From assembly GCA_017640505.1 (NCBI GenBank), contig JAEPQO010000003.1, positions 372,001-436,000 on the forward strand: a stretch of DNA of 64,000 nucleotides, written 5' to 3'. The notes under the pieces are model-generated. The model saw only the letters and a list, made by a program, of their open reading frames with translations, was not told the DNA's origin and searched no databases. Of this stretch, positions 1 through 64,000 are shown one piece after another. The translations under genes were made by a program, and so were the position numbers. Positions within the stretch are counted from its first letter, which is position 1, and each line of letters opens with the position of its first letter. Source of the DNA: Rhodospirillales bacterium (GTDB lineage: Bacteria > Pseudomonadota > Alphaproteobacteria > Rhodospirillales > Casp-alpha2).

Positions 1-170
1 AGGATGACGCCGTTTTTCGTGCGGTTGAAGAGGGTCACGCCGTAGGTGTCTTCCAGCGCCTGCAGGTGGAGCGTGACCGCGGGTTGGGTGACGTTCAAGG
101 CATCGGCGGCGCGGCTCACGCTCTGTTCGCGGGCAACGGTATGAAAGGCGCGGAGCTGGATGTATTTCAC
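1..170 (-). CDS. LysR-family transcriptional regulator (N-terminal part, cut by window edge)
   Basis: The 56 visible residues form the winged helix-turn-helix of a LysR-type regulator: they start KYIQLRAFHTVAREQSVSRA, followed by AADALNVTQPAVTLHLQALE and LFNRT. A GTG start at 170 fits because the conserved helix begins directly after it. The effector-binding domain lies outside the window. The gene is divergent from the AllA-like/PhnZ-like pair at 292, so control of that pair is the natural guess. The effector cannot be inferred. Confidence 0.9.
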   Translation of the reverse strand, partial: MKYIQLRAFHTVAREQSVSRAADALNVTQPAVTLHLQALEDTYGVTLFNRTKNGVI

Positions 171-192
171 CGGCGGTCTCCTTGCCCAAGTT

Positions 193-226
193 ATAAGTTT
201 TTATGACAAATATTTCTATAAATATT
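193..226. promoter_or_regulatory. AT-rich dyads between the LysR gene and its divergent target
   Basis: Two inverted repeats lie in the 121-base divergent gap: ATAA-N4-TTAT at 193-204 and AATATTT-N4-AAATATT at 209-226, the latter with perfect seven-base arms. AT-rich dyads in such gaps are typical LysR operators. Assignment to this regulator is inference. Confidence 0.5.
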
Positions 227-291
227 AATTAGACTGTCACACGGCCGGCGTGACACTGTGCGACCATCATCATCCGCACCAAGGAAACCAG

Positions 292-960
292 ATGTCCAAC
301 GCGCCTGTTGAAAATCCCGAGACCATCGGCGTTATCGATATCCCGATTGTCCGCGCCACACCCGAGAACCTGGAAGGTCTCGGCGTGATGATTTCCGATC
401 CCGACGAGATCGCGGTCGAGATCGTCTGTTGGCCGCAGCCCGGTTGGCGCACCATCGATCCCGGCACGGGGGACGAGGGCGGCACCACCGAAGGGCTGTT
501 CGAATTCTGGTGGGAACACAACGTGCTGCACGCCCGCAATAATGCGGTCGACGACCAGTACGTGATGGCCGCCGATGCGCGCTACCCGCAGGCCTTCGAT
601 CCGGACATCGCGAAAGCCCTCGCCGACGCGGATGAATACCGTGGCGCCGCGCTGCTGTTTCACGCCAATTACCACCCGGACGGCGGGCAGCTTTTCTTCC
701 CGCAGGATACCGCGCCCTTTGTCGTGCCGCTGGCGCCGCCCGTCGGCGACGACGTGAAGCCGGAAGATTTCACCGCCTACTGGTTCGACGGCACGCAAGG
801 GCTCTATATCCATCCCAACGTCTGGCACGAGACCATGTTGCCAACCCTGAAGCGCACCACGTTCTTCGACCGCCAGGGCAAGGTGCATGCCCGCATCAGC
901 GTCGATTTTCCGGGCGAGTTCGGCGCCTATCTGCGCTGCCCCATGAAACTGGAGGACTGA
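292..960 (+). CDS. Ureidoglycolate lyase (AllA)-like cupin protein
   Basis: A 222-residue protein of the ureidoglycolate lyase/AllA cupin type. Its C-terminal half carries the family-like stretch YWFDGTQGLYIHPNVWHE (about residues 163-180) and ends in FPGEFGAYLR. The ATG at 292 is preceded by AAGGAAA, which makes it better than a GTG further upstream. It overlaps nothing and lies four bases before the PhnZ-like gene, so the two are probably co-transcribed. No allantoin or ureide genes are nearby, so the ureidoglycolate reaction (to glyoxylate and urea) is doubtful here. The partner suggests another small-molecule lyase or isomerase role. Confidence 0.65.
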   Translation: MSNAPVENPETIGVIDIPIVRATPENLEGLGVMISDPDEIAVEIVCWPQPGWRTIDPGTGDEGGTTEGLFEFWWEHNVLHARNNAVDDQYVMAADARYPQAFDPDIAKALADADEYRGAALLFHANYHPDGGQLFFPQDTAPFVVPLAPPVGDDVKPEDFTAYWFDGTQGLYIHPNVWHETMLPTLKRTTFFDRQGKVHARISVDFPGEFGAYLRCPMKLED

Positions 961-964
961 CAGC

Positions 965-1540
965 ATGACGGACGTCACCGTCGATACGATCTTCGAGGCG
1001 CTCGAAACCGCGGGCCACGTGCGTTACGGCACCGAAGCGATTTCGGAACTGGAGCACGCGCTGCAGATCGCCGATCTGGCCGACGAAATGAGTGGTGATC
1101 CGGAACTGATCGCCGGCGCGCTGTTGCACGACATCGGCCGCGTTGCCGTGCGTCAGGAAGACGTGTCCGATACGCTGGTGCCCGACCACATGGGCAAAAC
1201 CAACGACGGTGCCAAGGGGCACGACACCGTGGGCGCCGACCTGCTGGCCGAGATTTTTCCGGACCGGGTGCTGGCGGGGATCCGCCTGCATGTCGCGGCG
1301 AAACGTTACCTTTGCACGGTGGAACCCGAATACCGGGACAGGATTTCCGACGGCTCCGAACTGACGCTGAAAATGCAGGGCGGGCTGATGGACGATGGTG
1401 AACTCGAAGCCTTCCGCGCCATGCCCTATGCCGACGATGCGGTGCAAATCCGCCGCTGGGACGATCTCGCCAAGGTGCCGGGCAAGCCATCCCGCCCGCT
1501 GGAACACTGGCGCCCGCTGCTGGAATCGCTGATGCGTTGA
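965..1540 (+). CDS. PhnZ-like HD-domain mixed-valent diiron oxygenase
   Basis: A 191-residue HD-superfamily protein resembling PhnZ, the oxygenase that cleaves 2-amino-1-hydroxyethylphosphonate to glycine and phosphate. Visible hallmarks are YGTEAISELEHALQIA (the lid Tyr and Glu, then a metal His), LLHDIG (HD pair), a later HDTVGADLL, HVAAKRYL (metal His and a substrate-contacting Lys region), and QGGLM followed by RRWDDLAK. Length matches PhnZ. The hydroxylase partner PhnY is absent from the window, so the substrate may be a different phosphonate or polyol. It probably forms an operon with the upstream AllA-like gene, under the divergent LysR. Confidence 0.75.
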   Translation: MTDVTVDTIFEALETAGHVRYGTEAISELEHALQIADLADEMSGDPELIAGALLHDIGRVAVRQEDVSDTLVPDHMGKTNDGAKGHDTVGADLLAEIFPDRVLAGIRLHVAAKRYLCTVEPEYRDRISDGSELTLKMQGGLMDDGELEAFRAMPYADDAVQIRRWDDLAKVPGKPSRPLEHWRPLLESLMR

Positions 1541-1571
1541 CCGCGCCGCCGGGCGCGGGGACACTCGCGCC

Positions 1572-2327
1572 ATGGTCTCGACACTTGTCATTCAATCCGA
1601 TGCACCCGCCGTGCCGGGCATCGTGCAGCGCGCCACGGAAAGCGTGCGCGGGTGGGCGGCGGCAAACGGTTTCGATTACGCGCTCAAACACGACGACCTG
1701 TTCGACCTGATCCCGCGGGCCTGCCTGGACGCCGCCGGCCCGCGCAAGCAGATGGCCGCCGACATCGCGCGGCTGGCATGGATACAGGATGAGCTGGACC
1801 GGGGCCGCGGCCGTATCGTGTGGCTGGATGCGGATGTGCTCGTGTTTCGTCCCGGTACCCTCGATATCGAGGTGCCGGACGGCTACGCCTTCGGGCGCGA
1901 ACACTGGGTGCAGCCGGACAAATCGGGCAAGCTCAAGGTCTTCAACAACGTGCACAACGCGTTGCTGGTGTTCACGCCCGAAGGCCGCGCGACGTTGGAC
2001 TTTTACCGCGAACAGGCGCAGCGGATATTGCTGAGCGCCGGGCCGGACGTGCCTGCGCAGCTCGTTGGACCGAAGCTGCTGACGGCGCTTCATAACGTGG
2101 TGCGCTTTCCGCTGACCGCCGTTGTCGGCATGGCGAGCCCGCTGGTCCTCCATGATCTGGCGTCCGGCGGCGGCGGGGCCTGGGACAGGCTGCGCGCCGC
2201 ACATGGCGACGGTCTCGCGGCCCTCAATCTCTCGACCTCGCTCCTGGGCACCACGACGGACGGCGTCGCGGTGACGGAAGAACTGCTGGAGACGGCGGTG
2301 CGGCGGTTGCAACAGGATCCCGCGTAG
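1572..2327 (+). CDS. Putative glycosyltransferase-like protein
   Basis: A 251-residue protein with WLDADVLVF at about residues 83-91, a DxD-type nucleotide-sugar/metal motif as in GT8- and GT34-like enzymes, followed by a segment FNNVHNALLVF that resembles the acceptor-side loop of such folds. There is no signal peptide or membrane segment. It starts 31 bases after the PhnZ-like gene and could be the last gene of that unit. Acceptor and donor are unknown, and the family assignment rests mainly on the DxD context. Confidence 0.5.
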   Translation: MVSTLVIQSDAPAVPGIVQRATESVRGWAAANGFDYALKHDDLFDLIPRACLDAAGPRKQMAADIARLAWIQDELDRGRGRIVWLDADVLVFRPGTLDIEVPDGYAFGREHWVQPDKSGKLKVFNNVHNALLVFTPEGRATLDFYREQAQRILLSAGPDVPAQLVGPKLLTALHNVVRFPLTAVVGMASPLVLHDLASGGGGAWDRLRAAHGDGLAALNLSTSLLGTTTDGVAVTEELLETAVRRLQQDPA

Positions 2328-2332
2328 GAGAA

Positions 2333-2440
2333 CCTCCTCACCTGTCCTCTCCTCCACGGGTGGAGGAGAGGGGCTCTCGTATTCACGGCGGTCTGCAACA
2401 ATCCCTCTCCCCTGACAGGGGGAGAGGTTAGGTGAGGGGG
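2333..2440. repeat. Dispersed palindromic repeat, family A copy 1
   Basis: About 108 bases: CCTCCTCACCTGTCCTCTCC at the left, a short hairpin on each side, a variable centre, and GAGAGGTTAGGTGAGGGGG at the right. The whole element is an imperfect inverted repeat of two smaller hairpins. Further copies lie at 12072, 26480, 27543, 29704 and 30195. Confidence 0.9.
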
Positions 2441-2492
2441 CTAACGTCTCAGGCCTGTTTCCACTTCCCGATAAGTACTTTAGCATCGCTCT

Positions 2493-3245
2493 ATGCTCGA
2501 TCCCGTCCTCCTCGCCATCGTTTTCGCCACGTTCCTGCTGGCCGGCACCGTCAAAGGCATTATTGGCCTCGGCCTGCCGACGATCTCGCTGGCGCTGCTG
2601 ACCGTGACCACGGACCTGACGACGGCGATGGCGCTGCTGCTGGTGCCGTCGTTCCTCACCAACCTCTGGCAGGCGATGGTCGGCGGTAACGGGGCGGTCA
2701 TCGTCCGGCGCATCTGGCCCTTTCTGTTCATGGCGACGACAAGTGTCTGGGTCGGTGCGACGGCGCTGACGCGGGTCGACCTCGCGCTGCTGTCGGCGTT
2801 GCTGGGTCTGTTGCTGATGGCCTATGCGGGCCTCGGTCTCGGCGGCGTCAGTCTCACCATCAAGCCTGCACGCGAGGCCTGGGCGGGGACGCTGATCGGT
2901 GCCACCAACGGCGTGCTGACCGGCATGACCGGGTCGTTCGTGGTGCCGGGTGTGATGTTCCTGCAGGCGATCGGTCTGCCGCGCGACATGCTGATCCAGG
3001 CGATGGGCATGCTGTTCACGATGTCCACGCTGGCGCTTGGTGTCGCGCTTTCCGGCAACGGCCTGCTGACGATGGATCAGGGGCTACACTCGGCGTCGGG
3101 TGTGCTGCCCGCGTTCGCCGGCATGATGGTCGGCCAGCATCTGCGCAAGAAACTTTCCGAGGACGCCTTCAAACGGGTTTTCTTCTGGGCCCTGCTGGCA
3201 CTCGGCGCCTATATCGCCGCAAGCGCGCTGGCCGGGAGGCTCTGA
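2493..3245 (+). CDS. TauE/SafE family membrane exporter
   Basis: A 250-residue integral membrane protein with about eight hydrophobic segments. It shows the family pattern of an N-terminal FLAGTVKGIIGLGLP loop and a mirrored second half containing GATNGVLTGMTGSFVVPGV. TauE/SafE proteins export sulfite, sulfoacetate or related organic anions across the inner membrane, and some act as small permeases of unknown substrate. The next gene begins one base after its stop, suggesting a transcription unit with the DUF4126 protein. No sulfur-metabolism genes are adjacent, so the substrate is unknown. Confidence 0.85.
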   Translation: MLDPVLLAIVFATFLLAGTVKGIIGLGLPTISLALLTVTTDLTTAMALLLVPSFLTNLWQAMVGGNGAVIVRRIWPFLFMATTSVWVGATALTRVDLALLSALLGLLLMAYAGLGLGGVSLTIKPAREAWAGTLIGATNGVLTGMTGSFVVPGVMFLQAIGLPRDMLIQAMGMLFTMSTLALGVALSGNGLLTMDQGLHSASGVLPAFAGMMVGQHLRKKLSEDAFKRVFFWALLALGAYIAASALAGRL

Positions 3246-3246
3246 G

Positions 3247-3957
3247 ATGGAAGGCGCCAACGCCGATGTCCTGAGCGCGATGGCGCTCGCGCTGGGCGCG
3301 GCGTGGGCGAGCGGCATCAATCTCTATCTTGCCGTGTTGATGATCGGCGGGCTGGGCGTGACCGGTGCCGTCGACCTGCCGCCTGACCTGGACGTGATCC
3401 AGTCGCCGCCGGTGCTGGCGACGGCGGGCGTGCTTTATGCGCTGGAATTTCTCGCCGACAAGGTGCCGGGAATCGACAGCCTCAACGACGCGCTGCACAC
3501 CTTCATTCGCATTCCGGCCGGTGCGCTCCTTGCGATGGGCAGCGTGTCGGGCATTGCGGAGCCGTGGCAGGCCGCCGCCGCGCTGGTGCTGGGCGGTGTC
3601 GTCACGGCGGGCTCGCACGCCGCCAAGACCGGCAGCCGGGCGATCATCAATACCTCGCCGGAGCCGTTCTCCAACTGGTTCGCCTCGATTTTCGAGGATG
3701 TGATCGTCGTCATCGGGCTGCTGCTGGCACTGTTCAAACCGGCGATTTTCCTGATCTGGCTGGCGGTCTTTGTGCTGCTGCTGGTCTGGCTGTTGCCCAA
3801 GCTGTGGCGCGGCCTCAAGGCGATCTGGGCCAGGGTGCAGGGTTTGCGCGACGGCAATCGCCCCGCCGGGACCGGCCTCGCCGCGACGTTCCGCGGGCCG
3901 CCGGAAACATCGCCGGATTCCCCGGAGGCGGGCGGGCCGCCCGCGCCGAAACCGTGA
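3247..3957 (+). CDS. DUF4126 family membrane protein
   Basis: A 236-residue protein beginning with a conserved Ala-rich segment (LGAAWASGINLYLAVL). It then has KVPGIDSLNDALHTFIRIPAGALLA and a GSHAAKTGSRAIINTSPEPFSN loop, all typical of DUF4126 proteins. Several hydrophobic helices span about residues 1-190. The last 40 residues are a Pro/Gly-rich cytoplasmic tail. Function of the family is not known. It is sandwiched between the TauE-type exporter and an exported protein whose GTG start overlaps its stop codon, so the three are probably translated together. Confidence 0.8.
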   Translation: MEGANADVLSAMALALGAAWASGINLYLAVLMIGGLGVTGAVDLPPDLDVIQSPPVLATAGVLYALEFLADKVPGIDSLNDALHTFIRIPAGALLAMGSVSGIAEPWQAAAALVLGGVVTAGSHAAKTGSRAIINTSPEPFSNWFASIFEDVIVVIGLLLALFKPAIFLIWLAVFVLLLVWLLPKLWRGLKAIWARVQGLRDGNRPAGTGLAATFRGPPETSPDSPEAGGPPAPKP

Positions 3958-4910
3958 CCGCGCGCCGCTTTTGTATCGCGCTCGTCGTCCTGACGCTTGC
4001 CGCGCCAGGGCACGCCGCCGCGCAGGGCGCCGACGAGATCGTGCTGCTGCCGTACCCCGACCGGATCGAGGCGCTGAAGGCGCCCGTCAACGTCGCCATG
4101 CGGTATCGGCAAGCGGCGCCGCGCAGCTTCGTCACCGACATCATCTGGGGGCCGGAAAAGGCACCCGGTCTTTATCGCCTCAACGCACAGGGCACGGTCG
4201 AGATCAACGCGGGCAAAGACGGCCCGGTCGTCACGCTGAAACGCGACGCGACGCAGTTCACCTTCGGTCCCAAGGTACAGGCGAAGCGAGACGCCGGCAC
4301 CATCAAGGCAGAGATCACGCCGAGCGGCGGCTTCCGGCGGATCGAGCTGGACCTCCCGGAACTCGACACCAAGGCGCACCGAGCGCAGTTCGCATTGCTC
4401 GGCACCGGGCTGATCGACACGGGCCGGGTGCCGCCGTTCGAGCGCCTGCAGACCCGTGCCGGGCCGGACGACTCGGGTGGCGGCACGCAGCTCAAGCGTG
4501 AAAAGGATGCGCGCATCGAAATCCTCGAAGCGATGCAGCCTCTTTTGGGTTTCGTGCTCGATAACGGCGAGGGCGGTGTGCACACGGGATCGCGCATGAC
4601 GGTGCTGCGGCGCGACCTAGGCGATCTTTTCCGCGACGCAGGCCCGATCCCGCTCCGCGTCGAAGGCCGCGTGATGGGGCTCAGTGAGTATGACGACCGG
4701 CGGTTCCTGGTGCTTAAACTGGACCGGGCCGAGATGGCGCCGCCGATGCGCGCCATCGTCGACGGCTACGCGCTGATCGACATCGACACCGCGCTTCCGG
4801 AAACCGTGGTCGCGACCATCGAGCTGGTCATCCTGCAGGGCACCGACACCACGGTCTTCCGCTTCGTCGAGCGGCGTGCACTTATTCCCGATCCGGAAAA
4901 GACACAGTAA
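3954..4910 (+). CDS. Exported protein of unknown function
   Basis: A 318-residue protein starting at a GTG that overlaps the stop of the DUF4126 gene (GTGA). The first 25 residues form a signal peptide ([20 protein letters not shown], then Q), so the product is periplasmic. The body is rich in charged residues and beta-prone segments, with no recognisable catalytic motif. Starting further upstream in the same frame would run antisense-like sequence through the DUF4126 gene, so the GTG is preferred. I do not recognise a family. Confidence 0.65.
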
Positions 4911-4923
4911 CTTACGCAATAAC

Positions 4924-4991
4924 CGTCATTCCCGCGCAGGCGGGAATCCAACGCATCAGCCGGTTTGGGCCCCCGCCTGCGCGGGGGTGAC
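4924..4991. repeat. Dispersed palindromic repeat, family B copy 1
   Basis: A 68-base inverted repeat bounded by GTCATTCCCGCGCAGGCGGG on the left and CCCGCCTGCGCGGGGGTGAC on the right, each half also able to fold on itself. Other copies lie at 7857 and 10151, and a half copy at 20976. It fills the gap before nadK. Confidence 0.9.
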
Positions 4992-5049
4992 AGTGGAGCG
5001 CGCATCAGACCTTTCCCAACGCCCGAGCAGTCGCTACCTTTCATGCATT

Positions 5050-5817
5050 ATGAAGTTTGAGCGGATTGCTTTCGTCGCGGCGCCGACGCCGGAGGCCGCG
5101 GAGGCCCGGGTCCGTCTGGCGCGGCTTTACGGCAACGTCGGCGTCGACGAGGCCGATGTCATCGTCGCGCTGGGCGGTGACGGCATGATGCTGCATACGC
5201 TGCACGACCTGATGGATCGCGACGTGCCGATTTACGGCATGAACCGGGGGTCGGTCGGGTTCCTGATGAACGAGTATGCCGAGGAAGCGCTGCCGGACCG
5301 CCTCGAACGGGCCGAGCTGATTTCGCTGCACCCGCTGCACATGGATGCGACCGATACCGACGGCAACGTGCACAGCCACCTTGCGATCAACGAGGTCTCG
5401 TTGCTGCGCGAAACCCGCCAGGCGGCGAAGATCCGCATCATCGTCGACGGTGTCGCCCGGCTCGACGAGATGATGTGCGACGGTGTGATGGTAGCGACGC
5501 CCGCGGGCTCGACCGCGTATAACCTGTCGGCATCGGGGCCGATCATTCCGCTCGGTGTCGAGTTGCTGGCGCTGACCCCGATCAGCGCGTTCCGGCCCCG
5601 GCGCTGGCGCGGTGCGTTGCTGCCGGCGAAAGCCAAGATCACGTTCGAAGTCCTGGATCCGGCCGACCGCCGGGTCAGCGCGACAGCCGACTTCCACGAG
5701 GTCCGCAACGTCGCCCGAGTCGACATCATGCAGGCGGCCAACCATACGCCCAAGCTGCTGTTCGATCCGGAACACAACCTCGAGGAACGGGTTCTCCGGG
5801 AGCAGTTCAGCGCGTGA
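5050..5817 (+). CDS. nadK: NAD kinase
   Basis: A 255-residue NAD kinase, which makes NADP from NAD and ATP or polyphosphate. The GGDG catalytic loop is in [17 protein letters not shown] (about residues 36-52). [18 protein letters not shown] and [20 protein letters not shown] follow, and the C-terminal [11 protein letters not shown] motif is present. The alphaproteobacterial short form has about this length. The ATG at 5050 precedes the conserved [10 protein letters not shown] strand; the frame is open further upstream but only through repeat B. Its stop overlaps the GTG of the AbrB-family gene by four bases. Confidence 0.95.
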
Positions 5818-6920
5818 GTGCCTACGAGGAAGCCGAAGACCGCCCGGATAAACCGGACCCCCGAAACTGGAAACAGAGCCTGCCGATCCAACTGGCGACG
5901 CTGGCGTGGGGCTGCGCCGGCGGCTGGGTATTCTCGCTCGCTGGTATTCCGCTGGCGTGGATGATCGGATCGATGCTGTTCACGGCGACGCTTGCCGTCG
6001 CCGGTGTGCGCCTCAAGGGACCCGGCAAGAGCCGCGCCATCATGATCACCGTGCTCGGCGTCATGCTGGGCAGCGCCTTCACCCCCGACATCATGGGGCA
6101 GGCCGGCAGCTGGATCGTTTCCATCGTGATCCTGCTGATCTTCGTTGTCGTGGTGACCGCACTGCTGACGTGGGGCTTCCAGCGCTTTGCCGCCATGCCG
6201 AAACGGGAAGCGCTTCTGGCGGCGACGCCCGGCGGCTTCGGCGAGATGATCCTGATCGCCGAAAGCTATGGCATCGACGTGCGTTCGATCTCGCTGATCC
6301 ACGCCACGCGGGTCATGTTCACGGTCATGCTGATCCCGCTCTATTTCCGCATCTTCGAGGGCTACACGCCGCCTGACATTTCGCCGATGGGCTCGGTCGC
6401 CGACATGGGGCTCGAGGACAGCGTGATCCTGGTCGCCTGTGCGGCGACCGGTTACCTCGGCGCGAAGCGGCTGGGCATTCCGGCGGCGGCGCTGATGGGG
6501 CCGATGTTCATCAGCGCCATCGTGCACTTCATGGGCTGGACCCAGGCCAAGCCGCCCGGCGAACTGGTCAACCTGGCGCAGATCGTCATCGGCACCAACG
6601 TCGGTTGCCGCTTTGTCGGCGTCGAGCGTCGCCAGCTCATCAACCCGGTCGGGATCGGTATCATCGGCGCGGCGATCACGCTGGGCCTCGCCATGGGGGC
6701 GGCGGAGATGCTGCACCAGCTGACGCAGCTCGACTATCACGCGCTCTGGATTTCGTTCGCGCCGGGCGGCCTCGCCGAGATGACGCTGATCAGCCTGGCG
6801 ATGAACATCGACACGGCCTTCGTTTCCACGCACCACATCGTGCGCATCCTGTTCATCGTCATGGCGATCTCGGTGGTGACCCGGATTCTGTTCGGCAAGC
6901 CCGAACACGACGAACAGTAA
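5814..6920 (+). CDS. AbrB-family (AbrB duplication) membrane protein
   Basis: A 368-residue polytopic inner-membrane protein of the family often labelled putative ammonia monooxygenase or AbrB. It shows two homologous halves, each with a hydrophobic hairpin around a TPGGFGEM-like (first half) or APGGLAEM-like (second half) motif, here [14 protein letters not shown] and [16 protein letters not shown]. The function is unsettled: despite old names it lacks copper ligands of ammonia monooxygenase, and some members are probable transporters. The GTG start overlaps the nadK stop, indicating translational coupling. Confidence 0.85.
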
Positions 6921-6925
6921 AAATT

Positions 6926-7089
6926 CGTCATCCCGGACACGGCTTTCCTCCGAGCGTAGCGAGGTCAGGAAAGGCAGTGATCCGGGACCCATGGCGCGGT
7001 GAGGGACAGCATTTGAAATGGGTCCCGGGTCGTAACCCTCGCACCGACGTCCTCCGGACGGTCGGCGCGGCTAACGCCCGGGATGACGA
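6926..7089. repeat. Dispersed palindromic repeat, family C copy 1
   Basis: About 164 bases bounded by CGTCATCCCGGAC and CCCGGGATGACGA, with the internal motif GATCCGGGACCCATGGCGCGG and a central ATGGGTCCCGGGTC. A second copy lies at 28963-29106, identical at both ends and in the centre but different in the spacer arms. Confidence 0.9.
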
Positions 7090-7096
7090 TTGGTGT

Positions 7097-7309
7097 TTAT
7101 CCGCAGCAGCCGGCGTCGCCTTCCTGGATGGGCGGGCAGGGGACGTTTCCGTAGGAACAGTAAACGCAGCAGTCGCCGGGCTTCGGTTTCAGCACCTTGC
7201 CGCAGCCCTTGCAGTCATAAAAATACTGGCAGGCGTCGGTCGGCATGGTTTCGGTTTCAACGTGACCGCATTCCGGGCACGTGATCGTCGATTGAAGGAT
7301 GACGGCCAT
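7097..7309 (-). CDS. GDCCVxC-domain small zinc-ribbon-like protein
   Basis: A 70-residue Cys-rich protein with CPECGH at the N-terminus, CKGCGK in the middle and the diagnostic GDCCVYCSYGNVPCPPIQEG near the end, followed by CC. This is the GDCCVxC family, some members of which carry selenocysteine. Here every cysteine codon is TGC or TGT and no in-frame TGA is present, so this is the cysteine form. The paired cysteines suggest zinc binding, a thiol redox or a metal-handling role; no function is established. It is followed on the same strand, upstream in transcription, by another zinc-ribbon gene. Confidence 0.85.
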   Translation of the reverse strand: MAVILQSTITCPECGHVETETMPTDACQYFYDCKGCGKVLKPKPGDCCVYCSYGNVPCPPIQEGDAGCCG

Positions 7310-7323
7310 TTTCCGTCCTCTAT

Positions 7324-7779
7324 TTATTTGTGGTCTGCACCGACAGCGCCATCTGCCGACGCTTCAACAATACCGCGTACGCGACCGTCTGCTGTAAACA
7401 CAGCAAGTGAAAACGTGATGAGGACGAATGCCATGCCGATGAAGTTCATTTCGCCATTCTCGAAAAGAAATAACCCGCCGGGTCGGTTATCGATCATCGC
7501 CAAGATTGCGGCAACAGCGGTCACAGAGACAAAAATGGCCAGCATCATTACGGCAATTGTTATTAGCCCTCGAATTATTCCACTGCGAAATTTAAATGCG
7601 GTGCCGCAGCTTCGGCATTGGATAAATCGCAACTTTGCCGGATTGAAATAAACGGGGACTGTTCTTCTCAGCTGAAAATACGATGTCGGTGTTTTGCAGT
7701 TCGGGCACCTTGCGCCACTTACCGCGGAAATGGTTTGTCCGAGAACAAGGGACGGCGGTTCTGAAATCATGAAGCTCAA
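7324..7779 (-). CDS. Zinc-ribbon membrane protein of unknown function
   Basis: A 151-residue protein with an N-terminal zinc ribbon (CPNCKT around residue 25 and CRSCGTAFKF around residue 57) followed by two hydrophobic segments at about residues 70-95 and 112-130. The start codon is the first of two close methionines. Ribbon plus two membrane helices is a common layout of small uncharacterised membrane proteins. It lies 14 bases upstream, in transcription, of the GDCCVxC gene and is probably co-transcribed with it. Base composition is visibly less GC-rich than the neighbours, hinting at acquisition. Confidence 0.6.
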   Translation of the reverse strand: MSFMISEPPSLVLGQTISAVSGARCPNCKTPTSYFQLRRTVPVYFNPAKLRFIQCRSCGTAFKFRSGIIRGLITIAVMMLAIFVSVTAVAAILAMIDNRPGGLFLFENGEMNFIGMAFVLITFSLAVFTADGRVRGIVEASADGAVGADHK

Positions 7780-7856
7780 GGCCGTTCATCAATCTCAAAA
7801 AGTCAGATAGGCTTCGATTGTACGTGAGAAGCCATACTCTAACAAATGTCCACATC

Positions 7857-7924
7857 CGTCATCCCGGCGCAAGCCGGAATCCAGCGTGGTAGATTGGCTG
7901 GACCCCGGCCTTCGCCGGGGTGAC
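7857..7924. repeat. Dispersed palindromic repeat, family B copy 2
   Basis: Bounded by CGTCATCCCGGCGCAAGCCGG and CCGGCCTTCGCCGGGGTGAC, with the same fold as the copy at 4924. It occupies much of the 200-base gap between pyrD and the zinc-ribbon membrane gene; the rest of the gap is AT-rich with no recognisable feature. Confidence 0.85.
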
Positions 7925-7979
7925 AAGTTGAGTCTGTATTAAGTTCTCAAACTACAAAGCTTTTAGCTGCTCATTCTAC

Positions 7980-9038
7980 TTAGTGATCGGCACCCACCGC
8001 ATCCGCGACATGCTTGAAGCCGTCGCGCTTCAGTAGTCCGGCGAGCGACCGGCAGATGCGGCCCGGCAGCGACGGCCCTTCGAACACCATGCCGGAATAG
8101 ACCTGCACCAGCGAGGCGCCGGCCCGGATCTTGGCATAGGCATCGGCGCCCGAGGCGACACCGCCGACACCGACGATCGGCACCGTGCCCTTGGTCGCGG
8201 TGTAGAAGTCGGCGATCACGCGGGTCGACAGGTCCTTCAACGGCTTGCCGGAAAGACCGCCGGTTTCGGCGCGTGCCGGGTTCTTGAGCGTGTCGGGCCG
8301 CGTGATGGTGGTGTTGGTGGCGATCAGGCCGTCGACCGCGTCGCTCATGGCGACGGCGGCGATGTAGGCGATGTCGGCATCCGTCAGGTCGGGCGCGACC
8401 TTGACCAACAAGGGCGGGCGGTTTTCCGGGATGGTGCGGTCGAGCGCCTCGCGCACCCGGCCGATCAGGCCTTCCAGTTCGGCAGGGTCCTGCAGCGCCC
8501 GCAATCCCGGCGTGTTGGGGCTGGAGACGTTGACGACGATGTAGTCCGCGAAGCGTGCCAGCATTTCGATGCCGATCACATAGTCCGCGGCCGCGTCCGC
8601 GGTCTCCTTGTTCTTGCCGAGGTTGACGCCGATTACGCCCAGTTGGCGGCTGGTCGGCAGCTGTTCGAGGTTGCCGGCCGCGTTCTCCGCGCCCTTCGAG
8701 TTGAAGCCCATGCGGTTGATCACGCCTTCGTCCTCGTCCAGGCGGAACAGGCGCGGCTTGGGGTTCCCCGGCTGCGGGCGCGGCGTGACCGAGCCGATCT
8801 CGACGAAGCCGAAGCCGAGTGCCAGCGCCTGCATCGGCACGTCGGCATCCTTGTCGAACCCGGCGGCAAGGCCGACCGGATTGCGGAAGCGCAGGCCCCA
8901 GAGCGTGGTTTCGAGCACCGGATCGTCGTACGGGACGCCGGAAATAAGCCTGTATTCAAGCGCCTTGAGGGCGAGGTGATGCGCCGTTTCGGGCTGCAGC
9001 GGCCGGATCAGCGGCCTGAACAGGCTATAGGCGTCCAC
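7980..9038 (-). CDS. pyrD: Dihydroorotate dehydrogenase (quinone), class 2
   Basis: A 352-residue class 2 enzyme that oxidises dihydroorotate to orotate with FMN and passes electrons to membrane quinone. The N-terminal amphipathic helix for membrane association (YSLFRPLIRPLQPETAHHLA) is present. It is followed by NPVGLAAGFDKDA, FVEIGSVTPRPQPGNPKPR, the VNVSSPNTPGLRALQ loop with the class 2 catalytic serine, ATNTT, GGLSGKPL, and GVGGVASGADAYAKIRAGAS for phosphate binding. The start is GTG, three bases after the stop of the DUF952 gene, with GGGGAGAA as ribosome site inside that gene. Confidence 0.96.
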   Translation of the reverse strand: MDAYSLFRPLIRPLQPETAHHLALKALEYRLISGVPYDDPVLETTLWGLRFRNPVGLAAGFDKDADVPMQALALGFGFVEIGSVTPRPQPGNPKPRLFRLDEDEGVINRMGFNSKGAENAAGNLEQLPTSRQLGVIGVNLGKNKETADAAADYVIGIEMLARFADYIVVNVSSPNTPGLRALQDPAELEGLIGRVREALDRTIPENRPPLLVKVAPDLTDADIAYIAAVAMSDAVDGLIATNTTITRPDTLKNPARAETGGLSGKPLKDLSTRVIADFYTATKGTVPIVGVGGVASGADAYAKIRAGASLVQVYSGMVFEGPSLPGRICRSLAGLLKRDGFKHVADAVGADH

Positions 9039-9041
9039 CCG

Positions 9042-9413
9042 TCAATTCTCCCCGACGGACGGCGGTGGAAAGCCGGACGGGAAGACATGCACGTCGTCGT
9101 CGCCGAGGGGCAGGGGCACGGTCTCGATCACCGCGTCGGGGTCGAGCGGTCCGTAAAGATGCGGGAACAGCTGGCCGCCGCGGCTCGGTTCCCACTTGAG
9201 GGCGTCGCCCAGTTTCTTCGTCTTGACCGCCAGCAACAGGATGCCCGGCTGGCCCTTGCGGTGCTTGGCCGCGGACGTCCAGACCTGGTCCCTGGTCGAG
9301 AAATGAATGAAGCCGTCGGCCTGGTCCTGGCTGGAGCCGGGGTAGCTGCCTTCGGCCAGCGCAAGCGCCCACTCTTCGGCACGGCACATGTGGTAGATGA
9401 CATCGTCGTTCAT
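9042..9413 (-). CDS. DUF952 family protein
   Basis: A 123-residue protein starting MNDDVIYHMCRAEEW and containing DGFIHFSTRDQV and FPHLYGPLDPDAVIE. This is the DUF952 pattern, a fold related to glutathione-dependent dehydratase or RNA 2-phosphotransferase-like proteins whose activity is unknown. The ATG at 9413 is chosen over a start 75 bases earlier because conservation begins there. It is divergent from the O-methyltransferase with a 55-base gap and is tightly coupled to pyrD downstream, a pairing common in alphaproteobacteria. Confidence 0.85.
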   Translation of the reverse strand: MNDDVIYHMCRAEEWALALAEGSYPGSSQDQADGFIHFSTRDQVWTSAAKHRKGQPGILLLAVKTKKLGDALKWEPSRGGQLFPHLYGPLDPDAVIETVPLPLGDDDVHVFPSGFPPPSVGEN

Positions 9414-9468
9414 GGCGGGCAAAGTACCGAACACTTGCCAGCCTGACAACGCGCAACGGGAGAATTTC

Positions 9469-10131
9469 ATGAGCACCCATTCCATCAACGTCGATGAACG
9501 CCTGCGCGATTACATGCTGGATGTTTCCTTGCGCGAGCATCCGGTCATGCGCGCGCTCCGCGACGAAACGGCGGATCATGCGCACGCCGGCATGCAGATT
9601 TCGCCGGAGCAGGGGCAGTTCATGCAAATGCTGGTGCGCATGCTGGGCGCAAAGACGTGTATCGAGGTCGGCACGTTTACCGGTTATTCCGCGCTCGCCG
9701 TCGCATTGGCGCTGCCGGACGGCGGCCGGCTGGTGGCGTGCGATATCTCCGAGGAATTCACGAAGATCGGCAAACCGTTCTGGGAAAAAGCGGGTGTCGC
9801 CGACAAGATCGACCTGCGCATCGCGCCGGCCACCGAGAGCCTCGATGCAATGATCGCGGCGGGCGAGACGGGCAGCTACGACTTCGCCTTCATCGACGCC
9901 GACAAACCCGGCTATCCGGATTACTTCGAACGCTGTCTGAAACTGCTTCGACCCGGCGGGGTGATCGCCGTCGACAACATCTTCATGGGCGGCAGCGCCG
10001 CCGATCCGGAGACGGAGTCCGCAAACGCGCAAGCCATGCGCAAATTCAACGCCGCCCTGAAGGACGACACGCGCGTCGAGATTTCACTGATCCCCATCGG
10101 CGACGGGCTGACACTGGCGAGGAAGGTTTAA
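9469..10131 (+). CDS. SAM-dependent O-methyltransferase (catechol/caffeoyl-CoA type)
   Basis: A 220-residue class I methyltransferase of the Methyltransf_3 family. The SAM site is in CIEVGTFTGYSALAVALALP with the acidic VACDIS strand end. Metal-binding carboxylates are in YDFAFIDADKPGY and VIAVDNIF, as in magnesium-dependent catechol or caffeoyl-CoA O-methyltransferases. The ATG at 9469 follows CGGGAGA and matches the usual family length of about 220. It stands alone, divergent from DUF952. The acceptor is unknown. Confidence 0.88.
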   Translation: MSTHSINVDERLRDYMLDVSLREHPVMRALRDETADHAHAGMQISPEQGQFMQMLVRMLGAKTCIEVGTFTGYSALAVALALPDGGRLVACDISEEFTKIGKPFWEKAGVADKIDLRIAPATESLDAMIAAGETGSYDFAFIDADKPGYPDYFERCLKLLRPGGVIAVDNIFMGGSAADPETESANAQAMRKFNAALKDDTRVEISLIPIGDGLTLARKV

Positions 10132-10150
10132 GTCAAAAAAACACCCACCT

Positions 10151-10217
10151 TGTCACCCCCGCGGAAGCGGGGGCCCAGTCGGCGGGTGTTCTGGGTTCCC
10201 GCTTTCGCGGGAATGAC
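10151..10217. repeat. Dispersed palindromic repeat, family B copy 3
   Basis: Bounded by TGTCACCCCCGCGGAAGCGG and CCCGCTTTCGCGGGAATGAC, in the opposite orientation to the copy at 4924. It sits between the convergent ends of the O-methyltransferase and enoyl-CoA hydratase genes and may double as their terminator. Confidence 0.88.
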
Positions 10218-10237
10218 AATGTTGTAAGCGACGCGGC

Positions 10238-11014
10238 TTACTTGTCCTGCCAGTCGGCCTTGCGCTTCTCGGCGAAGGCGGCCATGCCTTCCTTCTGGTC
10301 TTCGGTCGCGAAGGCGGCGTGGAACACGCGGCGTTCGAACAGGATACCCTCGGCCAGCGTCGTTTCGTAAGACCGGTTGACCGATTCCTTGACCATCATG
10401 CATGTCGTCTTGGACATGCCGGCGATCGCGGCGGCGGTCTTGAGCGCGTCTTCCAGCAGATCGGCGGCCGGGACGACGCGGCTGGCGAGGCCGGAACGTT
10501 CGGCTTCGTCGGCGTCCATCATGCGGCCGGTCAGGCACATTTCCATCGCCTTCGACTTGCCGACGAAACGGGTCAGGCGCTGCGAGCCGCCGGCACCCGG
10601 GAGGATGCCCAGTTTCACTTCCGGCTGGCCGAACTTGGCGCCGTCACCGGCAAGGATGAAGTCGCACATCATGGCCAGCTCACAGCCGCCACCGAGCGCG
10701 AAACCGTTGACGGCCGCGATCACCGGCTTGCGGCACTTGGCGACCCGTTCCCAGCGCGAGATGAAGTTGGACTTATAGACGTCCATGTAGGACCTGGACT
10801 GCATTTCCTTGATGTCGGCGCCGGCGGCAAAGGCCTTTTCCGAGCCGGTAATGACGATGCAGCCGATGTCGTCGTCGGCCTCGAAGCCGTCGATGGCCTG
10901 CCCAAGTTCGTCGATCAGCGCGCTGTTCAGCGCATTCAGCGCGTCGGGACGGTTAAGCGTGATCAGCGCAACGCCGTCGTCTTTCTTCTCGGCGATGATG
11001 TTTTCGTAACTCAT
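10238..11014 (-). CDS. Enoyl-CoA hydratase
   Basis: A 258-residue crotonase-fold enzyme that hydrates short-chain trans-2-enoyl-CoA in beta-oxidation. Oxyanion-hole segments are visible: [13 protein letters not shown] and [17 protein letters not shown]. The two catalytic glutamates are in CELAMM and in [18 protein letters not shown]. It closely follows the classical short-chain enoyl-CoA hydratase pattern, ending with FAEKRKADW. The start at 11014 has GAGGAG seven to twelve bases upstream. No other fatty-acid genes adjoin it. Confidence 0.93.
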
Positions 11015-11133
11015 GGAAAGCTCCTCGGATTGGCGGATATCGGTGCGCGACATGGGCCGCGCGGCACACGGTTTTGGCATACCGGCGCCGGAAGGGAAAG
11101 CATTTGTTCGCAGGTGCGAAACGCTTTGAGGGC

Positions 11134-11439
11134 TCAGGAACCGCCGCTTTCTGCGTATTTTACGCAGTCCCGGTACGCGATTGCCGCATTGCCGAGGAAC
11201 ATTTCCTCCATGTGCCAGGCCTGCTCGATCTGGTGATTGAGCGCGGCGGCATGTTCGTCGTCGGAGGTGAAACGAAGCTCCCGGTTCAGCTCGGTGAGCG
11301 AGCTTTCCCGGTTGCGTTCGATCTCCGCGACCATGGCGGCATAATCGGCCTCGCACTCGGCGACGGAGATTCTTGCCGACGACGGAAAGGCGGTCAGAAG
11401 GGCGGCCAGCGCCACTGCGGGTAAGATTATCTTTCTCAT
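11134..11439 (-). CDS. Small exported protein of unknown function
   Basis: A 101-residue protein with a signal peptide ([19 protein letters not shown], cleavage near SSARI). The mature part is rich in Glu and Ala, predicted helical, with two cysteines (AECEADY and YRDCVKY) that could form a disulfide. It is divergent from another small exported helical protein at 11510, separated by 70 bases. Family not recognised. Confidence 0.6.
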
Positions 11440-11509
11440 GGCCGACAGGGAAACCGACCGGCGCTGGATCGTCAATTCATTTCGTGGGGGAATGACGCTA
11501 AGGTAACGC

Positions 11510-12025
11510 ATGGTGCGTCCTTTGCTGATACTTTCCGTCCTCGGCCTTGCCGGCCTGTCCGGTCCCGCCGTTGCCGGCGATACGGTGGCCGACTGCGGGC
11601 GGTTCTTTCTCAAATACAACCCCGACACGCGGCAGATGGAATGCGTCGGCGGCAAACGCAAACGTGCCGGGCGCGGGCGGTCCGAGGCGACGATCGTGCG
11701 CGACCTGCAGCGCAGCCTGCGCGGTCTGCAAAGCGCCGTCGGCCAGGCCGAGCAGCTGTTGCAGCGCGATACCCTGTCGCAGGATGCGGAGTCCCGCGTG
11801 AAGTCTCTGCTGAGCGAGGCCGAAGCGCGCGCCCGTGAGGTGCGCCAGCGGACCCGCGAACTGGCAACGGCGCAGAAATCCCGTTCGCAGGAACTGGCGC
11901 AGCAACAGCGCCAGGCCGTGCAGGCACAGGAACAGCTGGCGCGCGAGCTTGAACAGAAACAGCGCGCGCTGACACAGCAATTGCTTTCGGCGCAACGCTC
12001 GCGGACGCAGGATATTCTTCGATAA
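11510..12025 (+). CDS. Exported coiled-coil protein of unknown function
   Basis: A 171-residue protein with a signal peptide (residues 1-22, ending AVAG). A short Cys-containing segment (DCGRFFLKYNPDTRQMECVGG) comes next, and then a long Gln/Arg/Glu-rich helical region from about residue 55 to the end. The heptad-like Leu spacing suggests a periplasmic coiled coil. Together with the divergent neighbour it may form an envelope-stress or scaffold pair, but this is only suggested by position. Confidence 0.6.
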   Translation: MVRPLLILSVLGLAGLSGPAVAGDTVADCGRFFLKYNPDTRQMECVGGKRKRAGRGRSEATIVRDLQRSLRGLQSAVGQAEQLLQRDTLSQDAESRVKSLLSEAEARAREVRQRTRELATAQKSRSQELAQQQRQAVQAQEQLARELEQKQRALTQQLLSAQRSRTQDILR

Positions 12026-12071
12026 TCTGGGCGTGCCACTTGCAAGCAAGGGGCGGCATATCGCCGTGAGT

Positions 12072-12192
12072 CCCTCTCCTCCACATGTGGAGGAGAGGAC
12101 AGGTGAGGAGGCCTGCGGGGTAGAGGACTGAGGCTGGTGCGCCACGCTTACCCCCTCACCTGACCTCTCCCCCTAAAAAGGGGGAGAGGGGC
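12072..12192. repeat. Dispersed palindromic repeat, family A copy 2
   Basis: About 121 bases in the reverse arrangement to copy 1: CCCTCTCCTCCACATGTGGAG at the left and CCCCCTAAAAAGGGGGAGAGG at the right, with GGACAGGTGAGGAGGCC and CCCTCACCTGACCTCTCC towards the centre. It lies between the convergent ends of the coiled-coil protein and the chemoreceptor gene. Confidence 0.9.
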
Positions 12193-12236
12193 GGAGGCAA
12201 ATAACAGGCGCGTGACGACCGGCTAGGCTGCCGGCT

Positions 12237-14381
12237 TCAGGCGGCCGCCCGTTCCGAGCCGCCGGCGTTCTTGATGTTGTCGACGAAGCGCTGGATCTCC
12301 TGGGCGAGACGTTCGGCTTCTTCCGACAGGTTGCCCGACGCCTCGAGGATCACGCCCGCCGCCTGGCCGGTTTCGCCGGCCGCCTGCGTGACAGCGATGA
12401 TGTTCTCGCTGACTTCCTGCGTGCCGCTCGCCGCCTGCGCGATGTTCTGGGCGATTTCCTGGGTTGCGGCGCTCTGTTCCTCGACGGCCGCCGAAATCGC
12501 GCCGGCGATCCCTTCCAGTTCGGAGATGATCTCGCCGACGCCGCCGACGGCACTGACCGACGACTGCGTCGATGCCTGGATGGCGCTGATCTTGGCGGCA
12601 ATCTGATCGGTCGCTTTCGATGTCTGGCTGGCCAGATTGCCGACCTCGCTGGCGACGACGGCGAACCCCTTGCCGGCTTCGCCGGCGCGCGCCGCCTCGA
12701 TCGTCGCGTTGAGCGCCAGCAGGTTGGTCTGCTCGGCGATGTCCGTGATCAGCGAGACGATGTCGCCGATCTCGTTGGCGTCCAGCGCGAGCTGATTGAT
12801 GCTGTTGCTGGTTTCCTTGATCTCCTGCACCGCCTTGCCGGAGATGGTCGCCGACTGGCTGACCTGACCGCTGATTTCGGTGATCGAGGACGAGAGTTCC
12901 TCCGACGCGGTGGCGACCGTCTGCGCGTTCGACGACGCCTGATCCGAGGCCGCCGAGACGGCGGTCGACTGGGCGTTGGTTTCCTCGGCGAGCGAAGACA
13001 GGTTCTGCGCCGATTCACGCATCCGCACGGCGGCGGATTTGACGGCCTCGACGATGCCGCCGACACTGGTCGAGAGCTCGTCGGCGATCTTGTTCATCGC
13101 CGTACGCTTTTCGGCCTCGGCCTGCTCGCGTTGGATACGCTCCTGTTCGGCGCGCTCCTCGCGCTGGCGCTCTTCCTGTTCCTCGCGGTCCTTGCGCGAC
13201 TGCTCGACTTCTTCCGCCAGCCGCTTGGCTTCAACGGAGTTCTGCTTGAGCACGTCGACGGCGCGGGCCATTTCGCCCAGTTCGTCGCCGCGCTCGGTCC
13301 CGGTGACCTCAACGTCGAGGTTGTCGTTGGCAAGCTCGCCCATGACGCCGGTCAGTTCGGCGACCGGGCGGGTGATGGAGCGCACCATGACGACGCTCAT
13401 CAGCGCGATCACGACGGCGCCGATTGCGAGCGCGACTATAAGCGTGATCATGTGCGTGAATGCGCCCGATTCGATGGCTTCGATGTCGTGCACGAGGTCG
13501 TTCGCCACCTTGTCCTCGACCTTTTTCAGAAGGTCGATCTTGCCTGTGATCGTTTTGAACCAGGTGCCGGCGTCGATGCCTTGCAGCGGACCCTGGCCGA
13601 GGGTGTCGGTGGCGACCTTCCGCATGCGGTCGACATCGGCGATGGTCGGGCCTTTGACGGTTTCATTCAAATAATCGACCTGGTCCTTGGACGCGTAGTT
13701 TTCGAACAGGGACTGGTACGTGTCCTGCTGACCGATCAATTTCACGAAGCGGTTATAGACGGGTCCCGAGAACTGACCCGCACCGAAGCCGGCCGCGCCC
13801 ATGGCGCGTTCGATGCCGGCGCGTTCCTTGCCCTGCAGAATCGCCGTGTAGCCGGTGACGGCCTTGGTCATGCTGGCTTCGCCGCTGACCAGGGCCATCT
13901 GTTCGACGATCGACAGCATGTGCTGGATGGTGCCGCTGTAATACTTCGCCATGTCGCCGATGCTGGCCTTGAATGTATCGACGTCCTCGCGCTTGCCGGC
14001 CAGATGTTCCAGATCACCTTCCGCCTTGTCCAGTTTGGCTTTCAGCTCTTCACCGAACGCGGAATGATCGAACTCGGCGAACTTCGCCTTAAGCTCGCCG
14101 ATCCGGGTATCGGTTTCCTTGCGCTGCCCGGGCAGGGCGTCCTTGAACTTTTCGCCCTTGGAGCCGATGAAGCCGGCGGACATGCCGCGCTCGACCTGCA
14201 TTTCGTGGACGACGGCGCTGATGGATGGCGCAACGTGAATGAGCTTGGACAGCTTTGCCGCACCGCTGACGCGTTCAAACTCCTGTACGATCGCCATGCC
14301 ACCGAGAATCATCACGGCGACGACGGGAACGGCGAGCAGGATGGTGATGCGGCCGCCAACGCGGATATCTTGAAGTTTCAT
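12237..14381 (-). CDS. Methyl-accepting chemotaxis protein with NIT sensor domain
   Basis: A 714-residue chemoreceptor. One membrane helix lies at about residues 10-30. A periplasmic helical NIT-type domain (nitrate/nitrite sensing family) covers about residues 40-300, recognised by [13 protein letters not shown] and by [20 protein letters not shown] second membrane helix is near residues 312-335, followed by HAMP, a Glu/Arg-rich linker coil, and the signalling hairpin with the invariant tip [20 protein letters not shown]. It would signal to CheA. No che operon is adjacent, so it is an orphan receptor. Nitrate as ligand is inferred from the domain only. Confidence 0.92.
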
Positions 14382-14884
14382 GTTCTCGGCTCCTTTAGTT
14401 CACCGGACACGGTATCGTGCACGAACGTAATTGTTCGGTTCCGGTAACTGCCATCCCCACTTGGGGACGACTATTCATCTTTATCCCGGATGATGTCGTC
14501 GTATATTGGTATTATCCGAGGTCCTATTGTTTACGTCCTTATTCTCTTTTTACTGCGTTCATCGGGCGTCGACTTGGCGGTTTCATGTGCTCAACAAAGT
14601 TAACCCCTGATTTTCAAACGTTATTTGCGTTCTACCCGCGGCGAGCGTTTTTACAGTGGCGATCCATTCGTTGTGTAGAATTTACATAAAATTGTGACAA
14701 ACCAATGAATATCTGGTTAATCGTTGCACCTATCTGGTGTCCCACAGATGCGTCACCCAGCGAGGTTCCGTTAGCCGTTTGATAAATATCAATTTATTTA
14801 GGGGCAGGGCATTGATCGGTGGCATCCCAGCACCGATTGCGGATTGTACGTATGTGTTGAAAAAAGAGGATTTTGCGCCTTCGG
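14382..14884. other. 503-base non-coding AT-rich gap
   Basis: The gap lies between the divergent upstream end of the chemoreceptor and the 3-prime end of the cyclase gene. It is clearly more AT-rich than its surroundings, and no ORF in it looks like a protein. The only clear signal is a perfect FNR-type palindrome at 14779-14792. A small RNA or a long leader for the chemoreceptor would fit the length; neither is demonstrated. Confidence 0.6.
14779..14792. promoter_or_regulatory. FNR/FixK-type box
   Basis: TTGATAAATATCAA is a perfect match to the anaerobox TTGAT-N4-ATCAA bound by FNR, FixK and related regulators. It is about 400 bases upstream of the chemoreceptor start and about 90 bases beyond the end of the cyclase gene, so its target is uncertain. 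Confidence 0.6.
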
Positions 14885-17800
14885 CTATTCGGCCGCGTCG
14901 TCGGTCTGTGTCTGCTTTTTCAGAATGTCGATCGCTTCCTCGAGCTCCCGGATCGAGGCAAGCCGCTGCTCCTCGGTCATGCGCATGAGGTCGACCCAGA
15001 GGCGCAAACCGCGCACGTCGTCGCGGCGGATATAGCGCTCGGTTTCGTCCCAATCGTCGAAGATTCCGCTGACGGCATAGGGCGTCACCGGGTCTCGGAT
15101 GCCCTTGACCTCGATCGGCGCCTGCTCATCCGCCTCGATCTCGTCGCGCACCAGGGCATAGGTCTCATGCGACAGCATCACGCCGTCCGGTTCGCAGATG
15201 CCTTCCAGTCGCGCCGCAAGGTTCACCTGGCCGCCGATGATGGTGTAGTCGATGCGCTGGTCGGAGCCGAAGTTACCGACGTTGCAGTATCCCGTGTTGA
15301 CGCCGCAGCGGATGTGGAACGGAGAGCGGAAGCCCATGTCCGACCATTTCGCGCGCAGGTCGACCATGCGGCGCTGCATGGCGACCGCCATCTTCACGGC
15401 GGCGAGCGCATCCTGCTTGACGCCCTTGGTTTCCGGATCGCCGAAGAACACCATGATCGCGTCGCCGATGTACTTGTCGATGGTGCCGCCGTATTCCAGT
15501 GCGACCTCGGTCATCTTGGTCAGGTAGTCGTTGAGGATATAGGTCATATCCTCGGGTTCCATCTCCTCGGTCGTCGCGGTGAAGTTCTTGATGTCCGAGA
15601 AGAACACGGTGAGCTTTTTGCGCTCGGTGGTCACGTTGGCGTCGGACGCGCCCGAGAAGATCGCTTCGTAGATCTGCGGCGACAGGTAGCGCGACAGCTT
15701 CTGCGACAGGTCGGTCATTTTCTGCGTCTGTTCGGCGAGTGCCTGTTCCGCCTGCTTGCGGTCGGTGATGTCGTTGAAGACGCAGACCATACCACCGTCT
15801 TCGGTCGGCTGGCGGTAGCCCTCCATGATGCGGCCGTCCGGGACGACATCCTCGGTGCGGGCCGCTTCCATCGTCCGGTACATGGCGATGCGCTCCTCGA
15901 CGAGCTGTTCCACATCGCCTTCGCCGTAGTCGCCGCGGCTCGCCCGGATCAAAATCAGGTCGCGCAAGGGCGTGCCGGGCGTGAGGTTGGGGATGTGGTA
16001 CTGGTCCTGGAACTTCCTGTTGAAGACCTCAACGCGTAGCTCCTTGTCGAGCATGAACATGCCGCCCGACATGTTCTCGAGCGCGCTGGTCAGCTGGATG
16101 TCCTTTTCATGCAGGATCTGCTCCTGGCGGCGGCGCTCCGACACGTCGCGCACCGATGCCGCGATCAGCGTGCCGTCCGCGGTTTCAATCGGGCTCAGGC
16201 TGATCTCGACCGGGAACAGCTTGCCGTCGAAACGCTTGGCATGAAGGTTCATATTGGCGCCCATCTCGCGCGGCGCCGACGAGGTGATGAAGCCATCGCG
16301 ATAGGCCTTGTGCTTTCGCGTGATGTCATCGGGCACCAGTAACTCGATCGGCTGTCCGACCAGGTTTGTCCGGTCGGTGCCGAACAGTTTCTCCGCCTGA
16401 CGGTTGACGCGCACGATCTTTCCGTCCGGGTCGACGATCAGCGTTGCGTCGGGGGCGGATTCCAGAAGAGAGCGGAACCGGCTTTCCCTTTCCTGGAGGC
16501 GTTCCTCGGCCTTTTTACGTTCGGCGATCTCGCCGGCCATCTTGCGGTTGGCATAGATGAATACACCGATGATGACGATGACCACGACGATGACCGGGAT
16601 CGCATAGCGGAGCACTTCCGTGTAGTTGACCCCGTATTCAAAGCGGACCGAAAGCGCCGAAGCCCGAAGGGCGGCGTGTTCCTCTTCCGTCATCCGGTCC
16701 AGAACCTTTTCCATCAGGTTGACCAGTTCCGGCCAGTCCCGGCGGACGCCGATCGCTTGTCTGTCGTCGGCATAGCGCGTCGGTGCCGCGACCTTGATGT
16801 TGGATAGACCATGCCGCTCGATATGAAACGTCCCGGCGGCAAGGTTACCGACATAGGCATCCGCTTTCCCGTTGGAAACGGCTGTCAGGGCCTGGTGCGT
16901 GTCATCGACGTGCAGCAGCCTGATATTCGGAAAATCGCGCTGCAACCGCGCATCCATGATGAAGCTTTTTTCGACGGCAACGACTTTGCCGGCAAGATCG
17001 CCAAGATTGCTGATCAGCGAGCTTTCCACCCGTGCGAAGATGACCATCGGAAACGAAAGATAGGTCCGGGTCATGGCGACATTCTTCGCGCGCTCCGGGC
17101 TCGGCGCAATGGTCGGCAGGATATCGAACGTCTTTAGGGCGCTGATGCCTTCGTACGCCTCTTTCCACGTGCTTTCCGAAAACTCGTACTTGAGCTCCAG
17201 CGTATCCAAAATATGGCGGATGTATTCGAGCGCGAGGCCACGATGCTCGCCGTCGCGTGAGTAATGGAACGGCGGCCAGTCGCCGGCGAATATGCGGATG
17301 GTCTTGTCGGCGTGATCGCTAAGCCAGCGTTGCTCGTCGGCGTTGATATCGATGGATCCGCCGATGGTACCTTCGAGCCATGGGTCGGTGATCTTCTTCA
17401 TCTGCGCGGGGGAGATGCTCATCAGCGCCTTATTCAGGATGCCGCGCAGGATCGGCCAGTCGTGGCGCGTGCCGATGGCCTGCGTGGAAACGCGTCCGGG
17501 CAGCGGTGCGCCGATTTTTAACTTGCCGAGCGTTTTCTTGTTTTCGGAGATCAGATAGCGGACGGCGGCGACATTGCCGACATACACATCCGCGTCGCCG
17601 TTCACGACGGCGGTAAGTGCTTCTACCGACGAGTCGAATTCGATGACGTTCGCATCGGGAAAATCCTCCCGCACATACCTGCCGGAGGCGTAGTTGTGCT
17701 CGACCGCCACGCGGATACCCGGCTGACGCAGGGGATTTATGATGCCGAAGTCCTCGCGAGTAACCACCGAGAACGGTATCTCCAGATAAGGGAAGGTGAA

Positions 17801-18883
17801 TTTATAGAACGGGATGCGCGATTCGAGCGGAGTCATGTCGAACAACGCATCCAGCCGGTTTGCTTTCAAGTCTTCGAGCAGGTCCTTCCATTTGCCGGGG
17901 GCGAACGTGATGATGCCGCCAAGCCGTTCGTTGATCAGCTCCGCGACCTGGGCGCTCATGCCGACGGGCTTGCCCTCCGCGTTGACGCTGTTCATGGGGG
18001 GCCAGTTGTCGATCATGCCGACGCGGATAATTTTGTTTTCGCGTAGAAACTCTTCCTCGACCTCGTTAAAGGCGACAATCGTTCCCTGCGGCCGGAAAAG
18101 GCGGTTGTCCTTATCGTCGATCCAGCGGTTTTCAATCTCGGCGTACTCGGCGCGGCTGATCTGGGTGAATCCCCAATGGATCAGGTTGCGGAGTGCCGGC
18201 CGGTTCTGCTTGAAGCCGCTGAAGATGCCGTTGCGCAATACTTCGCCGGGCAGGCGGACGACGGTTCCCTTTACGCCCGAACTGTGCAGCAGCGATTCAA
18301 TCGCCTCGTCCTCGTGCAGGACGGCGTCGATCTCGCCGTTGATAAGGGCACGCAGCATTTCCGGTGAGCGGCTGTATGTGACGATGCGGAAACCATGGCC
18401 GCCGTACCGGAGAAAACTCTCCTGGTGGGTCTGGCGGACAACGCCGATCCGCTTGCCGTCCAGAGCAGCCGACGAGGGAATGTCATGGCGGTCATAACGA
18501 ATGTAATAGCCGCTGGTGGCTTCATGGAACGGGCGCGTGAAATCCAGCCATGACTCGCGCGTTTCGTTGCGGAACAGGGTCGCATGAACGTCGATCGCAT
18601 CGTGGCGCAGCATGCTGAGCGTCTCGCCGAACGACGCGACGACGAATTTGACCGGCACGTTTGTTTTTTCGGACCACAGCCGCCAGTAATCCGGCAGCAG
18701 GCCCGCCGGTTCGCCGAGCAGATTGACGCCGGCGATCGGCAAATAGTTACCGGGGATGCCGACAACGACTTCCTTGGGCCGCTCCGGCTGCTGCGCGGAT
18801 GTCGAGATCGGCACGAGCAAGCCCGCCAACAGCAGGGCGCTGCCGATGAAACAGGCTTGAATCAATTTGCACCATACCCGCAT
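14885..18883 (-). CDS. Triple solute-binding-domain, double-PAS class III adenylate cyclase
   Basis: A 1332-residue receptor cyclase. A signal peptide is followed by three tandem family-3 periplasmic solute-binding domains (about residues 35-275, 285-510, 525-750), each with the NWPPM/DWPPFHYS-like start and DVYVGN-type core. One membrane helix lies near residues 757-780, then two PAS domains (about 803-915 and 925-1040) and a class III cyclase domain from about 1087. Metal aspartates are in FFSDIKNF and GDAIMVFFGD. DKYIGD and DYTIIGG carry the Lys and Asp expected for ATP, and VNLAARLE carries the transition-state Asn and Arg. So periplasmic ligands should control cAMP synthesis. BvgS/EvgS kinases share the tandem binding domains but end in a kinase. 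It is monocistronic. Confidence 0.9.
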   Translation of the reverse strand: MRVWCKLIQACFIGSALLLAGLLVPISTSAQQPERPKEVVVGIPGNYLPIAGVNLLGEPAGLLPDYWRLWSEKTNVPVKFVVASFGETLSMLRHDAIDVHATLFRNETRESWLDFTRPFHEATSGYYIRYDRHDIPSSAALDGKRIGVVRQTHQESFLRYGGHGFRIVTYSRSPEMLRALINGEIDAVLHEDEAIESLLHSSGVKGTVVRLPGEVLRNGIFSGFKQNRPALRNLIHWGFTQISRAEYAEIENRWIDDKDNRLFRPQGTIVAFNEVEEEFLRENKIIRVGMIDNWPPMNSVNAEGKPVGMSAQVAELINERLGGIITFAPGKWKDLLEDLKANRLDALFDMTPLESRIPFYKFTFPYLEIPFSVVTREDFGIINPLRQPGIRVAVEHNYASGRYVREDFPDANVIEFDSSVEALTAVVNGDADVYVGNVAAVRYLISENKKTLGKLKIGAPLPGRVSTQAIGTRHDWPILRGILNKALMSISPAQMKKITDPWLEGTIGGSIDINADEQRWLSDHADKTIRIFAGDWPPFHYSRDGEHRGLALEYIRHILDTLELKYEFSESTWKEAYEGISALKTFDILPTIAPSPERAKNVAMTRTYLSFPMVIFARVESSLISNLGDLAGKVVAVEKSFIMDARLQRDFPNIRLLHVDDTHQALTAVSNGKADAYVGNLAAGTFHIERHGLSNIKVAAPTRYADDRQAIGVRRDWPELVNLMEKVLDRMTEEEHAALRASALSVRFEYGVNYTEVLRYAIPVIVVVIVIIGVFIYANRKMAGEIAERKKAEERLQERESRFRSLLESAPDATLIVDPDGKIVRVNRQAEKLFGTDRTNLVGQPIELLVPDDITRKHKAYRDGFITSSAPREMGANMNLHAKRFDGKLFPVEISLSPIETADGTLIAASVRDVSERRRQEQILHEKDIQLTSALENMSGGMFMLDKELRVEVFNRKFQDQYHIPNLTPGTPLRDLILIRASRGDYGEGDVEQLVEERIAMYRTMEAARTEDVVPDGRIMEGYRQPTEDGGMVCVFNDITDRKQAEQALAEQTQKMTDLSQKLSRYLSPQIYEAIFSGASDANVTTERKKLTVFFSDIKNFTATTEEMEPEDMTYILNDYLTKMTEVALEYGGTIDKYIGDAIMVFFGDPETKGVKQDALAAVKMAVAMQRRMVDLRAKWSDMGFRSPFHIRCGVNTGYCNVGNFGSDQRIDYTIIGGQVNLAARLEGICEPDGVMLSHETYALVRDEIEADEQAPIEVKGIRDPVTPYAVSGIFDDWDETERYIRRDDVRGLRLWVDLMRMTEEQRLASIRELEEAIDILKKQTQTDDAAE

Positions 18884-19020
18884 GGGTGGTCCCCGCAGAT
18901 CTCACCTCGCACATTGTACGCAGAAAAGGACGTTACAGTTCAATGATTTGTGTGAGGCTTGGGTACCCGCCCGACCGGTGCACATTCACGGAAATGTGTA
19001 GCACGTCGCGCGCCGGTATC

Positions 19021-19051
19021 TTGACCTTCCAGTAACTGGAAAGATTATGCT
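19021..19051 (+). promoter_or_regulatory. CueR/MerR-type promoter
   Basis: TTGACC at 19021-19026 and TATGCT at 19046-19051 are separated by a 19-base spacer. That spacer holds the dyad CTTCCAGT-A-ACTGGAAA. A long spacer carrying a dyad is the signature of promoters activated by MerR-family metal sensors, and the half-sites resemble copper-sensing CueR operators (ACCTTCC...GGAAGGT). It drives the Met/Gly-rich exported protein at 19143. Confidence 0.78.
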
Positions 19052-19142
19052 TGGAACATTGGTCGACGGTGGTAGCCCGGCCCGTGACGGTGCCCGCACC
19101 GCCGACCGCAAACAATGCCACCCCCAGACAGGAGATATCCAG

Positions 19143-19841
19143 ATGCAGGCACGAAAAATCGTCAAAACCGTCGTATTGGCCGCCGCCGTCGCGGTGTTCT
19201 CTTCGGCCGCAACGTACGCCCATGGCCAAGGGTCCGGCATGATGGGCGGACAGGGCCCCGGCAGCGGCGCGATGGGCCCGGGCATGATGGGCCAGGGACA
19301 GGGTTATGGCCCCGGTCCCGGCCGCGGATATGGCCAGGGATACGGGCAGGGCTACGGGCCGGGTTATGGCATGGGGTACGGCATGGGCCCCGGCATGATG
19401 GGTCAAGGTTATGGCTACGGCCCGGGGATGATGGGCCCCGGTATGATGGGGCAAGGTTACGGCTATGGCATGGGCCCCGGCATGATGATGGGCCCCGGCA
19501 TGATGGGCCCCGGCATGATGGGTCAAGGCTACGGCTACGGCATGATGGGCCCTGGCATGATGGGCCCCGGTTACGGTTATGGTCCCGGCATGATGGGGCA
19601 GGGCTATGGCTACGGCCCGGGTATGATGGCGCCGCAGAACGGCCGCGACATCACCGAGGATGACGTGCGCGGCTTCCTCGACCGTCAGCTTGAAATGCGC
19701 GGGCTCGAACGCCTCAAGGTTGGCAAGGTCGATACGTCCGACGAACGGGTCTTCAAGGCGGACATCGTCACCAAGGAGGACTCGCTGGTCGTGCGTGTGG
19801 TCGTCGACCGCCGCACCGGTTTCCCGGTGGCGTTCGAATAA
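19143..19841 (+). CDS. Exported Met/Gly/Tyr-rich repeat protein, probable copper-binding
   Basis: A 232-residue protein. A signal peptide covers residues 1-28 (VVLAAAVAVFSSAATYAHG). Residues 30-163 consist of irregular repeats of GPGMMGQGYGYG, with about fifteen MM pairs. A compact C-terminal domain of about 65 residues starts at GRDITEDDVRGFLDRQLEM and ends VDRRTGFPVAFE, resembling small PepSY-like modules. Methionine clusters in the periplasm suit Cu(I) binding, as in CopA/PcoA/CusF-type Met-rich proteins. The CueR-type promoter upstream supports a copper role. No copper ATPase or oxidase is in the window. The start follows GGAGATATCCAG. Confidence 0.75.
   Translation: MQARKIVKTVVLAAAVAVFSSAATYAHGQGSGMMGGQGPGSGAMGPGMMGQGQGYGPGPGRGYGQGYGQGYGPGYGMGYGMGPGMMGQGYGYGPGMMGPGMMGQGYGYGMGPGMMMGPGMMGPGMMGQGYGYGMMGPGMMGPGYGYGPGMMGQGYGYGPGMMAPQNGRDITEDDVRGFLDRQLEMRGLERLKVGKVDTSDERVFKADIVTKEDSLVVRVVVDRRTGFPVAFE
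19224..19630 (+). repeat. In-gene tandem repeats coding GPGMMGQGYGYG
   Basis: Irregular units built on GGCATGATGGGCCCCGG and CAAGGCTACGGCTACGG alternate through 400 bases. Synonymous variation between units shows they are not a recent perfect expansion. Confidence 0.85.
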
Positions 19842-19847
19842 GGAAGA

Positions 19848-20876
19848 TCAGCCCCCCGTCATCGACATGTGGCGGCCGACGGCGGGCGCGGCCTCGCGGC
19901 GGTCGATGACGAAATCGTGGCCCTTGGGCTTGCGGCCGATGGCCTCGTCGATGGCGGCGTCCAGCAAGGCGTCGTCGTCGCTGGCACGCAGCGGCTTCCT
20001 CAGGTCGGCGGCGTCTTCCTGGCCCAGGCACATGTAAAGCGTGCCGGTACAGGTCAGGCGCACCCGGTTGCAGCTTTCGCAGAAATTGTGCGTCAGCGGC
20101 GTGATGAAGCCGAGGCGCTTGCCGGTCTCGCCGATCTCGGTATAGCGCGCGGGGCCGCCGGTCTTGTAGGGGATGTCCGTCAACGTCCAGCGCTTTTCCA
20201 AATCCTGGCGCACCTGCGACAGGGGCAGGTACTGATCGACCCGGTCCTCGCCGATCTCGCCCAGCGGCATGGTTTCGATCAGCGTCAGGTCGAAGCCGTT
20301 TTCGCCGCACCAGCGGATCATGTCGTCGAACTCGTTCGCGTTCAGGTGCTTCAGCGCGACGGCGTTGATCTTGATTTCGAGGCCCGCCTTCTTGGCGGCG
20401 GCGAGGCCGGCCATCACCTTTTCAAGGCTGCCCCAGCGCGTCGCCTGCTGGAACTTTTCCGGGTCAAGCGTATCGACGGACACGTTGATGCGCCTGACGC
20501 CCGCGGCGACCAGGTCGTCGGCGTAGCGGGTCAACTGGCTGCCGTTGGTGGTCAGCGTCAGCTCGTCGAGGTCGCCTTTATCGATCAGTTTCCCGAGATT
20601 GTTGATCAGCGTCATGATGTCGCGGCGCACCAGCGGCTCGCCGCCCGTGAGGCGCAGCTTGCGGACACCCTTGCGGACGAACGCGGTGCAGAGACGCTCC
20701 AGTTCCTCGAGGCTCAGGACATCCTTTTTGGGCAGGAACGTCATGTCCTCGGCCATGCAATAGACGCAGCGGAAATCGCACCGGTCGGTGACCGAGACAC
20801 GCAGATAGCTGACGTGCCGGCCGAACGGGTCGATCATCGGGGTGTCGTTCGTCTTGCTGGTCGTGTTGCCGTCCAA
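19848..20876 (-). CDS. moaA: GTP 3',8-cyclase (molybdenum cofactor biosynthesis protein A)
   Basis: A 342-residue radical-SAM enzyme that starts molybdopterin synthesis by converting GTP to 3',8-cyclo-7,8-dihydro-GTP. The radical-SAM cluster motif CDFRCVYC lies at about residues 33-40 after [17 protein letters not shown]. The second [4Fe-4S] cluster that binds GTP uses [18 protein letters not shown]. The C-terminal double glycine required for activity is present (MTGG). It supplies cofactor to the formate dehydrogenase encoded downstream, and lies beside other molybdo/tungsto-enzyme genes. It is convergent with the Met-rich gene, with only six bases between them. Confidence 0.97.
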
Positions 20877-20975
20877 GGGGGTCCAGTCCTTTCCTTCTTA
20901 CTCTCTATATAAGCGTCTTACCCGGCGCCGTCATCCCCAACCGGACATATCGGGGCGGTTATGTCGGATCCACCT

Positions 20976-20999
20976 CGTCATTCCCGCGAAAGCGGGAAC
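20976..20999. repeat. Half copy of repeat family B
   Basis: CGTCATTCCCGCGAAAGCGG matches one arm of the family B elements at 4924, 7857 and 10151; the second arm is missing. It lies between moaA and repeat D. Confidence 0.7.
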
Positions 21000-21021
21000 C
21001 TGTCAAACCCGATTGCGGGAG

Positions 21022-21097
21022 GAACCACAGAGGCGCCGAGGGCACAGAGGGTCTGCAACTCGTATTTTTCTCTGTGTCTCTGTGTCTCTGTGGTTAA
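21022..21097. repeat. Inverted repeat family D (AACCACAGAG...CTCTGTGGTT)
   Basis: A 76-base element with ACCACAGAGGCGCCGAGGGC at one end and CTCTGTGTCTCTGTGTCTCT then GTGGTT at the other. The arms would fold into a long imperfect hairpin around a short AT-containing loop. It is the only copy in this window; very similar ACCACAGAGACACAGAG palindromes are known in many unrelated bacteria. Confidence 0.8.
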
Positions 21098-21105
21098 CAT
21101 CCTCT

Positions 21106-23187
21106 TCAGGCCTCTCCCTCTGTCAGGCCCTTCTTGATCATATCTTCCTTCGCTTTTTCGCGCATCTCGTCGCGTTCGCGCAGGTAATCGTCCGTGGTGC
21201 GCGGGATCGGCACGGTGCCGTGGGCGAGGGGATTGTCGTCATGGGTCGTCATCTCGACGACACGGCAGTCCTCGCACATGCGGAGCCGGTCGAGCTTGCC
21301 CTCGCCCTGGAACATCACGTGCCCCTTGAGCTTGCTTTCAAGGTGATCGAGCGAGGCCCTGGTCGCGAACGGCTTGCCGCAGCGGATACAGAGGCACGGC
21401 TGCTCTTCCTTGACCACGTGCGCAGTCTTGGCTTCGTCGCGGAAGCTCAGGCGCGGTTGCAGCGAGATGACCTTCTCCGGGCAGGTGTTCTTGCAGAGCC
21501 CGCACTGCACGCAGGCGTCCTCGACGAAGCTGAGCTGCGGCATGTTCTCGTTGTCGCGGAGCGCACCCGTCGGGCATGCGCCGACGCACGCGAGACAGAG
21601 CGTGCAGCCCGCGGTATCGATGTTCACCGTGCCGAACGGCGCACCGGCGGGCAACGCGATCTCGTCGACTTTGTTGGGGGCTTTCTTGTGGAGTGCGTCC
21701 AGCGAAAGCCTGAGCACGGACCGCTTGCGCCCGGCACCGACCACGTCGCCGGCGGGAATTGCGTCGGCGGTCTCATGATCGTAAAGCGCGGCTTCTAGCT
21801 GGTCCGGGTCGTCCGGTTCGATCAGGCGCACCCGGTCCTTGCCGTAACCGAGGCCGTCGGTGATGGCGTCGACCAGTTCGAAAGTGGCCAAGAGCGTATC
21901 CCGGTCTTCGCGCTTTTTCGGCGGCAGCAGGTAACAGATTTCCGAACAGCCGAGCGCGAGCGCCTGCGTCACGGTCTCAAGCCCGACCTGCGTCACCTGG
22001 TTGACGGCGAACGGGATCACGTTGCCGGGCAGGCCGCGGCCGTGCCGGGCGGAAAGGGAGATCACGTCGCGCCCGAAGGTGCCGTCGTGGATCAGCAGGC
22101 GCGGCTGGGTGCCGCCGGCCTTGGTGTAGGTGCCGATCAGCGCGCGCAGACGGTCCGACACGCCGTCGCCGGCGGGCAGGTTGTACTTCGCCGCGCCCGT
22201 TGGGCACACCACGGCGCAGAGTCCGCAACCGGCGCAGATATACGGGTCGTATTTGACCGTGTCGCCGTTTGGCTCGATCGCGCCGGTCGGGCAGATGTCG
22301 AGGCATTTCGAGCACCCGGTGATGCGGCTCCGGGAATGCGCGCAGATGCCGGGGTCGTAATCGACGTAGCGCGGCTTTTCGAATTCGCCGATCATGTCGG
22401 TCATGGTGAACAGCGCTTCCATGACCGCGGCCGGACTGTTCGGATCGATGTGGAAATAGCCGTCGCGCTTGTCGGCGGCACTGAACAGCGGGTCCTTGCC
22501 GCGCATGTCCAGTATCAGATCGCAGGTCGACGACCCGGTCTCGCCGACGCCGGTGAATTCCAGTTTGTCTTTCGACGACGGCACGGTGGGGCGGAAGTTC
22601 TCGACCGTGATCTCGAACGCCCCCAGATGGCCCTTGGCGGACGTGATGCGGCCCGAGAAGATCGGCATGTCCATGACGTCGGGCGGGCTCGCCTCGGCGC
22701 CGCCCTCCAGTACCAAGGTCACGTCCATGCGCTCGGACAGTTTGCGTGCCGCCTCGACCGCTTCGTCGCTCGCGCCCAGCACCAGCACGATCCCGGTCGA
22801 GATCATGCTGACCGAGGATGCGTCCTTCAGCTCCAGCGAGGCTTCCTTGATCAGTGCCGCCATCTTGGCGGTGACGTTCTTTTCGCCGTTGCGGCCCGCA
22901 TCGGACCAGCCGGCCAGCTCGCGGATGTTCAGGAACCCGGCTTCCGGTGCGCTCTCGCCCAGTTCCTCGAGCGCATCCAGGAACAGCGGCGCTTCCTGCG
23001 TGCAGGCGACGAGAATCTCGTCGGCCTTGCCCGCTTCGTCGGTGAAGCGGTCGAGCTCGACGCGGCACAGGTGGCGCGCCGGGCGCATCTGGCCGTCGCC
23101 GCCCAGCGCCTTGGCGAGCGCGTCTGCATCGATGCTCATGGTGTCTTCGCACGAACAGACGAAGACGTCCTTGCCGTTCAGCTTCAT
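21106..23187 (-). CDS. Multi-[4Fe-4S] ferredoxin-like protein of the formate dehydrogenase region
   Basis: A 693-residue cytoplasmic iron-sulfur protein with no signal peptide. Cys motifs are CAHSRSRITGCSKCLDICP (about residues 285-303), CAGCGLCAVVCP (about 316-327), CTLCLACVGACP (about 545-556) and CVQCGLCKNTCP (about 576-587). A Cys-rich tail has CLCIRCGKP and CEDCR. So there are at least four clusters, plus an N-terminal CSCE motif. Proteins of this type accompany FDH, DUF3305/DUF3306 and FdhD genes in alphaproteobacteria, but their exact role is not settled. Electron transfer or help in FDH maturation is inferred. It is divergent from the HTH-PBP regulator at 23372. Confidence 0.85.
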   Translation of the reverse strand: MKLNGKDVFVCSCEDTMSIDADALAKALGGDGQMRPARHLCRVELDRFTDEAGKADEILVACTQEAPLFLDALEELGESAPEAGFLNIRELAGWSDAGRNGEKNVTAKMAALIKEASLELKDASSVSMISTGIVLVLGASDEAVEAARKLSERMDVTLVLEGGAEASPPDVMDMPIFSGRITSAKGHLGAFEITVENFRPTVPSSKDKLEFTGVGETGSSTCDLILDMRGKDPLFSAADKRDGYFHIDPNSPAAVMEALFTMTDMIGEFEKPRYVDYDPGICAHSRSRITGCSKCLDICPTGAIEPNGDTVKYDPYICAGCGLCAVVCPTGAAKYNLPAGDGVSDRLRALIGTYTKAGGTQPRLLIHDGTFGRDVISLSARHGRGLPGNVIPFAVNQVTQVGLETVTQALALGCSEICYLLPPKKREDRDTLLATFELVDAITDGLGYGKDRVRLIEPDDPDQLEAALYDHETADAIPAGDVVGAGRKRSVLRLSLDALHKKAPNKVDEIALPAGAPFGTVNIDTAGCTLCLACVGACPTGALRDNENMPQLSFVEDACVQCGLCKNTCPEKVISLQPRLSFRDEAKTAHVVKEEQPCLCIRCGKPFATRASLDHLESKLKGHVMFQGEGKLDRLRMCEDCRVVEMTTHDDNPLAHGTVPIPRTTDDYLRERDEMREKAKEDMIKKGLTEGEA

Positions 23188-23239
23188 GGCAATCTTTTCC
23201 CTCCCGGACGGCCCTGACGTTTATATGTGTTATGCGCCT

Positions 23240-23319
23240 GCGGATTTAAACCGCGGCTATTCCACGTCGGGTCTGTCGTTTCGGCATTAGATAACGCATA
23301 TTGTCTGGAAATAAAGACA
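23240..23319. promoter_or_regulatory. Dyads in the divergent gap before the [4Fe-4S] and HTH-PBP genes
   Basis: GCGGATTTAAACCGC at 23240-23254 is an imperfect dyad. TGTCT-N8-AGACA at 23302-23319 is a perfect five-base inverted repeat in an AT-rich stretch. The gap of 184 bases must hold two divergent promoters, so both dyads are operator candidates, most simply for the adjacent regulator. Confidence 0.45.
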
Positions 23320-23371
23320 TATCAATTTTAAGGGTTTAGGGAATGTCGGCGAGACACCGGGGGGCGGCCTC

Positions 23372-24262
23372 GTGAAAGACCTGATGACGACCAAGGAAGT
23401 GGCGGAGTATCTGCGCCTTAAGGAACGCAAGGTCTACGATCTGGTGGCGGCGGGCGACATTCCGTGCACGCGCGTCACCGGCAAATACCTGTTCCCGAAA
23501 CACCTGATCGATATCTGGCTGGCGCGTTCGTCGACGTTCCCGAACATTGCCGCCGCACACGCGACCCCGCCGCCGCCGGTGATCGTCGGCTCGCACGACC
23601 CGCTTCTTGAATTCGCGGTGCGGGCGTCGGGCTGCGAGCTGGCGCTGATGCCGGGCGGCAGCCTCGACGGGGTGCAGCGTTTCTCGCGCGGCGAGGCGGT
23701 GGCCTGCGGCATGCACGTGCTCGACCTGACCGACGGTGGCTACAACGTGGCGCCGGCCGCCGAGGCGTCGGTCGGCCTCGATTGCGTGCTGATCGAATGG
23801 GCGTGGCGCGAACAGGGCCTGATCGTCGCCAAGGGGAACCCGATCCGTATCGCCGGCATCGCCGATGCGGTTGCGGGCGGTGCCAAGTTCGTTGTGCGCG
23901 AGGCCCAGGCCGGCTCGCGCGTGCTGTTCCAGTACCTGGTGTCCGAATCCGGCCACGACTTCGACGACCTCGACATTGCCGATGTCGAAGCCAGGACGGA
24001 AACCGACGTCGGGCTGGCCATCGTCGAGGGGCGGGCCGATGCGGGGCTCGGGATTCGCGCCGCGGCGCATCAGTACGGCCTAGATTTCGTGCCGCTGCAC
24101 CGCGAACGGTTCGACCTGATGATCCGGCGGCGCGATTATTTTCAGCCGCCGATGCAGCGTCTGCTGAGCTATTGCGACTCGCCGGAATTCAAGGCCCGCG
24201 CCGACGAAATGGCGGGCTACGATATCGCCGGCCGCGGCACGATCCACTTCAACGCGCCCTGA
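23372..24262 (+). CDS. Excisionase-type HTH regulator with PBP-like ligand domain (probable molybdate/tungstate responder)
   Basis: A 296-residue regulator. Residues 5-50 form an HTH_17/excisionase-like DNA-binding domain (TTKEVAEYLRLKERKVYDLV then LFPKHLIDIWL). Residues 65-290 form a PBP-like domain of the type also found in ModE-PBP fusions (SHDPLLEFAVR, GSLDGVQRF, EAQAGSRVLFQYLV, GLGIRAAAHQYGLDFVPL). Such one-component regulators sit beside molybdate/tungstate transporters and molybdoenzyme genes, so Mo or W oxyanion or cofactor sensing is inferred. The GTG start gives the full HTH; an ATG twelve bases on would still keep it. Confidence 0.8.
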   Translation: MKDLMTTKEVAEYLRLKERKVYDLVAAGDIPCTRVTGKYLFPKHLIDIWLARSSTFPNIAAAHATPPPPVIVGSHDPLLEFAVRASGCELALMPGGSLDGVQRFSRGEAVACGMHVLDLTDGGYNVAPAAEASVGLDCVLIEWAWREQGLIVAKGNPIRIAGIADAVAGGAKFVVREAQAGSRVLFQYLVSESGHDFDDLDIADVEARTETDVGLAIVEGRADAGLGIRAAAHQYGLDFVPLHRERFDLMIRRRDYFQPPMQRLLSYCDSPEFKARADEMAGYDIAGRGTIHFNAP

Positions 24263-24328
24263 TCGGCGACTTTACGGCTTGACGATGACGCCTCCGCGCA
24301 CGAACTCTTGGGTGCCGGGAGGAACCTT

Positions 24329-24613
24329 ATGACGACGACCAAAATGACCGAGCAGGAATTCATGGATGCCGCCGCCAACGGCGACGCCGACGCCGTAAAG
24401 GCGGGACTGGAACAGGGGCTCAAACCCGACACGTCGGACCAGTACGGCAATACGGCGCTGATGATGGCCTGTGCCCGTGCCCAGGTCGACGTCTGCCGCA
24501 CGCTGCTCGAAGCGGGCGCCGATCCCGAGCACAAGAACCGGTTCGGCCTCGGCCCGCGCAACTGGGCAGGCTGGGCCGACAACGACGCCGCCATCCGGAC
24601 GTTGCTGGGTTAA
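24329..24613 (+). CDS. Small ankyrin-repeat protein
   Basis: A 94-residue protein with about two and a half ankyrin repeats: EFMDAAANGDADAVKAGLEQ, QYGNTALMMACARAQVDVCR and LLEAGADPEHKNRFG. A strong ribosome site (GGGAGGAACC) precedes the ATG. A protein-binding role is generic for the fold. It is convergent with the methyltransferase gene, whose stop lies one base beyond. Confidence 0.8.
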   Translation: MTTTKMTEQEFMDAAANGDADAVKAGLEQGLKPDTSDQYGNTALMMACARAQVDVCRTLLEAGADPEHKNRFGLGPRNWAGWADNDAAIRTLLG

Positions 24614-24614
24614 T

Positions 24615-25253
24615 TCAACACACCTCGAAACAGTAGACCCTTGAGGGCAGGTGATCGCCGAGCGGGGCCGAGTTGTAGATCCCCGTTTCGTCGACGTGGC
24701 GCCAGAGACCGGCGTCTTCGAGTTCCCGGCGCTTGGGATCGAACAGGCCTTCCAGGTAGGTGCGCGCGACCGAGAAGCAGAGCCGTCCGCCGGGTTTCGT
24801 GACGCGGATCAGTTCGTCGAGACCGTCCAGCGGCGCATGACCCTGCGTGAACACACCCGAACTGACGACGCCCGCGAAGGCGTCGGTGTCGAAATCCAGC
24901 GGCTCGCCCAGGTACAGGTGATGAAGCGCCTTGTAGTGCGCTTTCTCGGCGGCGACCTTCAGCATGCCGGGCGACGCGTCGAGGCCGACGATGTGCTCGT
25001 GGCCGAGCGCCTGCATGATCTCGCTCATGATACCGGTGCCGCAGCCGGCGTCGAGGATCGGCCCCGAACCGGCGGCAATGTGCCTGGACGCCATTGATGT
25101 CACCATCGCCGGGTGGGTGTAGCCGATGCTTTTCATGTGATCTTCGTATTCGTCGGCCCAGTCGTCGTAGGCCTCGGCCAGTTCGTCGGTGTTTGTCGCC
25201 GCGTAGGCCTTGTGCAGTTTGGCGGTTTCCTTGCCGGGTTTGTCGTCGGGCAT
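24615..25253 (-). CDS. Class I SAM-dependent methyltransferase
   Basis: A 212-residue methyltransferase. A helical N-terminal section with TNTDELAEAYDDWADEYEDHM precedes the SAM core ILDAGCGTGIMSEIM (motif I), VGLDASPGML (motif II) and the later VTKPGGRLCFSV. This layout fits the Williams-Beuren-syndrome-region-like methyltransferases of uncertain substrate. It stands alone between ankyrin and DUF1330 genes. Confidence 0.85.
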   Translation of the reverse strand: MPDDKPGKETAKLHKAYAATNTDELAEAYDDWADEYEDHMKSIGYTHPAMVTSMASRHIAAGSGPILDAGCGTGIMSEIMQALGHEHIVGLDASPGMLKVAAEKAHYKALHHLYLGEPLDFDTDAFAGVVSSGVFTQGHAPLDGLDELIRVTKPGGRLCFSVARTYLEGLFDPKRRELEDAGLWRHVDETGIYNSAPLGDHLPSRVYCFEVC

Positions 25254-25403
25254 GATCTCTCTCTGCTGTTGGTGTTGCCTTCACCCTAGCACACCAATCC
25301 GGGATGACGAGGTCAGGGGCGTCACGGAACAATCCCTTGCCATTCTGGGGCCAAGCACAGATGTATAGGCGGGAAGATAAGCAAGAATATCGAGGAGGAG
25401 ACG

Positions 25404-25697
25404 ATGACGGCGTACATGATCGCCCAGGTCGATGTGACCGATCCGGAAAAATTCGAGGCCTACCGCGCGCTGGTGCCGGCGACACTTGAAAAATACGGCG
25501 GCGAGTACATCGTCCGTGGCGGTGACATGGCGGTGCTGGAAGGCGAGATGCCGTTTCCCCGCGTCGTCGTCATTCAATTCCCCGATCTCGATTCCATTAA
25601 GCGCTGGCATGCATCCGAGGAATACGCGATGCCGCTGAAGATGCGCCAGGCGTCCGCCGATAGCGTGCTGATCGGGGTGGAGGGTGTCGATGCCTGA
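25404..25697 (+). CDS. DUF1330 family protein
   Basis: A 97-residue ferredoxin-fold (dimeric alpha-beta barrel) protein with the DUF1330 pattern: AYMIAQVDVTDPEKFEAYRA, then YGGEYIVRGG and RVVVIQFPDLDSIKRWHAS. Function of the family is unknown; related barrels bind small aromatic or hydrophobic molecules. It is preceded by GAGGAGGAGA, and its last codons overlap the start of the hydratase gene by eight bases, so the two are translationally coupled. Confidence 0.9.
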   Translation: MTAYMIAQVDVTDPEKFEAYRALVPATLEKYGGEYIVRGGDMAVLEGEMPFPRVVVIQFPDLDSIKRWHASEEYAMPLKMRQASADSVLIGVEGVDA

Positions 25698-26469
25698 TAT
25701 CGAAAAAATCGGCGCCCAGATATGGGCCGCCCGCGCCGAGGGCCGCCTGCTGCCGCGTGAGCTTGTCGCCGAGGTCGCGGAACGTAACATGAGCTACAAG
25801 GTGCAGGCCGCCGCCGCCAAGGCCGCCGGTCTGACACGCGCCGGCTGGAAGATCGCCGCCACCAGCGAGATGGCGCAGGAGCTGTTGGGCATGGACGGGC
25901 CGTCGATCGGCCCGGTGTTCAAGGAGCATCTCTACCAGCCCGGTGATACGCTGCCGGTGCACACCGCCCATGGTGCGGCCATCGAATGCGAGATCGCGTT
26001 CCGCATGGGTGACGACCTGCCGGATGATCATATCGTCTCGTTCGAGGACCTGATGGACGCGACGGCGGACGCGTTTATCGCCGTCGAGCTGGTCGGCTGC
26101 CGCTTCGAGGGCGGCTTCAAGGACGCCGGCATTTCGGTGTGCATATCGGATTTCTCGTTCAATGGCGGTCTTGTCGTCGGGCCGGACATCCCAGGCTGGA
26201 TGGACATGTACCTTGCCACCGTCAGTGCCGAGGTTACCGTCAACGGCGAGAAGGGCAATGCCGGCACCGGCGAGGCCGTGCTCGGCAACCCCGCGTTCGC
26301 GCTGCAATGGGCGGCGACGGAGGCCTACACCATCGGCATGCCGCTCAAGAAGGGCGACGTTATCTCCACCGGCACCATGACCGGCGTCACACCCGTCAAA
26401 CCGGGCGACGAGCTGATCTGCGACTTCGGCGAGCTGGGCCAGATTCCGCTGACGTTCGAAACGGCGTAA
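25690..26469 (+). CDS. 2-keto-4-pentenoate hydratase / FAH-family protein
   Basis: A 259-residue member of the fumarylacetoacetate hydrolase superfamily close to MhpD-type 2-hydroxypenta-2,4-dienoate hydratases. Seen are GWKIAATSEMAQELLGMDGP, the metal-site region CEIAFRMGDDLP, AVELVGCRFEGGF, and VISTGTMTGVTPVKPGD near the end. MhpD adds water to 2-hydroxypentadienoate in aromatic meta-cleavage pathways. No other meta-cleavage genes are present, so the true substrate may be another 2-oxo acid. The ATG at 25690 is preferred to a GTG two codons earlier. Confidence 0.85.
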   Translation: MPDIEKIGAQIWAARAEGRLLPRELVAEVAERNMSYKVQAAAAKAAGLTRAGWKIAATSEMAQELLGMDGPSIGPVFKEHLYQPGDTLPVHTAHGAAIECEIAFRMGDDLPDDHIVSFEDLMDATADAFIAVELVGCRFEGGFKDAGISVCISDFSFNGGLVVGPDIPGWMDMYLATVSAEVTVNGEKGNAGTGEAVLGNPAFALQWAATEAYTIGMPLKKGDVISTGTMTGVTPVKPGDELICDFGELGQIPLTFETA

Positions 26470-26479
26470 TTTTTCGACA

Positions 26480-26590
26480 CCCCCTCACCTAACCTCTCCC
26501 CCTATGAGGGGGAGAGGGATTAGTCTGCCGTGCGCTGAAACGAAAGTCCCTCTCCACCACGGTAGTGGGGGAGAGGACAGGTGAGGGGGC
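26480..26590. repeat. Dispersed palindromic repeat, family A copy 3
   Basis: CCCCTCACCTAACCTCTCCC at the left and GGAGAGGACAGGTGAGGGGG at the right, with two internal hairpins (CCCCCTATGAGGGGG and CCACCACGGTAGTGG). Same orientation as copies at 27543, 29704 and 30195. Confidence 0.92.
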
Positions 26591-26665
26591 GAGCGTTTCA
26601 CGCTGGAAGCCTTGCTGGGATTACCGCAAAATATACTGGACGAACGAACCGGTCGAGGGCAGATC

Positions 26666-27535
26666 ATGACCATCCTGAACGAAGAACAGATTGCCGCTTT
26701 TGCGCGCGATGGCGTGCTGGTTGTCGAGGACGCGGTCGATGCCGATCTGCTGGCACGGCTGCGTGCCGATTTCGACGGCTGGGTCACGGAAAGTGCGGGG
26801 CACGACAGGCCCTATGGCGAGACCGTGGACGGCCGCCCGCGGTTCGACCTGGAGCCGGGCGACGGCGAAAAGCCCGCGGCGCTGCGTCGGGTGCAGGCGC
26901 CGACCGAGGTGTCGGAGGCCTATTACGAGGCGATGGCGAACAGCCGCATGACCGACATGGTCGCCGACCTGATCGGGCCCGACGTCAAGCTGCATCACAC
27001 CAAGATCAATTCCAAGCTGCCGGGGGCCGCGACCGCGGTGAAGTGGCACCAGGACTTTCCCTATACGCCGCACTCCAACTCGGACCTCGTCACGGCCCTT
27101 CTGATGATCGACGACGTGACCGAAGAAAACGGCCCGCTTGCGGTCGCGCCGGGTTCGCACCTGGGGCCGATTTTCAGCCTCTGGCACGACGGCGTCTTCA
27201 CCGGCGCGGTGGCACCCGACGCCGAGGCGGAAATGAAAGCCGCGGCCAGGCTCTGCACCGGCAAGGCCGGGTCGGTCTGCCTGATGCATACCCGGCTTTG
27301 CCACGGCTCGGAGCCGAACCTGTCCACAATGCCGCGCACGCTGTTCATTTCGGTCTATTCGGCGGGCGATGCGATGCCGTGTTCGCCGAACCCGGTACCG
27401 ACCAAGCACATGGGGCTGTTCGTCCGCGGCAGCGATCCGCATCGCGTGCGCGGCGAGGCCTTCGATATCGCGACGCCCGAGTACCCCAAGACCTCGTTCT
27501 TCGCGCAGCAGTCTGAAAGAGAGCGCAGCGCGTGA
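26666..27535 (+). CDS. Phytanoyl-CoA dioxygenase family protein
   Basis: A 289-residue Fe(II)/2-oxoglutarate dioxygenase of the PhyH family. The facial triad is visible as WHQDFPY (His and Asp, about residues 131-137) and a distal His in MHTRLCHGSEPN. NGPLAVAPGSHLGP and the arginine in PRTLFISVYS for 2-oxoglutarate binding fit the family. The likely reaction is hydroxylation of an unknown small molecule; CoA specificity is not implied. The start at 26666 (MTILNEEQIAAFARDGV) is the conserved family beginning. Confidence 0.88.
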   Translation: MTILNEEQIAAFARDGVLVVEDAVDADLLARLRADFDGWVTESAGHDRPYGETVDGRPRFDLEPGDGEKPAALRRVQAPTEVSEAYYEAMANSRMTDMVADLIGPDVKLHHTKINSKLPGAATAVKWHQDFPYTPHSNSDLVTALLMIDDVTEENGPLAVAPGSHLGPIFSLWHDGVFTGAVAPDAEAEMKAAARLCTGKAGSVCLMHTRLCHGSEPNLSTMPRTLFISVYSAGDAMPCSPNPVPTKHMGLFVRGSDPHRVRGEAFDIATPEYPKTSFFAQQSERERSA

Positions 27536-27542
27536 AGATTCC

Positions 27543-27655
27543 ACCCCCTCACCTAACCTCTCCCCCTTTCAAGGGGGAGAGGGATTAGTATTCTGTGCTT
27601 TGCGGCGTGAGTGCCTCTCCACCACGAAGGTGGGGGAGAGGACAGGTGAGGGGGC
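27543..27655. repeat. Dispersed palindromic repeat, family A copy 4
   Basis: ACCCCCTCACCTAACCTCTCC at the left, hairpin CCCCCTTTCAAGGGGG, variable centre, second hairpin CCACCACGAAGGTGG, and GAGGACAGGTGAGGGGGCG at the right. The arms share almost all bases with copy 3. Confidence 0.92.
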
Positions 27656-27686
27656 GTCGTGTCTTGAGTGGTAGGAAGTGCCTGGA

Positions 27687-28955
27687 ATGACAATTGAAAA
27701 GATCGAAACGCTGGTGATCGGCGCCGGGCAGGCGGGGATCGCGGCGAGCGAGCATCTGAGCAACGCGGGCGTGCCGCATCTGGTGTTGGAACGCGACCGC
27801 ATCGCCGAACGCTGGCGCACCGCGCGCTGGGACTCGCTGGTCGCCAACGGCCCGGCCTGGCATGACCGGTTCCCGAACTTGGAGTTCAACGACATCGACC
27901 CGGACGGCTTCGCGCCCAAGGACATGGTGGCGGATTACTTCGAGGCCTATGCGGCCATGATCAAGGCGCCGGTGCGCTGCGGCGTCGAGGTGACGTTGGT
28001 CGAGCGCCTTTCGGGCCGACCGGGTTTTCGCGTCGAGACGTCGGCGGGCGGGATCGAGGCACGCTACGTCATCGTCGCCACCGGACCGTTCCAGACCCCG
28101 GTCATCCCGCCGGTCGTTCCGGACGATGCGGGCATCCATCAGATTCATTCCAACGATTACAAGAACCCGGACCAGTTGCCGGCGGGCGCCGTACTAGTGG
28201 TCGGCGCCGGGTCGTCCGGCACGCAGATCGCCGACGAGCTGTTGCGCGCGGGCCGGGACGTCTATCTGTCGGTCGGGCCGCACGACCGGCCGCCGCGCAG
28301 CTACCGGGGCCGCGACTTCGTCTGGTGGCTGGGCGTGCTCGGCAAGTGGGACATGGAAACGCCGAAGGCCGGGACCGAGCACGTGACCATCGCCGTCAGT
28401 GGTGCGCATGGCGGCGAGACGGTCGATTTCAGACAGCTCGCGGATGCCGGCATGAACCTCGTCGGCCGGACGGAGGCCTTCAAGGACGGTGTGATGACGT
28501 TTGCCCCCGACCTCAGGGCGAACATCACGGCGGGGGATGCGAATTACCTGTCGGTGCTGGACGAGGCCGATGCCTTCATTGCGCGCAACGACCTCGATCT
28601 GCCGGAAGAACCCGAAGCCCGCGACATCGCGCCGGACCCCGACTGCGTGGCGAACCCGGTCCTTGAACTGAACCTCGCCGACGCAGGCGTCACGTCGATC
28701 ATCTGGGCGACGGGCTTTGCCGTCGATTTCAGCTGGCTCAAGGTCGATGCCTTTGACGACGCGGGCCGCCCCAAACACCAGCGCGGCGTCAGTGCCGAAC
28801 GCGGGGTTTATTTCCTCGGCCTGCCGTGGTTGTCGCAGCGCGGCTCGTCGTTCATCTGGGGCGTGTGGCACGACGCCAAGCACGTCGCTGATCACATCGC
28901 CATCCAGCGCAGTTATCTGGCTTACGATGACGAGGCACGGGATCGATCAACTTAA
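27687..28955 (+). CDS. Flavin-containing monooxygenase-like FAD/NAD(P) oxidoreductase
   Basis: A 422-residue two-dinucleotide-fold flavoprotein. The FAD site is ETLVIGAGQAGIAASEHL at about residues 6-23. The NADPH site is VVGAGSSGTQIADELL at about residues 170-185. The segments RTARWDSLVANGPAWHD and YVIVATGPFQTPVIPP resemble those of FMO-type monooxygenases and YUCCA-like enzymes. ATGFAVDFSWLK matches the family ATG motif. The substrate is unknown. The ATG at 27687 is used rather than a GTG nine bases earlier. It lies between two palindromic repeats and is monocistronic. Confidence 0.88.
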   Translation: MTIEKIETLVIGAGQAGIAASEHLSNAGVPHLVLERDRIAERWRTARWDSLVANGPAWHDRFPNLEFNDIDPDGFAPKDMVADYFEAYAAMIKAPVRCGVEVTLVERLSGRPGFRVETSAGGIEARYVIVATGPFQTPVIPPVVPDDAGIHQIHSNDYKNPDQLPAGAVLVVGAGSSGTQIADELLRAGRDVYLSVGPHDRPPRSYRGRDFVWWLGVLGKWDMETPKAGTEHVTIAVSGAHGGETVDFRQLADAGMNLVGRTEAFKDGVMTFAPDLRANITAGDANYLSVLDEADAFIARNDLDLPEEPEARDIAPDPDCVANPVLELNLADAGVTSIIWATGFAVDFSWLKVDAFDDAGRPKHQRGVSAERGVYFLGLPWLSQRGSSFIWGVWHDAKHVADHIAIQRSYLAYDDEARDRST

Positions 28956-28962
28956 TATGGAT

Positions 28963-29106
28963 CGTCATCCCGGACGTTAGCCGAACCCGAGGCTGAAAGC
29001 CGAGGTGGTGAGGTTTGCGATCCGGGACCCATGGCGCGGCCAGGGACGTGCAGATGAATGGGTCCCGGGTCTCACCCGGCATGGCCGGGCTCGCCCGGGA
29101 TGACGA
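28963..29106. repeat. Dispersed palindromic repeat, family C copy 2
   Basis: Shares CGTCATCCCGGAC, GATCCGGGACCCATGGCGCGG, GATGGGTCCCGGGTC-like centre and CCCGGGATGACGA with the copy at 6926. The arms between these blocks differ, with a compensated internal hairpin (CCGAACCCGAGGCTGAAAGC region). Confidence 0.9.
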
Positions 29107-29126
29107 TGAAATGCTACAATCCCCGC

Positions 29127-29693
29127 ATGGCAAAAAAGAAAACGCCACCGACCCCCGATAAGATCGTCGATGCCGCGCTGGCGATGGCGGCGGAGACGGG
29201 CTGGGATGCGCTGGCGATGCGCGATCTGGCGGCGCACCTGAAGATGTCGCCCGCCGACCTGCATGCCGTCTTTGCCGACAAGAACGCCATTGCCGACGCG
29301 TGGTTCGGCCGTGCGCTCGCCGCCATGCTCGAACCGCTGCCAAGGGGCCTCGAGGACGCAGACGCCCGCGTGCGGCTGGAGATTCTGATGCTGCGCTGGT
29401 TCGATGCGCTCGCACCGTATCGCGATGTCACTCGGCAGATGCTGGGCGAAAAGATGTGGGTCTTTCATCCGCATCATTGGGTGCCGATGATCTTCGATCT
29501 TTCACGGCTGGTGCAGTGGTGGCGCGACGCCGCGGGCATGACCGCCATGGGCCGCCGCCGCCAGATCGAGGAGGTGGCGTTGACCGCGATCTTTCTCGCC
29601 ACGCTCAGGTGCTGGTGCCGCGACGATAGCGACGATCAGGACCGCACCCGCGCCTTTCTCGCGCGGCGCCTCCGCAACCCGCTGTTCGGGTAG
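29127..29693 (+). CDS. TetR-family transcriptional regulator
   Basis: A 188-residue TetR-like regulator. Residues 8-60 form the DNA-binding domain: DKIVDAALAMAAETGWDALAM, RDLAAHLKMSPADLHAVFAD, KNAIADAWF. The ligand domain is helical and Trp-rich near the end (RLVQWWRDAAGM, LRCWCRDD), resembling the COQ9/RpsU-divergent type of TetR proteins. The start at 29127 avoids reading through repeat C. The next downstream gene is DUF559; the upstream flavoprotein is on the same strand but separated by the repeat. Confidence 0.85.
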   Translation: MAKKKTPPTPDKIVDAALAMAAETGWDALAMRDLAAHLKMSPADLHAVFADKNAIADAWFGRALAAMLEPLPRGLEDADARVRLEILMLRWFDALAPYRDVTRQMLGEKMWVFHPHHWVPMIFDLSRLVQWWRDAAGMTAMGRRRQIEEVALTAIFLATLRCWCRDDSDDQDRTRAFLARRLRNPLFG

Positions 29694-29703
29694 GGGCACG
29701 GAA

Positions 29704-29811
29704 ACCCCCTCACCCAGCCTCTCCCCCTTTGAGGGGAAGAGGGGTTCATTCAGGAACTGTTTATACGAGAGTCCCTCTCCCCCGGCACGGGGGAGAGGAC
29801 AGGTGAGGGGG
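29704..29811. repeat. Dispersed palindromic repeat, family A copy 5
   Basis: CCCCCTCACCCAGCCTCTCC at the left and GGACAGGTGAGGGGGAAATCC at the right. Its central segment, from GAGGGGTTCATTCAGGAACT onwards, is nearly identical to copy 6 at 30195, and the two bracket the DUF559 gene in the same orientation. Confidence 0.92.
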
Positions 29812-29843
29812 AAATCCTCGTAGGACCTTCCATAAGGCGTGGC

Positions 29844-30182
29844 ATGGAAACACCATTCACCCGTGCCCGTCGTCTTCGCCTTGAGATGTCTCCACCAGAA
29901 CGAAAAGTCTGGGCGGTGCTGCGAGCGCGCGGTCTTAAGGGCTGGAAATTCAGACGCCAGGTGCCCGTCGGTCCGTTCATCGTCGATTTTCTTTGCGCAG
30001 AAAAACGGCTTGTGCTTGAGATCGACGGTGAGAGTCACAGCGCGCGGCTGGCCTACGACAAGCGCCGGGATGCGTATTTGCATGCCGCTGGTTATCGCGT
30101 GCTTCGCTTGACGAACGAGCAGGTGACGCATGAGCTGGAAGCGTCCATGCACTTGGTAATCCGAGTGCTGGAAACTCTCTGA
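29844..30182 (+). CDS. DUF559 protein (VSR-like endonuclease fold)
   Basis: A 112-residue DUF559 protein. Family landmarks: an N-terminal TRARRLRLEMSPPERKVWAV, then RGLKGWKFRRQVPVGPFIVDF (PD-(D/E)XK-type core), LVLEIDGESHS, and KRRDAYLHAAGYRVLRLTNE. The fold resembles very-short-patch-repair endonucleases, with catalytic candidates Asp in IVDF and Glu/Asp in LEIDGESH. Activity of the family is not established. It is isolated between two near-identical copies of repeat family A and has no partner genes. Confidence 0.9.
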   Translation: METPFTRARRLRLEMSPPERKVWAVLRARGLKGWKFRRQVPVGPFIVDFLCAEKRLVLEIDGESHSARLAYDKRRDAYLHAAGYRVLRLTNEQVTHELEASMHLVIRVLETL

Positions 30183-30194
30183 TGTGGCTTGCTT

Positions 30195-30305
30195 GCCCCC
30201 TCACCCAGCCTCTCCCCCACATGTGGGGGAGAGGGGTTCGTTCGGGAACTGTTTGTACGAGAGTCCCTCTTCCCTGCAACGCGGGGGAGAGGACAGGTGA
30301 GGGGG
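30195..30305. repeat. Dispersed palindromic repeat, family A copy 6
   Basis: CCCCCTCACCCAGCCTCTCC at the left, hairpin CCCCCACATGTGGGGG, centre GTTCGTTCGGGAACTGTTTG, and ACAGGTGAGGGGGAAATCC at the right. It differs from copy 5 mainly in the hairpin tips. Confidence 0.92.
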
Positions 30306-30316
30306 AAATCCTCGCG

Positions 30317-30350
30317 CAAAAGAAAACCCGCCGCCGTTGCCGGCAGCGGG
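30317..30350 (-). terminator. Rho-independent terminator of the tup operon
   Basis: On the minus strand CCCGCTGCCG-GCAA-CGGCGGCGGG forms a ten-base-pair stem with a GNRA tetraloop, followed by TTTTCTTTT. It lies 64 bases after the tupA stop. Confidence 0.85.
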
Positions 30351-30413
30351 CGAGGTGGGTGGGGGGAGCCTCCCCCAATGAAACAGGGATAGCCTACCCG
30401 TTTCGGGTTCGGT

Positions 30414-31253
30414 TCATGATCCCGGCTGGGCGTTGGCGAAGAACGCCTGGTTGCCGAGGATCTTGTATTCGTTGATCAGGCCCTGGCCCTCCTTGCCGAT
30501 GGTCCAGTCGATGAACGCCTGGCCGAGGTCCTTCTTCACGTGCTTATGCTTTTCCGGGTTCACCAGGATGATGCCGTACTGGTTGAACAGCACCGGGTCG
30601 CCTTCGAGCACGATTTCCAGGTCGCCCTTGTTCTTGAACTTGAGCCATGTCGCGCGGTCGGTCAGCGAATAGGCGTTCATGCCCGACGCCACGTTCAGCG
30701 TCGCGCCCATACCCGACCCGGTGGCGCTGTACCATTTGTTTTCCGCACCCGTCGGATCGATGCCGGCACCCTTCCAGAGTTCGAGTTCCTTCTTGTTGGT
30801 GCCAGAGTTGTCGCCGCGCGATGCGAACGGGGCCTTGGCGACGGCGATCTTCTTGAGACCGTCACCCGCCATCTTGGCGCCCTTGACGCCGGCCGGATCG
30901 GCCTTCGGGCCGACCATGACGAAGTCGTTGTACATCACGTCGGACCGCTTCACGCCGAAGCCTTCCTTGACGAACTTCAGTTCGGACGGCTTGTGGTGCA
31001 CGAACAGCACGTCGGCGTCGCCGTTCATGGCGAGCTTGATCGCTTTGCCGGTGCCGACCGCGACGACGCGGACCTCGATGCCGGTCTTCTCGGTGAACTT
31101 GGGCAGCAGAAAGTCGAACAGGCCGGAGTTCGCCGTCGATGTCGTCGACGCGACGGTGATGTACTTATCCGCGGCGTGCGCATTCGGTGCAGCGAGGGGG
31201 CCGAGCGTCATCGCCATCAGCGCGGCGATCGCGAGTGTTCTTAGTTTCAGCAT
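30414..31253 (-). CDS. tupA: Tungstate ABC transporter substrate-binding protein
   Basis: A 279-residue periplasmic binding protein with a signal peptide (residues 1-27, ending NAHA). The oxyanion site motif STTSTANSGLFDFLLP follows YITVA. Later segments are VAVGTGKAIKLAMNGDADVLFVHH, FASRGDNSGTNKKELELWK and ATGSGMGATLNVA, all typical of TupA rather than ModA. It captures tungstate, and possibly molybdate, for the TupBC importer. It is the last gene of tupBCA here, ahead of a strong terminator. Location beside formate dehydrogenase genes suggests a tungsten-using FDH. Confidence 0.9.
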   Translation of the reverse strand: MLKLRTLAIAALMAMTLGPLAAPNAHAADKYITVASTTSTANSGLFDFLLPKFTEKTGIEVRVVAVGTGKAIKLAMNGDADVLFVHHKPSELKFVKEGFGVKRSDVMYNDFVMVGPKADPAGVKGAKMAGDGLKKIAVAKAPFASRGDNSGTNKKELELWKGAGIDPTGAENKWYSATGSGMGATLNVASGMNAYSLTDRATWLKFKNKGDLEIVLEGDPVLFNQYGIILVNPEKHKHVKKDLGQAFIDWTIGKEGQGLINEYKILGNQAFFANAQPGS

Positions 31254-31282
31254 TTATATTCTCCCTTGGATTTTGTTGAGCA

Positions 31283-32068
31283 TCACCATCTGAGTTCGCC
31301 CTTGAGGAACGCGGCGGCCTCGCCGCTCCGGGGCGCGTCGAAAAATTCGTCGGCGGGGGTCTTTTCCATCAGGTGTCCCTTGTGCAGGAACATGATCTCG
31401 TCGGCGAGGCGCCGGGCCTGCGCGAGGTCGTGGGTCGTCATGACGATGCGCGTGCCTTCGCCGTGCATGGTCTGGATGATGTTCTCGACGGCATGTGTGG
31501 CGGCGGGATCGAGGCTCGCCGTCGGCTCGTCGAGGAACAGCACTTCGGGTTTCGTCGCCCAGGCACGGGCCAGGGCGAGCTTCTGCTGCTCGCCGCCCGA
31601 GAGGTGCCGGGCCGGCGACTTGGCGAAGCGCGCAAGGCCGGTGCGGTTCAGCACGTCTTCGATCAGGGCAGGGCGGTCGCGGCGCGCGACATCGTGCAGC
31701 TTCAGCGCATAGTCGATGTTCTGCGCGACGGTGCGGCGCAGCAGCACCGGGCGCTGGAACACCATCGCCTGGTGTTTCAGGGGGTCTGCGCCCGGCGCCG
31801 CGCCTTCCCATGCGACATGTCCGCCGACGGGTGTCAGCAGGCCGTGACAGAGCCGGAGCGTGAGTGACTTGCCGGCGCCGTTGGGGCCGAGAATGATCGT
31901 GCGCGGGCCGGCGTCGAGCGTGAACGTCAGATCGTGGATCAGACGTTTGCCGCGGGCGTCGAAGCAGACACCTTCCAGGCTGAGCGGCAGGATCGATGGT
32001 GTCGTCCGGCGCCGCGCCACGGGGGGCGCTTCGGTGCTGGGTTGGGTGATGGGATCGCTCATGCCCAT
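31283..32068 (-). CDS. tupC: Tungstate ABC transporter ATP-binding protein
   Basis: A 261-residue ABC ATPase. Walker A is GPNGAGKS at about residues 60-67, the Q-loop is in MVFQRPVLLRRTV, the signature is LSGGEQQKLALARA, Walker B is VLFLDEPTASLD, and the switch His is in MTTHDL. An extra N-terminal stretch of about 30 residues (Pro/Thr-rich) precedes the conserved domain, so a later start is possible. It overlaps the permease gene by ten bases and powers uptake through TupB. Confidence 0.9.
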   Translation of the reverse strand: MGMSDPITQPSTEAPPVARRRTTPSILPLSLEGVCFDARGKRLIHDLTFTLDAGPRTIILGPNGAGKSLTLRLCHGLLTPVGGHVAWEGAAPGADPLKHQAMVFQRPVLLRRTVAQNIDYALKLHDVARRDRPALIEDVLNRTGLARFAKSPARHLSGGEQQKLALARAWATKPEVLFLDEPTASLDPAATHAVENIIQTMHGEGTRIVMTTHDLAQARRLADEIMFLHKGHLMEKTPADEFFDAPRSGEAAAFLKGELRW

Positions 32069-32763
32069 GCTGCCTCGGCGCGCTGCTTGACGGTGTAGGT
32101 GGCGGCGTTGATGGCGAGCGAAATGCCGATCAAGACGATGCCGAGGCCGAGCGCGAGGGCGAGGTCGCCCTTCGACACCTCGAGGGCGATCGCCGTCGTC
32201 ATGGTGCGGGTCACGTGATCGATGTTGCCGCCGACGATCATCACCGCGCCGACTTCCGCGGACGCCCGGCCGAAGCCGGCGAGCACCGCAGTGACGAGGG
32301 TGAAGCGCGCATCATAGAGAAGTGCCGGGATGGCACTCAGCGGCCCGGCGCCCATGGAGCGCATCTGCTCCGAATACTCGACCCACAGATCGGCGACGAC
32401 CTGACGCGTCAGTGCGGCGACGATCGGGGTCACCAGGATCGCCTGGGCGATGATCATGGCGGTCGGCGTGAACAGCAGGCCGAGCACGCCGAGCGGTCCC
32501 GCGCGCGACAGCAGGAGGTAGACCACGAGACCGACGACAACCGGCGGCAGCCCCATCAGCGCGTTCAGGAAAACGATCAGACCGTTGCGGCCCGGAAACT
32601 TGAACAGCGCCAGCGCGGCGCCGACCGGCAGGCCGATGACGACGGCAAGCGCGACGGCCGAAAGCGAGACACGCAACGAAAGGCCGACGATCTCGACCAG
32701 GTTCTGGTCGAACGTCACGAGCAGATGAAGCGCCGTCACGAATGCTGCCGAAATGTCGTTCAT
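32059..32763 (-). CDS. tupB: Tungstate ABC transporter permease
   Basis: A 234-residue inner-membrane permease with about five or six hydrophobic helices. The cytoplasmic EAA-like coupling loop is EYSEQMRSMGAGPLSAIPAL. RASAEVGAVMIVGGNIDHVTRT in the C-terminal half is highly characteristic of TupB. It is the first gene of the tup operon, divergent from fdhD. Confidence 0.9.
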   Translation of the reverse strand: MNDISAAFVTALHLLVTFDQNLVEIVGLSLRVSLSAVALAVVIGLPVGAALALFKFPGRNGLIVFLNALMGLPPVVVGLVVYLLLSRAGPLGVLGLLFTPTAMIIAQAILVTPIVAALTRQVVADLWVEYSEQMRSMGAGPLSAIPALLYDARFTLVTAVLAGFGRASAEVGAVMIVGGNIDHVTRTMTTAIALEVSKGDLALALGLGIVLIGISLAINAATYTVKQRAEAAWA

Positions 32764-33042
32764 GTCACCCTGCCCGAGGCGTTCGGAATCGATATTTCGC
32801 TGCCGAACGCAAAACGGCGCTTTTTGCGCCTGAATTTATTAACGATGCAGTCTAATTCGGGAAAATATGCATATCAATGCATAAATATGCAGGATTTAAG
32901 GCCGGGGTCACGCAACCGTGTCCCTGTAACGATATTCATCTCTTGAAATCCAACCTCTTGCCCAAGATGATCGCCACACCAAATAAAAAGCGGATGGTGG
33001 TGTTTGGCATCCCAATCCGAGCGCAAGGGAGGAGAGATTTCG
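32764..33042. promoter_or_regulatory. Divergent tupB/fdhD control region with TGCATA palindromes
   Basis: ATATGCATAT at 32865-32874 is a perfect ten-base palindrome. TGCATAAATATGCA at 32878-32891 is an inverted pair of the same TGCATA core, three bases away. The GC-rich surroundings make this AT block stand out. It likely holds the operators for both divergent units. CATATCAAT is shared with the AT-rich gap at 23302-23330. Confidence 0.5.
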
Positions 33043-33945
33043 GTGACCCGTCCGAGTGACGCGACCCCCGTTGTGGACGACTATCTGATCCGCCCCGACC
33101 CGGCCGATCCGAAGCTGACCGAACGTGTCTCGGGCATCGATCAGGACGGCAATCCGGCGGAAACGTCGGTGACCGTCGAACGTCCGCTGACGCTGTTCCT
33201 CAACGGCCGCGAGATCGTCACCATGATGACCATCTGCGATCACCCGGACTATCTCGCCGTCGGCTACCTTTTGAACCAGAACATGCTGCACCCGGATGAC
33301 GAGGTGACCGGCATCGACTACGACGAAGAGATCGAGACCGTCGTTGTGCGTACCGCGCGCGAGACCGACTACGAAGAAAAACTGAAGAAGAAAACGCTGA
33401 CGTCGGGCTGCGCGCAGGGCACCGTCTTCGGCGACGTGATGGAAAAATTCGAGACCGCGAAACTGAACCCGGACGCGGTTTTGAAGACGTCCTGGCTCTA
33501 TCATCTGACGAAGAAAATCAACACCACGCCAAGCCTTTACCTGGAGGCCGGCGCGATCCATGGCTGCGTGCTGTGCCATGAAGACAAGCCTTTGATCTAC
33601 ATGGAGGATGTCGGCCGCCACAATGCCGTCGACAAGATCGCCGGATACATGTTCCTGAACGGTATTTCGGGCGAGGACAAGATCTTCTACACCACCGGGC
33701 GGCTGACCTCCGAGATGGTCATCAAGACGGTGCAGATGGGCATCCCGATCCTGTGTTCGCGTTCGGGTTTCACGGCCTGGGGCGTTGAACTCGCACGTCA
33801 GGTCGGCCTCACGCTGATCGGCCGCGCGCGCGGCAAACGCTTCATCGCGCTTGCCGGCGAAGACCGCATCGAGTTCGACATCGACGCGAGCCAGCTGGAA
33901 GACGAACCCAGGGGGATGAACCGCAAGGGGGCGGCCGCGGAATGA
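33043..33945 (+). CDS. fdhD: Formate dehydrogenase accessory sulfurtransferase FdhD (variant)
   Basis: A 300-residue FdhD. FdhD passes sulfur from the cysteine desulfurase to the Mo/W cofactor before insertion into FDH. Conserved segments: [69 protein letters not shown] and [13 protein letters not shown]. In the E. coli protein the sulfur loop is a CxxC pair. Here that loop is [11 protein letters not shown] with one Cys, while an extra pair appears as HGCVLCHED in place of the usual HAAAL-like stretch. The GTG start is chosen because GGGAGGAGAG lies just upstream. Confidence 0.9.
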
Positions 33946-35111
33946 CGGACGTGAACCCGTCGCCCAAGCCGATTGTCGGTGTGCTGCTTGCCGGCGGTTT
34001 GGCCCGGCGCATGGGCGGCGGCGACAAGCCGCTGAAGGAACTCGGCGGCAAGGCGATCCTCGAGCACGTCATCGACCGGGCAAAACCGCAGGTGCATCAC
34101 CTCATCCTCAATGCCAACGGCGACCCGGCGCGCTTTGCCAAGTACAGCCTGCCGGTCGTCGCCGATGTCCTCGACGGTCATCAGGGCCCGCTCGCCGGGA
34201 TTCTGACGGCGCTCGACTGGACCGCGGAGAACGTGCCGGAGGCCGAATATGTCGTGAGCTTCGCGACCGACGCGCCGTTCCTGCCGCGCGACCTGGTGGC
34301 CCGGCTCCTGACGGCGGTTTCGGCTGGTGAGGAGCCGCTTGCCTGCGCCATCACCGGAGACCGTACGCATCCGGTCTTCGGCATCTGGCCCGTCGCGCTC
34401 CGGGAAGAACTGCGGCGCGCCATGGTCGAGGAAGACATGCGCAAGATCGACAAATGGACCGACCGCATCGGCATCGTCCATGTGCCGTTCGAAACCGAAC
34501 CCGTCGATCCGTTCTTCAACGTCAATCGTCCCGAGAACCTCGAGGAAGCCGAGGCGCTTCTCGAAAAAGAGCAGGCCAGTGCGCCCGGCATTCACGAGAA
34601 GATCGACCTCGGCATCGTCATCGAGCGGCGCGACAGCGACAGCCGCTGGGCCGATCATACCTTTCAGCCGGTGGCCGTGTTCCAGGGCGCGCCGGACAAG
34701 GACCCGCACGACGAATGGATCATGCTGCGGGAGGGCGAGGGCTGGGCGCATTTCCATGCTGCAACCATGCCGCTTGAACTGTTCCGGGGCGAAACCGCCG
34801 GGTATCGCGTGAACCTGTCGAACGACCCGCCGCACGTCTATATCGTCCTCTCGCCGGGCGAGGAGGCGGATGATCCCGAAATGCTGGTGCACATGGTGAC
34901 GGCGTGCCCGTACGAAGCGGAGAGTTACACCGAGGACAGCGATCAGATGGTCGAGGGCGTCGTCATGCCGCCGGAGATCGCGGCGTGGATCAAAACCTTC
35001 TGCGACACGCACCACAAGGACGTGCCGTTCAAGAAGCGCAAGCGCAAGTCTTACGACCCGCGCAAGGGGGATTTCCAGCAGGGCCGCCGCCGTGGAGGCA
35101 ACTATGGCTGA
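33942..35111 (+). CDS. mobA: MobA-DUF3305 fusion protein
   Basis: A 389-residue protein with two modules. Residues 8-205 are MobA, which adds GMP to molybdopterin: [22 protein letters not shown] (nucleotide loop), [36 protein letters not shown], and [17 protein letters not shown]. Residues 220-389 are DUF3305: [43 protein letters not shown], then a basic tail [18 protein letters not shown]3305 genes normally stand alone next to FDH. The ATG overlaps the fdhD stop by four bases, and the DUF3306 gene overlaps its end by eight bases. So cofactor maturation and this unknown FDH factor are physically linked. Confidence 0.9.
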
Positions 35112-35937
35112 AGGCCGCCTCAGCCGCTGGTCGCGCCTGAAAAGCAAGGGCGGCGCCGACGCCCGTGAAGAAGCGCAGGTAGCGGAAGACAACGTACGGA
35201 CGGAAGCCGCCCGTGCCACGCCGCCGAATGAGTTCGCGACCTTGCCGGGCGGTATGCGGGTGCGCAACTTTGTGCCCGCGATGGCGCCCCTGGCGCCGGA
35301 TGCGGAGGACGACGACGACCGGTTCACGCGCGGCATCGGGCATGCTGAACCGGACGACACGGTGGACGGTGAGAGCGATGCGGCCGCGGCGCAGGCGGCA
35401 CTCGAAGCCGAATTCGCGGCGTTGCCGCCCGACGAGGAAGACCTGTTTGCAGGCATCGATGAAGAGGAACTCACGGACGAGCAGCGCGAAGTCGTCGAGG
35501 GGCTGCCGCCGCTCGATACGCTCGACAAGGATTCGGATTTTACGCCCTTCATGCGCGACGGCGTGCCTGAATTCCTCAAACGTCGCGCCCTTCGGGTGCT
35601 CTGGCGGGTCAATCCGTTTTTCAATTTCCGCGACGGCCTGAACGATTATGATCAGGACTTCAACATCATCCACAAGGTAATCGACGAACTGACCGGAAAT
35701 TATCAGGTCGGCCGCGGTTTCCTGAGCGATAAGGAATTGCGCGACATGACGCCGGAAAGCACCCGGCGCGCCTTTGGCGATCCGGAAACGGAAGAGGACG
35801 AAGAGACGCAGGATGCAGCGCCGGACGAACAAACGGAAGCGGCTGATATTGAAGAGAAAACCGCGAAAAACGAGCAGCCGGAACCCGTTGCCGACGGTGA
35901 CGAAACCGGGGGCGGCGAAGACGATCCGGACTTATAA
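35104..35937 (+). CDS. DUF3306 domain protein of the formate dehydrogenase region
   Basis: A 277-residue protein. It starts [10 protein letters not shown], as DUF3306 proteins do. The core at about residues 130-195 reads [20 protein letters not shown] then [12 protein letters not shown] and [11 protein letters not shown]. The last 60 residues are highly acidic (Glu, Asp, Gln). No membrane segment or signal is seen. Function is unknown; genes of this family occur almost only beside DUF3305 and FDH genes, so a maturation or assembly role is inferred. Confidence 0.88.
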
Positions 35938-35997
35938 CCCTAGGAAAGTTATGGCAATAACCATCTGAAATTACATTATTTTTTCGCACCTGCACAA

Positions 35998-36048
35998 TGG
36001 CAAAATGCCAAAATCCATTTGACACAAACTGGCATGCCACGGGATAAT
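35998..36048 (+). promoter_or_regulatory. Probable promoter and operators of the formate dehydrogenase operon
   Basis: TTGACA at 36019-36024 and GATAAT at 36043-36048 with an 18-base spacer form a good sigma-70 promoter. TGGCAAAATGCCA (35998-36010) lies just upstream of the -35, and the perfect palindrome TGGCATGCCA (36030-36039) lies inside the spacer. Two palindromes with the same TGGCA/TGCCA arms around the promoter suggest a repressor or activator site. The transcript would have a leader of about 130 bases before the TorD-type gene. Confidence 0.65.
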
Positions 36049-36185
36049 AATTGCATCCGGAGTGCGCCTCGTTCGGGTGAGATTTTGTGAGGTTCGAGGG
36101 TTCTTTGGAATAATTAAAAAAAGCGTCGAATTTTCGTTTTAGATTTTAACGTCGCTGATTGCTGATATGCGCCAAGGGAGAGAAC

Positions 36186-36836
36186 GTGGCCGAGTCCACA
36201 CCCGTTAATAGTTCCGCTACATCCGCCGAGGGTCAGGGCGCCGCTGGTGCTGCCGAGGACGATCTCATGCGGGCGAATTTCTATGGCCTGCTGGCACGTG
36301 TTCTGGCCAAGCCGATGGACGAGGAAACCCTCGCGACGATGCGCGGCCTCGCGGATCATGACGACGGCACGCCGCTTGGCGAGGCGATCGCATCATTTGG
36401 AAAGCTCTGCGTGCGCACACCGCGGGGCAAGGCCGAGGAAGAATTCACCGAACTGTTTTACGGCGTTGGCGCCGGTGGCGAGATCTCGCCGTATGCGTCG
36501 CTTTATCTGACGGGGCTCGTCTACGACAAGCCGCTGGCGGCGCTGCGCACTGATATGGCGCGCCTTGGAATTGCCGCGATGGAGAACACGGGCGAGCCCG
36601 AGGACCACATCGCGAGTCTTTGCGAAATCATGCATGGCCTGCTGACCGGCGGCCTTGGCGGCGATGCCGGTCGCGCCGAAGCGAAAGCGTTTTTCGATAA
36701 GCACCTGGCCCCCTGGGCCGGGCAAATGTTCAAGGACCTCGAAGGCGCGCAGTCCGCTGCGCTCTACATGCCGGTGGGAACCATCGGCCGCTTGTTCATG
36801 GAGATCGAGCGCGAGGCCTACGAGATGGCGGCCTGA
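36186..36836 (+). CDS. TorD/DmsD-family molybdoenzyme chaperone
   Basis: A 216-residue cytoplasmic chaperone. After a low-complexity start it shows the TorD-like helical core: LMRANFYGLLARVLAKPMDEE, EEEFTELFYGVGAGGEISPYASLYLTG (the EF.xLF...P..S family region), GEPEDHIASLCEIMHGLL, and HLAPWAGQMFKDLE. Proteins like this bind Tat signal peptides and help load the Mo/W cofactor. It heads the FDH operon, so its client is most likely FdhA. The GTG at 36186 follows AAGGGAGAG. Confidence 0.85.
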   Translation: MAESTPVNSSATSAEGQGAAGAAEDDLMRANFYGLLARVLAKPMDEETLATMRGLADHDDGTPLGEAIASFGKLCVRTPRGKAEEEFTELFYGVGAGGEISPYASLYLTGLVYDKPLAALRTDMARLGIAAMENTGEPEDHIASLCEIMHGLLTGGLGGDAGRAEAKAFFDKHLAPWAGQMFKDLEGAQSAALYMPVGTIGRLFMEIEREAYEMAA

Positions 36837-36974
36837 GCCGCCTGCGAAGACGGAACGGCATCGCACTTGCCGATCGGGAGTGTACGCCGGGTCCAGAATA
36901 AAATGGCCATGGTGGCCGAAAACGAAGTGACCAGAAATGGTCAACACGTACGTGTCAACTATTGGGAGACAGCA

Positions 36975-37172
36975 ATGAAAAGGACCGAAAAATCGGACAC
37001 GCTGGCCCGCCGCGATTTTCTGAAGGGAGCGGGTGTTGCCGGTGCCGCCGGTGTCGCCACTGCCGCTCTTTCAGCGAAGCAGGCGCAAGCCGCGTTGCCT
37101 GAAGACCGCAAGGTGGGCGGTTACCAGGAAACCGAACATGTCATGAAGTACTACGAGCTCAGCCGCTTCTAG
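36975..37172 (+). CDS. Formate dehydrogenase region TAT-target peptide
   Basis: A 65-residue protein that is mostly a twin-arginine leader: LARRDFLKGAGVAGAAGVAT followed by a hydrophobic Ala-rich stretch and an AQA-type cleavage site. Its short mature tail ends YQETEHVMKYYELSRF. The family is known from formate dehydrogenase loci as a small TAT target of unknown role, perhaps a structural subunit or co-export factor. It lies between the chaperone and the catalytic subunit. Ribosome site GGGAGAC. Confidence 0.88.
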   Translation: MKRTEKSDTLARRDFLKGAGVAGAAGVATAALSAKQAQAALPEDRKVGGYQETEHVMKYYELSRF

Positions 37173-37224
37173 GCTGCGCCGGTACTGATGTTCAAACTTA
37201 AGGTCAACTTTGGGAGATAATTAA

Positions 37225-40107
37225 ATGCTCACCAAGAAGAGCAACGGGGTTGCGGGACGCCCCCGTTTGACGAAGGCATTAGCCGGCGTCATTGGCGGAT
37301 CAATGGACCGCCGGACCTTCCTGAAACGTTCAGGTGTCACTGCTGGCGGTATCGCGCTGGCGTCGGCCCTGCCGGCAGGTATGGTCAAAAAAGCCGAAGC
37401 GGCATCCGCCGCCGGCGACATCAAACAGATCAAGTCTGTCTGTACGCACTGCTCCGTCGGCTGCACGGTTATCGCCGAGGTATCCAACGGTGCGTGGGTC
37501 GGCCAGGAGCCTGGTTTCGACAGCCCGTTCAACCTGGGTGCGCACTGCGCCAAGGGTGCTTCGGTGCGTCACCATGCGCATGGCGACCGCCGCCTCAAAT
37601 ATCCGATGAAGCTCACGGGCGGCAAATGGCAGAAGATCAGCTGGGACGATGCCATCAACGAGATCGGCGACAAGATGATGGAGATCCGCAAGACCTCCGG
37701 TCCCGACTCGGTGTACTGGCTTGGTTCGGCCAAGTTCAACAACGAGCAGTCGTATCTGTTCCGTAAGTTCTACGCGTTCTGGGGCACCAACAACGGTGAC
37801 CATCAGGCCCGTATCTGTCACTCGACCACGGTCGCCGGTGTTGCGAACACCTGGGGCTACGGTGCGATGACGAACAGCTACAACGACATGCACAACTCCA
37901 AGGCCATGTTCCTCATCGGGTCCAACCCGGCCGAGGCACACCCGGTCGCCGTTCAGCACATTCTGAAAGCGAAAGAGCAGAACAATGCCGCGCTGATCGT
38001 GTGCGACCCGCGCTTCTCGCGGACGGCAGCCCACGCCGACGAGTTCGTCCGGTTCCGTCCGGGCACCGATGTCGCGCTGATCTGGGGTATCCTTTACCAC
38101 ATCTTCGAAAACGGATGGGAAGACAAGGAATACATCAAGCAGCGTGTCTGGGGCATGGATCAGATCCGCGCCGAGGTGAAGAAGTGGACGCCGGAAGAGA
38201 CCGAGCGTGTGACCGGTGTTCCGGGTTCGCAGCTCCGTCGCGTCGCGCGGACGCTGGCCAACAACCGTCCGGGTACCATCGTCTGGTGCATGGGCGGCAC
38301 GCAGCACACCAACGGTAACAACAACACACGTGCGTACTGCGTCCTGATGCTTGCGCTCGGTAACATCGGCACGCAGGGTGGCGGCGCGAACATCTTCCGC
38401 GGTCACGACAACGTGCAGGGTGCGACCGACTTCTGCATCCTGTCGCACTCGCTGCCGGGGTACTACGGTCTCGCCAAGGGGTCGTGGAAGCACTGGGCGC
38501 GTGTTTGGGACGTGGACTATGAGTTCCTTGCTGGTCAGTTCCAGGAAGAGAAGTTCATGAACTCCGCCGGTATCCCGGTGTCGCGCTGGGTCGACGGTGT
38601 CCTCGAAGACAAGGACAAGATCGATCAGCCGGATAACCTCCGCGCCATGGTCTACTGGGGTCACGCCGTGAACTCCCAGACCCGTCTGCCGGAAATGAAG
38701 AAGGCGATGGAGAAACTGGATCTGATGGTCATCATCGATCCGGTGCCGACGTTCGCTGCCGTCATTCCGGACCGCCAGGACGGCATCTATGTCCTGCCGG
38801 CGGCGACGCAGTTCGAGACCCGCGGCTCCGTGACGGCGTCGAACCGCTCTCTGCAGTGGCGCGACAAGGTCGTGGATCCGGTGTTCGAATCGCGTACCGA
38901 CCACGAAATCATGGCGATGTTCGCGAAGAAGTTCGGCTGGGCCGACAAGTTCTTCAAGAACATCAAAATGGACAAGGTCGCCGAGGGCCGTGAAGAGCCG
39001 AACATCGAAGACGTGACCCGCGAGTTCAACAAGGGCATGTGGACGATCGGTTACACCGGTCAGTCGCCGGAGCGTCTCAAGGCGCACATGGCGAACCAGT
39101 CGACCTTCGATAAGACCACGCTTCTCGCGAAGGGCGGTCCTGTCAGCGGCGACTACTACGGTCTGCCGTGGCCGTGCTGGGGCACCGCCGATCTGAACCA
39201 CCCGGGGACGCCGGTTCTTTACGATCCGTCGAAGCCGGTTGCTGAAGGCGGCCTCAACTTCCGCGCCCGTTTCGGTGTGGAACGCAATGGCTCCAACCTG
39301 CTTGCCGAAGGCTCCTACCCGGTGGGGAACGAGCTGAAGGACGGTCACCCCGAGTTCACCATGGCCATGCTCAAGAAGCTTGGCTGGGATTCGGACCTGA
39401 CCGACGCAGAGCGCAAGGCCATCGATGCCGTCGCCGGCGACAAGACGAACTGGAAGACCGACCTTTCGGGCGGTATCCAGCGCGTCGCAATCAAGCATGG
39501 TTGTGCGCCGTTCGGTAACGCCAAGGCGCGTACCGTGGTGTGGACGTTCCCGGATCCGGTGCCGCTGCACCGCGAACCGCTGTACACGCCGCGTCGCGAC
39601 CTCCTGCCGAAGTACGAAACGTATTCGGACCGTCAGATGTACCGTCTGCCGACCAAGTACGCGTCGATCCAGAAGCAGGACTTCTCCAAGGACTTCCCGA
39701 CCATTCTCACGTCGGGCCGTCTTGTGGAATACGAAGGTGGTGGTGACGAGTCGCGGTCCAACCCGTGGCTGGCCGAACTCCAGCAGGACATGTTCGCCGA
39801 GGTCAATCCGATCGATGCCAACAACAACGGCATCAAGGATGGCGCCATGATGTGGGTCGAAAGCCCCGAAGGTGGCCGGGCCTTGGTGAAGGCGCTCGTA
39901 ACCGAGCGTGTTGCGCCTGGTGTGGTGTTCATGCCGTTCCACTTCGGTGGGCACTGGATGGGTGAGTCGCTCCGGAACAAGTATCCGGAAGGCGCCGATC
40001 CGTATGTGTTGGGTGAAGCGTCCAACATGTGCGGCACCTATGGGTATGACTCGGTGACCAACATGCAGGAAACCAAAGTCACGCTCTGCAGAATCAAAAC
40101 GGCGTGA
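37225..40107 (+). CDS. fdhA: Formate dehydrogenase catalytic (alpha) subunit, cysteine type
   Basis: A 960-residue Mo/W-bis-MGD enzyme that oxidises formate to CO2. A Tat leader (MDRRTFLKRSGVTAGGIALA, starting at residue 27) sends it to the periplasm. The N-terminal [4Fe-4S] motif is CTHCSVGCTV with a fourth Cys in GAHCAKG. The metal ligand is Cys198 (TGT) in ARICHSTTVAG, where many homologues have selenocysteine. Cofactor-binding segments include GSNPAEAHP, RFRPGTDVALIWG and GTQHTNGNNNTRAYCVLMLALGN (split by variation). The C-terminal domain has TSGRLVEY. It is followed within 17 bases by fdhB. The long n-region before RR is supported by a good ribosome site at 37211. Confidence 0.97.
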   Translation: MLTKKSNGVAGRPRLTKALAGVIGGSMDRRTFLKRSGVTAGGIALASALPAGMVKKAEAASAAGDIKQIKSVCTHCSVGCTVIAEVSNGAWVGQEPGFDSPFNLGAHCAKGASVRHHAHGDRRLKYPMKLTGGKWQKISWDDAINEIGDKMMEIRKTSGPDSVYWLGSAKFNNEQSYLFRKFYAFWGTNNGDHQARICHSTTVAGVANTWGYGAMTNSYNDMHNSKAMFLIGSNPAEAHPVAVQHILKAKEQNNAALIVCDPRFSRTAAHADEFVRFRPGTDVALIWGILYHIFENGWEDKEYIKQRVWGMDQIRAEVKKWTPEETERVTGVPGSQLRRVARTLANNRPGTIVWCMGGTQHTNGNNNTRAYCVLMLALGNIGTQGGGANIFRGHDNVQGATDFCILSHSLPGYYGLAKGSWKHWARVWDVDYEFLAGQFQEEKFMNSAGIPVSRWVDGVLEDKDKIDQPDNLRAMVYWGHAVNSQTRLPEMKKAMEKLDLMVIIDPVPTFAAVIPDRQDGIYVLPAATQFETRGSVTASNRSLQWRDKVVDPVFESRTDHEIMAMFAKKFGWADKFFKNIKMDKVAEGREEPNIEDVTREFNKGMWTIGYTGQSPERLKAHMANQSTFDKTTLLAKGGPVSGDYYGLPWPCWGTADLNHPGTPVLYDPSKPVAEGGLNFRARFGVERNGSNLLAEGSYPVGNELKDGHPEFTMAMLKKLGWDSDLTDAERKAIDAVAGDKTNWKTDLSGGIQRVAIKHGCAPFGNAKARTVVWTFPDPVPLHREPLYTPRRDLLPKYETYSDRQMYRLPTKYASIQKQDFSKDFPTILTSGRLVEYEGGGDESRSNPWLAELQQDMFAEVNPIDANNNGIKDGAMMWVESPEGGRALVKALVTERVAPGVVFMPFHFGGHWMGESLRNKYPEGADPYVLGEASNMCGTYGYDSVTNMQETKVTLCRIKTA

Positions 40108-40124
40108 AATAGGGAGACACAGAA

Positions 40125-40721
40125 ATGGCTAGAATGAAGTTCCTGTGTGACGCAGAACGCTGCATCGAGTGCAACGCCTGTGTCACCGCGTGCAAAAACG
40201 AGCACGAGGTTCCCTGGGGTATCAACCGCCGGCGCGTCGTCACGATCAATGACGGCAAGCCGGGTGAGCGCTCCATCTCGGTGGCGTGCATGCATTGCTC
40301 GGATGCGCCGTGTATCGCGGTGTGCCCGGTCGACTGCATCTACGAAACCGAAGAAGGTGTGGTGCTTCACTCCAAGGACCTGTGCATCGGCTGTGGTTAT
40401 TGCTTCTATGCGTGCCCGTTCGGCGCGCCGCAGTATCCGCAGGCCGGTAACTTCGGTTCCCGCGGCAAGATGGACAAATGTACCTTCTGTGCCGGTGGTC
40501 CCGAAGAAGACAACTCCTCGGCCGAATTCCAGAAATACGGCCGCAACCGTCTCGCGGAGGGCAAGCTGCCGATCTGCGCCGAAATGTGCTCGACCAAGGC
40601 ACTGCTCGGTGGGGATGGCAACATGATCTCCAATATCTATCGCGAGCGGATCGTGTCCCGTGGCTTCGGCTCGGGTGCATGGGGTTGGGGTACGGCCTAC
40701 GATCTGAAGGCCGGCTCCTGA
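40125..40721 (+). CDS. fdhB: Formate dehydrogenase iron-sulfur (beta) subunit
   Basis: A 198-residue ferredoxin-type subunit carrying four [4Fe-4S] clusters: CIECNACVTACKNEH, CMHCSDAPCIAVCPVDC, CIGCGYCFYACPFGAP, and CTFCAGG paired with the later CAEMCSTKALLGG. It moves electrons from FdhA to the membrane cytochrome. It has no leader, so it must cross with FdhA as a complex, which is usual for this enzyme class. A start at 40125 follows GGGAGACACAGAA. Confidence 0.96.
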   Translation: MARMKFLCDAERCIECNACVTACKNEHEVPWGINRRRVVTINDGKPGERSISVACMHCSDAPCIAVCPVDCIYETEEGVVLHSKDLCIGCGYCFYACPFGAPQYPQAGNFGSRGKMDKCTFCAGGPEEDNSSAEFQKYGRNRLAEGKLPICAEMCSTKALLGGDGNMISNIYRERIVSRGFGSGAWGWGTAYDLKAGS

Positions 40722-40747
40722 CCTATCGGTCTGATTAAAGGTAAGGC

Positions 40748-40777
40748 GGCGGCATCTCTTAAACGGGGTGCCGCCCC
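40748..40777. other. Intercistronic hairpin after fdhB
   Basis: GGCGGCA (40748-40754) pairs with TGCCGCC (40769-40775), and an alternative GGGG/CCCC stem overlaps it. There is no T run, so partial termination or mRNA protection between fdhB and the lipoprotein is more likely than a full stop. Confidence 0.45.
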
Positions 40778-40839
40778 TCCTTTAACGTCCGATAGATTCC
40801 GGCATTGTGACGCCGGAGTTGGAAGAACAAGGAACCACA

Positions 40840-41160
40840 ATGTTCGACAAAAGATTTCTGAAAACCTTTGGGGTCGTTTGCTTCGCGCTGGTCATGCTTG
40901 CCGGGTGCCGCCCGGAAGAGCAGGGCAGGGTGTTGAACCACGAGCCGGGGACCTACCCGGTCCAAAAACCGACCTCTCCCCTTGGTGAGGATGAGCTGGC
41001 GCAACTGCGCCAACGCGCAACGATGCAGGGCGGCGTTCCGGCGGGAGGAAGCTTGTCCGGCGGTGGAACGACCACGGGTGACGATGTGCGTCCGCCGCGT
41101 GTCGAATCCGAGGCCGACAGGCAACTTCAGGAACGCGGCAAACTGCAAGGTGGCAACTGA
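40840..41160 (+). CDS. Small lipoprotein of the formate dehydrogenase operon
   Basis: A 106-residue protein with a lipoprotein signal peptide whose lipobox is LAGC (FALVMLAGCRPEEQ). The mature part is hydrophilic and low-complexity, with Gly/Ser/Thr-rich stretches. It lies between the beta and gamma subunits on the same strand, so it is probably co-expressed. Its function is unknown; anchoring or assembly of the periplasmic complex is a guess from position. Confidence 0.75.
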   Translation: MFDKRFLKTFGVVCFALVMLAGCRPEEQGRVLNHEPGTYPVQKPTSPLGEDELAQLRQRATMQGGVPAGGSLSGGGTTTGDDVRPPRVESEADRQLQERGKLQGGN

Positions 41161-41197
41161 CCCGGCTCATGCACGGGCGGAAATCGGAGTTATCAAG

Positions 41198-42313
41198 ATG
41201 ACGAAGATGATGCAATTTATCCGATCCGGGGGACTTGCGCTGGCATTTGCTGCGTTGGTCGGTCTCGGGTCCATGACCATGAATGCGGGCGTCACGCTGA
41301 TCGCGGGCAGCCCGGTTCAGGCTCAGGAACAGGGGGGCGCGGTTCCGGGGAATGTTCAGGGCATTCGGTCCGATGCCGACCTGTGGCGGGCGATCGGCCA
41401 GCAGGAGATCGTCGGTCAGGTCTCGATCCCTGACAAATCCGCTGGGCGCCTGGTGCAGCGAGGCGGTGAAAATTGGCGTTCTTTCAAGAACGGGCCGCTG
41501 AGCACCTATGGCGCTTGGAGCCTGCTGGGGATCATCGTGATCCTCGTCGTGTTCTTCGCCGTGCGTGGCCGGATCAAGATCGACCACGGGCCCGACCCGC
41601 AGGGCCGCACGATCGAGCGTTTCAACGCGCTTGAGCGCGCCGTGCACTGGGTGACGGCGACCAGCTTTATCGTGCTGGCGCTGACCGGTCTCAACGTGCT
41701 TTACGGTCGTTATTTCCTGAAACCCGTGATTGGCGCCGATGCGTTCGCATCGATCACTTATTACGGCAAGCTCGCCCACAACTATATCGCCTTTGCCTTC
41801 ATGCTGGGCGTTGCGCTGATGTTCATTCTCTGGGTGCGCTACAACATCCCCAAGGTCAGCGACCTGAAGTGGCTGGCGATTGGCGGCGGTCTGTTCTCCA
41901 AGGGCGTGCATCCGGAAGCCGAGCGTTTCAACGCCGGTCAGAAGTTGATTTTCTGGTCGGTGATCCTCGGCGGCTTCTCGCTGTCGCTTTCGGGCGTCGC
42001 CCTGATGTGGCCGTTCGAAGTGCAGCCTTGGGCCGGCACGTTCGCCATCATCAATACCTTCGGCACGGATCTGCCGACGCAGCTCTCGCCGCTCGAGGAA
42101 ACGCAACTCTCGGTGCTATGGCACTCGGCGGTGGCGCTGGTGATGATCGTGATAGTCATCGCGCACATCTACATCGGCTCGGTCGGCATGGAAGGCGCAT
42201 TCGACGCCGTCGGTTCCGGTCAGGTCGATATGAACTGGGCCAAGGAGCACCACTCGCTCTGGGTCGAAGAAGAAATGCAGAAAGGTTCAGGGCAACAGCA
42301 GCCCGCCGAATAA
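41198..42313 (+). CDS. fdhC: Formate dehydrogenase cytochrome b (gamma) subunit
   Basis: A 371-residue membrane subunit. A signal-like first hydrophobic segment (residues 8-40) is followed by a periplasmic region with ADLWRAIGQQEIVGQVSIPD. A transmembrane segment and then the four-helix cytochrome b556 core come next: ERFNALERAVHWVTATSFIVLAL (heme His), KLAHNYIAFAFMLGVAL, SLSLSGVALMWPF, and LWHSAVALVMIVIVIAHIYIGS (heme His pairs). It passes electrons to quinone. A strong terminator follows. Confidence 0.93.
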   Translation: MTKMMQFIRSGGLALAFAALVGLGSMTMNAGVTLIAGSPVQAQEQGGAVPGNVQGIRSDADLWRAIGQQEIVGQVSIPDKSAGRLVQRGGENWRSFKNGPLSTYGAWSLLGIIVILVVFFAVRGRIKIDHGPDPQGRTIERFNALERAVHWVTATSFIVLALTGLNVLYGRYFLKPVIGADAFASITYYGKLAHNYIAFAFMLGVALMFILWVRYNIPKVSDLKWLAIGGGLFSKGVHPEAERFNAGQKLIFWSVILGGFSLSLSGVALMWPFEVQPWAGTFAIINTFGTDLPTQLSPLEETQLSVLWHSAVALVMIVIVIAHIYIGSVGMEGAFDAVGSGQVDMNWAKEHHSLWVEEEMQKGSGQQQPAE

Positions 42314-42332
42314 TCCTCGGTTCCTCAAAGCG

Positions 42333-42364
42333 AAAGGGCGGCGCTGCAGCGCCGCCCTTTTTCG
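42333..42364. terminator. Strong bidirectional terminator after the FDH operon
   Basis: AAAGGGCGGCGCTGCAGCGC continuing to CCGCCCTTT is a 28-base perfect palindrome ending in TTTT. It can terminate the FDH operon on the plus strand and, reading AAAGGG the other way, also the small minus-strand gene at 42394. Confidence 0.92.
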
Positions 42365-42393
42365 TGAAAGTATCAGCTGAGGCCGTCTTGGGC

Positions 42394-42519
42394 TCAGTTG
42401 AGGCGCGTGCTCGACGTCGAGTACTTCTGTCCCGCCGTCGGGTTCATGCTGTTGAGGACGGCGCCGGCCGCAATCGCGATAACGATGGCGGCGATGCCGC
42501 CGATAAGTACTGACTTCAT
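42394..42519 (-). CDS. Small single-helix membrane protein (41 residues)
   Basis: The reading frame encodes MKSVLIGGIAAIVIAIAAGA followed by VLNSMNPTAGQ and the tail KYSTSSTRLN. An N-terminal hydrophobic helix of about 20 residues with a short polar tail indicates a small inner-membrane protein. Similar tiny proteins with a STSSTR-like tail occur near formate dehydrogenase and redox genes in alphaproteobacteria, as far as I recall. It is convergent with the FDH gamma gene and shares its terminator. Confidence 0.6.
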   Translation of the reverse strand: MKSVLIGGIAAIVIAIAAGAVLNSMNPTAGQKYSTSSTRLN

Positions 42520-42707
42520 GAAAATCACCATTTCCTGTTCACGGCACTCCCCATGCCGGTCACCCATAATGTAAACATAATTTGTGCGATATCAAGGACT
42601 TGCTTCGATTTCGGGGGCCGGCATGCGGGCATGCAGGGCTGGCAACGCCGCCTATGGCGCGCTAGGGTTGCGTTTCGATGACATCGCCGGTACCGCGAGG
42701 GGTAAGG

Positions 42708-43064
42708 ATGAACGATAAAACCGCGAATGGAGACGCCGCTGCCGAGCTGATCGACGCCCTCGGGATCGACGGATTCGTGCGTCACATGGCCGATCTGCAG
42801 ACGTCACTCGAGAAGGTCGCCGACGGCATAGAAATTCTCGGCACCAATGCACAACGGCAAAGTGCGGATACGGAAAACCTGGCGGCGCATGTGCTTGCGA
42901 TCGAAGCGGTGCTGACCGTGATCCTCAGACAGATCCCCGTGAATATCGCCGACGTTCGTGCCGAGGCAGAGCGCCGTGCGCGCAACGCCGGTGCTAACGA
43001 AACGGGTAATCGGCACCTGGTTTCCTCGCTGGCCGAGGACATCGTGAAACGCGCCGACGACTGA
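42708..43064 (+). CDS. Conserved hypothetical helical protein
   Basis: A 118-residue protein with no signal or membrane segment. The middle (DLQTSLEKVADGIEILGTNA and onwards to VILRQIPVN) is helical and may form a coiled coil. The start at 42708 is preceded by GAGGGGTAAGG. It lies 103 bases before chpT on the same strand. Family not recognised. Confidence 0.6.
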   Translation: MNDKTANGDAAAELIDALGIDGFVRHMADLQTSLEKVADGIEILGTNAQRQSADTENLAAHVLAIEAVLTVILRQIPVNIADVRAEAERRARNAGANETGNRHLVSSLAEDIVKRADD

Positions 43065-43167
43065 AGCCGGCGCGCGGATTTTGCAGTCTTGGCCTCATTC
43101 CTATCCATGCTATCGTGGCGCCGGGAAACGGGTACGGCAGACGGTAAAACACGCGGAGTGACTATCG

Positions 43168-43806
43168 ATGAATGAACGGTTACGTCTGAGCCAGCTCGTT
43201 TGCTCCCGGCTCTGCCACGATCTGGTCGGTGCCGCGGGTGCGGTGAACGCCGGGCTCGAGATTCTTGCCGAGATGGGCGCGCTGGACGACAGCGCCATGG
43301 CCTTGGCGACGAAGAGCGGGCAGGAGCTGACACGCCGCCTCGCGTTTTACCGCGTTGCTTTCGGCGCCGGGGGGGCAGGCAAGGGCGGTGCCGAGGTGCA
43401 GGTGCTGCGCAACCTGGCGGCAGAATTCCTCGAAGGGTCGAATGCCACGCTGGATTGGCCGGACTTCGGCGACGGCGTCCGCGATATCGATCCGGTGATG
43501 GGGAAGCTCCTGCTGAACCTGATCCTGATCGCGACCGAATGTCTGCCGCGCGGCGGGACGGTCAGCGTCCAGGTGGCAGAGGTGGAGGGCGGCGTCGGCC
43601 TGGCCGTTGCCGCCGCCGGCGACGACGCCGGACTGCGCGAGGATCTGGCCAACGGCCTGACGCCCGGAAAGGCACTCTCGACGATGGACAGCCGCTCGAT
43701 CCACAGCTACCTGACCCAGCTGCTGGTGCTGGAAGCCGGATGCGAACTGGAAGTGGCGGCGGATGACGATCAGGTCCGTTTCGCCGCCCTGTCGGCCCAG
43801 AGTTGA
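43168..43806 (+). CDS. chpT: Histidine phosphotransferase ChpT
   Basis: A 212-residue protein of the ChpT/HPTransfase family. The phosphorylated His is in LVCSRLCHDLVGAAGAVNAGLEIL near residues 10-33. The C-terminal part has the degenerate ATPase-like fold (LLLNLILIATECLPRGGTVSV, SYLTQLLVLEAGCELEV). In Caulobacter, ChpT relays phosphate from CckA to CtrA and CpdR. Its closeness to ctrA here supports the same circuit. CckA is not in the window. It overlaps the next gene by four bases. Confidence 0.92.
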   Translation: MNERLRLSQLVCSRLCHDLVGAAGAVNAGLEILAEMGALDDSAMALATKSGQELTRRLAFYRVAFGAGGAGKGGAEVQVLRNLAAEFLEGSNATLDWPDFGDGVRDIDPVMGKLLLNLILIATECLPRGGTVSVQVAEVEGGVGLAVAAAGDDAGLREDLANGLTPGKALSTMDSRSIHSYLTQLLVLEAGCELEVAADDDQVRFAALSAQS

Positions 43807-44198
43807 ACACCTACCGCCGGCACGCGCGTGAACCCAGGCGATGCCTGATCGTCGATGATTCACAGCTTATCCGGACTGTGGCCCGCAAGATCATCCAGGA
43901 AATCGGTCTCGATGCGGAAGAAGCGCCGGACGGTTACGCTGCGCTCGACGCGTGCAGCGTGTCCATGCCGGAAGCGATCCTGCTCGACTGGAGCATGCCG
44001 CACATGAACGGCATTGCGTTTCTGAAGACGCTGCGGGCGCAGCCGGACGGCGCCCGGCCGGTCGTGATTTTCTGTACGACGGAGGAAGATGCAGGTCATA
44101 TCGAAGAGGCGCTGACCGCCGGCGCCAACGACTACCTGATGAAGCCGTACGACGGCGAAAGCCTGCTCGCCAAATTTACCCAGATGGGACTCGTCTGA
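43803..44198 (+). CDS. CheY-like single-domain response regulator
   Basis: A 131-residue receiver domain: CLIVDDSQLIRTVARKI (acidic pair), ILLDWSMPHMNGIAFL with the phospho-accepting Asp, VIFCTTEEDAGHIEEAL (Thr switch) and YLMKPYDGESLL (Lys). The only plausible start is TTG at 43803, overlapping the chpT stop (TTGA), so it is translationally coupled. It could receive phosphate from ChpT or from CheA. CpdR-like proteolysis control is possible but not shown. Confidence 0.88.
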   Translation: MNTYRRHAREPRRCLIVDDSQLIRTVARKIIQEIGLDAEEAPDGYAALDACSVSMPEAILLDWSMPHMNGIAFLKTLRAQPDGARPVVIFCTTEEDAGHIEEALTAGANDYLMKPYDGESLLAKFTQMGLV

Positions 44199-44212
44199 AG
44201 GCGCCCTGGCGC

Positions 44213-44239
44213 AAAAGAAAAGGGCCGGTCGAACCGGCC
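44213..44239 (-). terminator. Terminator of ctrA
   Basis: GGCCGGT-CGA-ACCGGCC at 44223-44239 is a perfect hairpin. On the minus strand it is followed by CCTTTTCTTTT. It lies 26 bases past the ctrA stop and also faces the end of the response-regulator gene. Confidence 0.85.
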
Positions 44240-44265
44240 TCTGATCTTTGATGCTCGATGTGGGT

Positions 44266-44973
44266 TCAGGCGGATGCCGTCTGTGCTTCCGGCATCGTCT
44301 CCGGGTCGCGCAGGACATAACCCCGGCCCCACACGGTTTCGATGTAATGCTCGCCACCCGTCGCATCCGCCAGCTTCTTGCGCAGCTTGCAGATGAAGAC
44401 GTCGATGATTTTCAGTTCCGGCTCGTCCATGCCGCCGTAAAGATGATTCAGGAACATTTCCTTGGTCAGGGTCGTGCCTTTACGCAGGCTGAGGAGTTCC
44501 AGAATACCATACTCCTTGCCGGTCAGATGGACCGGCTGCCCATCGACTTCGACCATGTGCGTATCGAGATTGACCGAGAGCTGCCCGGTATGAATGATCG
44601 AGTGCGAATGACCCGCGGAACGGCGTACGATCGCCTGCACGCGTGCCATGAGTTCCGACTTGTCGAACGGTTTGGTCAGGTAGTCGTCGGCACCGATGCC
44701 GAGACCTTTGACCTTCATTTCCGACTCGGTCAGGCCCGAAAGGATCAGGACCGGCGTCTGCACCCGGGAATCGCGTAACCGCCGCAGCACTTCCAGACCG
44801 TCCATATCCGGCAACATCAGGTCGAGAATGATGATGTCGTATTCATAAAGTTTGCCGATCTCCAGGCCGTCTTCACCGAGATCGGTTGCATCGACGACCA
44901 TGCCGGCGGTCTCAAGCATCAACTTGACCGTTGCCTGGGTTGTCGGATCGTCTTCAACTAACAGTACGCGCAT
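44266..44973 (-). CDS. ctrA: Cell-cycle master response regulator CtrA
   Basis: A 235-residue OmpR-class regulator. The receiver domain is [20 protein letters not shown], with the phospho-Asp in [22 protein letters not shown]-type sequence (here [17 protein letters not shown]). The winged-helix effector domain contains [40 protein letters not shown] and [20 protein letters not shown], the near-invariant CtrA recognition region. CtrA controls flagellar and cell-cycle genes in alphaproteobacteria. The start at 44973 (MRVLLVEDD) is universal in the family. The gene lies alone, convergent with chpT and the CheY-like gene. Confidence 0.97.
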
Positions 44974-45017
44974 TTTTTCCCCTCCGGGCCGCCCAAAACG
45001 CTGCGAATCGATATCTG

Positions 45018-45077
45018 TTAACCATATTACCATTTGAGGAGTCCGGGCCAAACCCTTTACGGGTCTTTTTGTTAACC
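45018..45077. promoter_or_regulatory. CtrA-type half-sites between ctrA and the OmpA-family gene
   Basis: TTAACCATATTACCAT at 45018-45033 and GTTAACC at 45071-45077 match CtrA half-site patterns (TTAACCAT or TTAA-N7-TTAA). They lie about 45-105 bases upstream of the ctrA start, consistent with autoregulation. A perfect TATAAT at 45270-45275 is a likely -10 for the divergent OmpA-family gene; the rest of the 331-base gap shows nothing else clear. Confidence 0.5.
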
Positions 45078-45304
45078 TTTATGAATCAACGACGGAAATC
45101 CGCGGAATTCCGCCATTCTCGACGGGTATCCCGCCAATGCGCATGGGAATCCCGTAAACCGCCGGAAGGTTATCTGCGTTCAAAACCTGATCATTTGACG
45201 CAAATGGGATCGGTGCGTCATGCACGCCCGGGGGCCCGGACGGGATTCCAAAGCCCTGAAAAATATGTATATAATCCTGCCCCTGGGAACCAAAGGGTGC
45301 AGTA

Positions 45305-46069
45305 ATGTCTGAGAAAAGCAGCAGCGGTATCGGTAAATCGATCCTGAGCGCGGTGATCGTTGCGGCAATCGTTTTGCCGCTCGGCTATGTCGGCTTCGAC
45401 TTCATGCGCAAGGAAATGCGCGAACACCACACTGAAACTCGCTCCGTGGTGATGGACCTGAAGTCCGTGGCCGTGGAGGAAATCCGCTCCAGCACGACGA
45501 AGACCGCCGAGGCGCTACAGAACGTCCAGCCCGGCGGCGGTGGCAACAGTCAGGCGCTCGCCGCCGAGATGACGTCACTCAAGCAGGTGACGGAACAGAT
45601 CCTCGCCGAGCAGAAGACCATCAGCGAAAGCCTTTCCAAGGTGCTCAAGATGGAAACCGAGATCGCCAAGGCCAAACCTGCGCCGGAAGGTCCTGTCGCC
45701 GATTTCAGCGAGACGGTCTATTTCGGTATCGGCAAGGCGTCGGGCGCGGACGTCGACAAGCGGATCGCTGCCCTTGTGCCGAAGATGAAGACGATGCTTG
45801 CCGCATCGGGACCGTGCCAGATCGACGTGACCGGGTTCGCGGATACGTTGGGGGGCGACCTTTCGAACCTCAAGTTGTCGCGTGCCCGGGCCGATTATGT
45901 GGCGGGCAAGCTGCGCAAGGCGGAGCTTGATGTTTACAGCGTCGAGGCATGGGGCGAACGCCGCCTCAAGGTGCATACCTACGACGGCGTGAAGAACGAG
46001 AACAACCGCCGCGCCGACATCGAAATGCACTGCGGCAAGAAGCCGAAAAAAGCCACTGCGGGCACCTGA
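45305..46069 (+). CDS. OmpA/MotB-type envelope protein
   Basis: A 254-residue protein with a short cytoplasmic start, one membrane helix at about residues 10-30 (SILSAVIVAAIVLPLGYVGF), a coiled-coil linker (about 35-120), and a peptidoglycan-binding OmpA domain at about 135-245. That domain shows SETVYFGIGKAS, VTGFADTLGGDLSNLKLSRARADYV and NNRRADIEM. It should link the inner membrane to the wall. It is placed next to ctrA and flagellar genes, but no Asp of the MotB proton channel is evident in the helix, so it is not a clear stator protein. Confidence 0.8.
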   Translation: MSEKSSSGIGKSILSAVIVAAIVLPLGYVGFDFMRKEMREHHTETRSVVMDLKSVAVEEIRSSTTKTAEALQNVQPGGGGNSQALAAEMTSLKQVTEQILAEQKTISESLSKVLKMETEIAKAKPAPEGPVADFSETVYFGIGKASGADVDKRIAALVPKMKTMLAASGPCQIDVTGFADTLGGDLSNLKLSRARADYVAGKLRKAELDVYSVEAWGERRLKVHTYDGVKNENNRRADIEMHCGKKPKKATAGT

Positions 46070-46077
46070 TCCCGGGT

Positions 46078-46099
46078 AAAAAAACCAGTTGTATACTGG
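46078..46099 (-). terminator. Minus-strand intrinsic terminator
   Basis: On the minus strand CCAGT-ATACA-ACTGG is followed by seven Ts. It would end minus-strand transcripts arriving from the FliK/FlhG direction, showing that the strand was once read this far or that a lost minus-strand gene ended here. Confidence 0.65.
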
Positions 46100-46195
46100 G
46101 ATACCAATCCCCTTATAAAGACGGATAAACCGGCACGCGGGCAGGGCCCCAGAAGACCGGGAATTCTGTCAATCGACGATTATAGGGAGGTGTCA

Positions 46196-46350
46196 TGTCT
46201 ACCACGATCAAGACGACTGTTCTGGCGGCGTTGGCATGTGTTGCCGCGACGGCCGTTTCCGCCGATGTGAAAGTTACGCCGCTCGGCGCCATCGACGGCG
46301 AGTTCTGCCCGTTCGACCGGGCGTTGATCTTCGAAGATCCCGACGGTCCG
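46196..46350 (+). pseudogene. MBL-fold metallo-hydrolase, N-terminal remnant
   Basis: After a strong ribosome site (AGGGAGGTGTC) the first 50 residues look like a genuine exported MBL-fold protein: signal peptide (TTVLAALACVAATAVSA) and DVKVTPLGAIDGEFCPFDRA followed by LIFEDPDG. In relatives this start leads to the metal motif HxHxDH some 80 residues later, which is absent. After about 46350 the frame continues only as antisense of the FliK-like gene and stops at 46567-46569. This looks like a deletion joining two convergent genes. Confidence 0.7.
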
Positions 46351-46359
46351 CGTCATCTG

Positions 46360-47571
46360 TGTCATGTCGGTCCGGAGCCGATTTGCGAGATCGGGCCGCA
46401 TTCGGTCGAGAATGCGCATCGGGCCGTCGCCCAGCCAGTTCTTGATGTCGCCGCCGCGAAGCGCCGACAGGAAAAAAAGCACGTTCGTGGCAAGCTGGGC
46501 GTCGGCACGTGGCAGCGCCGCCTGAAGAAGATGCTGGTGCGCGCCGGGCGCGGCATCACGGAGGGCTGAAAGCGCATCTTCGAATGCGAACCACTCGCCC
46601 TCCAGCAGCGGTGCGGCGGTCATGTGCAGCGGTCCGTGCTGGGCCGAGCCCGTCGTCGGCGCCTGAAGCTGCACCACTTCCAGGCGCACCTCGGTGCCGA
46701 TTGGCATCGGCTGTGCCGTCGGCAAGGTGACCGGTCCGGCATGCGTTTGCACCAGCGTTTGTCCGACGCCATGGGTGCCGGCGACCACGCCTGTCAACTG
46801 TGCGCCCGGTGCGAGGGAAATCTGGCCCTGAAGCGGCGGCGGCACGAGGCTCTGCGGCGCTGTCGCCGGCACGTTTACGGACACGATGCGGAATTCGATA
46901 CTGCTGCCGGCGGCAAATGTGGTGACGGTGCCGGCAGGTGTGGTACTTGCAGCCGGGACCGTCGACCCGCCACCGGCAACGGCGGGCGCCGGCGCGCCGA
47001 CAGCCTGCGTTGCAGCCTGGGTGCCCGCTTGCGGACCACTGAGACCGGGGCCGGCGGCTGCGGTCTGCAACGTGGAGGTGGCGGCTGCGGCAGTTTGCGT
47101 CGCTGTTTGTACGATCAGGGCGCCGTCCACGCTGACGGGCCGCAGCAGTGTCGCTGTCACGATGGCGCCGGGAACGACTTTCACGACGCCCGGCACTGCA
47201 ATCTGCGTGGTTGCGGCGGCGGTCTGCCCCGTTGCCGGCGAACCGGCCGATGCGGGAAAGCTCAGCGCCTTCCCGTCGGGGAGCGCCAGTTGAACTTTCG
47301 GCGCGGCGCCCTTGCTCAGAAGCTGCAGGATCAGCGCATCGCCCGTCTTCAGCACCGGTTGCGCATCGGCCGGCAGTTTGACCGTGATCTCACCCAGCCG
47401 GCTCGACACCTTGAGCTCGGCCGCTTCCGAGATGGCGGCAACGATCACGTCGAGCTTTGCGCCCAGCGGCAGCTCAGCAAGCTGCGCCTGGGTGAGGGTA
47501 ACGGCGAGTCGCTGCGGTGCCGCCTGTCCGGCAGGGGGGGGCGTCGGTGACGGGGGCGCGACTTCGCTCAT
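46360..47571 (-). pseudogene. fliK: FliK-like flagellar hook-length protein, 3-prime truncated
   Basis: About 400 genuine residues follow an ATG at 47571. The N-terminal section (AVTLTQAQLAELPLGAKLDV, then LKTGDALILQLLSKG) is followed by a long Ala/Thr/Gln/Pro-rich linker. A later part has WFAFEDALSALRDAAPGAHQ and LFFLSALRGGDIKNWLGDG, seen in hook-length control-type proteins next to flhG. After DLANRLRTDMTQM the frame runs into antisense of the MBL-fold remnant and ends at 46180, so the C-terminal domain is missing. It is seven bases downstream of flhG. The FliK name rests on context and composition. Confidence 0.65.
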
Positions 47572-47578
47572 GCCATGC

Positions 47579-48379
47579 TCATTGATCCGCGTTGCGGCCC
47601 CGGCGGATGATGCGTGCGATGTGTTTCACGTCGTCCGCCGCGGCGCTGTCGGGGGCGCGGTTGAGGATGGACTGCTGAGCCCGGATTGCGGCCCGGACCT
47701 TCTCGTCACGGCGCACGATGCCGAGGTGCTCGGGCGAATACTTGAGGAAGCCCTGGCACGCCTTGTTGAGAGTGTTGTAGGTGCGTTCTCCCTCGGTCGT
47801 CGAGTTGACCATATTGGTGACCACCTTGATTTCGGTTTCGGGGCGTTCGTTGTGGGCGATCTTGATGAAAGCATAACCGTCGGTCAGCGATGTCGGCTCG
47901 TCCGTGACGACGACGATGATCTGGTCGGCGGCATAGGCGAGGCGGCGCACGGTGCTTTCCACCCCGGCACCGAGGTCGAGGATGACGTAGTCGTAGTTGG
48001 CGGCGAGCAGGGCCAACTCGTCCAGCAGCGACTGCAAGCGGTTGGAGGCGAGGTTCGCCAGTGCGCCCGATCCGGAGCGGCCGGCGATCACGTCGAAGCC
48101 GCCTTCCTCGCAGTAGTCCATCGCCTGCGCGAGGCTGGCGCGGCCTGCGAGCACCGCACCCAGGTCGTTCTTGGTCGAAAGGCCCAACTGAATATCCAGG
48201 TTGGCCAGCCCGAGGTCGCCGTCGAACAGCAGCACGCGGCGGTCGACCATGGCGAGCGCGTGCGCCAGCGTGATCGAGAACCATGTCTTGCCGACGCCGC
48301 CCTTGCCGGAGGCAATGGCGATGACGTTGCCCTTGGTGCGGGCGGGGCGGTCGGGAGTGGCGGGAGTCGTTTCGCTCAT
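47579..48379 (-). CDS. flhG: FlhG-type MinD/ParA ATPase
   Basis: A 266-residue MinD-family ATPase. The deviant Walker A is IASGKGGVGKTWFSITLA at about residues 22-39. LLFDGDLGLANLDIQLGL and YVILDLGAGVESTVR follow, then VVVTDEPTSLTDGYAFIKI. FlhG regulates flagellar number, with FlhF as partner. Its ATG overlaps the stop of the fused FliF-FlhF gene (ATGA), as flhF-flhG pairs usually do, and it appears complete. Confidence 0.92.
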   Translation of the reverse strand: MSETTPATPDRPARTKGNVIAIASGKGGVGKTWFSITLAHALAMVDRRVLLFDGDLGLANLDIQLGLSTKNDLGAVLAGRASLAQAMDYCEEGGFDVIAGRSGSGALANLASNRLQSLLDELALLAANYDYVILDLGAGVESTVRRLAYAADQIIVVVTDEPTSLTDGYAFIKIAHNERPETEIKVVTNMVNSTTEGERTYNTLNKACQGFLKYSPEHLGIVRRDEKVRAAIRAQQSILNRAPDSAAADDVKHIARIIRRGRNADQ

Positions 48380-49575
48380 TGCGCGGCCTTTTTCTGGATC
48401 GGCTCTTCCGGGTCGTCGTCGGGGACGATCAGTTGAGCCAGTGAAACGGGATTGATACGGCTGAGGCCGTCTGCGACCTGCGGGTTGATGCTGACGTTGG
48501 CGACGGCGATGCGGCCGGCCAGTGCGGCGGCGAGGATACCGCCGAGCCTGCGTGTCATATCGAGGCGGCTGATGACCATGCGCTCGGCGCCGATCTCCGA
48601 GAATGCGCGGGCGGTATCGGCGGATTCCATGGCATCGGCCCCGGCAGCAAGCACGAGGATGATTTCCGCGCCCGCAGCTCCGGCAAGGGCGCGCAGCGAC
48701 TGCATGTCGTCATCGTCGAAGGGGTTGACGCCGGCGGTATCGATAATCGCCGCGTCGGCCGCTTGAATGGTCTCTTTGCAGGCCGCCAGCGCATCCACGT
48801 CGGGGGCGGTGACGAGATCCATCTCGAGGATTTTGGTGAATGCCTGCAATTGTTCAATGCCGCCTGCGCGTTTGGTGTCGGTGGTGGCGATGAAGACCTG
48901 TTTGCCGGCGAACCGTGCGTGCGCGGCCAGTTTCGCCGCCGTGATCGTCTTGCCGGCACCCGGCGGCCCCACCAGCATCAGCGGCCGTTGCTGCACGTCG
49001 AAATCGATGGGCTTGAACGCCGCCCCCATGTCGATGGCGGCGGCCAGCGTCATCGCCGGATCGGATGCTTCGTCGACCAGGTCGCAGTCTCTCAGGACTT
49101 TTTCGGTCAGGTGCGCCGGCAGGCCGTGCGCGGTCAGGACCTGGGACAGGAAATCGCGCCGTGTGGCGGCGTCCATCGGCGCGGTATCGGCCTGCTCCTC
49201 GACCTCGACCGGGATATCGATATCGTCCTCGATCGCGGCGGTCACCCAGCACAGGCCGTCCGTCTCGTCCATCTCGGTGGAGACGATGATGGCGTCGAGG
49301 CGGAGTTGCATGACCCGGTCCTGCGGCACCAGGATCTGCGTGCCGTTGTGCTTGAGTTCGTACGGGATATTGCGGCTTTCCAGTTCCTGAACGATGCCGG
49401 CGGCATCGGACTGCTCCAGTTCGCCGTAAAGTGTCGTCAGGCTCGGTGTCGAAAGCTTGGTGGCGAAGAACACCAGGAAGCCGAGTAGGCCCAGGATGAC
49501 GCCGCCCATGATGGCCAGCCGCATCGGACCGAGATTTCTTATCGCCTGAACAAAGGTTTCCACGTGCGTCCCCAC
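48376..49575 (-). CDS. FliF-FlhF in-frame fusion (both partners truncated)
   Basis: A 399-residue chimera. Residues 1-93 are the start of FliF, the MS-ring protein: FVQAIRNLGPMRLAIMGGV, a membrane helix at about 20-39, LSTPSLTTLYGELEQSDAAG and ILVPQDRVMQLRL. From residue 94 the sequence is FlhF, the SRP-type GTPase for polar flagella, entered at DAIIVSTEMDETDG so that its first 25 or so residues are missing. GTPase motifs are complete: GPPGAGKT (about 203-210), DTKRAGGIEQLQAF, DTAG and SRLDMTRRLGG. In normal alphaproteobacterial order fliF, fliG, fliH/N and flhA precede flhF, so a deletion of that block fits. The junction is near 49296. GTG start; a second GTG lies four codons on. Confidence 0.9.
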   Translation of the reverse strand: MGTHVETFVQAIRNLGPMRLAIMGGVILGLLGFLVFFATKLSTPSLTTLYGELEQSDAAGIVQELESRNIPYELKHNGTQILVPQDRVMQLRLDAIIVSTEMDETDGLCWVTAAIEDDIDIPVEVEEQADTAPMDAATRRDFLSQVLTAHGLPAHLTEKVLRDCDLVDEASDPAMTLAAAIDMGAAFKPIDFDVQQRPLMLVGPPGAGKTITAAKLAAHARFAGKQVFIATTDTKRAGGIEQLQAFTKILEMDLVTAPDVDALAACKETIQAADAAIIDTAGVNPFDDDDMQSLRALAGAAGAEIILVLAAGADAMESADTARAFSEIGAERMVISRLDMTRRLGGILAAALAGRIAVANVSINPQVADGLSRINPVSLAQLIVPDDDPEEPIQKKAAQ

Positions 49576-49614
49576 TTCATCCCTGGCGGTTTTGCGCGCG
49601 TGCGCATTTCCACC

Positions 49615-49621
49615 GTTAACC
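49615..49621. promoter_or_regulatory. CtrA half-site upstream of the fliF end
   Basis: GTTAACC lies 40 bases upstream of the FliF-FlhF start and 118 bases from sciP. It resembles half of a CtrA site, which would fit the known control of fliF-class operons. A single half-site is weak evidence. Confidence 0.35.
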
Positions 49622-49738
49622 CTGATTGGATGCTAGGGGCGGTTTAGTGAATAAGAAGTTAATGACCGGCAAAAATTGCCTAGCTCCGGCGCCGGTTCCA
49701 TATGAAACCGGTGGCCGGAAGAAGGTGAATCATGAGAT

Positions 49739-50035
49739 TCAGGCGTTGCGGTAGCTTTTGATACGTGTGGTGCGAAGCCCGCGCACCCCGTGCCGTTCAA
49801 GAAGCCGCTCCCAGGAGCGGAATTCGTCGATCGACAGCTGGTACATACGGCACGCTTCTTCAAGCGTGATCAGGCCGCATCTGACACCGGCGACGACATC
49901 GGCCTTGCGTCTCGGCACCCAGCGTGTGGTGTCGGTCGGCGGCAAATCGGCCATGGTCATCGGCGGGCCGCTCGGGCTCAGAGCTTCCGAACGGTACGGC
50001 CGGTTTCCCTCGCGATGGTGTTTCAGTTCGGTCAT
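49739..50035 (-). CDS. sciP: SciP-type CtrA inhibitor (DUF1153)
   Basis: A 98-residue DUF1153 protein. The conserved core from residue 31 reads LPPTDTTRWVPRRKADVVAG, VRCGLITLEEACRMYQLSID and EFRSWERLLERHGVRGLRTT, ending RIKSYRN. This is a Trp/Arg-rich helix-turn-helix that in Caulobacter binds CtrA and blocks transcription of CtrA targets in G1. It is placed right beside flagellar genes controlled by CtrA. The N-terminal 30 residues are variable. Confidence 0.92.
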   Translation of the reverse strand: MTELKHHREGNRPYRSEALSPSGPPMTMADLPPTDTTRWVPRRKADVVAGVRCGLITLEEACRMYQLSIDEFRSWERLLERHGVRGLRTTRIKSYRNA

Positions 50036-50144
50036 TGCGTTCTGCTTTCCGATATTTGCTTCGTTTTCTGTCCCTGAGAATCTTGGGAGGTATAGAAAAG
50101 CAGAAGGGCCTTAAAAAAGGCCTAAACCCTAAGGTAAATTCCCG

Positions 50145-51719
50145 TTAACGCTTTGCTTTTGCCGAGGTAAAGCTATCCAGGCGGGTATTGGCATCGGCGA
50201 TCACGGACGCCCAGTCGCCGGGCGCGGGCTGGCGCAGCAGCGTGGCGGACGGGTACCAGGGACTGTCGTCCCGGCCGAGGAAATAACGGCTGTCGGGATC
50301 GAACGCCAGCAACACCCAAAGCGGCCGGCCGAGTGCCCCGGCCAGGTGCGCGGGTGCGCTGTCGACGCTGATCACGAGGTCGAGCGCCTGCATCAGGGCC
50401 GCCGTCGCCGCGAAGTCCGTCAACCGGTCCCGCACGTCGGCGGCGCGATCATGCCCGAGCGTGTTGCCGCGCGGCCCGACCAGCAGGTTGAAAAAACAAA
50501 CGTCATCCCGCGCCAGCAGGGGCGAGAGCATGTCCGGGGCGATCGAACGGCTGTAATCATGCGCCTGTCCCGGGTTGCCGGCCCAGACGATGCCGGCCGT
50601 GGGGCGTCCGCCAGCGATATCCGCGACGTCGTCCTGCCATCGCTGTACGTCGGCCGGGCGCGCCCGAAGGTAGGGAACCGTCGCCGGGATCGTTTCCATC
50701 ACCGTGCCCATCAGGAACGGTAGGCTCATCAGCGAGGCATGAACGTCCGCTTCCGGCAGCGGACCGTCGAGCGCATGGACGGCGACGGTGTCGTCGAAGC
50801 TTTCGCGAAACAGCCCGGTCAGCGGCGGCTCGCACATCAGCGCGACGCGGGCGCCCCGTTGCTGCAGGACCGGGATATAGCGCGCGTACATCAACGCGTC
50901 GCCGTAGCCCTGCTCGTTCCACAGCAGCAGTGTTTTTCCCGAAATATCGTCGCCCTGCCATGCCGGCATCGGGAGCTTTTCGGGCAGCGCGTGCCACCCC
51001 GGGATGTCCCAGCGAACCTCGTAGTCACGGAACCCGGCGGCAAGATCGCCGGTCTGGATCAGAAGGGACGCCTTTTTGAGCCGTGCCTCGACATAATCCG
51101 GGTCGGCGGCAATGGCCCGATCCGCCCAGGATAGGGCGTCGGCGTGGTATCCGGCCGCCGCCAGGTATGAGGCTTTGTTGAGGCGGTAAACGGGATGATC
51201 CGGGTTCGCCTGCAGCGCTGCATCGATGGCCTGCGCGGCATCCTCCATCCGGCCGAGCCGCTGCAAGGCGTTACCGCGATTGGTCAATGCATCAGCGAAG
51301 TCAGGTTTGACGGCCAGCGCGGCATCGTAATGTCTGAGCGCCTCGTCGACGTTACCCATGTCATAGAGCTGGACGCCGAGGTTGTTCAGGATCTCGGCCG
51401 TGCCCGGCTGGAGCGCGTCGGCCTTTCGATAGGCTGCGAGCGCCTCATCACGCCGTCCGAGATCGCGCAGCAGATTGGCGAGATTGAACCATGCCAGGGC
51501 ACTTTTTGGCGACTTGTCGATGGCGCTGCGATAGGTCTCCTCGGCTTCGGCGAGTTGGCCGTCGGCACGCAGCGCGGCGCCCAGATTGACATAGAGCTCA
51601 CCCACGTCCGGGTGCAGGTCGATGACAGCTTTGAACCCGGCTGCGGCCTCGGCGAAGTTACCGGCGGCGAAGTCTGAAGCCGCTTGTTCGAGAATGCGCT
51701 GGGCGTCCCGGCCGCTCAT
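50145..51719 (-). CDS. TPR protein with glycosyltransferase family 9-like C-terminal domain
   Basis: A 524-residue protein. Residues 1-230 contain about six tetratricopeptide repeats (for example LYVNLGAALRADGQLAEAEE, AWFNLANLLRDLGRRDEALA, ALTNRGNALQRLGRMEDAAQ). The rest resembles ADP-heptose glycosyltransferases (TLLLWNEQGYGDALMYARYI, GIVWAGNPGQAHDYSRSI, DLVISVDSAPAHLAGALGRP). TPR-GT9 proteins next to flagellin genes often modify flagellin, which is inferred here from the neighbouring DUF115 gene. Its ATG overlaps the stop of that gene (ATGA). Confidence 0.85.
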   Translation of the reverse strand: MSGRDAQRILEQAASDFAAGNFAEAAAGFKAVIDLHPDVGELYVNLGAALRADGQLAEAEETYRSAIDKSPKSALAWFNLANLLRDLGRRDEALAAYRKADALQPGTAEILNNLGVQLYDMGNVDEALRHYDAALAVKPDFADALTNRGNALQRLGRMEDAAQAIDAALQANPDHPVYRLNKASYLAAAGYHADALSWADRAIAADPDYVEARLKKASLLIQTGDLAAGFRDYEVRWDIPGWHALPEKLPMPAWQGDDISGKTLLLWNEQGYGDALMYARYIPVLQQRGARVALMCEPPLTGLFRESFDDTVAVHALDGPLPEADVHASLMSLPFLMGTVMETIPATVPYLRARPADVQRWQDDVADIAGGRPTAGIVWAGNPGQAHDYSRSIAPDMLSPLLARDDVCFFNLLVGPRGNTLGHDRAADVRDRLTDFAATAALMQALDLVISVDSAPAHLAGALGRPLWVLLAFDPDSRYFLGRDDSPWYPSATLLRQPAPGDWASVIADANTRLDSFTSAKAKR

Positions 51720-53048
51720 GCCGCCTTGCCGTGGCAGTGCTTGAATTTCTTGCCCGACCCGCACGGGCACGGGCTGTTACGGGCCGGTGCGGGCGGTTCG
51801 GGGAAGCGGACATCGGCGGTTCGAAAAATGGTATCAAGCGGCGGCGGCGCTTTGGGGTCGGTGCCGCCGAACCGCTCCAACGCGTCTTTTTCCAGTGTTT
51901 CGAGCCCGTGCAGCAGCGCGTCGACCCCGATCTTGCCGAACCTCTGCACATCCTCTTCACGGGCGACCCGCGCGAGGTAGCGCTCGAAGAACAGCAGCAT
52001 GGCGAAAAAAGAGCCGCGCATCAGGATGTTGACGCAGTGATTGACTCCCTTCGGCGGCGGCAGAAAATAACTGATCCGGGGCTGGAATAGATCCATCAAG
52101 CGGATCAGGTAATCCTTGCGGGTGATGTCGTCGATATCATTCAGGCGCTCACGGACGAGATCGCAATAGCCTCTGACGGTTTCGGTGAATGTTCTCCCCA
52201 TCCAGGTAAAGTCCTGTTCCGCGCTCAGGTAACGCGGCATAGCGTCAATGATCTCGCGGACCGCGCGATGCTTGTCATGGTGCTTCTTTTCAAGGGCCAG
52301 ATCTTCTGGCCGGAGCGGCAAAGCTCCTGCGATCAGCGCACCGTCGCTGCAATTTTGGATGGATCTGTCCTGGCCGAACACCTTGAGCAGTTCGACAAGA
52401 TTATTGATCGAGGAAAACAGTCCGTAGTTCGTTCGTGACGTTCCGCCGAAATTGGCGGGGACTTCTATGCCATAATCGATTCTGATTTCACCGGCGTCTG
52501 CCGTGTAGTGATAGGCATCCTTCGAATGATGGAGTGCGTCAGAGCGCGAACCGCAATCCATTCCAAACATGTACACATCGGTAAACCCGAGTTCCAGCGC
52601 CAGACATAGGCCGGCGTTCCCGACGGTCGGGTCCGGCATGAAAAGGGTGCATTCATAGGATGGAGCGAAAAGCGGGAAGGCGCAAAGTGATGAACGGAAG
52701 AAAAAGATGATGTCGCGAAACTGATCAAGCACGTCGGGATCGATGCTTGTCGAGGCGATGAGGGTGACAGCGGAAAGATCGTGCTGTTCGGCCATCTGCC
52801 GGGTTAACGGCGAGACGCTGGCGTTTTCAGTTTCAATTTGGAAATCAGGCGTAATCCCGTTCACGAGCAGGGGTCGAAGTGCAGACCCGCAAGATATGAT
52901 CACGGCGCCGGGGCTGTGTTCTTTGATCTTGGCAATCGACTCATCAAGAGACGGGCCACTGGCGACAACGAACACGGGCGTGTCGATCGGACGGTCGAGT
53001 TGACGTTTGAATACATGCGCATCGCGCTGCGTCAGATTTCTGTACGTG
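51716..53048 (-). pseudogene. DUF115/MptE-like flagellin-modification protein, 5-prime truncated, SEC-C tail
   Basis: About 440 genuine residues in the family of DUF115 (6-hydroxymethylpterin pyrophosphokinase MptE-like, motility-associated Maf type). Core motifs: PVFVVASGPSLDESIAKIKE, ISCGSALRPLLVNGITPDF, PDPTVGNAGLCLALELGFTD and YMFGMDCGS. The C-terminus is a SEC-C zinc motif (NSPCPCGSGKKFKHCHG). The expected N-terminal domain is missing. Upstream of about 53048 the reading frame is out-of-frame flgE sequence, and no good start precedes the core. A later internal start may still allow a short product. Confidence 0.8.
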
Positions 53049-54386
53049 TTCCAGACCGTTCGGATTGGTGAAGTCGTAGAGCGGAATCTTGTAAATCGTC
53101 CGTTCCGTGCCGTCGCTGAACGTGCCAACGACGTTGCCGGCGTTATCGAACGAGATATCCGCCAGATCGGCAATGCCAATCCCGTTCTGCGACGTGCGGT
53201 TTGGCGTAAAGGCACCGGCGAACTGGGTCATGGAACTGACGTCGATCGTGATATCCGATGTTTCCGCATTGTCCCATGTCATGGAGAGGGTCAACGTGCC
53301 GTTCGACGACAACTGCCCAAGTGAAGAGAAGGTCATCGGATCCGAGAGGGCACCGGCGGAGGTGGCCGTAACGGTCGCGGTGCCGGTTGATTCGTTAGCG
53401 ACGGCCTCTTCGACAGTTATGGTCGCGCCGTCGGCGCTGATAGCGGAGATCGTGAAGGTCGAGTTGTTATTGTTCGTGCTCGAAAACGTAATCTGGTCCC
53501 CAACCACGAACGAATTGAAAGCGCCGGTTGCGCCGATGTTGGCCGTGGTGTTCTGGAGTGTTACCGTCTTCGCAGCCGCGTCGAATCTCAGTTCGGAGTC
53601 GTAGGCAAATCCCGTATTGGCGGCAGATCCGGCGGACCTGGAGAATGCCGTCGACGGTCCAAGCGTATAGGACGTGAGGTTGTCGGCACGGACGTTCACG
53701 CGCCACTCGTTGTCTGCGAGCATGGGGACGAAATCGAAGGAAATCTGTCGTGCCGCGGCGGCCGAGTCATATGTCGTCAGCGTGTAGGTCTCGGTATCGT
53801 CCCCAAATTCCGAGGTCGATGGCAGGTTGAAGTCCAGCAGCGCCGTCGACGTCGGCTGGCCCTGGTCTACGAACGCATACTGATCGACGCGCATCGGCGC
53901 GGCAGCGGAGGACGTGAACGTTCCGTCCTGGTTCATCGGCGAGCCGAGAACGAAATAGCCGTTCTTGTCGACGAGATAGCCATTGGCAACAGTGATTGTA
54001 CTGTTGTCGTCTGAAGTCACGGTGCTGGTCTGGCCATCAACGGTATTGATGCTGAACGACCCATCGCGCGTGTAGAAAATCTGATTGCTGGCGGTGAGTT
54101 CGGGCTGAAGCGCAAAGAACCCCTTGCCGACAATCGCAAGGTCCAATTCGTTGTTGGTCGGTGTCACCAGGCCCTGGATGTCGTTGGTCGCGCGCGAATA
54201 GGGCTTAACGCCGCCGGTGTCGCTTTGCGCGAAGAAGTTCTTGCTCAGGACCGTTTCGAACTGGGTATCGGTGCGCTTGAACCCGCCGGTGTTCACGTTG
54301 GCGATGTTGTACCCGATCGTGTTCAAACGGTGCGACTGGGACTTCATGCCCAGGGTCGATGGCTGAAATAGACCGTATCCGCTCAT
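53049..54386 (-). pseudogene. flgE: Flagellar hook protein FlgE, C-terminally truncated
   Basis: About 446 genuine residues. The start SGYGLFQPSTLGMKSQSHRL and NTIGYNIANVNTGGFKRTDT are the rod-hook basal motif. NNELDLAIVGKGFFALQPE and YTRDGSFSINT follow, then variable Thr/Ser-rich hook domains, and ERTIYKIPLYDFTNPNGLE near the end. Normal FlgE continues through about 100 further residues to a C-terminal helix that assembles the hook. Here the frame passes into the DUF115 gene out of phase and stops at 52944. Without that helix the protein could not polymerise. Confidence 0.88.
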
Positions 54387-54574
54387 GGAACGTGCTCTCT
54401 TTGGTTATGCCTGGCACGCCGGTACGGGCGCGCACTTGTCCTTGCACGTTATTAAGCAAACTCAGTGCCAATTCTCAGGTGGCGCTAAGTTTCTATAAAA
54501 TAAGAGTTTTTAATTGAGAGAGGTGCATAAGGCACAGGCTGCGCCGGGCAAAAAAATGCCGTGCCCGGCAATCT

Positions 54575-55684
54575 TTACCGGGCCGATGGCACGGTAAAAA
54601 CGTGCGCAAGCCGGGGATTGACCCCAACCAGGACCTTCGAACCGGCGCCGGGAAGGAACGTGCCGGGGACGCGGGTGTCGATCGTCCGGCCGTCATTGAG
54701 CTTGAGCTGCACGAACGAGGAACGGCCGAGCGGACGCGCCGTGACAACCTCGAGCGGCGCCGGCGCGATGACGAGGTTCTCCGGGTCGCCGGGCATCGGT
54801 TGCGGCCGGCTGCCCTCGACGGCAAGCCGGAATGCTTCGGGCCGTATCATGACCTCGGCGGCACTGCCACCCGCGAGTTCTCCCGCCGAGAACGTGCCCA
54901 GCGGCGTTTCAATCTCGTCGTGTCGCACGGTGCCGGTAAAGCGGCTCACCGGGCCGAACAACTCGGCGACGAAGGCGCTCGCAGGCTGGAAATAGAGATC
55001 GACCGGCGAGCCGTCCTGCACCACGACGCCTTCGTTCATGACGAAAATCCGGTCCGCCATGAACATGGCTTCTTCCGGATCGTGCGTGACCATCAACGTG
55101 GCGACGCCGGTTTTCTTGACGAATTCGAGGGTGTCGGTGCGGATCTGGGCGCGGCGCGTCACATCGAGGCCGGAAAACGGTTCGTCCAGCAGCAGAATAT
55201 TCGGACCAGGCGCGAGGGCGCGAATGAGCGCCACGCGCTGCTGCTGCCCACCGGAAAGGGTATGCGGATAAGCATCGGCAAACCTGGTCAGGCCCATCGC
55301 GGCAAGCGCATCGTCGATCCATGCCGAGCGTCGCCCGCCCTTCGACTTGTCGATCCCAAAGGCGATGTTGTCGCGCACGTTGCGGTGTGGAAACAGGGCA
55401 TAGTCCTGAAACATCAAGCCAATCCCGCGGCGTTCCGGCGGCAGCGCGCCGGGCTTGCCGCCTTCGGCGATCGGGATGCCGTCGACCGCAATGCGACCCT
55501 GTTGCAGCGGTTCGAGGCCGGCGGCAATCCGGAGTAACGTGGTCTTGCCGCAACCGCTCGGGCCCAACAGGCAGACCAGTTCACCCGGGGCCACGTCCAC
55601 ACTGACGTCGTTGAGTACCCGGTGCTCGCCGAAGGCGTGCGAGATGCCGCTCATGCTGAGCCCGGCCGAGGCGTCGCCTCTCAT
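54575..55684 (-). CDS. fbpC: Ferric iron ABC transporter ATP-binding protein
   Basis: A 369-residue ATPase of the FbpC/PotA type. Walker A is GPSGCGKTT at about residues 41-49, Q-loop in MFQDYALFPHRNV, signature LSGGQQQRVALIRAL, Walker B ILLLDEPFSGLD, switch in MVTHDPEEAMF. The C-terminal TOBE domain (about 270-365, ending VLVGVNPRLAHVF) is present. The last gene of the iron operon, 56 bases after fbpB. It energises import through FbpB. Confidence 0.92.
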   Translation of the reverse strand: MRGDASAGLSMSGISHAFGEHRVLNDVSVDVAPGELVCLLGPSGCGKTTLLRIAAGLEPLQQGRIAVDGIPIAEGGKPGALPPERRGIGLMFQDYALFPHRNVRDNIAFGIDKSKGGRRSAWIDDALAAMGLTRFADAYPHTLSGGQQQRVALIRALAPGPNILLLDEPFSGLDVTRRAQIRTDTLEFVKKTGVATLMVTHDPEEAMFMADRIFVMNEGVVVQDGSPVDLYFQPASAFVAELFGPVSRFTGTVRHDEIETPLGTFSAGELAGGSAAEVMIRPEAFRLAVEGSRPQPMPGDPENLVIAPAPLEVVTARPLGRSSFVQLKLNDGRTIDTRVPGTFLPGAGSKVLVGVNPRLAHVFTVPSAR

Positions 55685-55739
55685 CGGATGCGGCCTCCAG
55701 CCGGATGCCGGGTATCGGATCGTGTCTGGACTGGCATGA

Positions 55740-57392
55740 TCATCTGCGTAGCGTCGCGTTCATCAGAACTACGGGCACGATCCCGACGATGACGATAAAT
55801 AGTGCCGGCATCGCCGCTTGCTCCAACAACTCGTCCTTGGCGAACTGATAGACGTAAGTGGCCAAAGTTTCATAGTTGAAGGGGCGAAGCAACAACGTCA
55901 TCGGCAGTTCCTTCATCACGTCGACGAACACAAGCAACCCGCCGGTGATCAGCGACAGGCGCATCAGCGGCAGGATCGTCTCGATCAGGCTGCCTGCGAA
56001 CGTTCGGCCAAGGACCCGGCTCGCGTTCATCATATTGGGCGGCAGCCGGCCGAGCCCGGTCGTCACCGCCCCGTAACCGATTGCCTGGAAGCGGATCGCA
56101 CAGGCAACGGCGACAAGTCCGACGCCGCTGGTCAGCCAGCCGTGGTAGGTGATCCCGAATACCCCGTCCATGATCGCGGCAATACCGTCGTCCAGTGTTC
56201 CGGCGGCCGTGATCACGCCGATCGCCAGAATTGTCCCGGGGAAGGCATAACCCATAGATGCGACAGCGGTGATGCGTTTCAGCCATTTCCCGCCCTGGTA
56301 ATGCGCGACAAAACCGAGGAACGATGCCGATGCGACGATCAGCAGTGCGACGCTCGCGGCGAGGGAAATCGAATGCCACGCCGCGGATAACTGGGCGTTG
56401 CTGAACTCGAGGGAATAACCTTTGAGGACGAAATTCAGGAGCACGCCCACCGGGATGACGAACCCGATCACGATGGGTGCAAGGCAGGCGGCAAGGCAGA
56501 GCAGGGCTTTGCCGCCGGACAGTTTTTGAAGCGGCAAGGATGCCGATTTGCGGCTTGTGTTGATGAACCGCCGCCTCGACCGTGCGAGGATTTCCATCGC
56601 GAGCAGTGCGATGATGAACAGGAAACACACCGACGCGATCTTCGCGGCGGCGGGCAGGCTGTTCATGCCGAGCCAGACGTTGAAGATGCCGAGCGTGATG
56701 GTCTCGATGGCGAAGTACTCGACGACACCGAATTCGGAGACGGTTTCCATCATCACAAGGGCCAGGCCGGCGACGATGGCCGGCCGGGCGAGGGGGAGTC
56801 CGACCGACCAGAACTCGCTGCGTTTCGCCAGCATCCCGACCTCGAAAAGCGATGCCGGTGTCAGCATGAAGGCGGCGCGCGCCATCATGTAGACATAGGG
56901 ATAAAGCACCGCGCCCAGGACGAGTGTCGCACCGCCCATCGAGCGGATCTCCGGGAACCAGTAGTCGCGTGCGCTTTGCCAGCCGAAGACGTCGCGCAAA
57001 ATCTGTTGGACCGGTCCCGCATATTCAAGGAAGTCCGTGTAGGTATAGGCAATCAGGTAGGTCGGCACGGCCGCGGGCAGCAAGAGCATCCATTCCAGCA
57101 CGCGTCGGCCCGGAAAGGCATAACGCGTCACGAGCCATGCCGTGCTGACGCCGAACAACAGGCTGATACAGGCGACGCCCGCCATCAGCACGAGCGTGTT
57201 GCCGATATAACGGGGCAGAACGGTCCGGAACAGGTGTGGCCACAGGTCGCCGGTATCACCGGCGGCGGCGATGAAAACGGACAGGATCGGGGCCAGAAAA
57301 ACGAGCGTCAGCCCCAGCGAGGCGACGCCCCAGGACGTGAGGCGCAGGTGGACCTTACCGGTGCCGGGCGTCGTGGCCGCGCGGGTTACCAT
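55740..57392 (-). CDS. fbpB: Ferric iron ABC transporter permease
   Basis: A 550-residue permease made of two homologous halves of about six helices each, as is usual for FbpB/SfuB. Two coupling loops are visible: EVGMLAKRSEFWSVGLPLARPAIV and ASRVLGRTFAGSLIETILPLMR. It moves Fe(III) delivered by FbpA across the inner membrane. Its start overlaps the stop of fbpA by seven bases. Confidence 0.92.
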   Translation of the reverse strand: MVTRAATTPGTGKVHLRLTSWGVASLGLTLVFLAPILSVFIAAAGDTGDLWPHLFRTVLPRYIGNTLVLMAGVACISLLFGVSTAWLVTRYAFPGRRVLEWMLLLPAAVPTYLIAYTYTDFLEYAGPVQQILRDVFGWQSARDYWFPEIRSMGGATLVLGAVLYPYVYMMARAAFMLTPASLFEVGMLAKRSEFWSVGLPLARPAIVAGLALVMMETVSEFGVVEYFAIETITLGIFNVWLGMNSLPAAAKIASVCFLFIIALLAMEILARSRRRFINTSRKSASLPLQKLSGGKALLCLAACLAPIVIGFVIPVGVLLNFVLKGYSLEFSNAQLSAAWHSISLAASVALLIVASASFLGFVAHYQGGKWLKRITAVASMGYAFPGTILAIGVITAAGTLDDGIAAIMDGVFGITYHGWLTSGVGLVAVACAIRFQAIGYGAVTTGLGRLPPNMMNASRVLGRTFAGSLIETILPLMRLSLITGGLLVFVDVMKELPMTLLLRPFNYETLATYVYQFAKDELLEQAAMPALFIVIVGIVPVVLMNATLRR

Positions 57393-58432
57393 CCAACACG
57401 GTCGATGACCCGCTGGGCTTCGGGTGCCAACTCGGCAATGCGTGCGATCGGCATGTCGTCCTCTTTAAACTCGCCCCAGGATTTCAACGTTTCGGACGGT
57501 TCCACGGCCGGATTTACCGGGTACTCGAAATTGATCGCCCCATATAAGTCCTGCGCGGTCTTGGAGGTCAAGAACTCCAGGAAACGGACGGCTTCTTCTT
57601 TGTGCTTGGAATGCTTCGCGACACCGCCGCCGGATATGTTCACGTGCGTGCCACGGCCGTCCTTGTTCGGAAAGATCAATTGCACGGACGCCGCCCATTC
57701 GCGCTGGATCGGATTGTCGGAATCGAGAAGCTTACCGTAATAGTAGTTGTTGATGATCGCGATATCGCAGACGCCCTCGAAGATCGCCTTCACCTGGGCG
57801 CGGTCGTTGGCCTGCGGGCGGCGCGCGAGATTGTCGACAAGACCTTGTGCCCATTTTTCCGTGGCTTCCATGCCGTCGGCGTTGATCATGGACGCGACAA
57901 GCGCACGGTTATAGACGTGGCTGCCGGGGCGCACGCAGATGCGGCCCTTCCATTTCGGGTCGGCGAGGTCCTCGTAGGTCTTGATGGCGTGCACGTCCTT
58001 CACTTCACGGGCGACGGCGATCACGCGGGCGCGCTTGGAGAGCGCGAACCATGTGTCGTTCGGCGCGCGCATATGCGGCGGAATGTTTTTCTTCAATACC
58101 TCGGACTGAACCGGTGCCAGGAGATCTTTGTCCGCATAGACATGCAGCCTAGCGATGTCGACGGTCAGGATAACGTCGGCAGGGCTGCGTTCGCCTTCGG
58201 CCATCAGCCGCTGGGCGAGGCCTTTCGAGGCGTAAACGATATTCACCTCGGTGCCGGTTTCCTTCTTATAGGCGTTGATGAACGGCTCGATCAGGAACGG
58301 CTGGCGGTGGGAATAGATGTTGAGCACCTTTTCCTGAGCGCCGGCGGCGGATACACCAAGCGCGAGGACCACCATCGCGCCGCCAATTATGGCGGCAAGG
58401 CTTGCGGTTTTGGCTTTGGCGGGGAATTGCAT
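57386..58432 (-). CDS. fbpA: Ferric iron-binding periplasmic protein
   Basis: A 348-residue substrate-binding protein. An ATG at 58432 with GGAGACCTAAAACC upstream starts a classical signal peptide (LAAIIGGAMVVLALGVSAAG, then AQ). Mature features: LNIYSHRQPFLIEPFINAYK, ADVILTVDIARLHVYADKDL, the tyrosine iron ligands in NNYYYGKLLD, and the FbpA-like GTHVNISGGGVAKHSKHK. It captures Fe(III) in the periplasm. Its own start and signal are clear, yet the frame is open all the way through the desaturase gene upstream. Confidence 0.93.
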   Translation of the reverse strand: MQFPAKAKTASLAAIIGGAMVVLALGVSAAGAQEKVLNIYSHRQPFLIEPFINAYKKETGTEVNIVYASKGLAQRLMAEGERSPADVILTVDIARLHVYADKDLLAPVQSEVLKKNIPPHMRAPNDTWFALSKRARVIAVAREVKDVHAIKTYEDLADPKWKGRICVRPGSHVYNRALVASMINADGMEATEKWAQGLVDNLARRPQANDRAQVKAIFEGVCDIAIINNYYYGKLLDSDNPIQREWAASVQLIFPNKDGRGTHVNISGGGVAKHSKHKEEAVRFLEFLTSKTAQDLYGAINFEYPVNPAVEPSETLKSWGEFKEDDMPIARIAELAPEAQRVIDRVGW

Positions 58433-59398
58433 GGTTTTAGGTCTCCAGTGGAAAATCCGTCCGACGCAACCGGCCGCTTCGACAAGAGGACGGGCGTAAA
58501 CGGCAAGAAGGCTATGATGGTCGGCGGTACCGTCCGTGATGCCGAAACGGATGGTCTGCCGGTGTCCGGCTAGGCACAGGCTGCCGCCGATCCAGTCCCA
58601 GACGGCGAGGACCACGCCGAAGTTCCGGTCGTGATGTTCGGCGGCCAGGGAATGGTGGATCTGGTGCTGCGCCGGCGAGATGAAAATGTGCTCGAGCGTC
58701 CGGCCGTAGGAAATCCATACGTGGGAGTGCCTGAGATTGGACCCGGCAACGTTGAAGGCGAACAGAATGACGTTGGCGCCGAAAACGCTGACGAGATCGA
58801 CCCGGTCGCCGAGGAAAAAGAAAAAGACGGCCAAGACGGCAGCTTGGGTGAAGACCGAGCGCAACGCGAAAAGCACGCCGTCCACGGGGTGCGTGCGGAA
58901 GACCGTGAACGGCGTCAGGGTTTCGGCCGAGTGGTGCACCTTGTGAAAACACCATAGCACCGGCCAGCGGTGTAGCAGGCGGTGCAGAAGGTACTTGGTC
59001 AGGTCATCGGCCAGAAACAGGGCAACGGTGAACCCTGCAGCCACCGTCCATGCCGGCGCGCCCGTCCAGATCATGGGCCGGCCGTCGAATGCAATGTGCA
59101 GCCAATCGAACAGGAGCGTCGCGATGGTCAGTTTGCCGAGCAGGCGGGGCGCGACGCCCATCATGAAAAGCTGATTGAGGGCGGTGATGAGATAATCGGT
59201 GCGCGCAGACCGCGACCACCAGATTTTGCCGCTCAGGATTGTTTTGGTGGCGGGTAAAAGGCGTTGACCGCTGAAGAAGATCTGTACCAACAGCGCGATC
59301 AGGAACGCGCTGGCAAGGTACCCGGCAAAAACGCGCTTTTCCGGATCGAAAAGCGGTCCGATCAGTTGGTCAAGATATGCGCCGATTGAGACGTCCAT
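58433..59398 (-). CDS. Sterol desaturase/fatty-acid hydroxylase family protein, no stop before fbpA
   Basis: About 322 residues with several membrane segments and the histidine clusters of the family: HRLLHRWP, HKVHHSAE and HQIHHS, which bind a diiron centre. It is like the bacterial sterol-desaturase-related proteins that hydroxylate or desaturate lipids. The end (IRFGITDGTADHHSLLAVYA then RPLVEAA) resembles the usual C-terminus, but no in-frame stop occurs before the fbpA ATG. So a 670-residue fusion with FbpA would be made, or fbpA is translated separately. The ATG at 59398 gives MDVSIGAYLDQLIGP. Confidence 0.85.
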
Positions 59399-59425
59399 GT
59401 GGTGCTTGGCCGGAATGTTGCCGCT

Positions 59426-59458
59426 GCGGGAGCCGAGGCGCCATACCTAGGCTCCCGC
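59426..59458. other. Intercistronic hairpin
   Basis: GCGGGAGCC and GGCTCCCGC form a nine-base-pair stem around a 15-base loop between the DUF4856 gene and the desaturase gene. No T run follows on the minus strand, so it may cap or attenuate the upstream mRNA rather than end it. Confidence 0.55.
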
Positions 59459-59468
59459 TTAGGCCAGA

Positions 59469-60884
59469 TCAATCGTTTTCGGCAGATGCTTTGCCGCCAA
59501 GCTTTCCGGCGAGGTCTTTCATGTCGCCGGTGACATCGCTCGCACGCGCTTTGACGCCGAACTCGTCGATCAGCAGCTTCTGCACTTTGGCCATGTGCAG
59601 CATGTACTCGCCCCAAGACACGCCCTGATCGCGGAGATAGTTGCCGTCCTTGTCGACGTCGACGACCTGGCTCCTGTTCGGCAGCAGCGGGCCGAACCCG
59701 ATCATGCGGTTCAGTCTGGTGGCCGTTTCACCCAGATTGTCCTTGCCGGTCTGCAGCGCCAGTGCGAAGCCTTTCAACTCACCCCAGTGCTTGATGTACG
59801 TCTTGAGCGCCTTGTCGGTATCGCCGTTGGCTTCCATGATCGTCTGCAGTTTGGCCAGGTCTTTGTAGACCGAACCGGCGTACTTAAACGTAGCTTCAGC
59901 GAGCACGAGTTGCCAGTTGTCAGCAACGACCTTGGCATAACCTTTCAGTTCGGCGCGCTGGGCATCGGAGAGCTTTTCACCCTTGGCGTTCGCCAAGAGC
60001 TTGCGGCCGTCGAGGAATGCCTTGGTGATGGTGTGCAGGTAGTTGGTCTTTCCGCCCTTGTCAGCGCCGGCTGCATAGTACGCCGGGCCAAAAACCATCT
60101 CCGATTTAAGGTCGACCACGCCGTCCTTGTTGAAATCGGCCTTGGCGAGGGCATCATCCTTGCGCTTGGCGATATCGTAGACATCCGCCGGGCTTAGTTT
60201 CAGCGTGTGAGCCGGGGCGCCGAAATAACCGAAACCCTCGTCCCAGGAGTGCTCTTTTCCGGTGTAGGCAGCACCCTCGCCGTACGGCTTGTCGTTCGGC
60301 TTTTTATCGGCTTCAAGGTTCTCGTCGAGATAGCCGTCGACAACCTGGTTGTAGAACACGGCACCCATGACAAATTTCGAGATCAACTGCGGATAGTCAT
60401 ACCCATTCGCGGTATCCTGTCCGCCATCCGCTGCGGATGCCTTGTCGATCCAGAAACTGACCAGTTCAGCGCCCGTCATGGCGTTCGGCATGCCGGTGAT
60501 GGCACCGCCGAAGGTCTTACCGGCAAGGTTCTTTTTCTTACTGATGTCATCGACCTTGGTCTGCTTGATCTTGAAACTGCCCTTGGAGGTCGGTGCGAGG
60601 ATATCGCGGCCAGCATCCTTCCCTTCAAAGTAGGACATCATCTGAGCCTTGAGGTCGGCATTCGGCTTGCCGTTGCCTTTGCCGGCCAGGACCTTGAGGG
60701 AGTCATGCAGCGTGTGCCGAGCGACCTGACCTGTATAGGAAACGGAATTGGTCTTGCTGCCGTCATAGCCTTTCACCGTGATCGGGAAGGGGCCGTACAC
60801 CATCTCGTCGGCGAGCGCGGGGCCGGAAAGCATCGCCACGGAGAGGGCGGCAGCGGTTGCATGGAGAATCTTGGAACTAAACAT
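59469..60884 (-). CDS. DUF4856 exported protein with EF-hand-like loops
   Basis: A 471-residue protein with a signal peptide (residues 1-25, ending PALA). The body matches DUF4856 proteins, with NSVSYTGQVARHTLHDSLKV and later GYDYPQLISKFVMGAVFYNQ and DKGGKTNYLHTITKAFLDGR. Two loops, DFNKDGVVDLKSEM and DVDKDGNYLRDQ, resemble calcium-binding EF-hand or dockerin loops. The family is found in outer-membrane or periplasmic iron-related contexts, which the Fur box upstream and the FbpABC genes downstream support. It heads the operon. Confidence 0.85.
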   Translation of the reverse strand: MFSSKILHATAAALSVAMLSGPALADEMVYGPFPITVKGYDGSKTNSVSYTGQVARHTLHDSLKVLAGKGNGKPNADLKAQMMSYFEGKDAGRDILAPTSKGSFKIKQTKVDDISKKKNLAGKTFGGAITGMPNAMTGAELVSFWIDKASAADGGQDTANGYDYPQLISKFVMGAVFYNQVVDGYLDENLEADKKPNDKPYGEGAAYTGKEHSWDEGFGYFGAPAHTLKLSPADVYDIAKRKDDALAKADFNKDGVVDLKSEMVFGPAYYAAGADKGGKTNYLHTITKAFLDGRKLLANAKGEKLSDAQRAELKGYAKVVADNWQLVLAEATFKYAGSVYKDLAKLQTIMEANGDTDKALKTYIKHWGELKGFALALQTGKDNLGETATRLNRMIGFGPLLPNRSQVVDVDKDGNYLRDQGVSWGEYMLHMAKVQKLLIDEFGVKARASDVTGDMKDLAGKLGGKASAEND

Positions 60885-60966
60885 GGTGTTTCCTCACATG
60901 GGATGTTGGATTGTTCATAACCTGCAAGTGAAACTCATACTCATTCTCAACAGCAGATACAAGACA

Positions 60967-60985
60967 TGATAATGATTTTCATTCG
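60967..60985 (-). promoter_or_regulatory. Fur box
   Basis: On the minus strand AATGAAAATCATTATCA matches the Fur consensus GATAATGATAATCATTATC closely. It is 80-100 bases upstream of the DUF4856 start, and a second weaker GAGAATGAGTATGAG block lies between. Iron-dependent repression of the DUF4856-desaturase-fbpABC unit is the likely reading. Confidence 0.75.
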
Positions 60986-61155
60986 CGCAACCGACAGCGG
61001 TGCCAAATAGGTGTGTGCTTCTGTGCCGGATTGGCAAAAAACCTAGAGATTTGTGACAGTTGTTTACGGGTGCATGCGGCTGCTGGTATGTTTCGCTTCG
61101 CGGACGCGGCACGGCGGTGACGTGCTTGGATCGCGACGCTTCAGGGACATGACCG

Positions 61156-61581
61156 ATGAAAGTCAGCAAAACAGGTTCGGCGAAAGGCCCCGACGCCACG
61201 AAGAAGGCCAAGAAATCTTCGGCGGAGGACGGTGCGTTTGCTGACACGCTACGCGGTGTTTCCGGCGCCGATGCGGCGGAGCAGGCTCAGGCGACGGGTG
61301 GTGTCGGTGCGGTGAATTCAATCCTTGCCGTGCAGCAAACGGCGGACGCGACGGACCATCGTTCGCGTGGGCTGATGCTGGAATACGGCAACGATCTCCT
61401 GGATCGGCTCGAGCAGATCCGCGTTGCGGTGCTCACAGGCACGATTTCCAAGGACAGATTGCAGGAACTCGCGCGTAAACTGCGGGAGCGAAAAAGCGCC
61501 AGCGACGACCCGAAGCTGAATGACCTGATCGCCGAGGTCGAGTTGCGAGTCGAAGTGGAAATCGCCAAATTCACCCGGTAG
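61156..61581 (+). CDS. fliX: Flagellar assembly regulator FliX
   Basis: A 141-residue protein of the FliX family: after a low-complexity start it has VNSILAVQQTADATDHRSRG, LMLEYGNDLLDRLEQIRVAV and TGTISKDRLQELARKLRER. In Caulobacter, FliX couples basal-body assembly to the class III transcription activator FlbD. It seems complete here. It normally stands beside flgI, which is absent, its divergent neighbour now being the iron operon. Confidence 0.9.
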   Translation: MKVSKTGSAKGPDATKKAKKSSAEDGAFADTLRGVSGADAAEQAQATGGVGAVNSILAVQQTADATDHRSRGLMLEYGNDLLDRLEQIRVAVLTGTISKDRLQELARKLRERKSASDDPKLNDLIAEVELRVEVEIAKFTR

Positions 61582-61593
61582 CTTTCTGTCCCC

Positions 61594-61663
61594 GTTAACC
61601 ATACCTTTCGATCCAGCAGTTAAATCAATACTTTACCGGTTTTCATGCGGGCAAAATACGTGC
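61594..61663 (+). promoter_or_regulatory. CtrA half-site and sigma-54-like motif upstream of dksA
   Basis: GTTAACC at 61594-61600 and a GTTAA at 61618 resemble CtrA half-sites. GG-N10-GC at 61650-61663 with the -24/-12 spacing looks like a weak sigma-54 promoter. Both would fit a flagellar-linked dksA-type gene, but neither is a full consensus. Confidence 0.35.
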
Positions 61664-61733
61664 TTGCAGGCGGTGCGCGACGCAACTATATTCCGCGCGC
61701 TTAGCCACCTTTGTTTCAGGAGCTATTCGCCCG

Positions 61734-62150
61734 ATGAGTGTTACGCTTTCTCCCGACTACAAGCCGACGGCCAAAGAGCCGTTCATGAACCCGCGGATGC
61801 GGGAGTATTTCCGGCAAAAGCTTCTGAGTTGGCGCGCGGAGCTGGTCAAGGAATCCAACGAGACCCTGCAAACCCTCCAGGAAGGTGGGATTGTCGAGCC
61901 CGATATCGCGGATCGCGCCGCGATTGAGACGGATCGCTCGTTAGAACTTCGGACCCGTGACCGGGCGCGCAAGCTGATCAGCAAGATCGACCAGGCCCTG
62001 GAACGTATCGAGGATGGCTCCTACGGCTACTGCGAGGAGACCGACGAGCCGATTACGTTGGCACGCCTGGAAGCGCGACCGATTGCCACTCTTTCGCTCG
62101 AGGCTCAGGAGCGACACGAGCGGATGGAGCGGACCCACCGCGACGACTAG
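61734..62150 (+). CDS. dksA: DksA-type RNA polymerase-binding protein (single-cysteine form)
   Basis: A 138-residue DksA/TraR protein. The coiled coil is FRQKLLSWRAELVKESNETL followed by an acidic tip region DIADRAAIETDRSLELRTRD. The zinc-finger part is DGSYGYCEETDEPITLARLE then ARPIATLSLEAQERHER. The classical four-cysteine finger is reduced to one Cys, as in known alphaproteobacterial DksA variants that do not need zinc. It binds the secondary channel of RNA polymerase and acts with ppGpp. Its place beside fliX and flgH suggests a flagellar gene link. Confidence 0.88.
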   Translation: MSVTLSPDYKPTAKEPFMNPRMREYFRQKLLSWRAELVKESNETLQTLQEGGIVEPDIADRAAIETDRSLELRTRDRARKLISKIDQALERIEDGSYGYCEETDEPITLARLEARPIATLSLEAQERHERMERTHRDD

Positions 62151-62240
62151 GCCGAGCGCCGGGTTTTAGCCGGCCAGCCCGTTTCTCATCGAATTGAATG
62201 TAAATGCCGGCACACGGGGCCGGCTGTGCGCGTTTGTGCG

Positions 62241-62267
62241 AAACCCGCGATGTAGAATCGCGGGTTT
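62241..62267 (+). terminator. Terminator-like hairpin after dksA
   Basis: AAACCCGCGA and TCGCGGGTTT pair around a seven-base loop, then CGGATTTTA. The 337-base gap from 62151 to 62487 otherwise holds only AT-rich sequence (from about 62280) that should contain the promoter of the small gene at 62488; no other feature is seen. Confidence 0.7.
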
Positions 62268-62487
62268 CGGATTTTATGTGATTCATGGATAATTTTTTGG
62301 TTCGACGTGCGACCTATGCGCGTGTGCCCGTCCTGTTTTTGCCCGTTGATTCAAGGGGATAGGGGCTTGAAACAATTTTTAACATTTGCACGATTTTTTA
62401 GTTGCGCCGGGTGTGCGAAATTGTGTATCATGATTACGTAGAGGAGTAATTTAGAACAAATTTTACTCCGGAAGGATTGATAGCAGA

Positions 62488-62781
62488 ATGCGTACCGATA
62501 GTACACAAGCATCTCCAATAGCCGCTCCAAGCGCGGCCACTGCTGCTTTTCAGGTTGCTCACGTGCAACAGAAGCAGTTCGAGGAGACGCTTGAGCGCGT
62601 TAGCGAGAAACAATCCGAAGCTGCCAGAGAAGAACTCCGCAAAGCAGAGCGGAAGGACGATGTCGTCGAGATCAACAACGACATCGAAAAGGTTCTCGAA
62701 TCCAACGAATCCGAAAGCACCGAGCCCCGGCCCGCTCCGGAGCCTGATGCGGTGGGCGCGAAGGTGAACGTTTCCGTTTAA
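62488..62781 (+). CDS. Small Glu/Lys-rich helical protein of unknown function
   Basis: A 97-residue hydrophilic protein. An Ala/Ser/Pro-rich start is followed by FEETLERVSEKQSEAAREEL and RKAERKDDVVEINNDIEKVL, a charged helix, then an acidic/proline tail. It resembles the linker-type small proteins found between flagellar genes in this order, but I do not recognise a family. It has its own terminator. Confidence 0.55.
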   Translation: MRTDSTQASPIAAPSAATAAFQVAHVQQKQFEETLERVSEKQSEAAREELRKAERKDDVVEINNDIEKVLESNESESTEPRPAPEPDAVGAKVNVSV

Positions 62782-62809
62782 ACTCCAACGGTGGATATGC
62801 AGATCGCTG

Positions 62810-62831
62810 GGCGCCGTTGGCGTCTTTTTTT
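62810..62831 (+). terminator. Terminator of the small helical-protein gene
   Basis: GGCGCC-GTT-GGCGTC forms a six-base-pair stem (one G-U pair), followed by seven Ts. Confidence 0.8.
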
Positions 62832-62854
62832 GTGTCCGCATGCTGGCCTAATCA

Positions 62855-62886
62855 TCAAAGAAAAAGCCGGCGCATTCTGCGCCGGC
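62855..62886 (-). terminator. Terminator of flgH
   Basis: GCCGGCGC and GCGCCGGC (62866-62886) pair around a five-base loop. On the minus strand the stem is followed by TTTTTCTTTG, 50 bases after the flgH stop. Confidence 0.85.
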
Positions 62887-62935
62887 CGAAAGTTGCCAGG
62901 TTCCTAGATGAACCCAGAACGGGAACTGTGTGAAC

Positions 62936-63709
62936 TCAGAATGGGAAGATGATATCCCAGACCTGCGTGCCCCAGCGCGGCTGCTGCAAGCTGCTCAGTG
63001 TGCCGCGGCCGCCGTAGGCAACGCGCATTTCTGCAATTTTTTCATGACTGATCGTGTTGTCGCTCTCGATATCCTCGGGGCGGACGACACCGGTAACCAT
63101 CAGTTCGCGAAGTTCCGCGTTGACGAGAATTTCCTGGCGCCCCATCACGACCAGCGAGCCGTTCGGCAGGATCTGCGTGACCACGGCCGCGAAGGTGAGG
63201 TCGATCGTTTCCGACCGTTCGATATCGCCTTCGCCGTTGGTGGCGTGAACGTTGTTGAAGCTCATCAACGATTCCGGATTCACCGCAGCGGCGGCGCCGG
63301 GAATGATATTGGCGAATTTGGTCTCCAGGCCGAGAATGTTGGTGACGTTCGTGTCTTCGCTGTCGTTGCGGTCGCGCTCCGTCGAATTCTCGAGTGTGGC
63401 ACTGTCGGACAGATCCAGTTTCACGGTCACGATGTCCCCGATTTCCTTGGCGCGGTGGTCCTTGAAGAAGGCCCGCGCCCCGTTACGCCATAACGAGCTC
63501 GGGTTCTCCTCCGCGACCTGCGGGGCCGGCATCGGCAGGCTGACCGGCCGGTAGTCCGGTTTCGCCGTCGGGTTCTCGATCGTCGTCAGGTTCGGACCGG
63601 TGCCGACATCGGACAGGCGCGTTGCCAGATTGCACCCGCTCAGGCTCGTGACGGCGACAACAGCGGCAATAATCGGAAGGCTGCGCTTTTTGCTGTTTGC
63701 GGTAATCAT
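62936..63709 (-). CDS. flgH: Flagellar L-ring protein FlgH
   Basis: A 257-residue outer-membrane lipoprotein that forms the L ring. The lipobox is SLSGC after a short signal (IIAAVVAVTSLSGCN). Conserved FlgH segments: ENPSSLWRNGARAFFKDHRA, KEIGDIVTVKLDLSD, EGDIERSETIDLTFAAVVTQ, LPNGSLVVMGRQEILVNAEL and VTGVVRPEDIESDNTISHEK. It appears complete, unlike flgE. It is encoded just after flgA on the same strand (48 bases). Confidence 0.95.
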   Translation of the reverse strand: MITANSKKRSLPIIAAVVAVTSLSGCNLATRLSDVGTGPNLTTIENPTAKPDYRPVSLPMPAPQVAEENPSSLWRNGARAFFKDHRAKEIGDIVTVKLDLSDSATLENSTERDRNDSEDTNVTNILGLETKFANIIPGAAAAVNPESLMSFNNVHATNGEGDIERSETIDLTFAAVVTQILPNGSLVVMGRQEILVNAELRELMVTGVVRPEDIESDNTISHEKIAEMRVAYGGRGTLSSLQQPRWGTQVWDIIFPF

Positions 63710-63757
63710 TTCTTGGTTTCCTTACAGGGGCGGCTTTTGGCCGGCCCGCTTCTTTCC

Positions 63758-64000
63758 CTAGTTGAGGCTCATCGAGAGCTGTTGCGACAAGGACTTCACG
63801 GCAACTCGGCCGGGACCGATCACTTCGGCTTCGACGATCTGGTTCGAACGGCCGTTCTTGATCTGCACGATGTCGCCGTCCGCACCATCCTGCATTGCCT
63901 TGCCCTGTGCCGTCAGGATCATGTTCGGCACCTGGTGAATGATCGTGACGAGGCTGTTCTTCTCTACCAGCACGGGGCGTGTGACGTCGTTGTTGCGGAT
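63758..64000 (-). CDS. flgA: Flagellar P-ring assembly protein FlgA (C-terminal part, cut by window edge)
   Basis: The visible 80 residues are the C-terminal SAF-like domain of FlgA, the P-ring chaperone: NNDVTRPVLVEKNSLVTIIH, MILTAQGKAMQDGADGDIVQ and IVEAEVIGPGRVAV. The frame is open to the window end. The pair flgA-flgH is the usual order, with flgG/flgF expected upstream beyond the edge. Confidence 0.9.
   Translation of the reverse strand: MRNNDVTRPVLVEKNSLVTIIHQVPNMILTAQGKAMQDGADGDIVQIKNGRSNQIVEAEVIGPGRVAVKSLSQQLSMSLN

Follow-up and report, generated by a model that had tools for sequence, protein, structure and literature searches.

The flagellar genes of the Rhodospirillales genome analysed here (G000) raise the question of whether a lineage has recently deleted much of its motility apparatus or whether an assembly has been closed up wrongly. 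The window, a stretch of 64,000 nucleotides on contig C6, was compared with the congeners G001 and G003, and also with G005 for joins J1 and J2 and for the chemotaxis locus. A preliminary description had placed joins near 46355, 49296 and 53048; all three are present within approximately 10 bases (J1, J2 and J3), and each marks a sudden jump from one point to another that lies kilobases away in G001 and G003. A fourth join, J4, was located on the same contig. The contig is otherwise mostly collinear with G001 and G003, the sequence stretches inspected across the joins contain no N bases, and complete genes occupy the matching place in G001 and G003 at all four joins and in G005 at J1 and J2. 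The assembly is 98.55% complete and comprises 3.95 Mb. We consider it likely, with a probability of about 0.8, that several large deletions, independent of one another, recently deprived this lineage of swimming and chemotaxis.

Table 1. Joins, remnant genes and intact genes, in window coordinates.
Feature	Position	Strand	Remarks
Join J1	46342..46346 (46340 equally good)		8.0 kb gone in G001 coordinates; microhomology ACGG
Join J2	49294..49297		8.76 kb gone in G001 coordinates
Join J3	53052 or 53055		52.4 kb gone in G001 coordinates
Join J4	64015-64022 (C6:436015-436022)		just past window end; 3.8 kb gone
MBL-fold hydrolase, N-terminal remnant	46195..46569	+	similarity to relative stops after J1
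putative fliK remnant	46180..47571	-	~132 aa gone from C-terminus
in-frame chimera FliF(1-94)::FlhF	48376..49575	-	FlhF part from ~residue 25 to end
Maf-type (MptE-like, SEC-C) protein	51716..53215	-	~165 aa gone from N-terminus
FlgE-like hook-family protein	52944..54386	-	~77 aa gone from end
flgA remnant (presumptive name)	63758..64000	-	87 aligned C-terminal codons of 334; J4 just outside
chpT	43168..43806	+	intact; Pfam HPTransfase; NCBIfam ChpT models match below cut-offs
ctrA	44266..45051	-	intact, full-length frame
flhG (MinD/ParA-type ATPase)	47579..48379	-	intact; name from gene order
sciP (CtrA inhibitor)	49739..50035	-	intact
fliX	61156..61581	+	intact
flgH	62936..63709	-	intact

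At J1, the first ~59 codons of a plus-strand MBL-fold hydrolase gene are joined to a minus-strand gene that has lost its C-terminus and that is putatively fliK, judging by gene order; its product matched no Pfam or NCBIfam model. The deletion takes out fliI and fliJ, among others. The earlier claim that each of the three joins cuts two flagellar genes fails at J1, where the partner of fliK is a non-flagellar metallo-beta-lactamase-fold gene. The J2 deletion comprises the fliF C-terminus, fliG, fliH, fliN, motA, flbD, flhA and the start of flhF, the middle genes being presumptively named from G003. The resulting FliF::FlhF chimera contains an SRP54-type GTPase domain; among 26 genomes the whole fusion was matched only in G000, and FliF and FlhF are separate in relatives with matches to both. 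J3 removes the Maf N-terminus, flgE, flgD, glycan-type genes, flagellin, flbT, flgK, flgN, a flgJ-type gene, flgI and the end of the FlgE-like gene, and the two ORFs meet there out of frame. J4 leaves, besides the flgA remnant, approximately the last 229 of the 378 codons of fliM. An ORF at 57386-59398 that links a desaturase to a substrate-binding protein was rejected as a further join, as a comparable ORF of 671 aa is present in G001.

The regulatory genes ctrA, sciP, chpT and flhG, previously described as intact, indeed have full-length frames. The same description held for fliX and flgH and has to be revised for flgA, which is cut by J4 beyond the window. The kept segments lie between the joins with their original order preserved, and the genes nearby are collinear and open; the term 'stepwise', used earlier for the loss, is borne out in spatial, not temporal, order. 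Among the kept flagellar genes compared, neither a truncation outside the joins nor a small inactivating mutation was found, and their open, undecayed frames indicate that the loss took place recently relative to species divergence. If motility had instead disappeared long ago, with the remaining genes kept for another function or drifting, a slightly raised number of lineage-specific amino-acid changes in 12 kept flagellar genes (122 v 85, compared with 946 v 958 in 62 others; Fisher p 0.013) would fit; however, a codon-count test permuting genes was not significant (p 0.24) and the genes are untruncated outside the joins, which makes so old a loss very improbable. Taken together, the two tests give no clear sign of relaxed selection on the kept flagellar genes, a point that also weighs against the recent loss favoured here.

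A search of the whole assembly was performed with 11 of the deleted flagellar proteins (FliG, FliN, MotA, FlhA, FliJ, FlgG, FlgF, FliL, flagellin, FliI and FlgI). FliH, FlbD, FlgD, FlgE, FlgJ, FlgK, FlgL, FlgN, FlbT and the FliF end lay outside the set, as did CheA, CheB, CheR, CheZ and the glycan genes. Nothing was obtained elsewhere in the genome except paralogues that G001 and G003 also carry. The FHIPEP family, to which FlhA belongs, is missing from G000 and occurs once in each of 7/7 congeners, and PF00460, found in FlgE/F/G/K-type proteins, occurs in four places. A second flagellar system was ruled out, since G000 has no FlhA and the FlgG on contig C4 is an orphan paralogue common to G001 and G003. 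G008 was not accepted as a parallel, its FliF fragment (81517-81792) being near the end of a contig of 82539 bases.

Losses were also observed among the chemotaxis genes. The chemotaxis cluster on contig C8 contains two clear joins of the same type as the flagellar ones and perhaps four, two further smaller losses being probable; on a third contig, C4, a truncated MCP adjoins a truncated transporter (MCP/BCCT join). There are thus at least six abrupt joins on two contigs, four flagellar and two in the chemotaxis cluster; each has lost ~3.6-52 kb compared with a congener and ends inside genes. A domain search detected no CheW in G000. It detected none in G001, G003, G004 and G006 either; among the congeners searched, only G005 and G007 have CheW, so the absence of chemotaxis genes is by itself not special to G000. 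Long open frames are nevertheless retained by 12 of 13 MCPs in G000, an odd finding for a lineage in which lack of chemotaxis is established, unless chemotaxis was lost very recently. G001 was rejected as evidence that the che genes were absent ancestrally, because two of its contigs end where the cluster is expected. The che region of G000 also includes ~21.9 kb without counterpart in G005, and synteny with G005 stops at G005 base 6193, indicating that this locus underwent other rearrangements.

An assembly artefact would require that contig ends around unassembled flagellar and chemotaxis segments had been closed without gaps. The G001 contig ends at the chemotaxis cluster show that such loci can fall out of assemblies, and MCP domains belong to a repeated family in G000 into which one of the chemotaxis joins (che-a) and the C4 join run. 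The flagellar joins, in contrast, offer no repeat: as far as the relatives show, the joined points have only 0-4 bp in common, which argues against the wrong closure of repeated flagellar segments considered in the preliminary description. Microhomology at the six joins amounted to 4, 2, 0, 3, 2 and 0 bp, with none at J3 and che-a (2/6 joins), and exceeded the mean of 0.59 for random joins (p 0.0055, n = 6; p 0.004 for the four flagellar joins), which counts against an arbitrary closing-up of contigs and fits biological end joining. In addition, the 11 missing flagellar proteins were found nowhere in the 3.95 Mb. Misassembly is thus unlikely, and the recent loss of motility with retention of the CtrA system, proposed earlier, is supported by the absent proteins, the broken chemotaxis cluster, the lack of CheW and the microhomology. 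Ku was found in none of six genomes, indicating that the joins did not arise by classical NHEJ.

The position of the breakpoints also argues against an artefact. All eight breakpoints of the flagellar joins lie inside orthologous genes, each at least 60 bases in. Nine further abutting joins occur on C6/C22 and within the initial 400 kb of C4/C26, and none of their 18 breakpoints does so, which leaves the flagellar joins as the only ones on these two aligned contigs to interrupt orthologous genes. Among 284 orthologues on C6/C22, 28 ends of at least 40 aa were unaligned as protein, seven of them at the flagellar joins; for the other 21, the DNA was aligned in 18 (a start at another place or a frame that has diverged) and unaligned in three. 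On C4/C26, with 268 orthologues, there were 10 unaligned ends, and the DNA was aligned in eight. None of the five ends with unaligned DNA coincided with a listed abutting join. Of the genes viewed singly, one at C26 347219 is split into two frames in G000, possibly by a small frameshift, and another is interrupted by an insertion.

The deletions may have arisen through illegitimate recombination, with short microhomology or none. Motility would have ended with the first of them, and later ones may have been favoured or tolerated as the leftover flagellar and chemotaxis genes became useless and costly, while selection would have kept ctrA, chpT, sciP, an iron-type ABC transporter and the other genes between the joins. 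The case appears to be a well-preserved snapshot of ordinary gene loss in which clean deletions spared the regulators and other neighbours. The sequenced cells, if they came from a culture, might have lost motility in laboratory passage, a tentative possibility that differs from recent loss in timing only and is included in the probability given above. When Campylobacter jejuni was evolved in broth for 35 days, large, irreversible deletions arose in motility genes and no large ones among the non-motility mutations (PMC7677240). The lack of decay in the kept genes here would agree with such timing, but at least six deletions at separate loci would be a high number for a brief passage. Rather doubtful is a burst of six to nine large deletions on one regulon, that of the flagellar and chemotaxis genes, at three separate loci, either directed or in one multi-break event, leaving undecayed fragments, with the in-frame FliF::FlhF and PAS-protein chimeras perhaps kept as working proteins. 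Were this so, deletions might be directed, for example, via transcription-linked breaks repaired at microhomologies, and FliF::FlhF may represent an FlhF GTPase tethered to the membrane, with FlhG intact next to it.

Loss of motility by large deletions is shared with C. jejuni; however, the deletions in that study, like the point mutations, were distributed across five populations, whereas at least six deletions occur here in one genome (PMC7677240). In Escherichia albertii, chemotaxis genes were likewise selectively deleted with neighbours left, but flagellar genes are conserved and MCPs missing there, the reverse of the present genome with its deleted flagellar genes and remaining MCPs (PMC4700944). 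As in the flagellar cluster of Rhodospirillum rubrum (ctrA, chpT, cckA), CtrA phosphorelay genes adjoin flagellar genes; unlike there, those in the window survive after the flagellar genes were broken (PMC12363192). Judged by titles and abstract openings, none of the papers listed on motility loss describes the present case. A complex organelle is caught here in the middle of its dismantling, with steps not yet blurred by decay, so that breakpoints, surviving fragments and spared regulators are all readable. This makes testable the role of CtrA, SciP, ChpT and FlhG without a flagellum to control, and that of 12 long MCP genes in a genome in which the CheW domain was not found.

Contig C6, which carries the window (bases 372001-436000) and belongs to an assembly of 3.95 Mb in 12 contigs (98.55% complete), was aligned in its entirety (545,891 bases) to contig C22 (493,228 bases) of the congener G001 and in part to the one-contig congener G003. 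C6 and C22 are broadly collinear from approximately C6:207604 up to the contig end. At four places, J1 to J4, sequences that are neighbours in the genome studied are widely separated in G001 (Table). Three of these, J1 to J3, are the flagellar joins that a preliminary description had noted from the sequence of the window, and they were recovered by alignment to both congeners; J4 is an additional join absent from that description. An ORF on the minus strand of the window was rejected as a further join; G001 has a similar ORF of 671 aa.

Table. Coordinates of joins and related features (C, contigs of the genome studied unless stated; L008 and L169, stretches of C4)
Feature	Location	Strand	Remark
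J1	window 46342-46346		7,975 bases missing vs G001
J2	window 49294-49297		8,764 bases missing vs G001
J3	window 53052 or 53055		~52,420 bases missing vs G001
J4	window coordinate 64015-64022		just past window end; 3,813 bases missing vs G001
Chemotaxis join, PAS-domain protein	C8:213730-213724		10.4 kb of G005 sequence gone
Chemotaxis join, receiver domain	C8:212108/212109		3.6 kb of G005 sequence gone
Missing MCP	near C8:215.6-215.9 kb		vs G005; edges indistinct
Gap within kinase gene	near C8:216.2 kb		~1.5 kb missing vs G005; edges indistinct
N-terminally shortened BCCT transporter and MCP end	L169:8586-9941; MCP end ~9640-10100 (C4 near 1,725,640)	opposite strands	
MCP, one of 13	window 12237-14381		
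Orphan FlgG-like gene	L008:9998-10780 (C4:1288500)		distant from flagellar loci
Desaturase/hydroxylase-type + ABC substrate-binding ORF	window 57386-59398	-	670 aa; weak family matches, under cut-offs
Possible frameshift	C4 338640-339174		two frames vs one in G001 C26 347219-347761
Insertion	C4:303489-316433		11.8 kb vs G001; divides a gene

The content of each removed segment was read from G001 and G003. J1 lacks the end of a putative fliK, fliJ, fliI and most of an MBL-fold hydrolase gene; because three extra genes between fliI and the hydrolase gene in G001 are missing from G003, the ancestral deletion may have measured closer to 4 kb. Missing at J2 are the end of fliF, fliG, fliH, fliN, motA, flbD, flhA and the start of flhF. 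The J3 segment comprises the start of a Maf-type protein, flgE, flgD, a run of glycan-type genes, flagellin and flbT, followed by flgK, flgN, a flgJ-type gene, flgI and the end of a second FlgE-like gene, and J4 lacks most of flgA, flgG, flgF, fliL and the start of fliM. Family matches support the names FliF, Maf, FlgE, FlgD, flagellin, FlbT, FlgN, rod-binding FlgJ-type, FlgI, FliI-type ATPase, FliJ, FliM, FlhA and MBL fold. For FlhF the family match is to the GTPase domain; the chimera at J2, FliF(1-94)::FlhF, retains this SRP54-type domain, and the FlhF model scores under its cut-off on it. FliG, FliH, FliN, MotA, FlbD, FlgF, FlgG, FliL, FlgK, FlgA, FliK, CheA, CheY and the glycan-type genes are presumed identities, based on sequence and gene order.

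Concatenated protein queries gave no match to FliG, FlhA or FliJ anywhere in the genome. MotA and FliN retrieved only more distant paralogues that are present in G001 and G003 too. Queries with FlgG, FlgF, FliL, flagellin, FliI and FlgI yielded nothing beyond paralogues common to these congeners: an orphan FlgG (61% identity), a FliL-like protein and ATP-synthase-type FliI relatives. Of 48 genomes in the taxonomic family, 39 matched the FHIPEP family (FlhA), as did 7 of 7 congeners; the genome studied had no match. FHIPEP is also missing from eight further genomes, some of them incomplete, and FlhA loss may therefore have recurred within the taxonomic family.

The chemotaxis genes are affected as well. 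A whole-genome domain search found no CheW domain, which CheA also carries. Signalling domains of chemotaxis receptor proteins (MCPs) number 13, of which 12 lie in open reading frames 457-1075 aa long and the remaining one in a frame of 154 aa; the congeners G001, G003, G005, G006 and G007 have 0-3 each. Contig C8 was compared with the che cluster on contig C13 of G005, in which CheA was named by sequence and CheW, CheZ, CheB and CheR by family. The order is the same, with interruptions. At one join the reading frame of a PAS-domain protein continues into the last part of an unrelated protein, and the lost sequence includes cheA, cheW and cheZ; at the other a cheY-like receiver domain continues into an MCP end, with the loss of cheB and cheR. 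The missing MCP and the kinase gap are probably deletions too, as judged from the comparison with G005. About 21.9 kb of the che region has no G005 counterpart, and the match shifts to another contig past base 6193 of G005. In G001 the cluster would sit between the ends of contigs C12 and C32 (stretches L163 and L164), so that its absence there is uninformative. On C4, an MCP C-terminus adjoins a BCCT transporter that lacks roughly the first 115 positions of the profile, probably another deletion as judged from this genome's sequence alone.

The background for gene-cutting covered C6/C22 together with 400 kb from the start of C4/C26, about one third of the genome; the che and C4 MCP joins, found by inspecting motility loci, were left out. 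Abutting joins (≤40 bases between in the genome studied, ≥500 in G001; J3 added separately) numbered 13, J1 to J4 and nine others. All eight breakpoints of the flagellar joins lay ≥60 bases inside an orthologous gene, compared to 0 of 18 for the others. Orthologue ends with ≥40 aa unaligned as protein numbered 28 among 284 (C6/C22) and 10 among 268 (C4/C26); the DNA was also unaligned for 10 and 2 of these, respectively, 7 being at flagellar joins. One gene has a possible small frameshift, outside the motility loci, and one an insertion.

Such joins could be assembly artefacts, arising from contigs closed at arbitrary ends or from misassembly driven by repeats. Arbitrary closure predicts microhomology like that of artificial joins, and repeat-driven misassembly long shared repeats. 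However, the joined points share 4 (J1), 2 (J2), 0 (J3) and 3 (J4) bases, and 2 and 0 at che-b and che-a, the two joins on C8; these are lower bounds, being judged from relatives ~78% identical. The mean of the six, 1.83, exceeded that of 4000 artificial joins from C6/C22 blocks (0.59; p 0.0055; with G005 as reference for the che joins and G001 for the null), as did that of J1 to J4 by themselves (2.25; p 0.004). Together with the genome-wide absence of the lost proteins searched, save shared paralogues, and the restriction of gene-cutting to motility loci in the compared stretches, this makes true deletion much the better explanation. Since no Ku was found in the six genus genomes searched, slippage or alternative end joining is the probable origin of the joins.

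Full-length frames persist for flhB, fliR, fliE, flgC, flgB, fliP, two motB-like genes, flgH, fliX and flhG, and the frame of the fliM remnant is uninterrupted. With G003 as outgroup, and after removal of 9 of 83 gene trios (six at joins, three with distance >0.6), amino-acid changes specific to the genome studied and to G001 numbered 122:85 in 12 retained flagellar genes, including the fliM remnant, versus 946:958 in 62 others, several of them flagellar-neighbourhood genes of unsure function (Fisher p 0.013). A codon-based test with gene permutation, however, gave p 0.24, suggesting at most weak relaxation of selection.

As reported, laboratory-evolved C. jejuni acquired large deletions in motility genes, with none among the non-motility mutations (PMC7677240), chemotaxis genes were selectively deleted in E. 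albertii (PMC4700944), and flagellar genes are associated with ctrA, cckA and chpT in Rhodospirillum rubrum (PMC12363192). Titles and abstract openings revealed no published account of the present case, although one may exist. The process is already known. What seems unusual is how well the remains are preserved and how many joins a single genome carries. The four flagellar joins are not one simple deletion, because the intervening segments persist in their original order, and since the joins fall on separate contigs, two events are the minimum. This supports the proposed stepwise loss of motility with the CtrA system kept; ctrA, chpT and sciP are spared. Serial loss of the motility system by deletion is the best-supported account: a costly and useless system would have been deleted serially through illegitimate recombination, while selection would have spared these regulators and the intervening transport genes.
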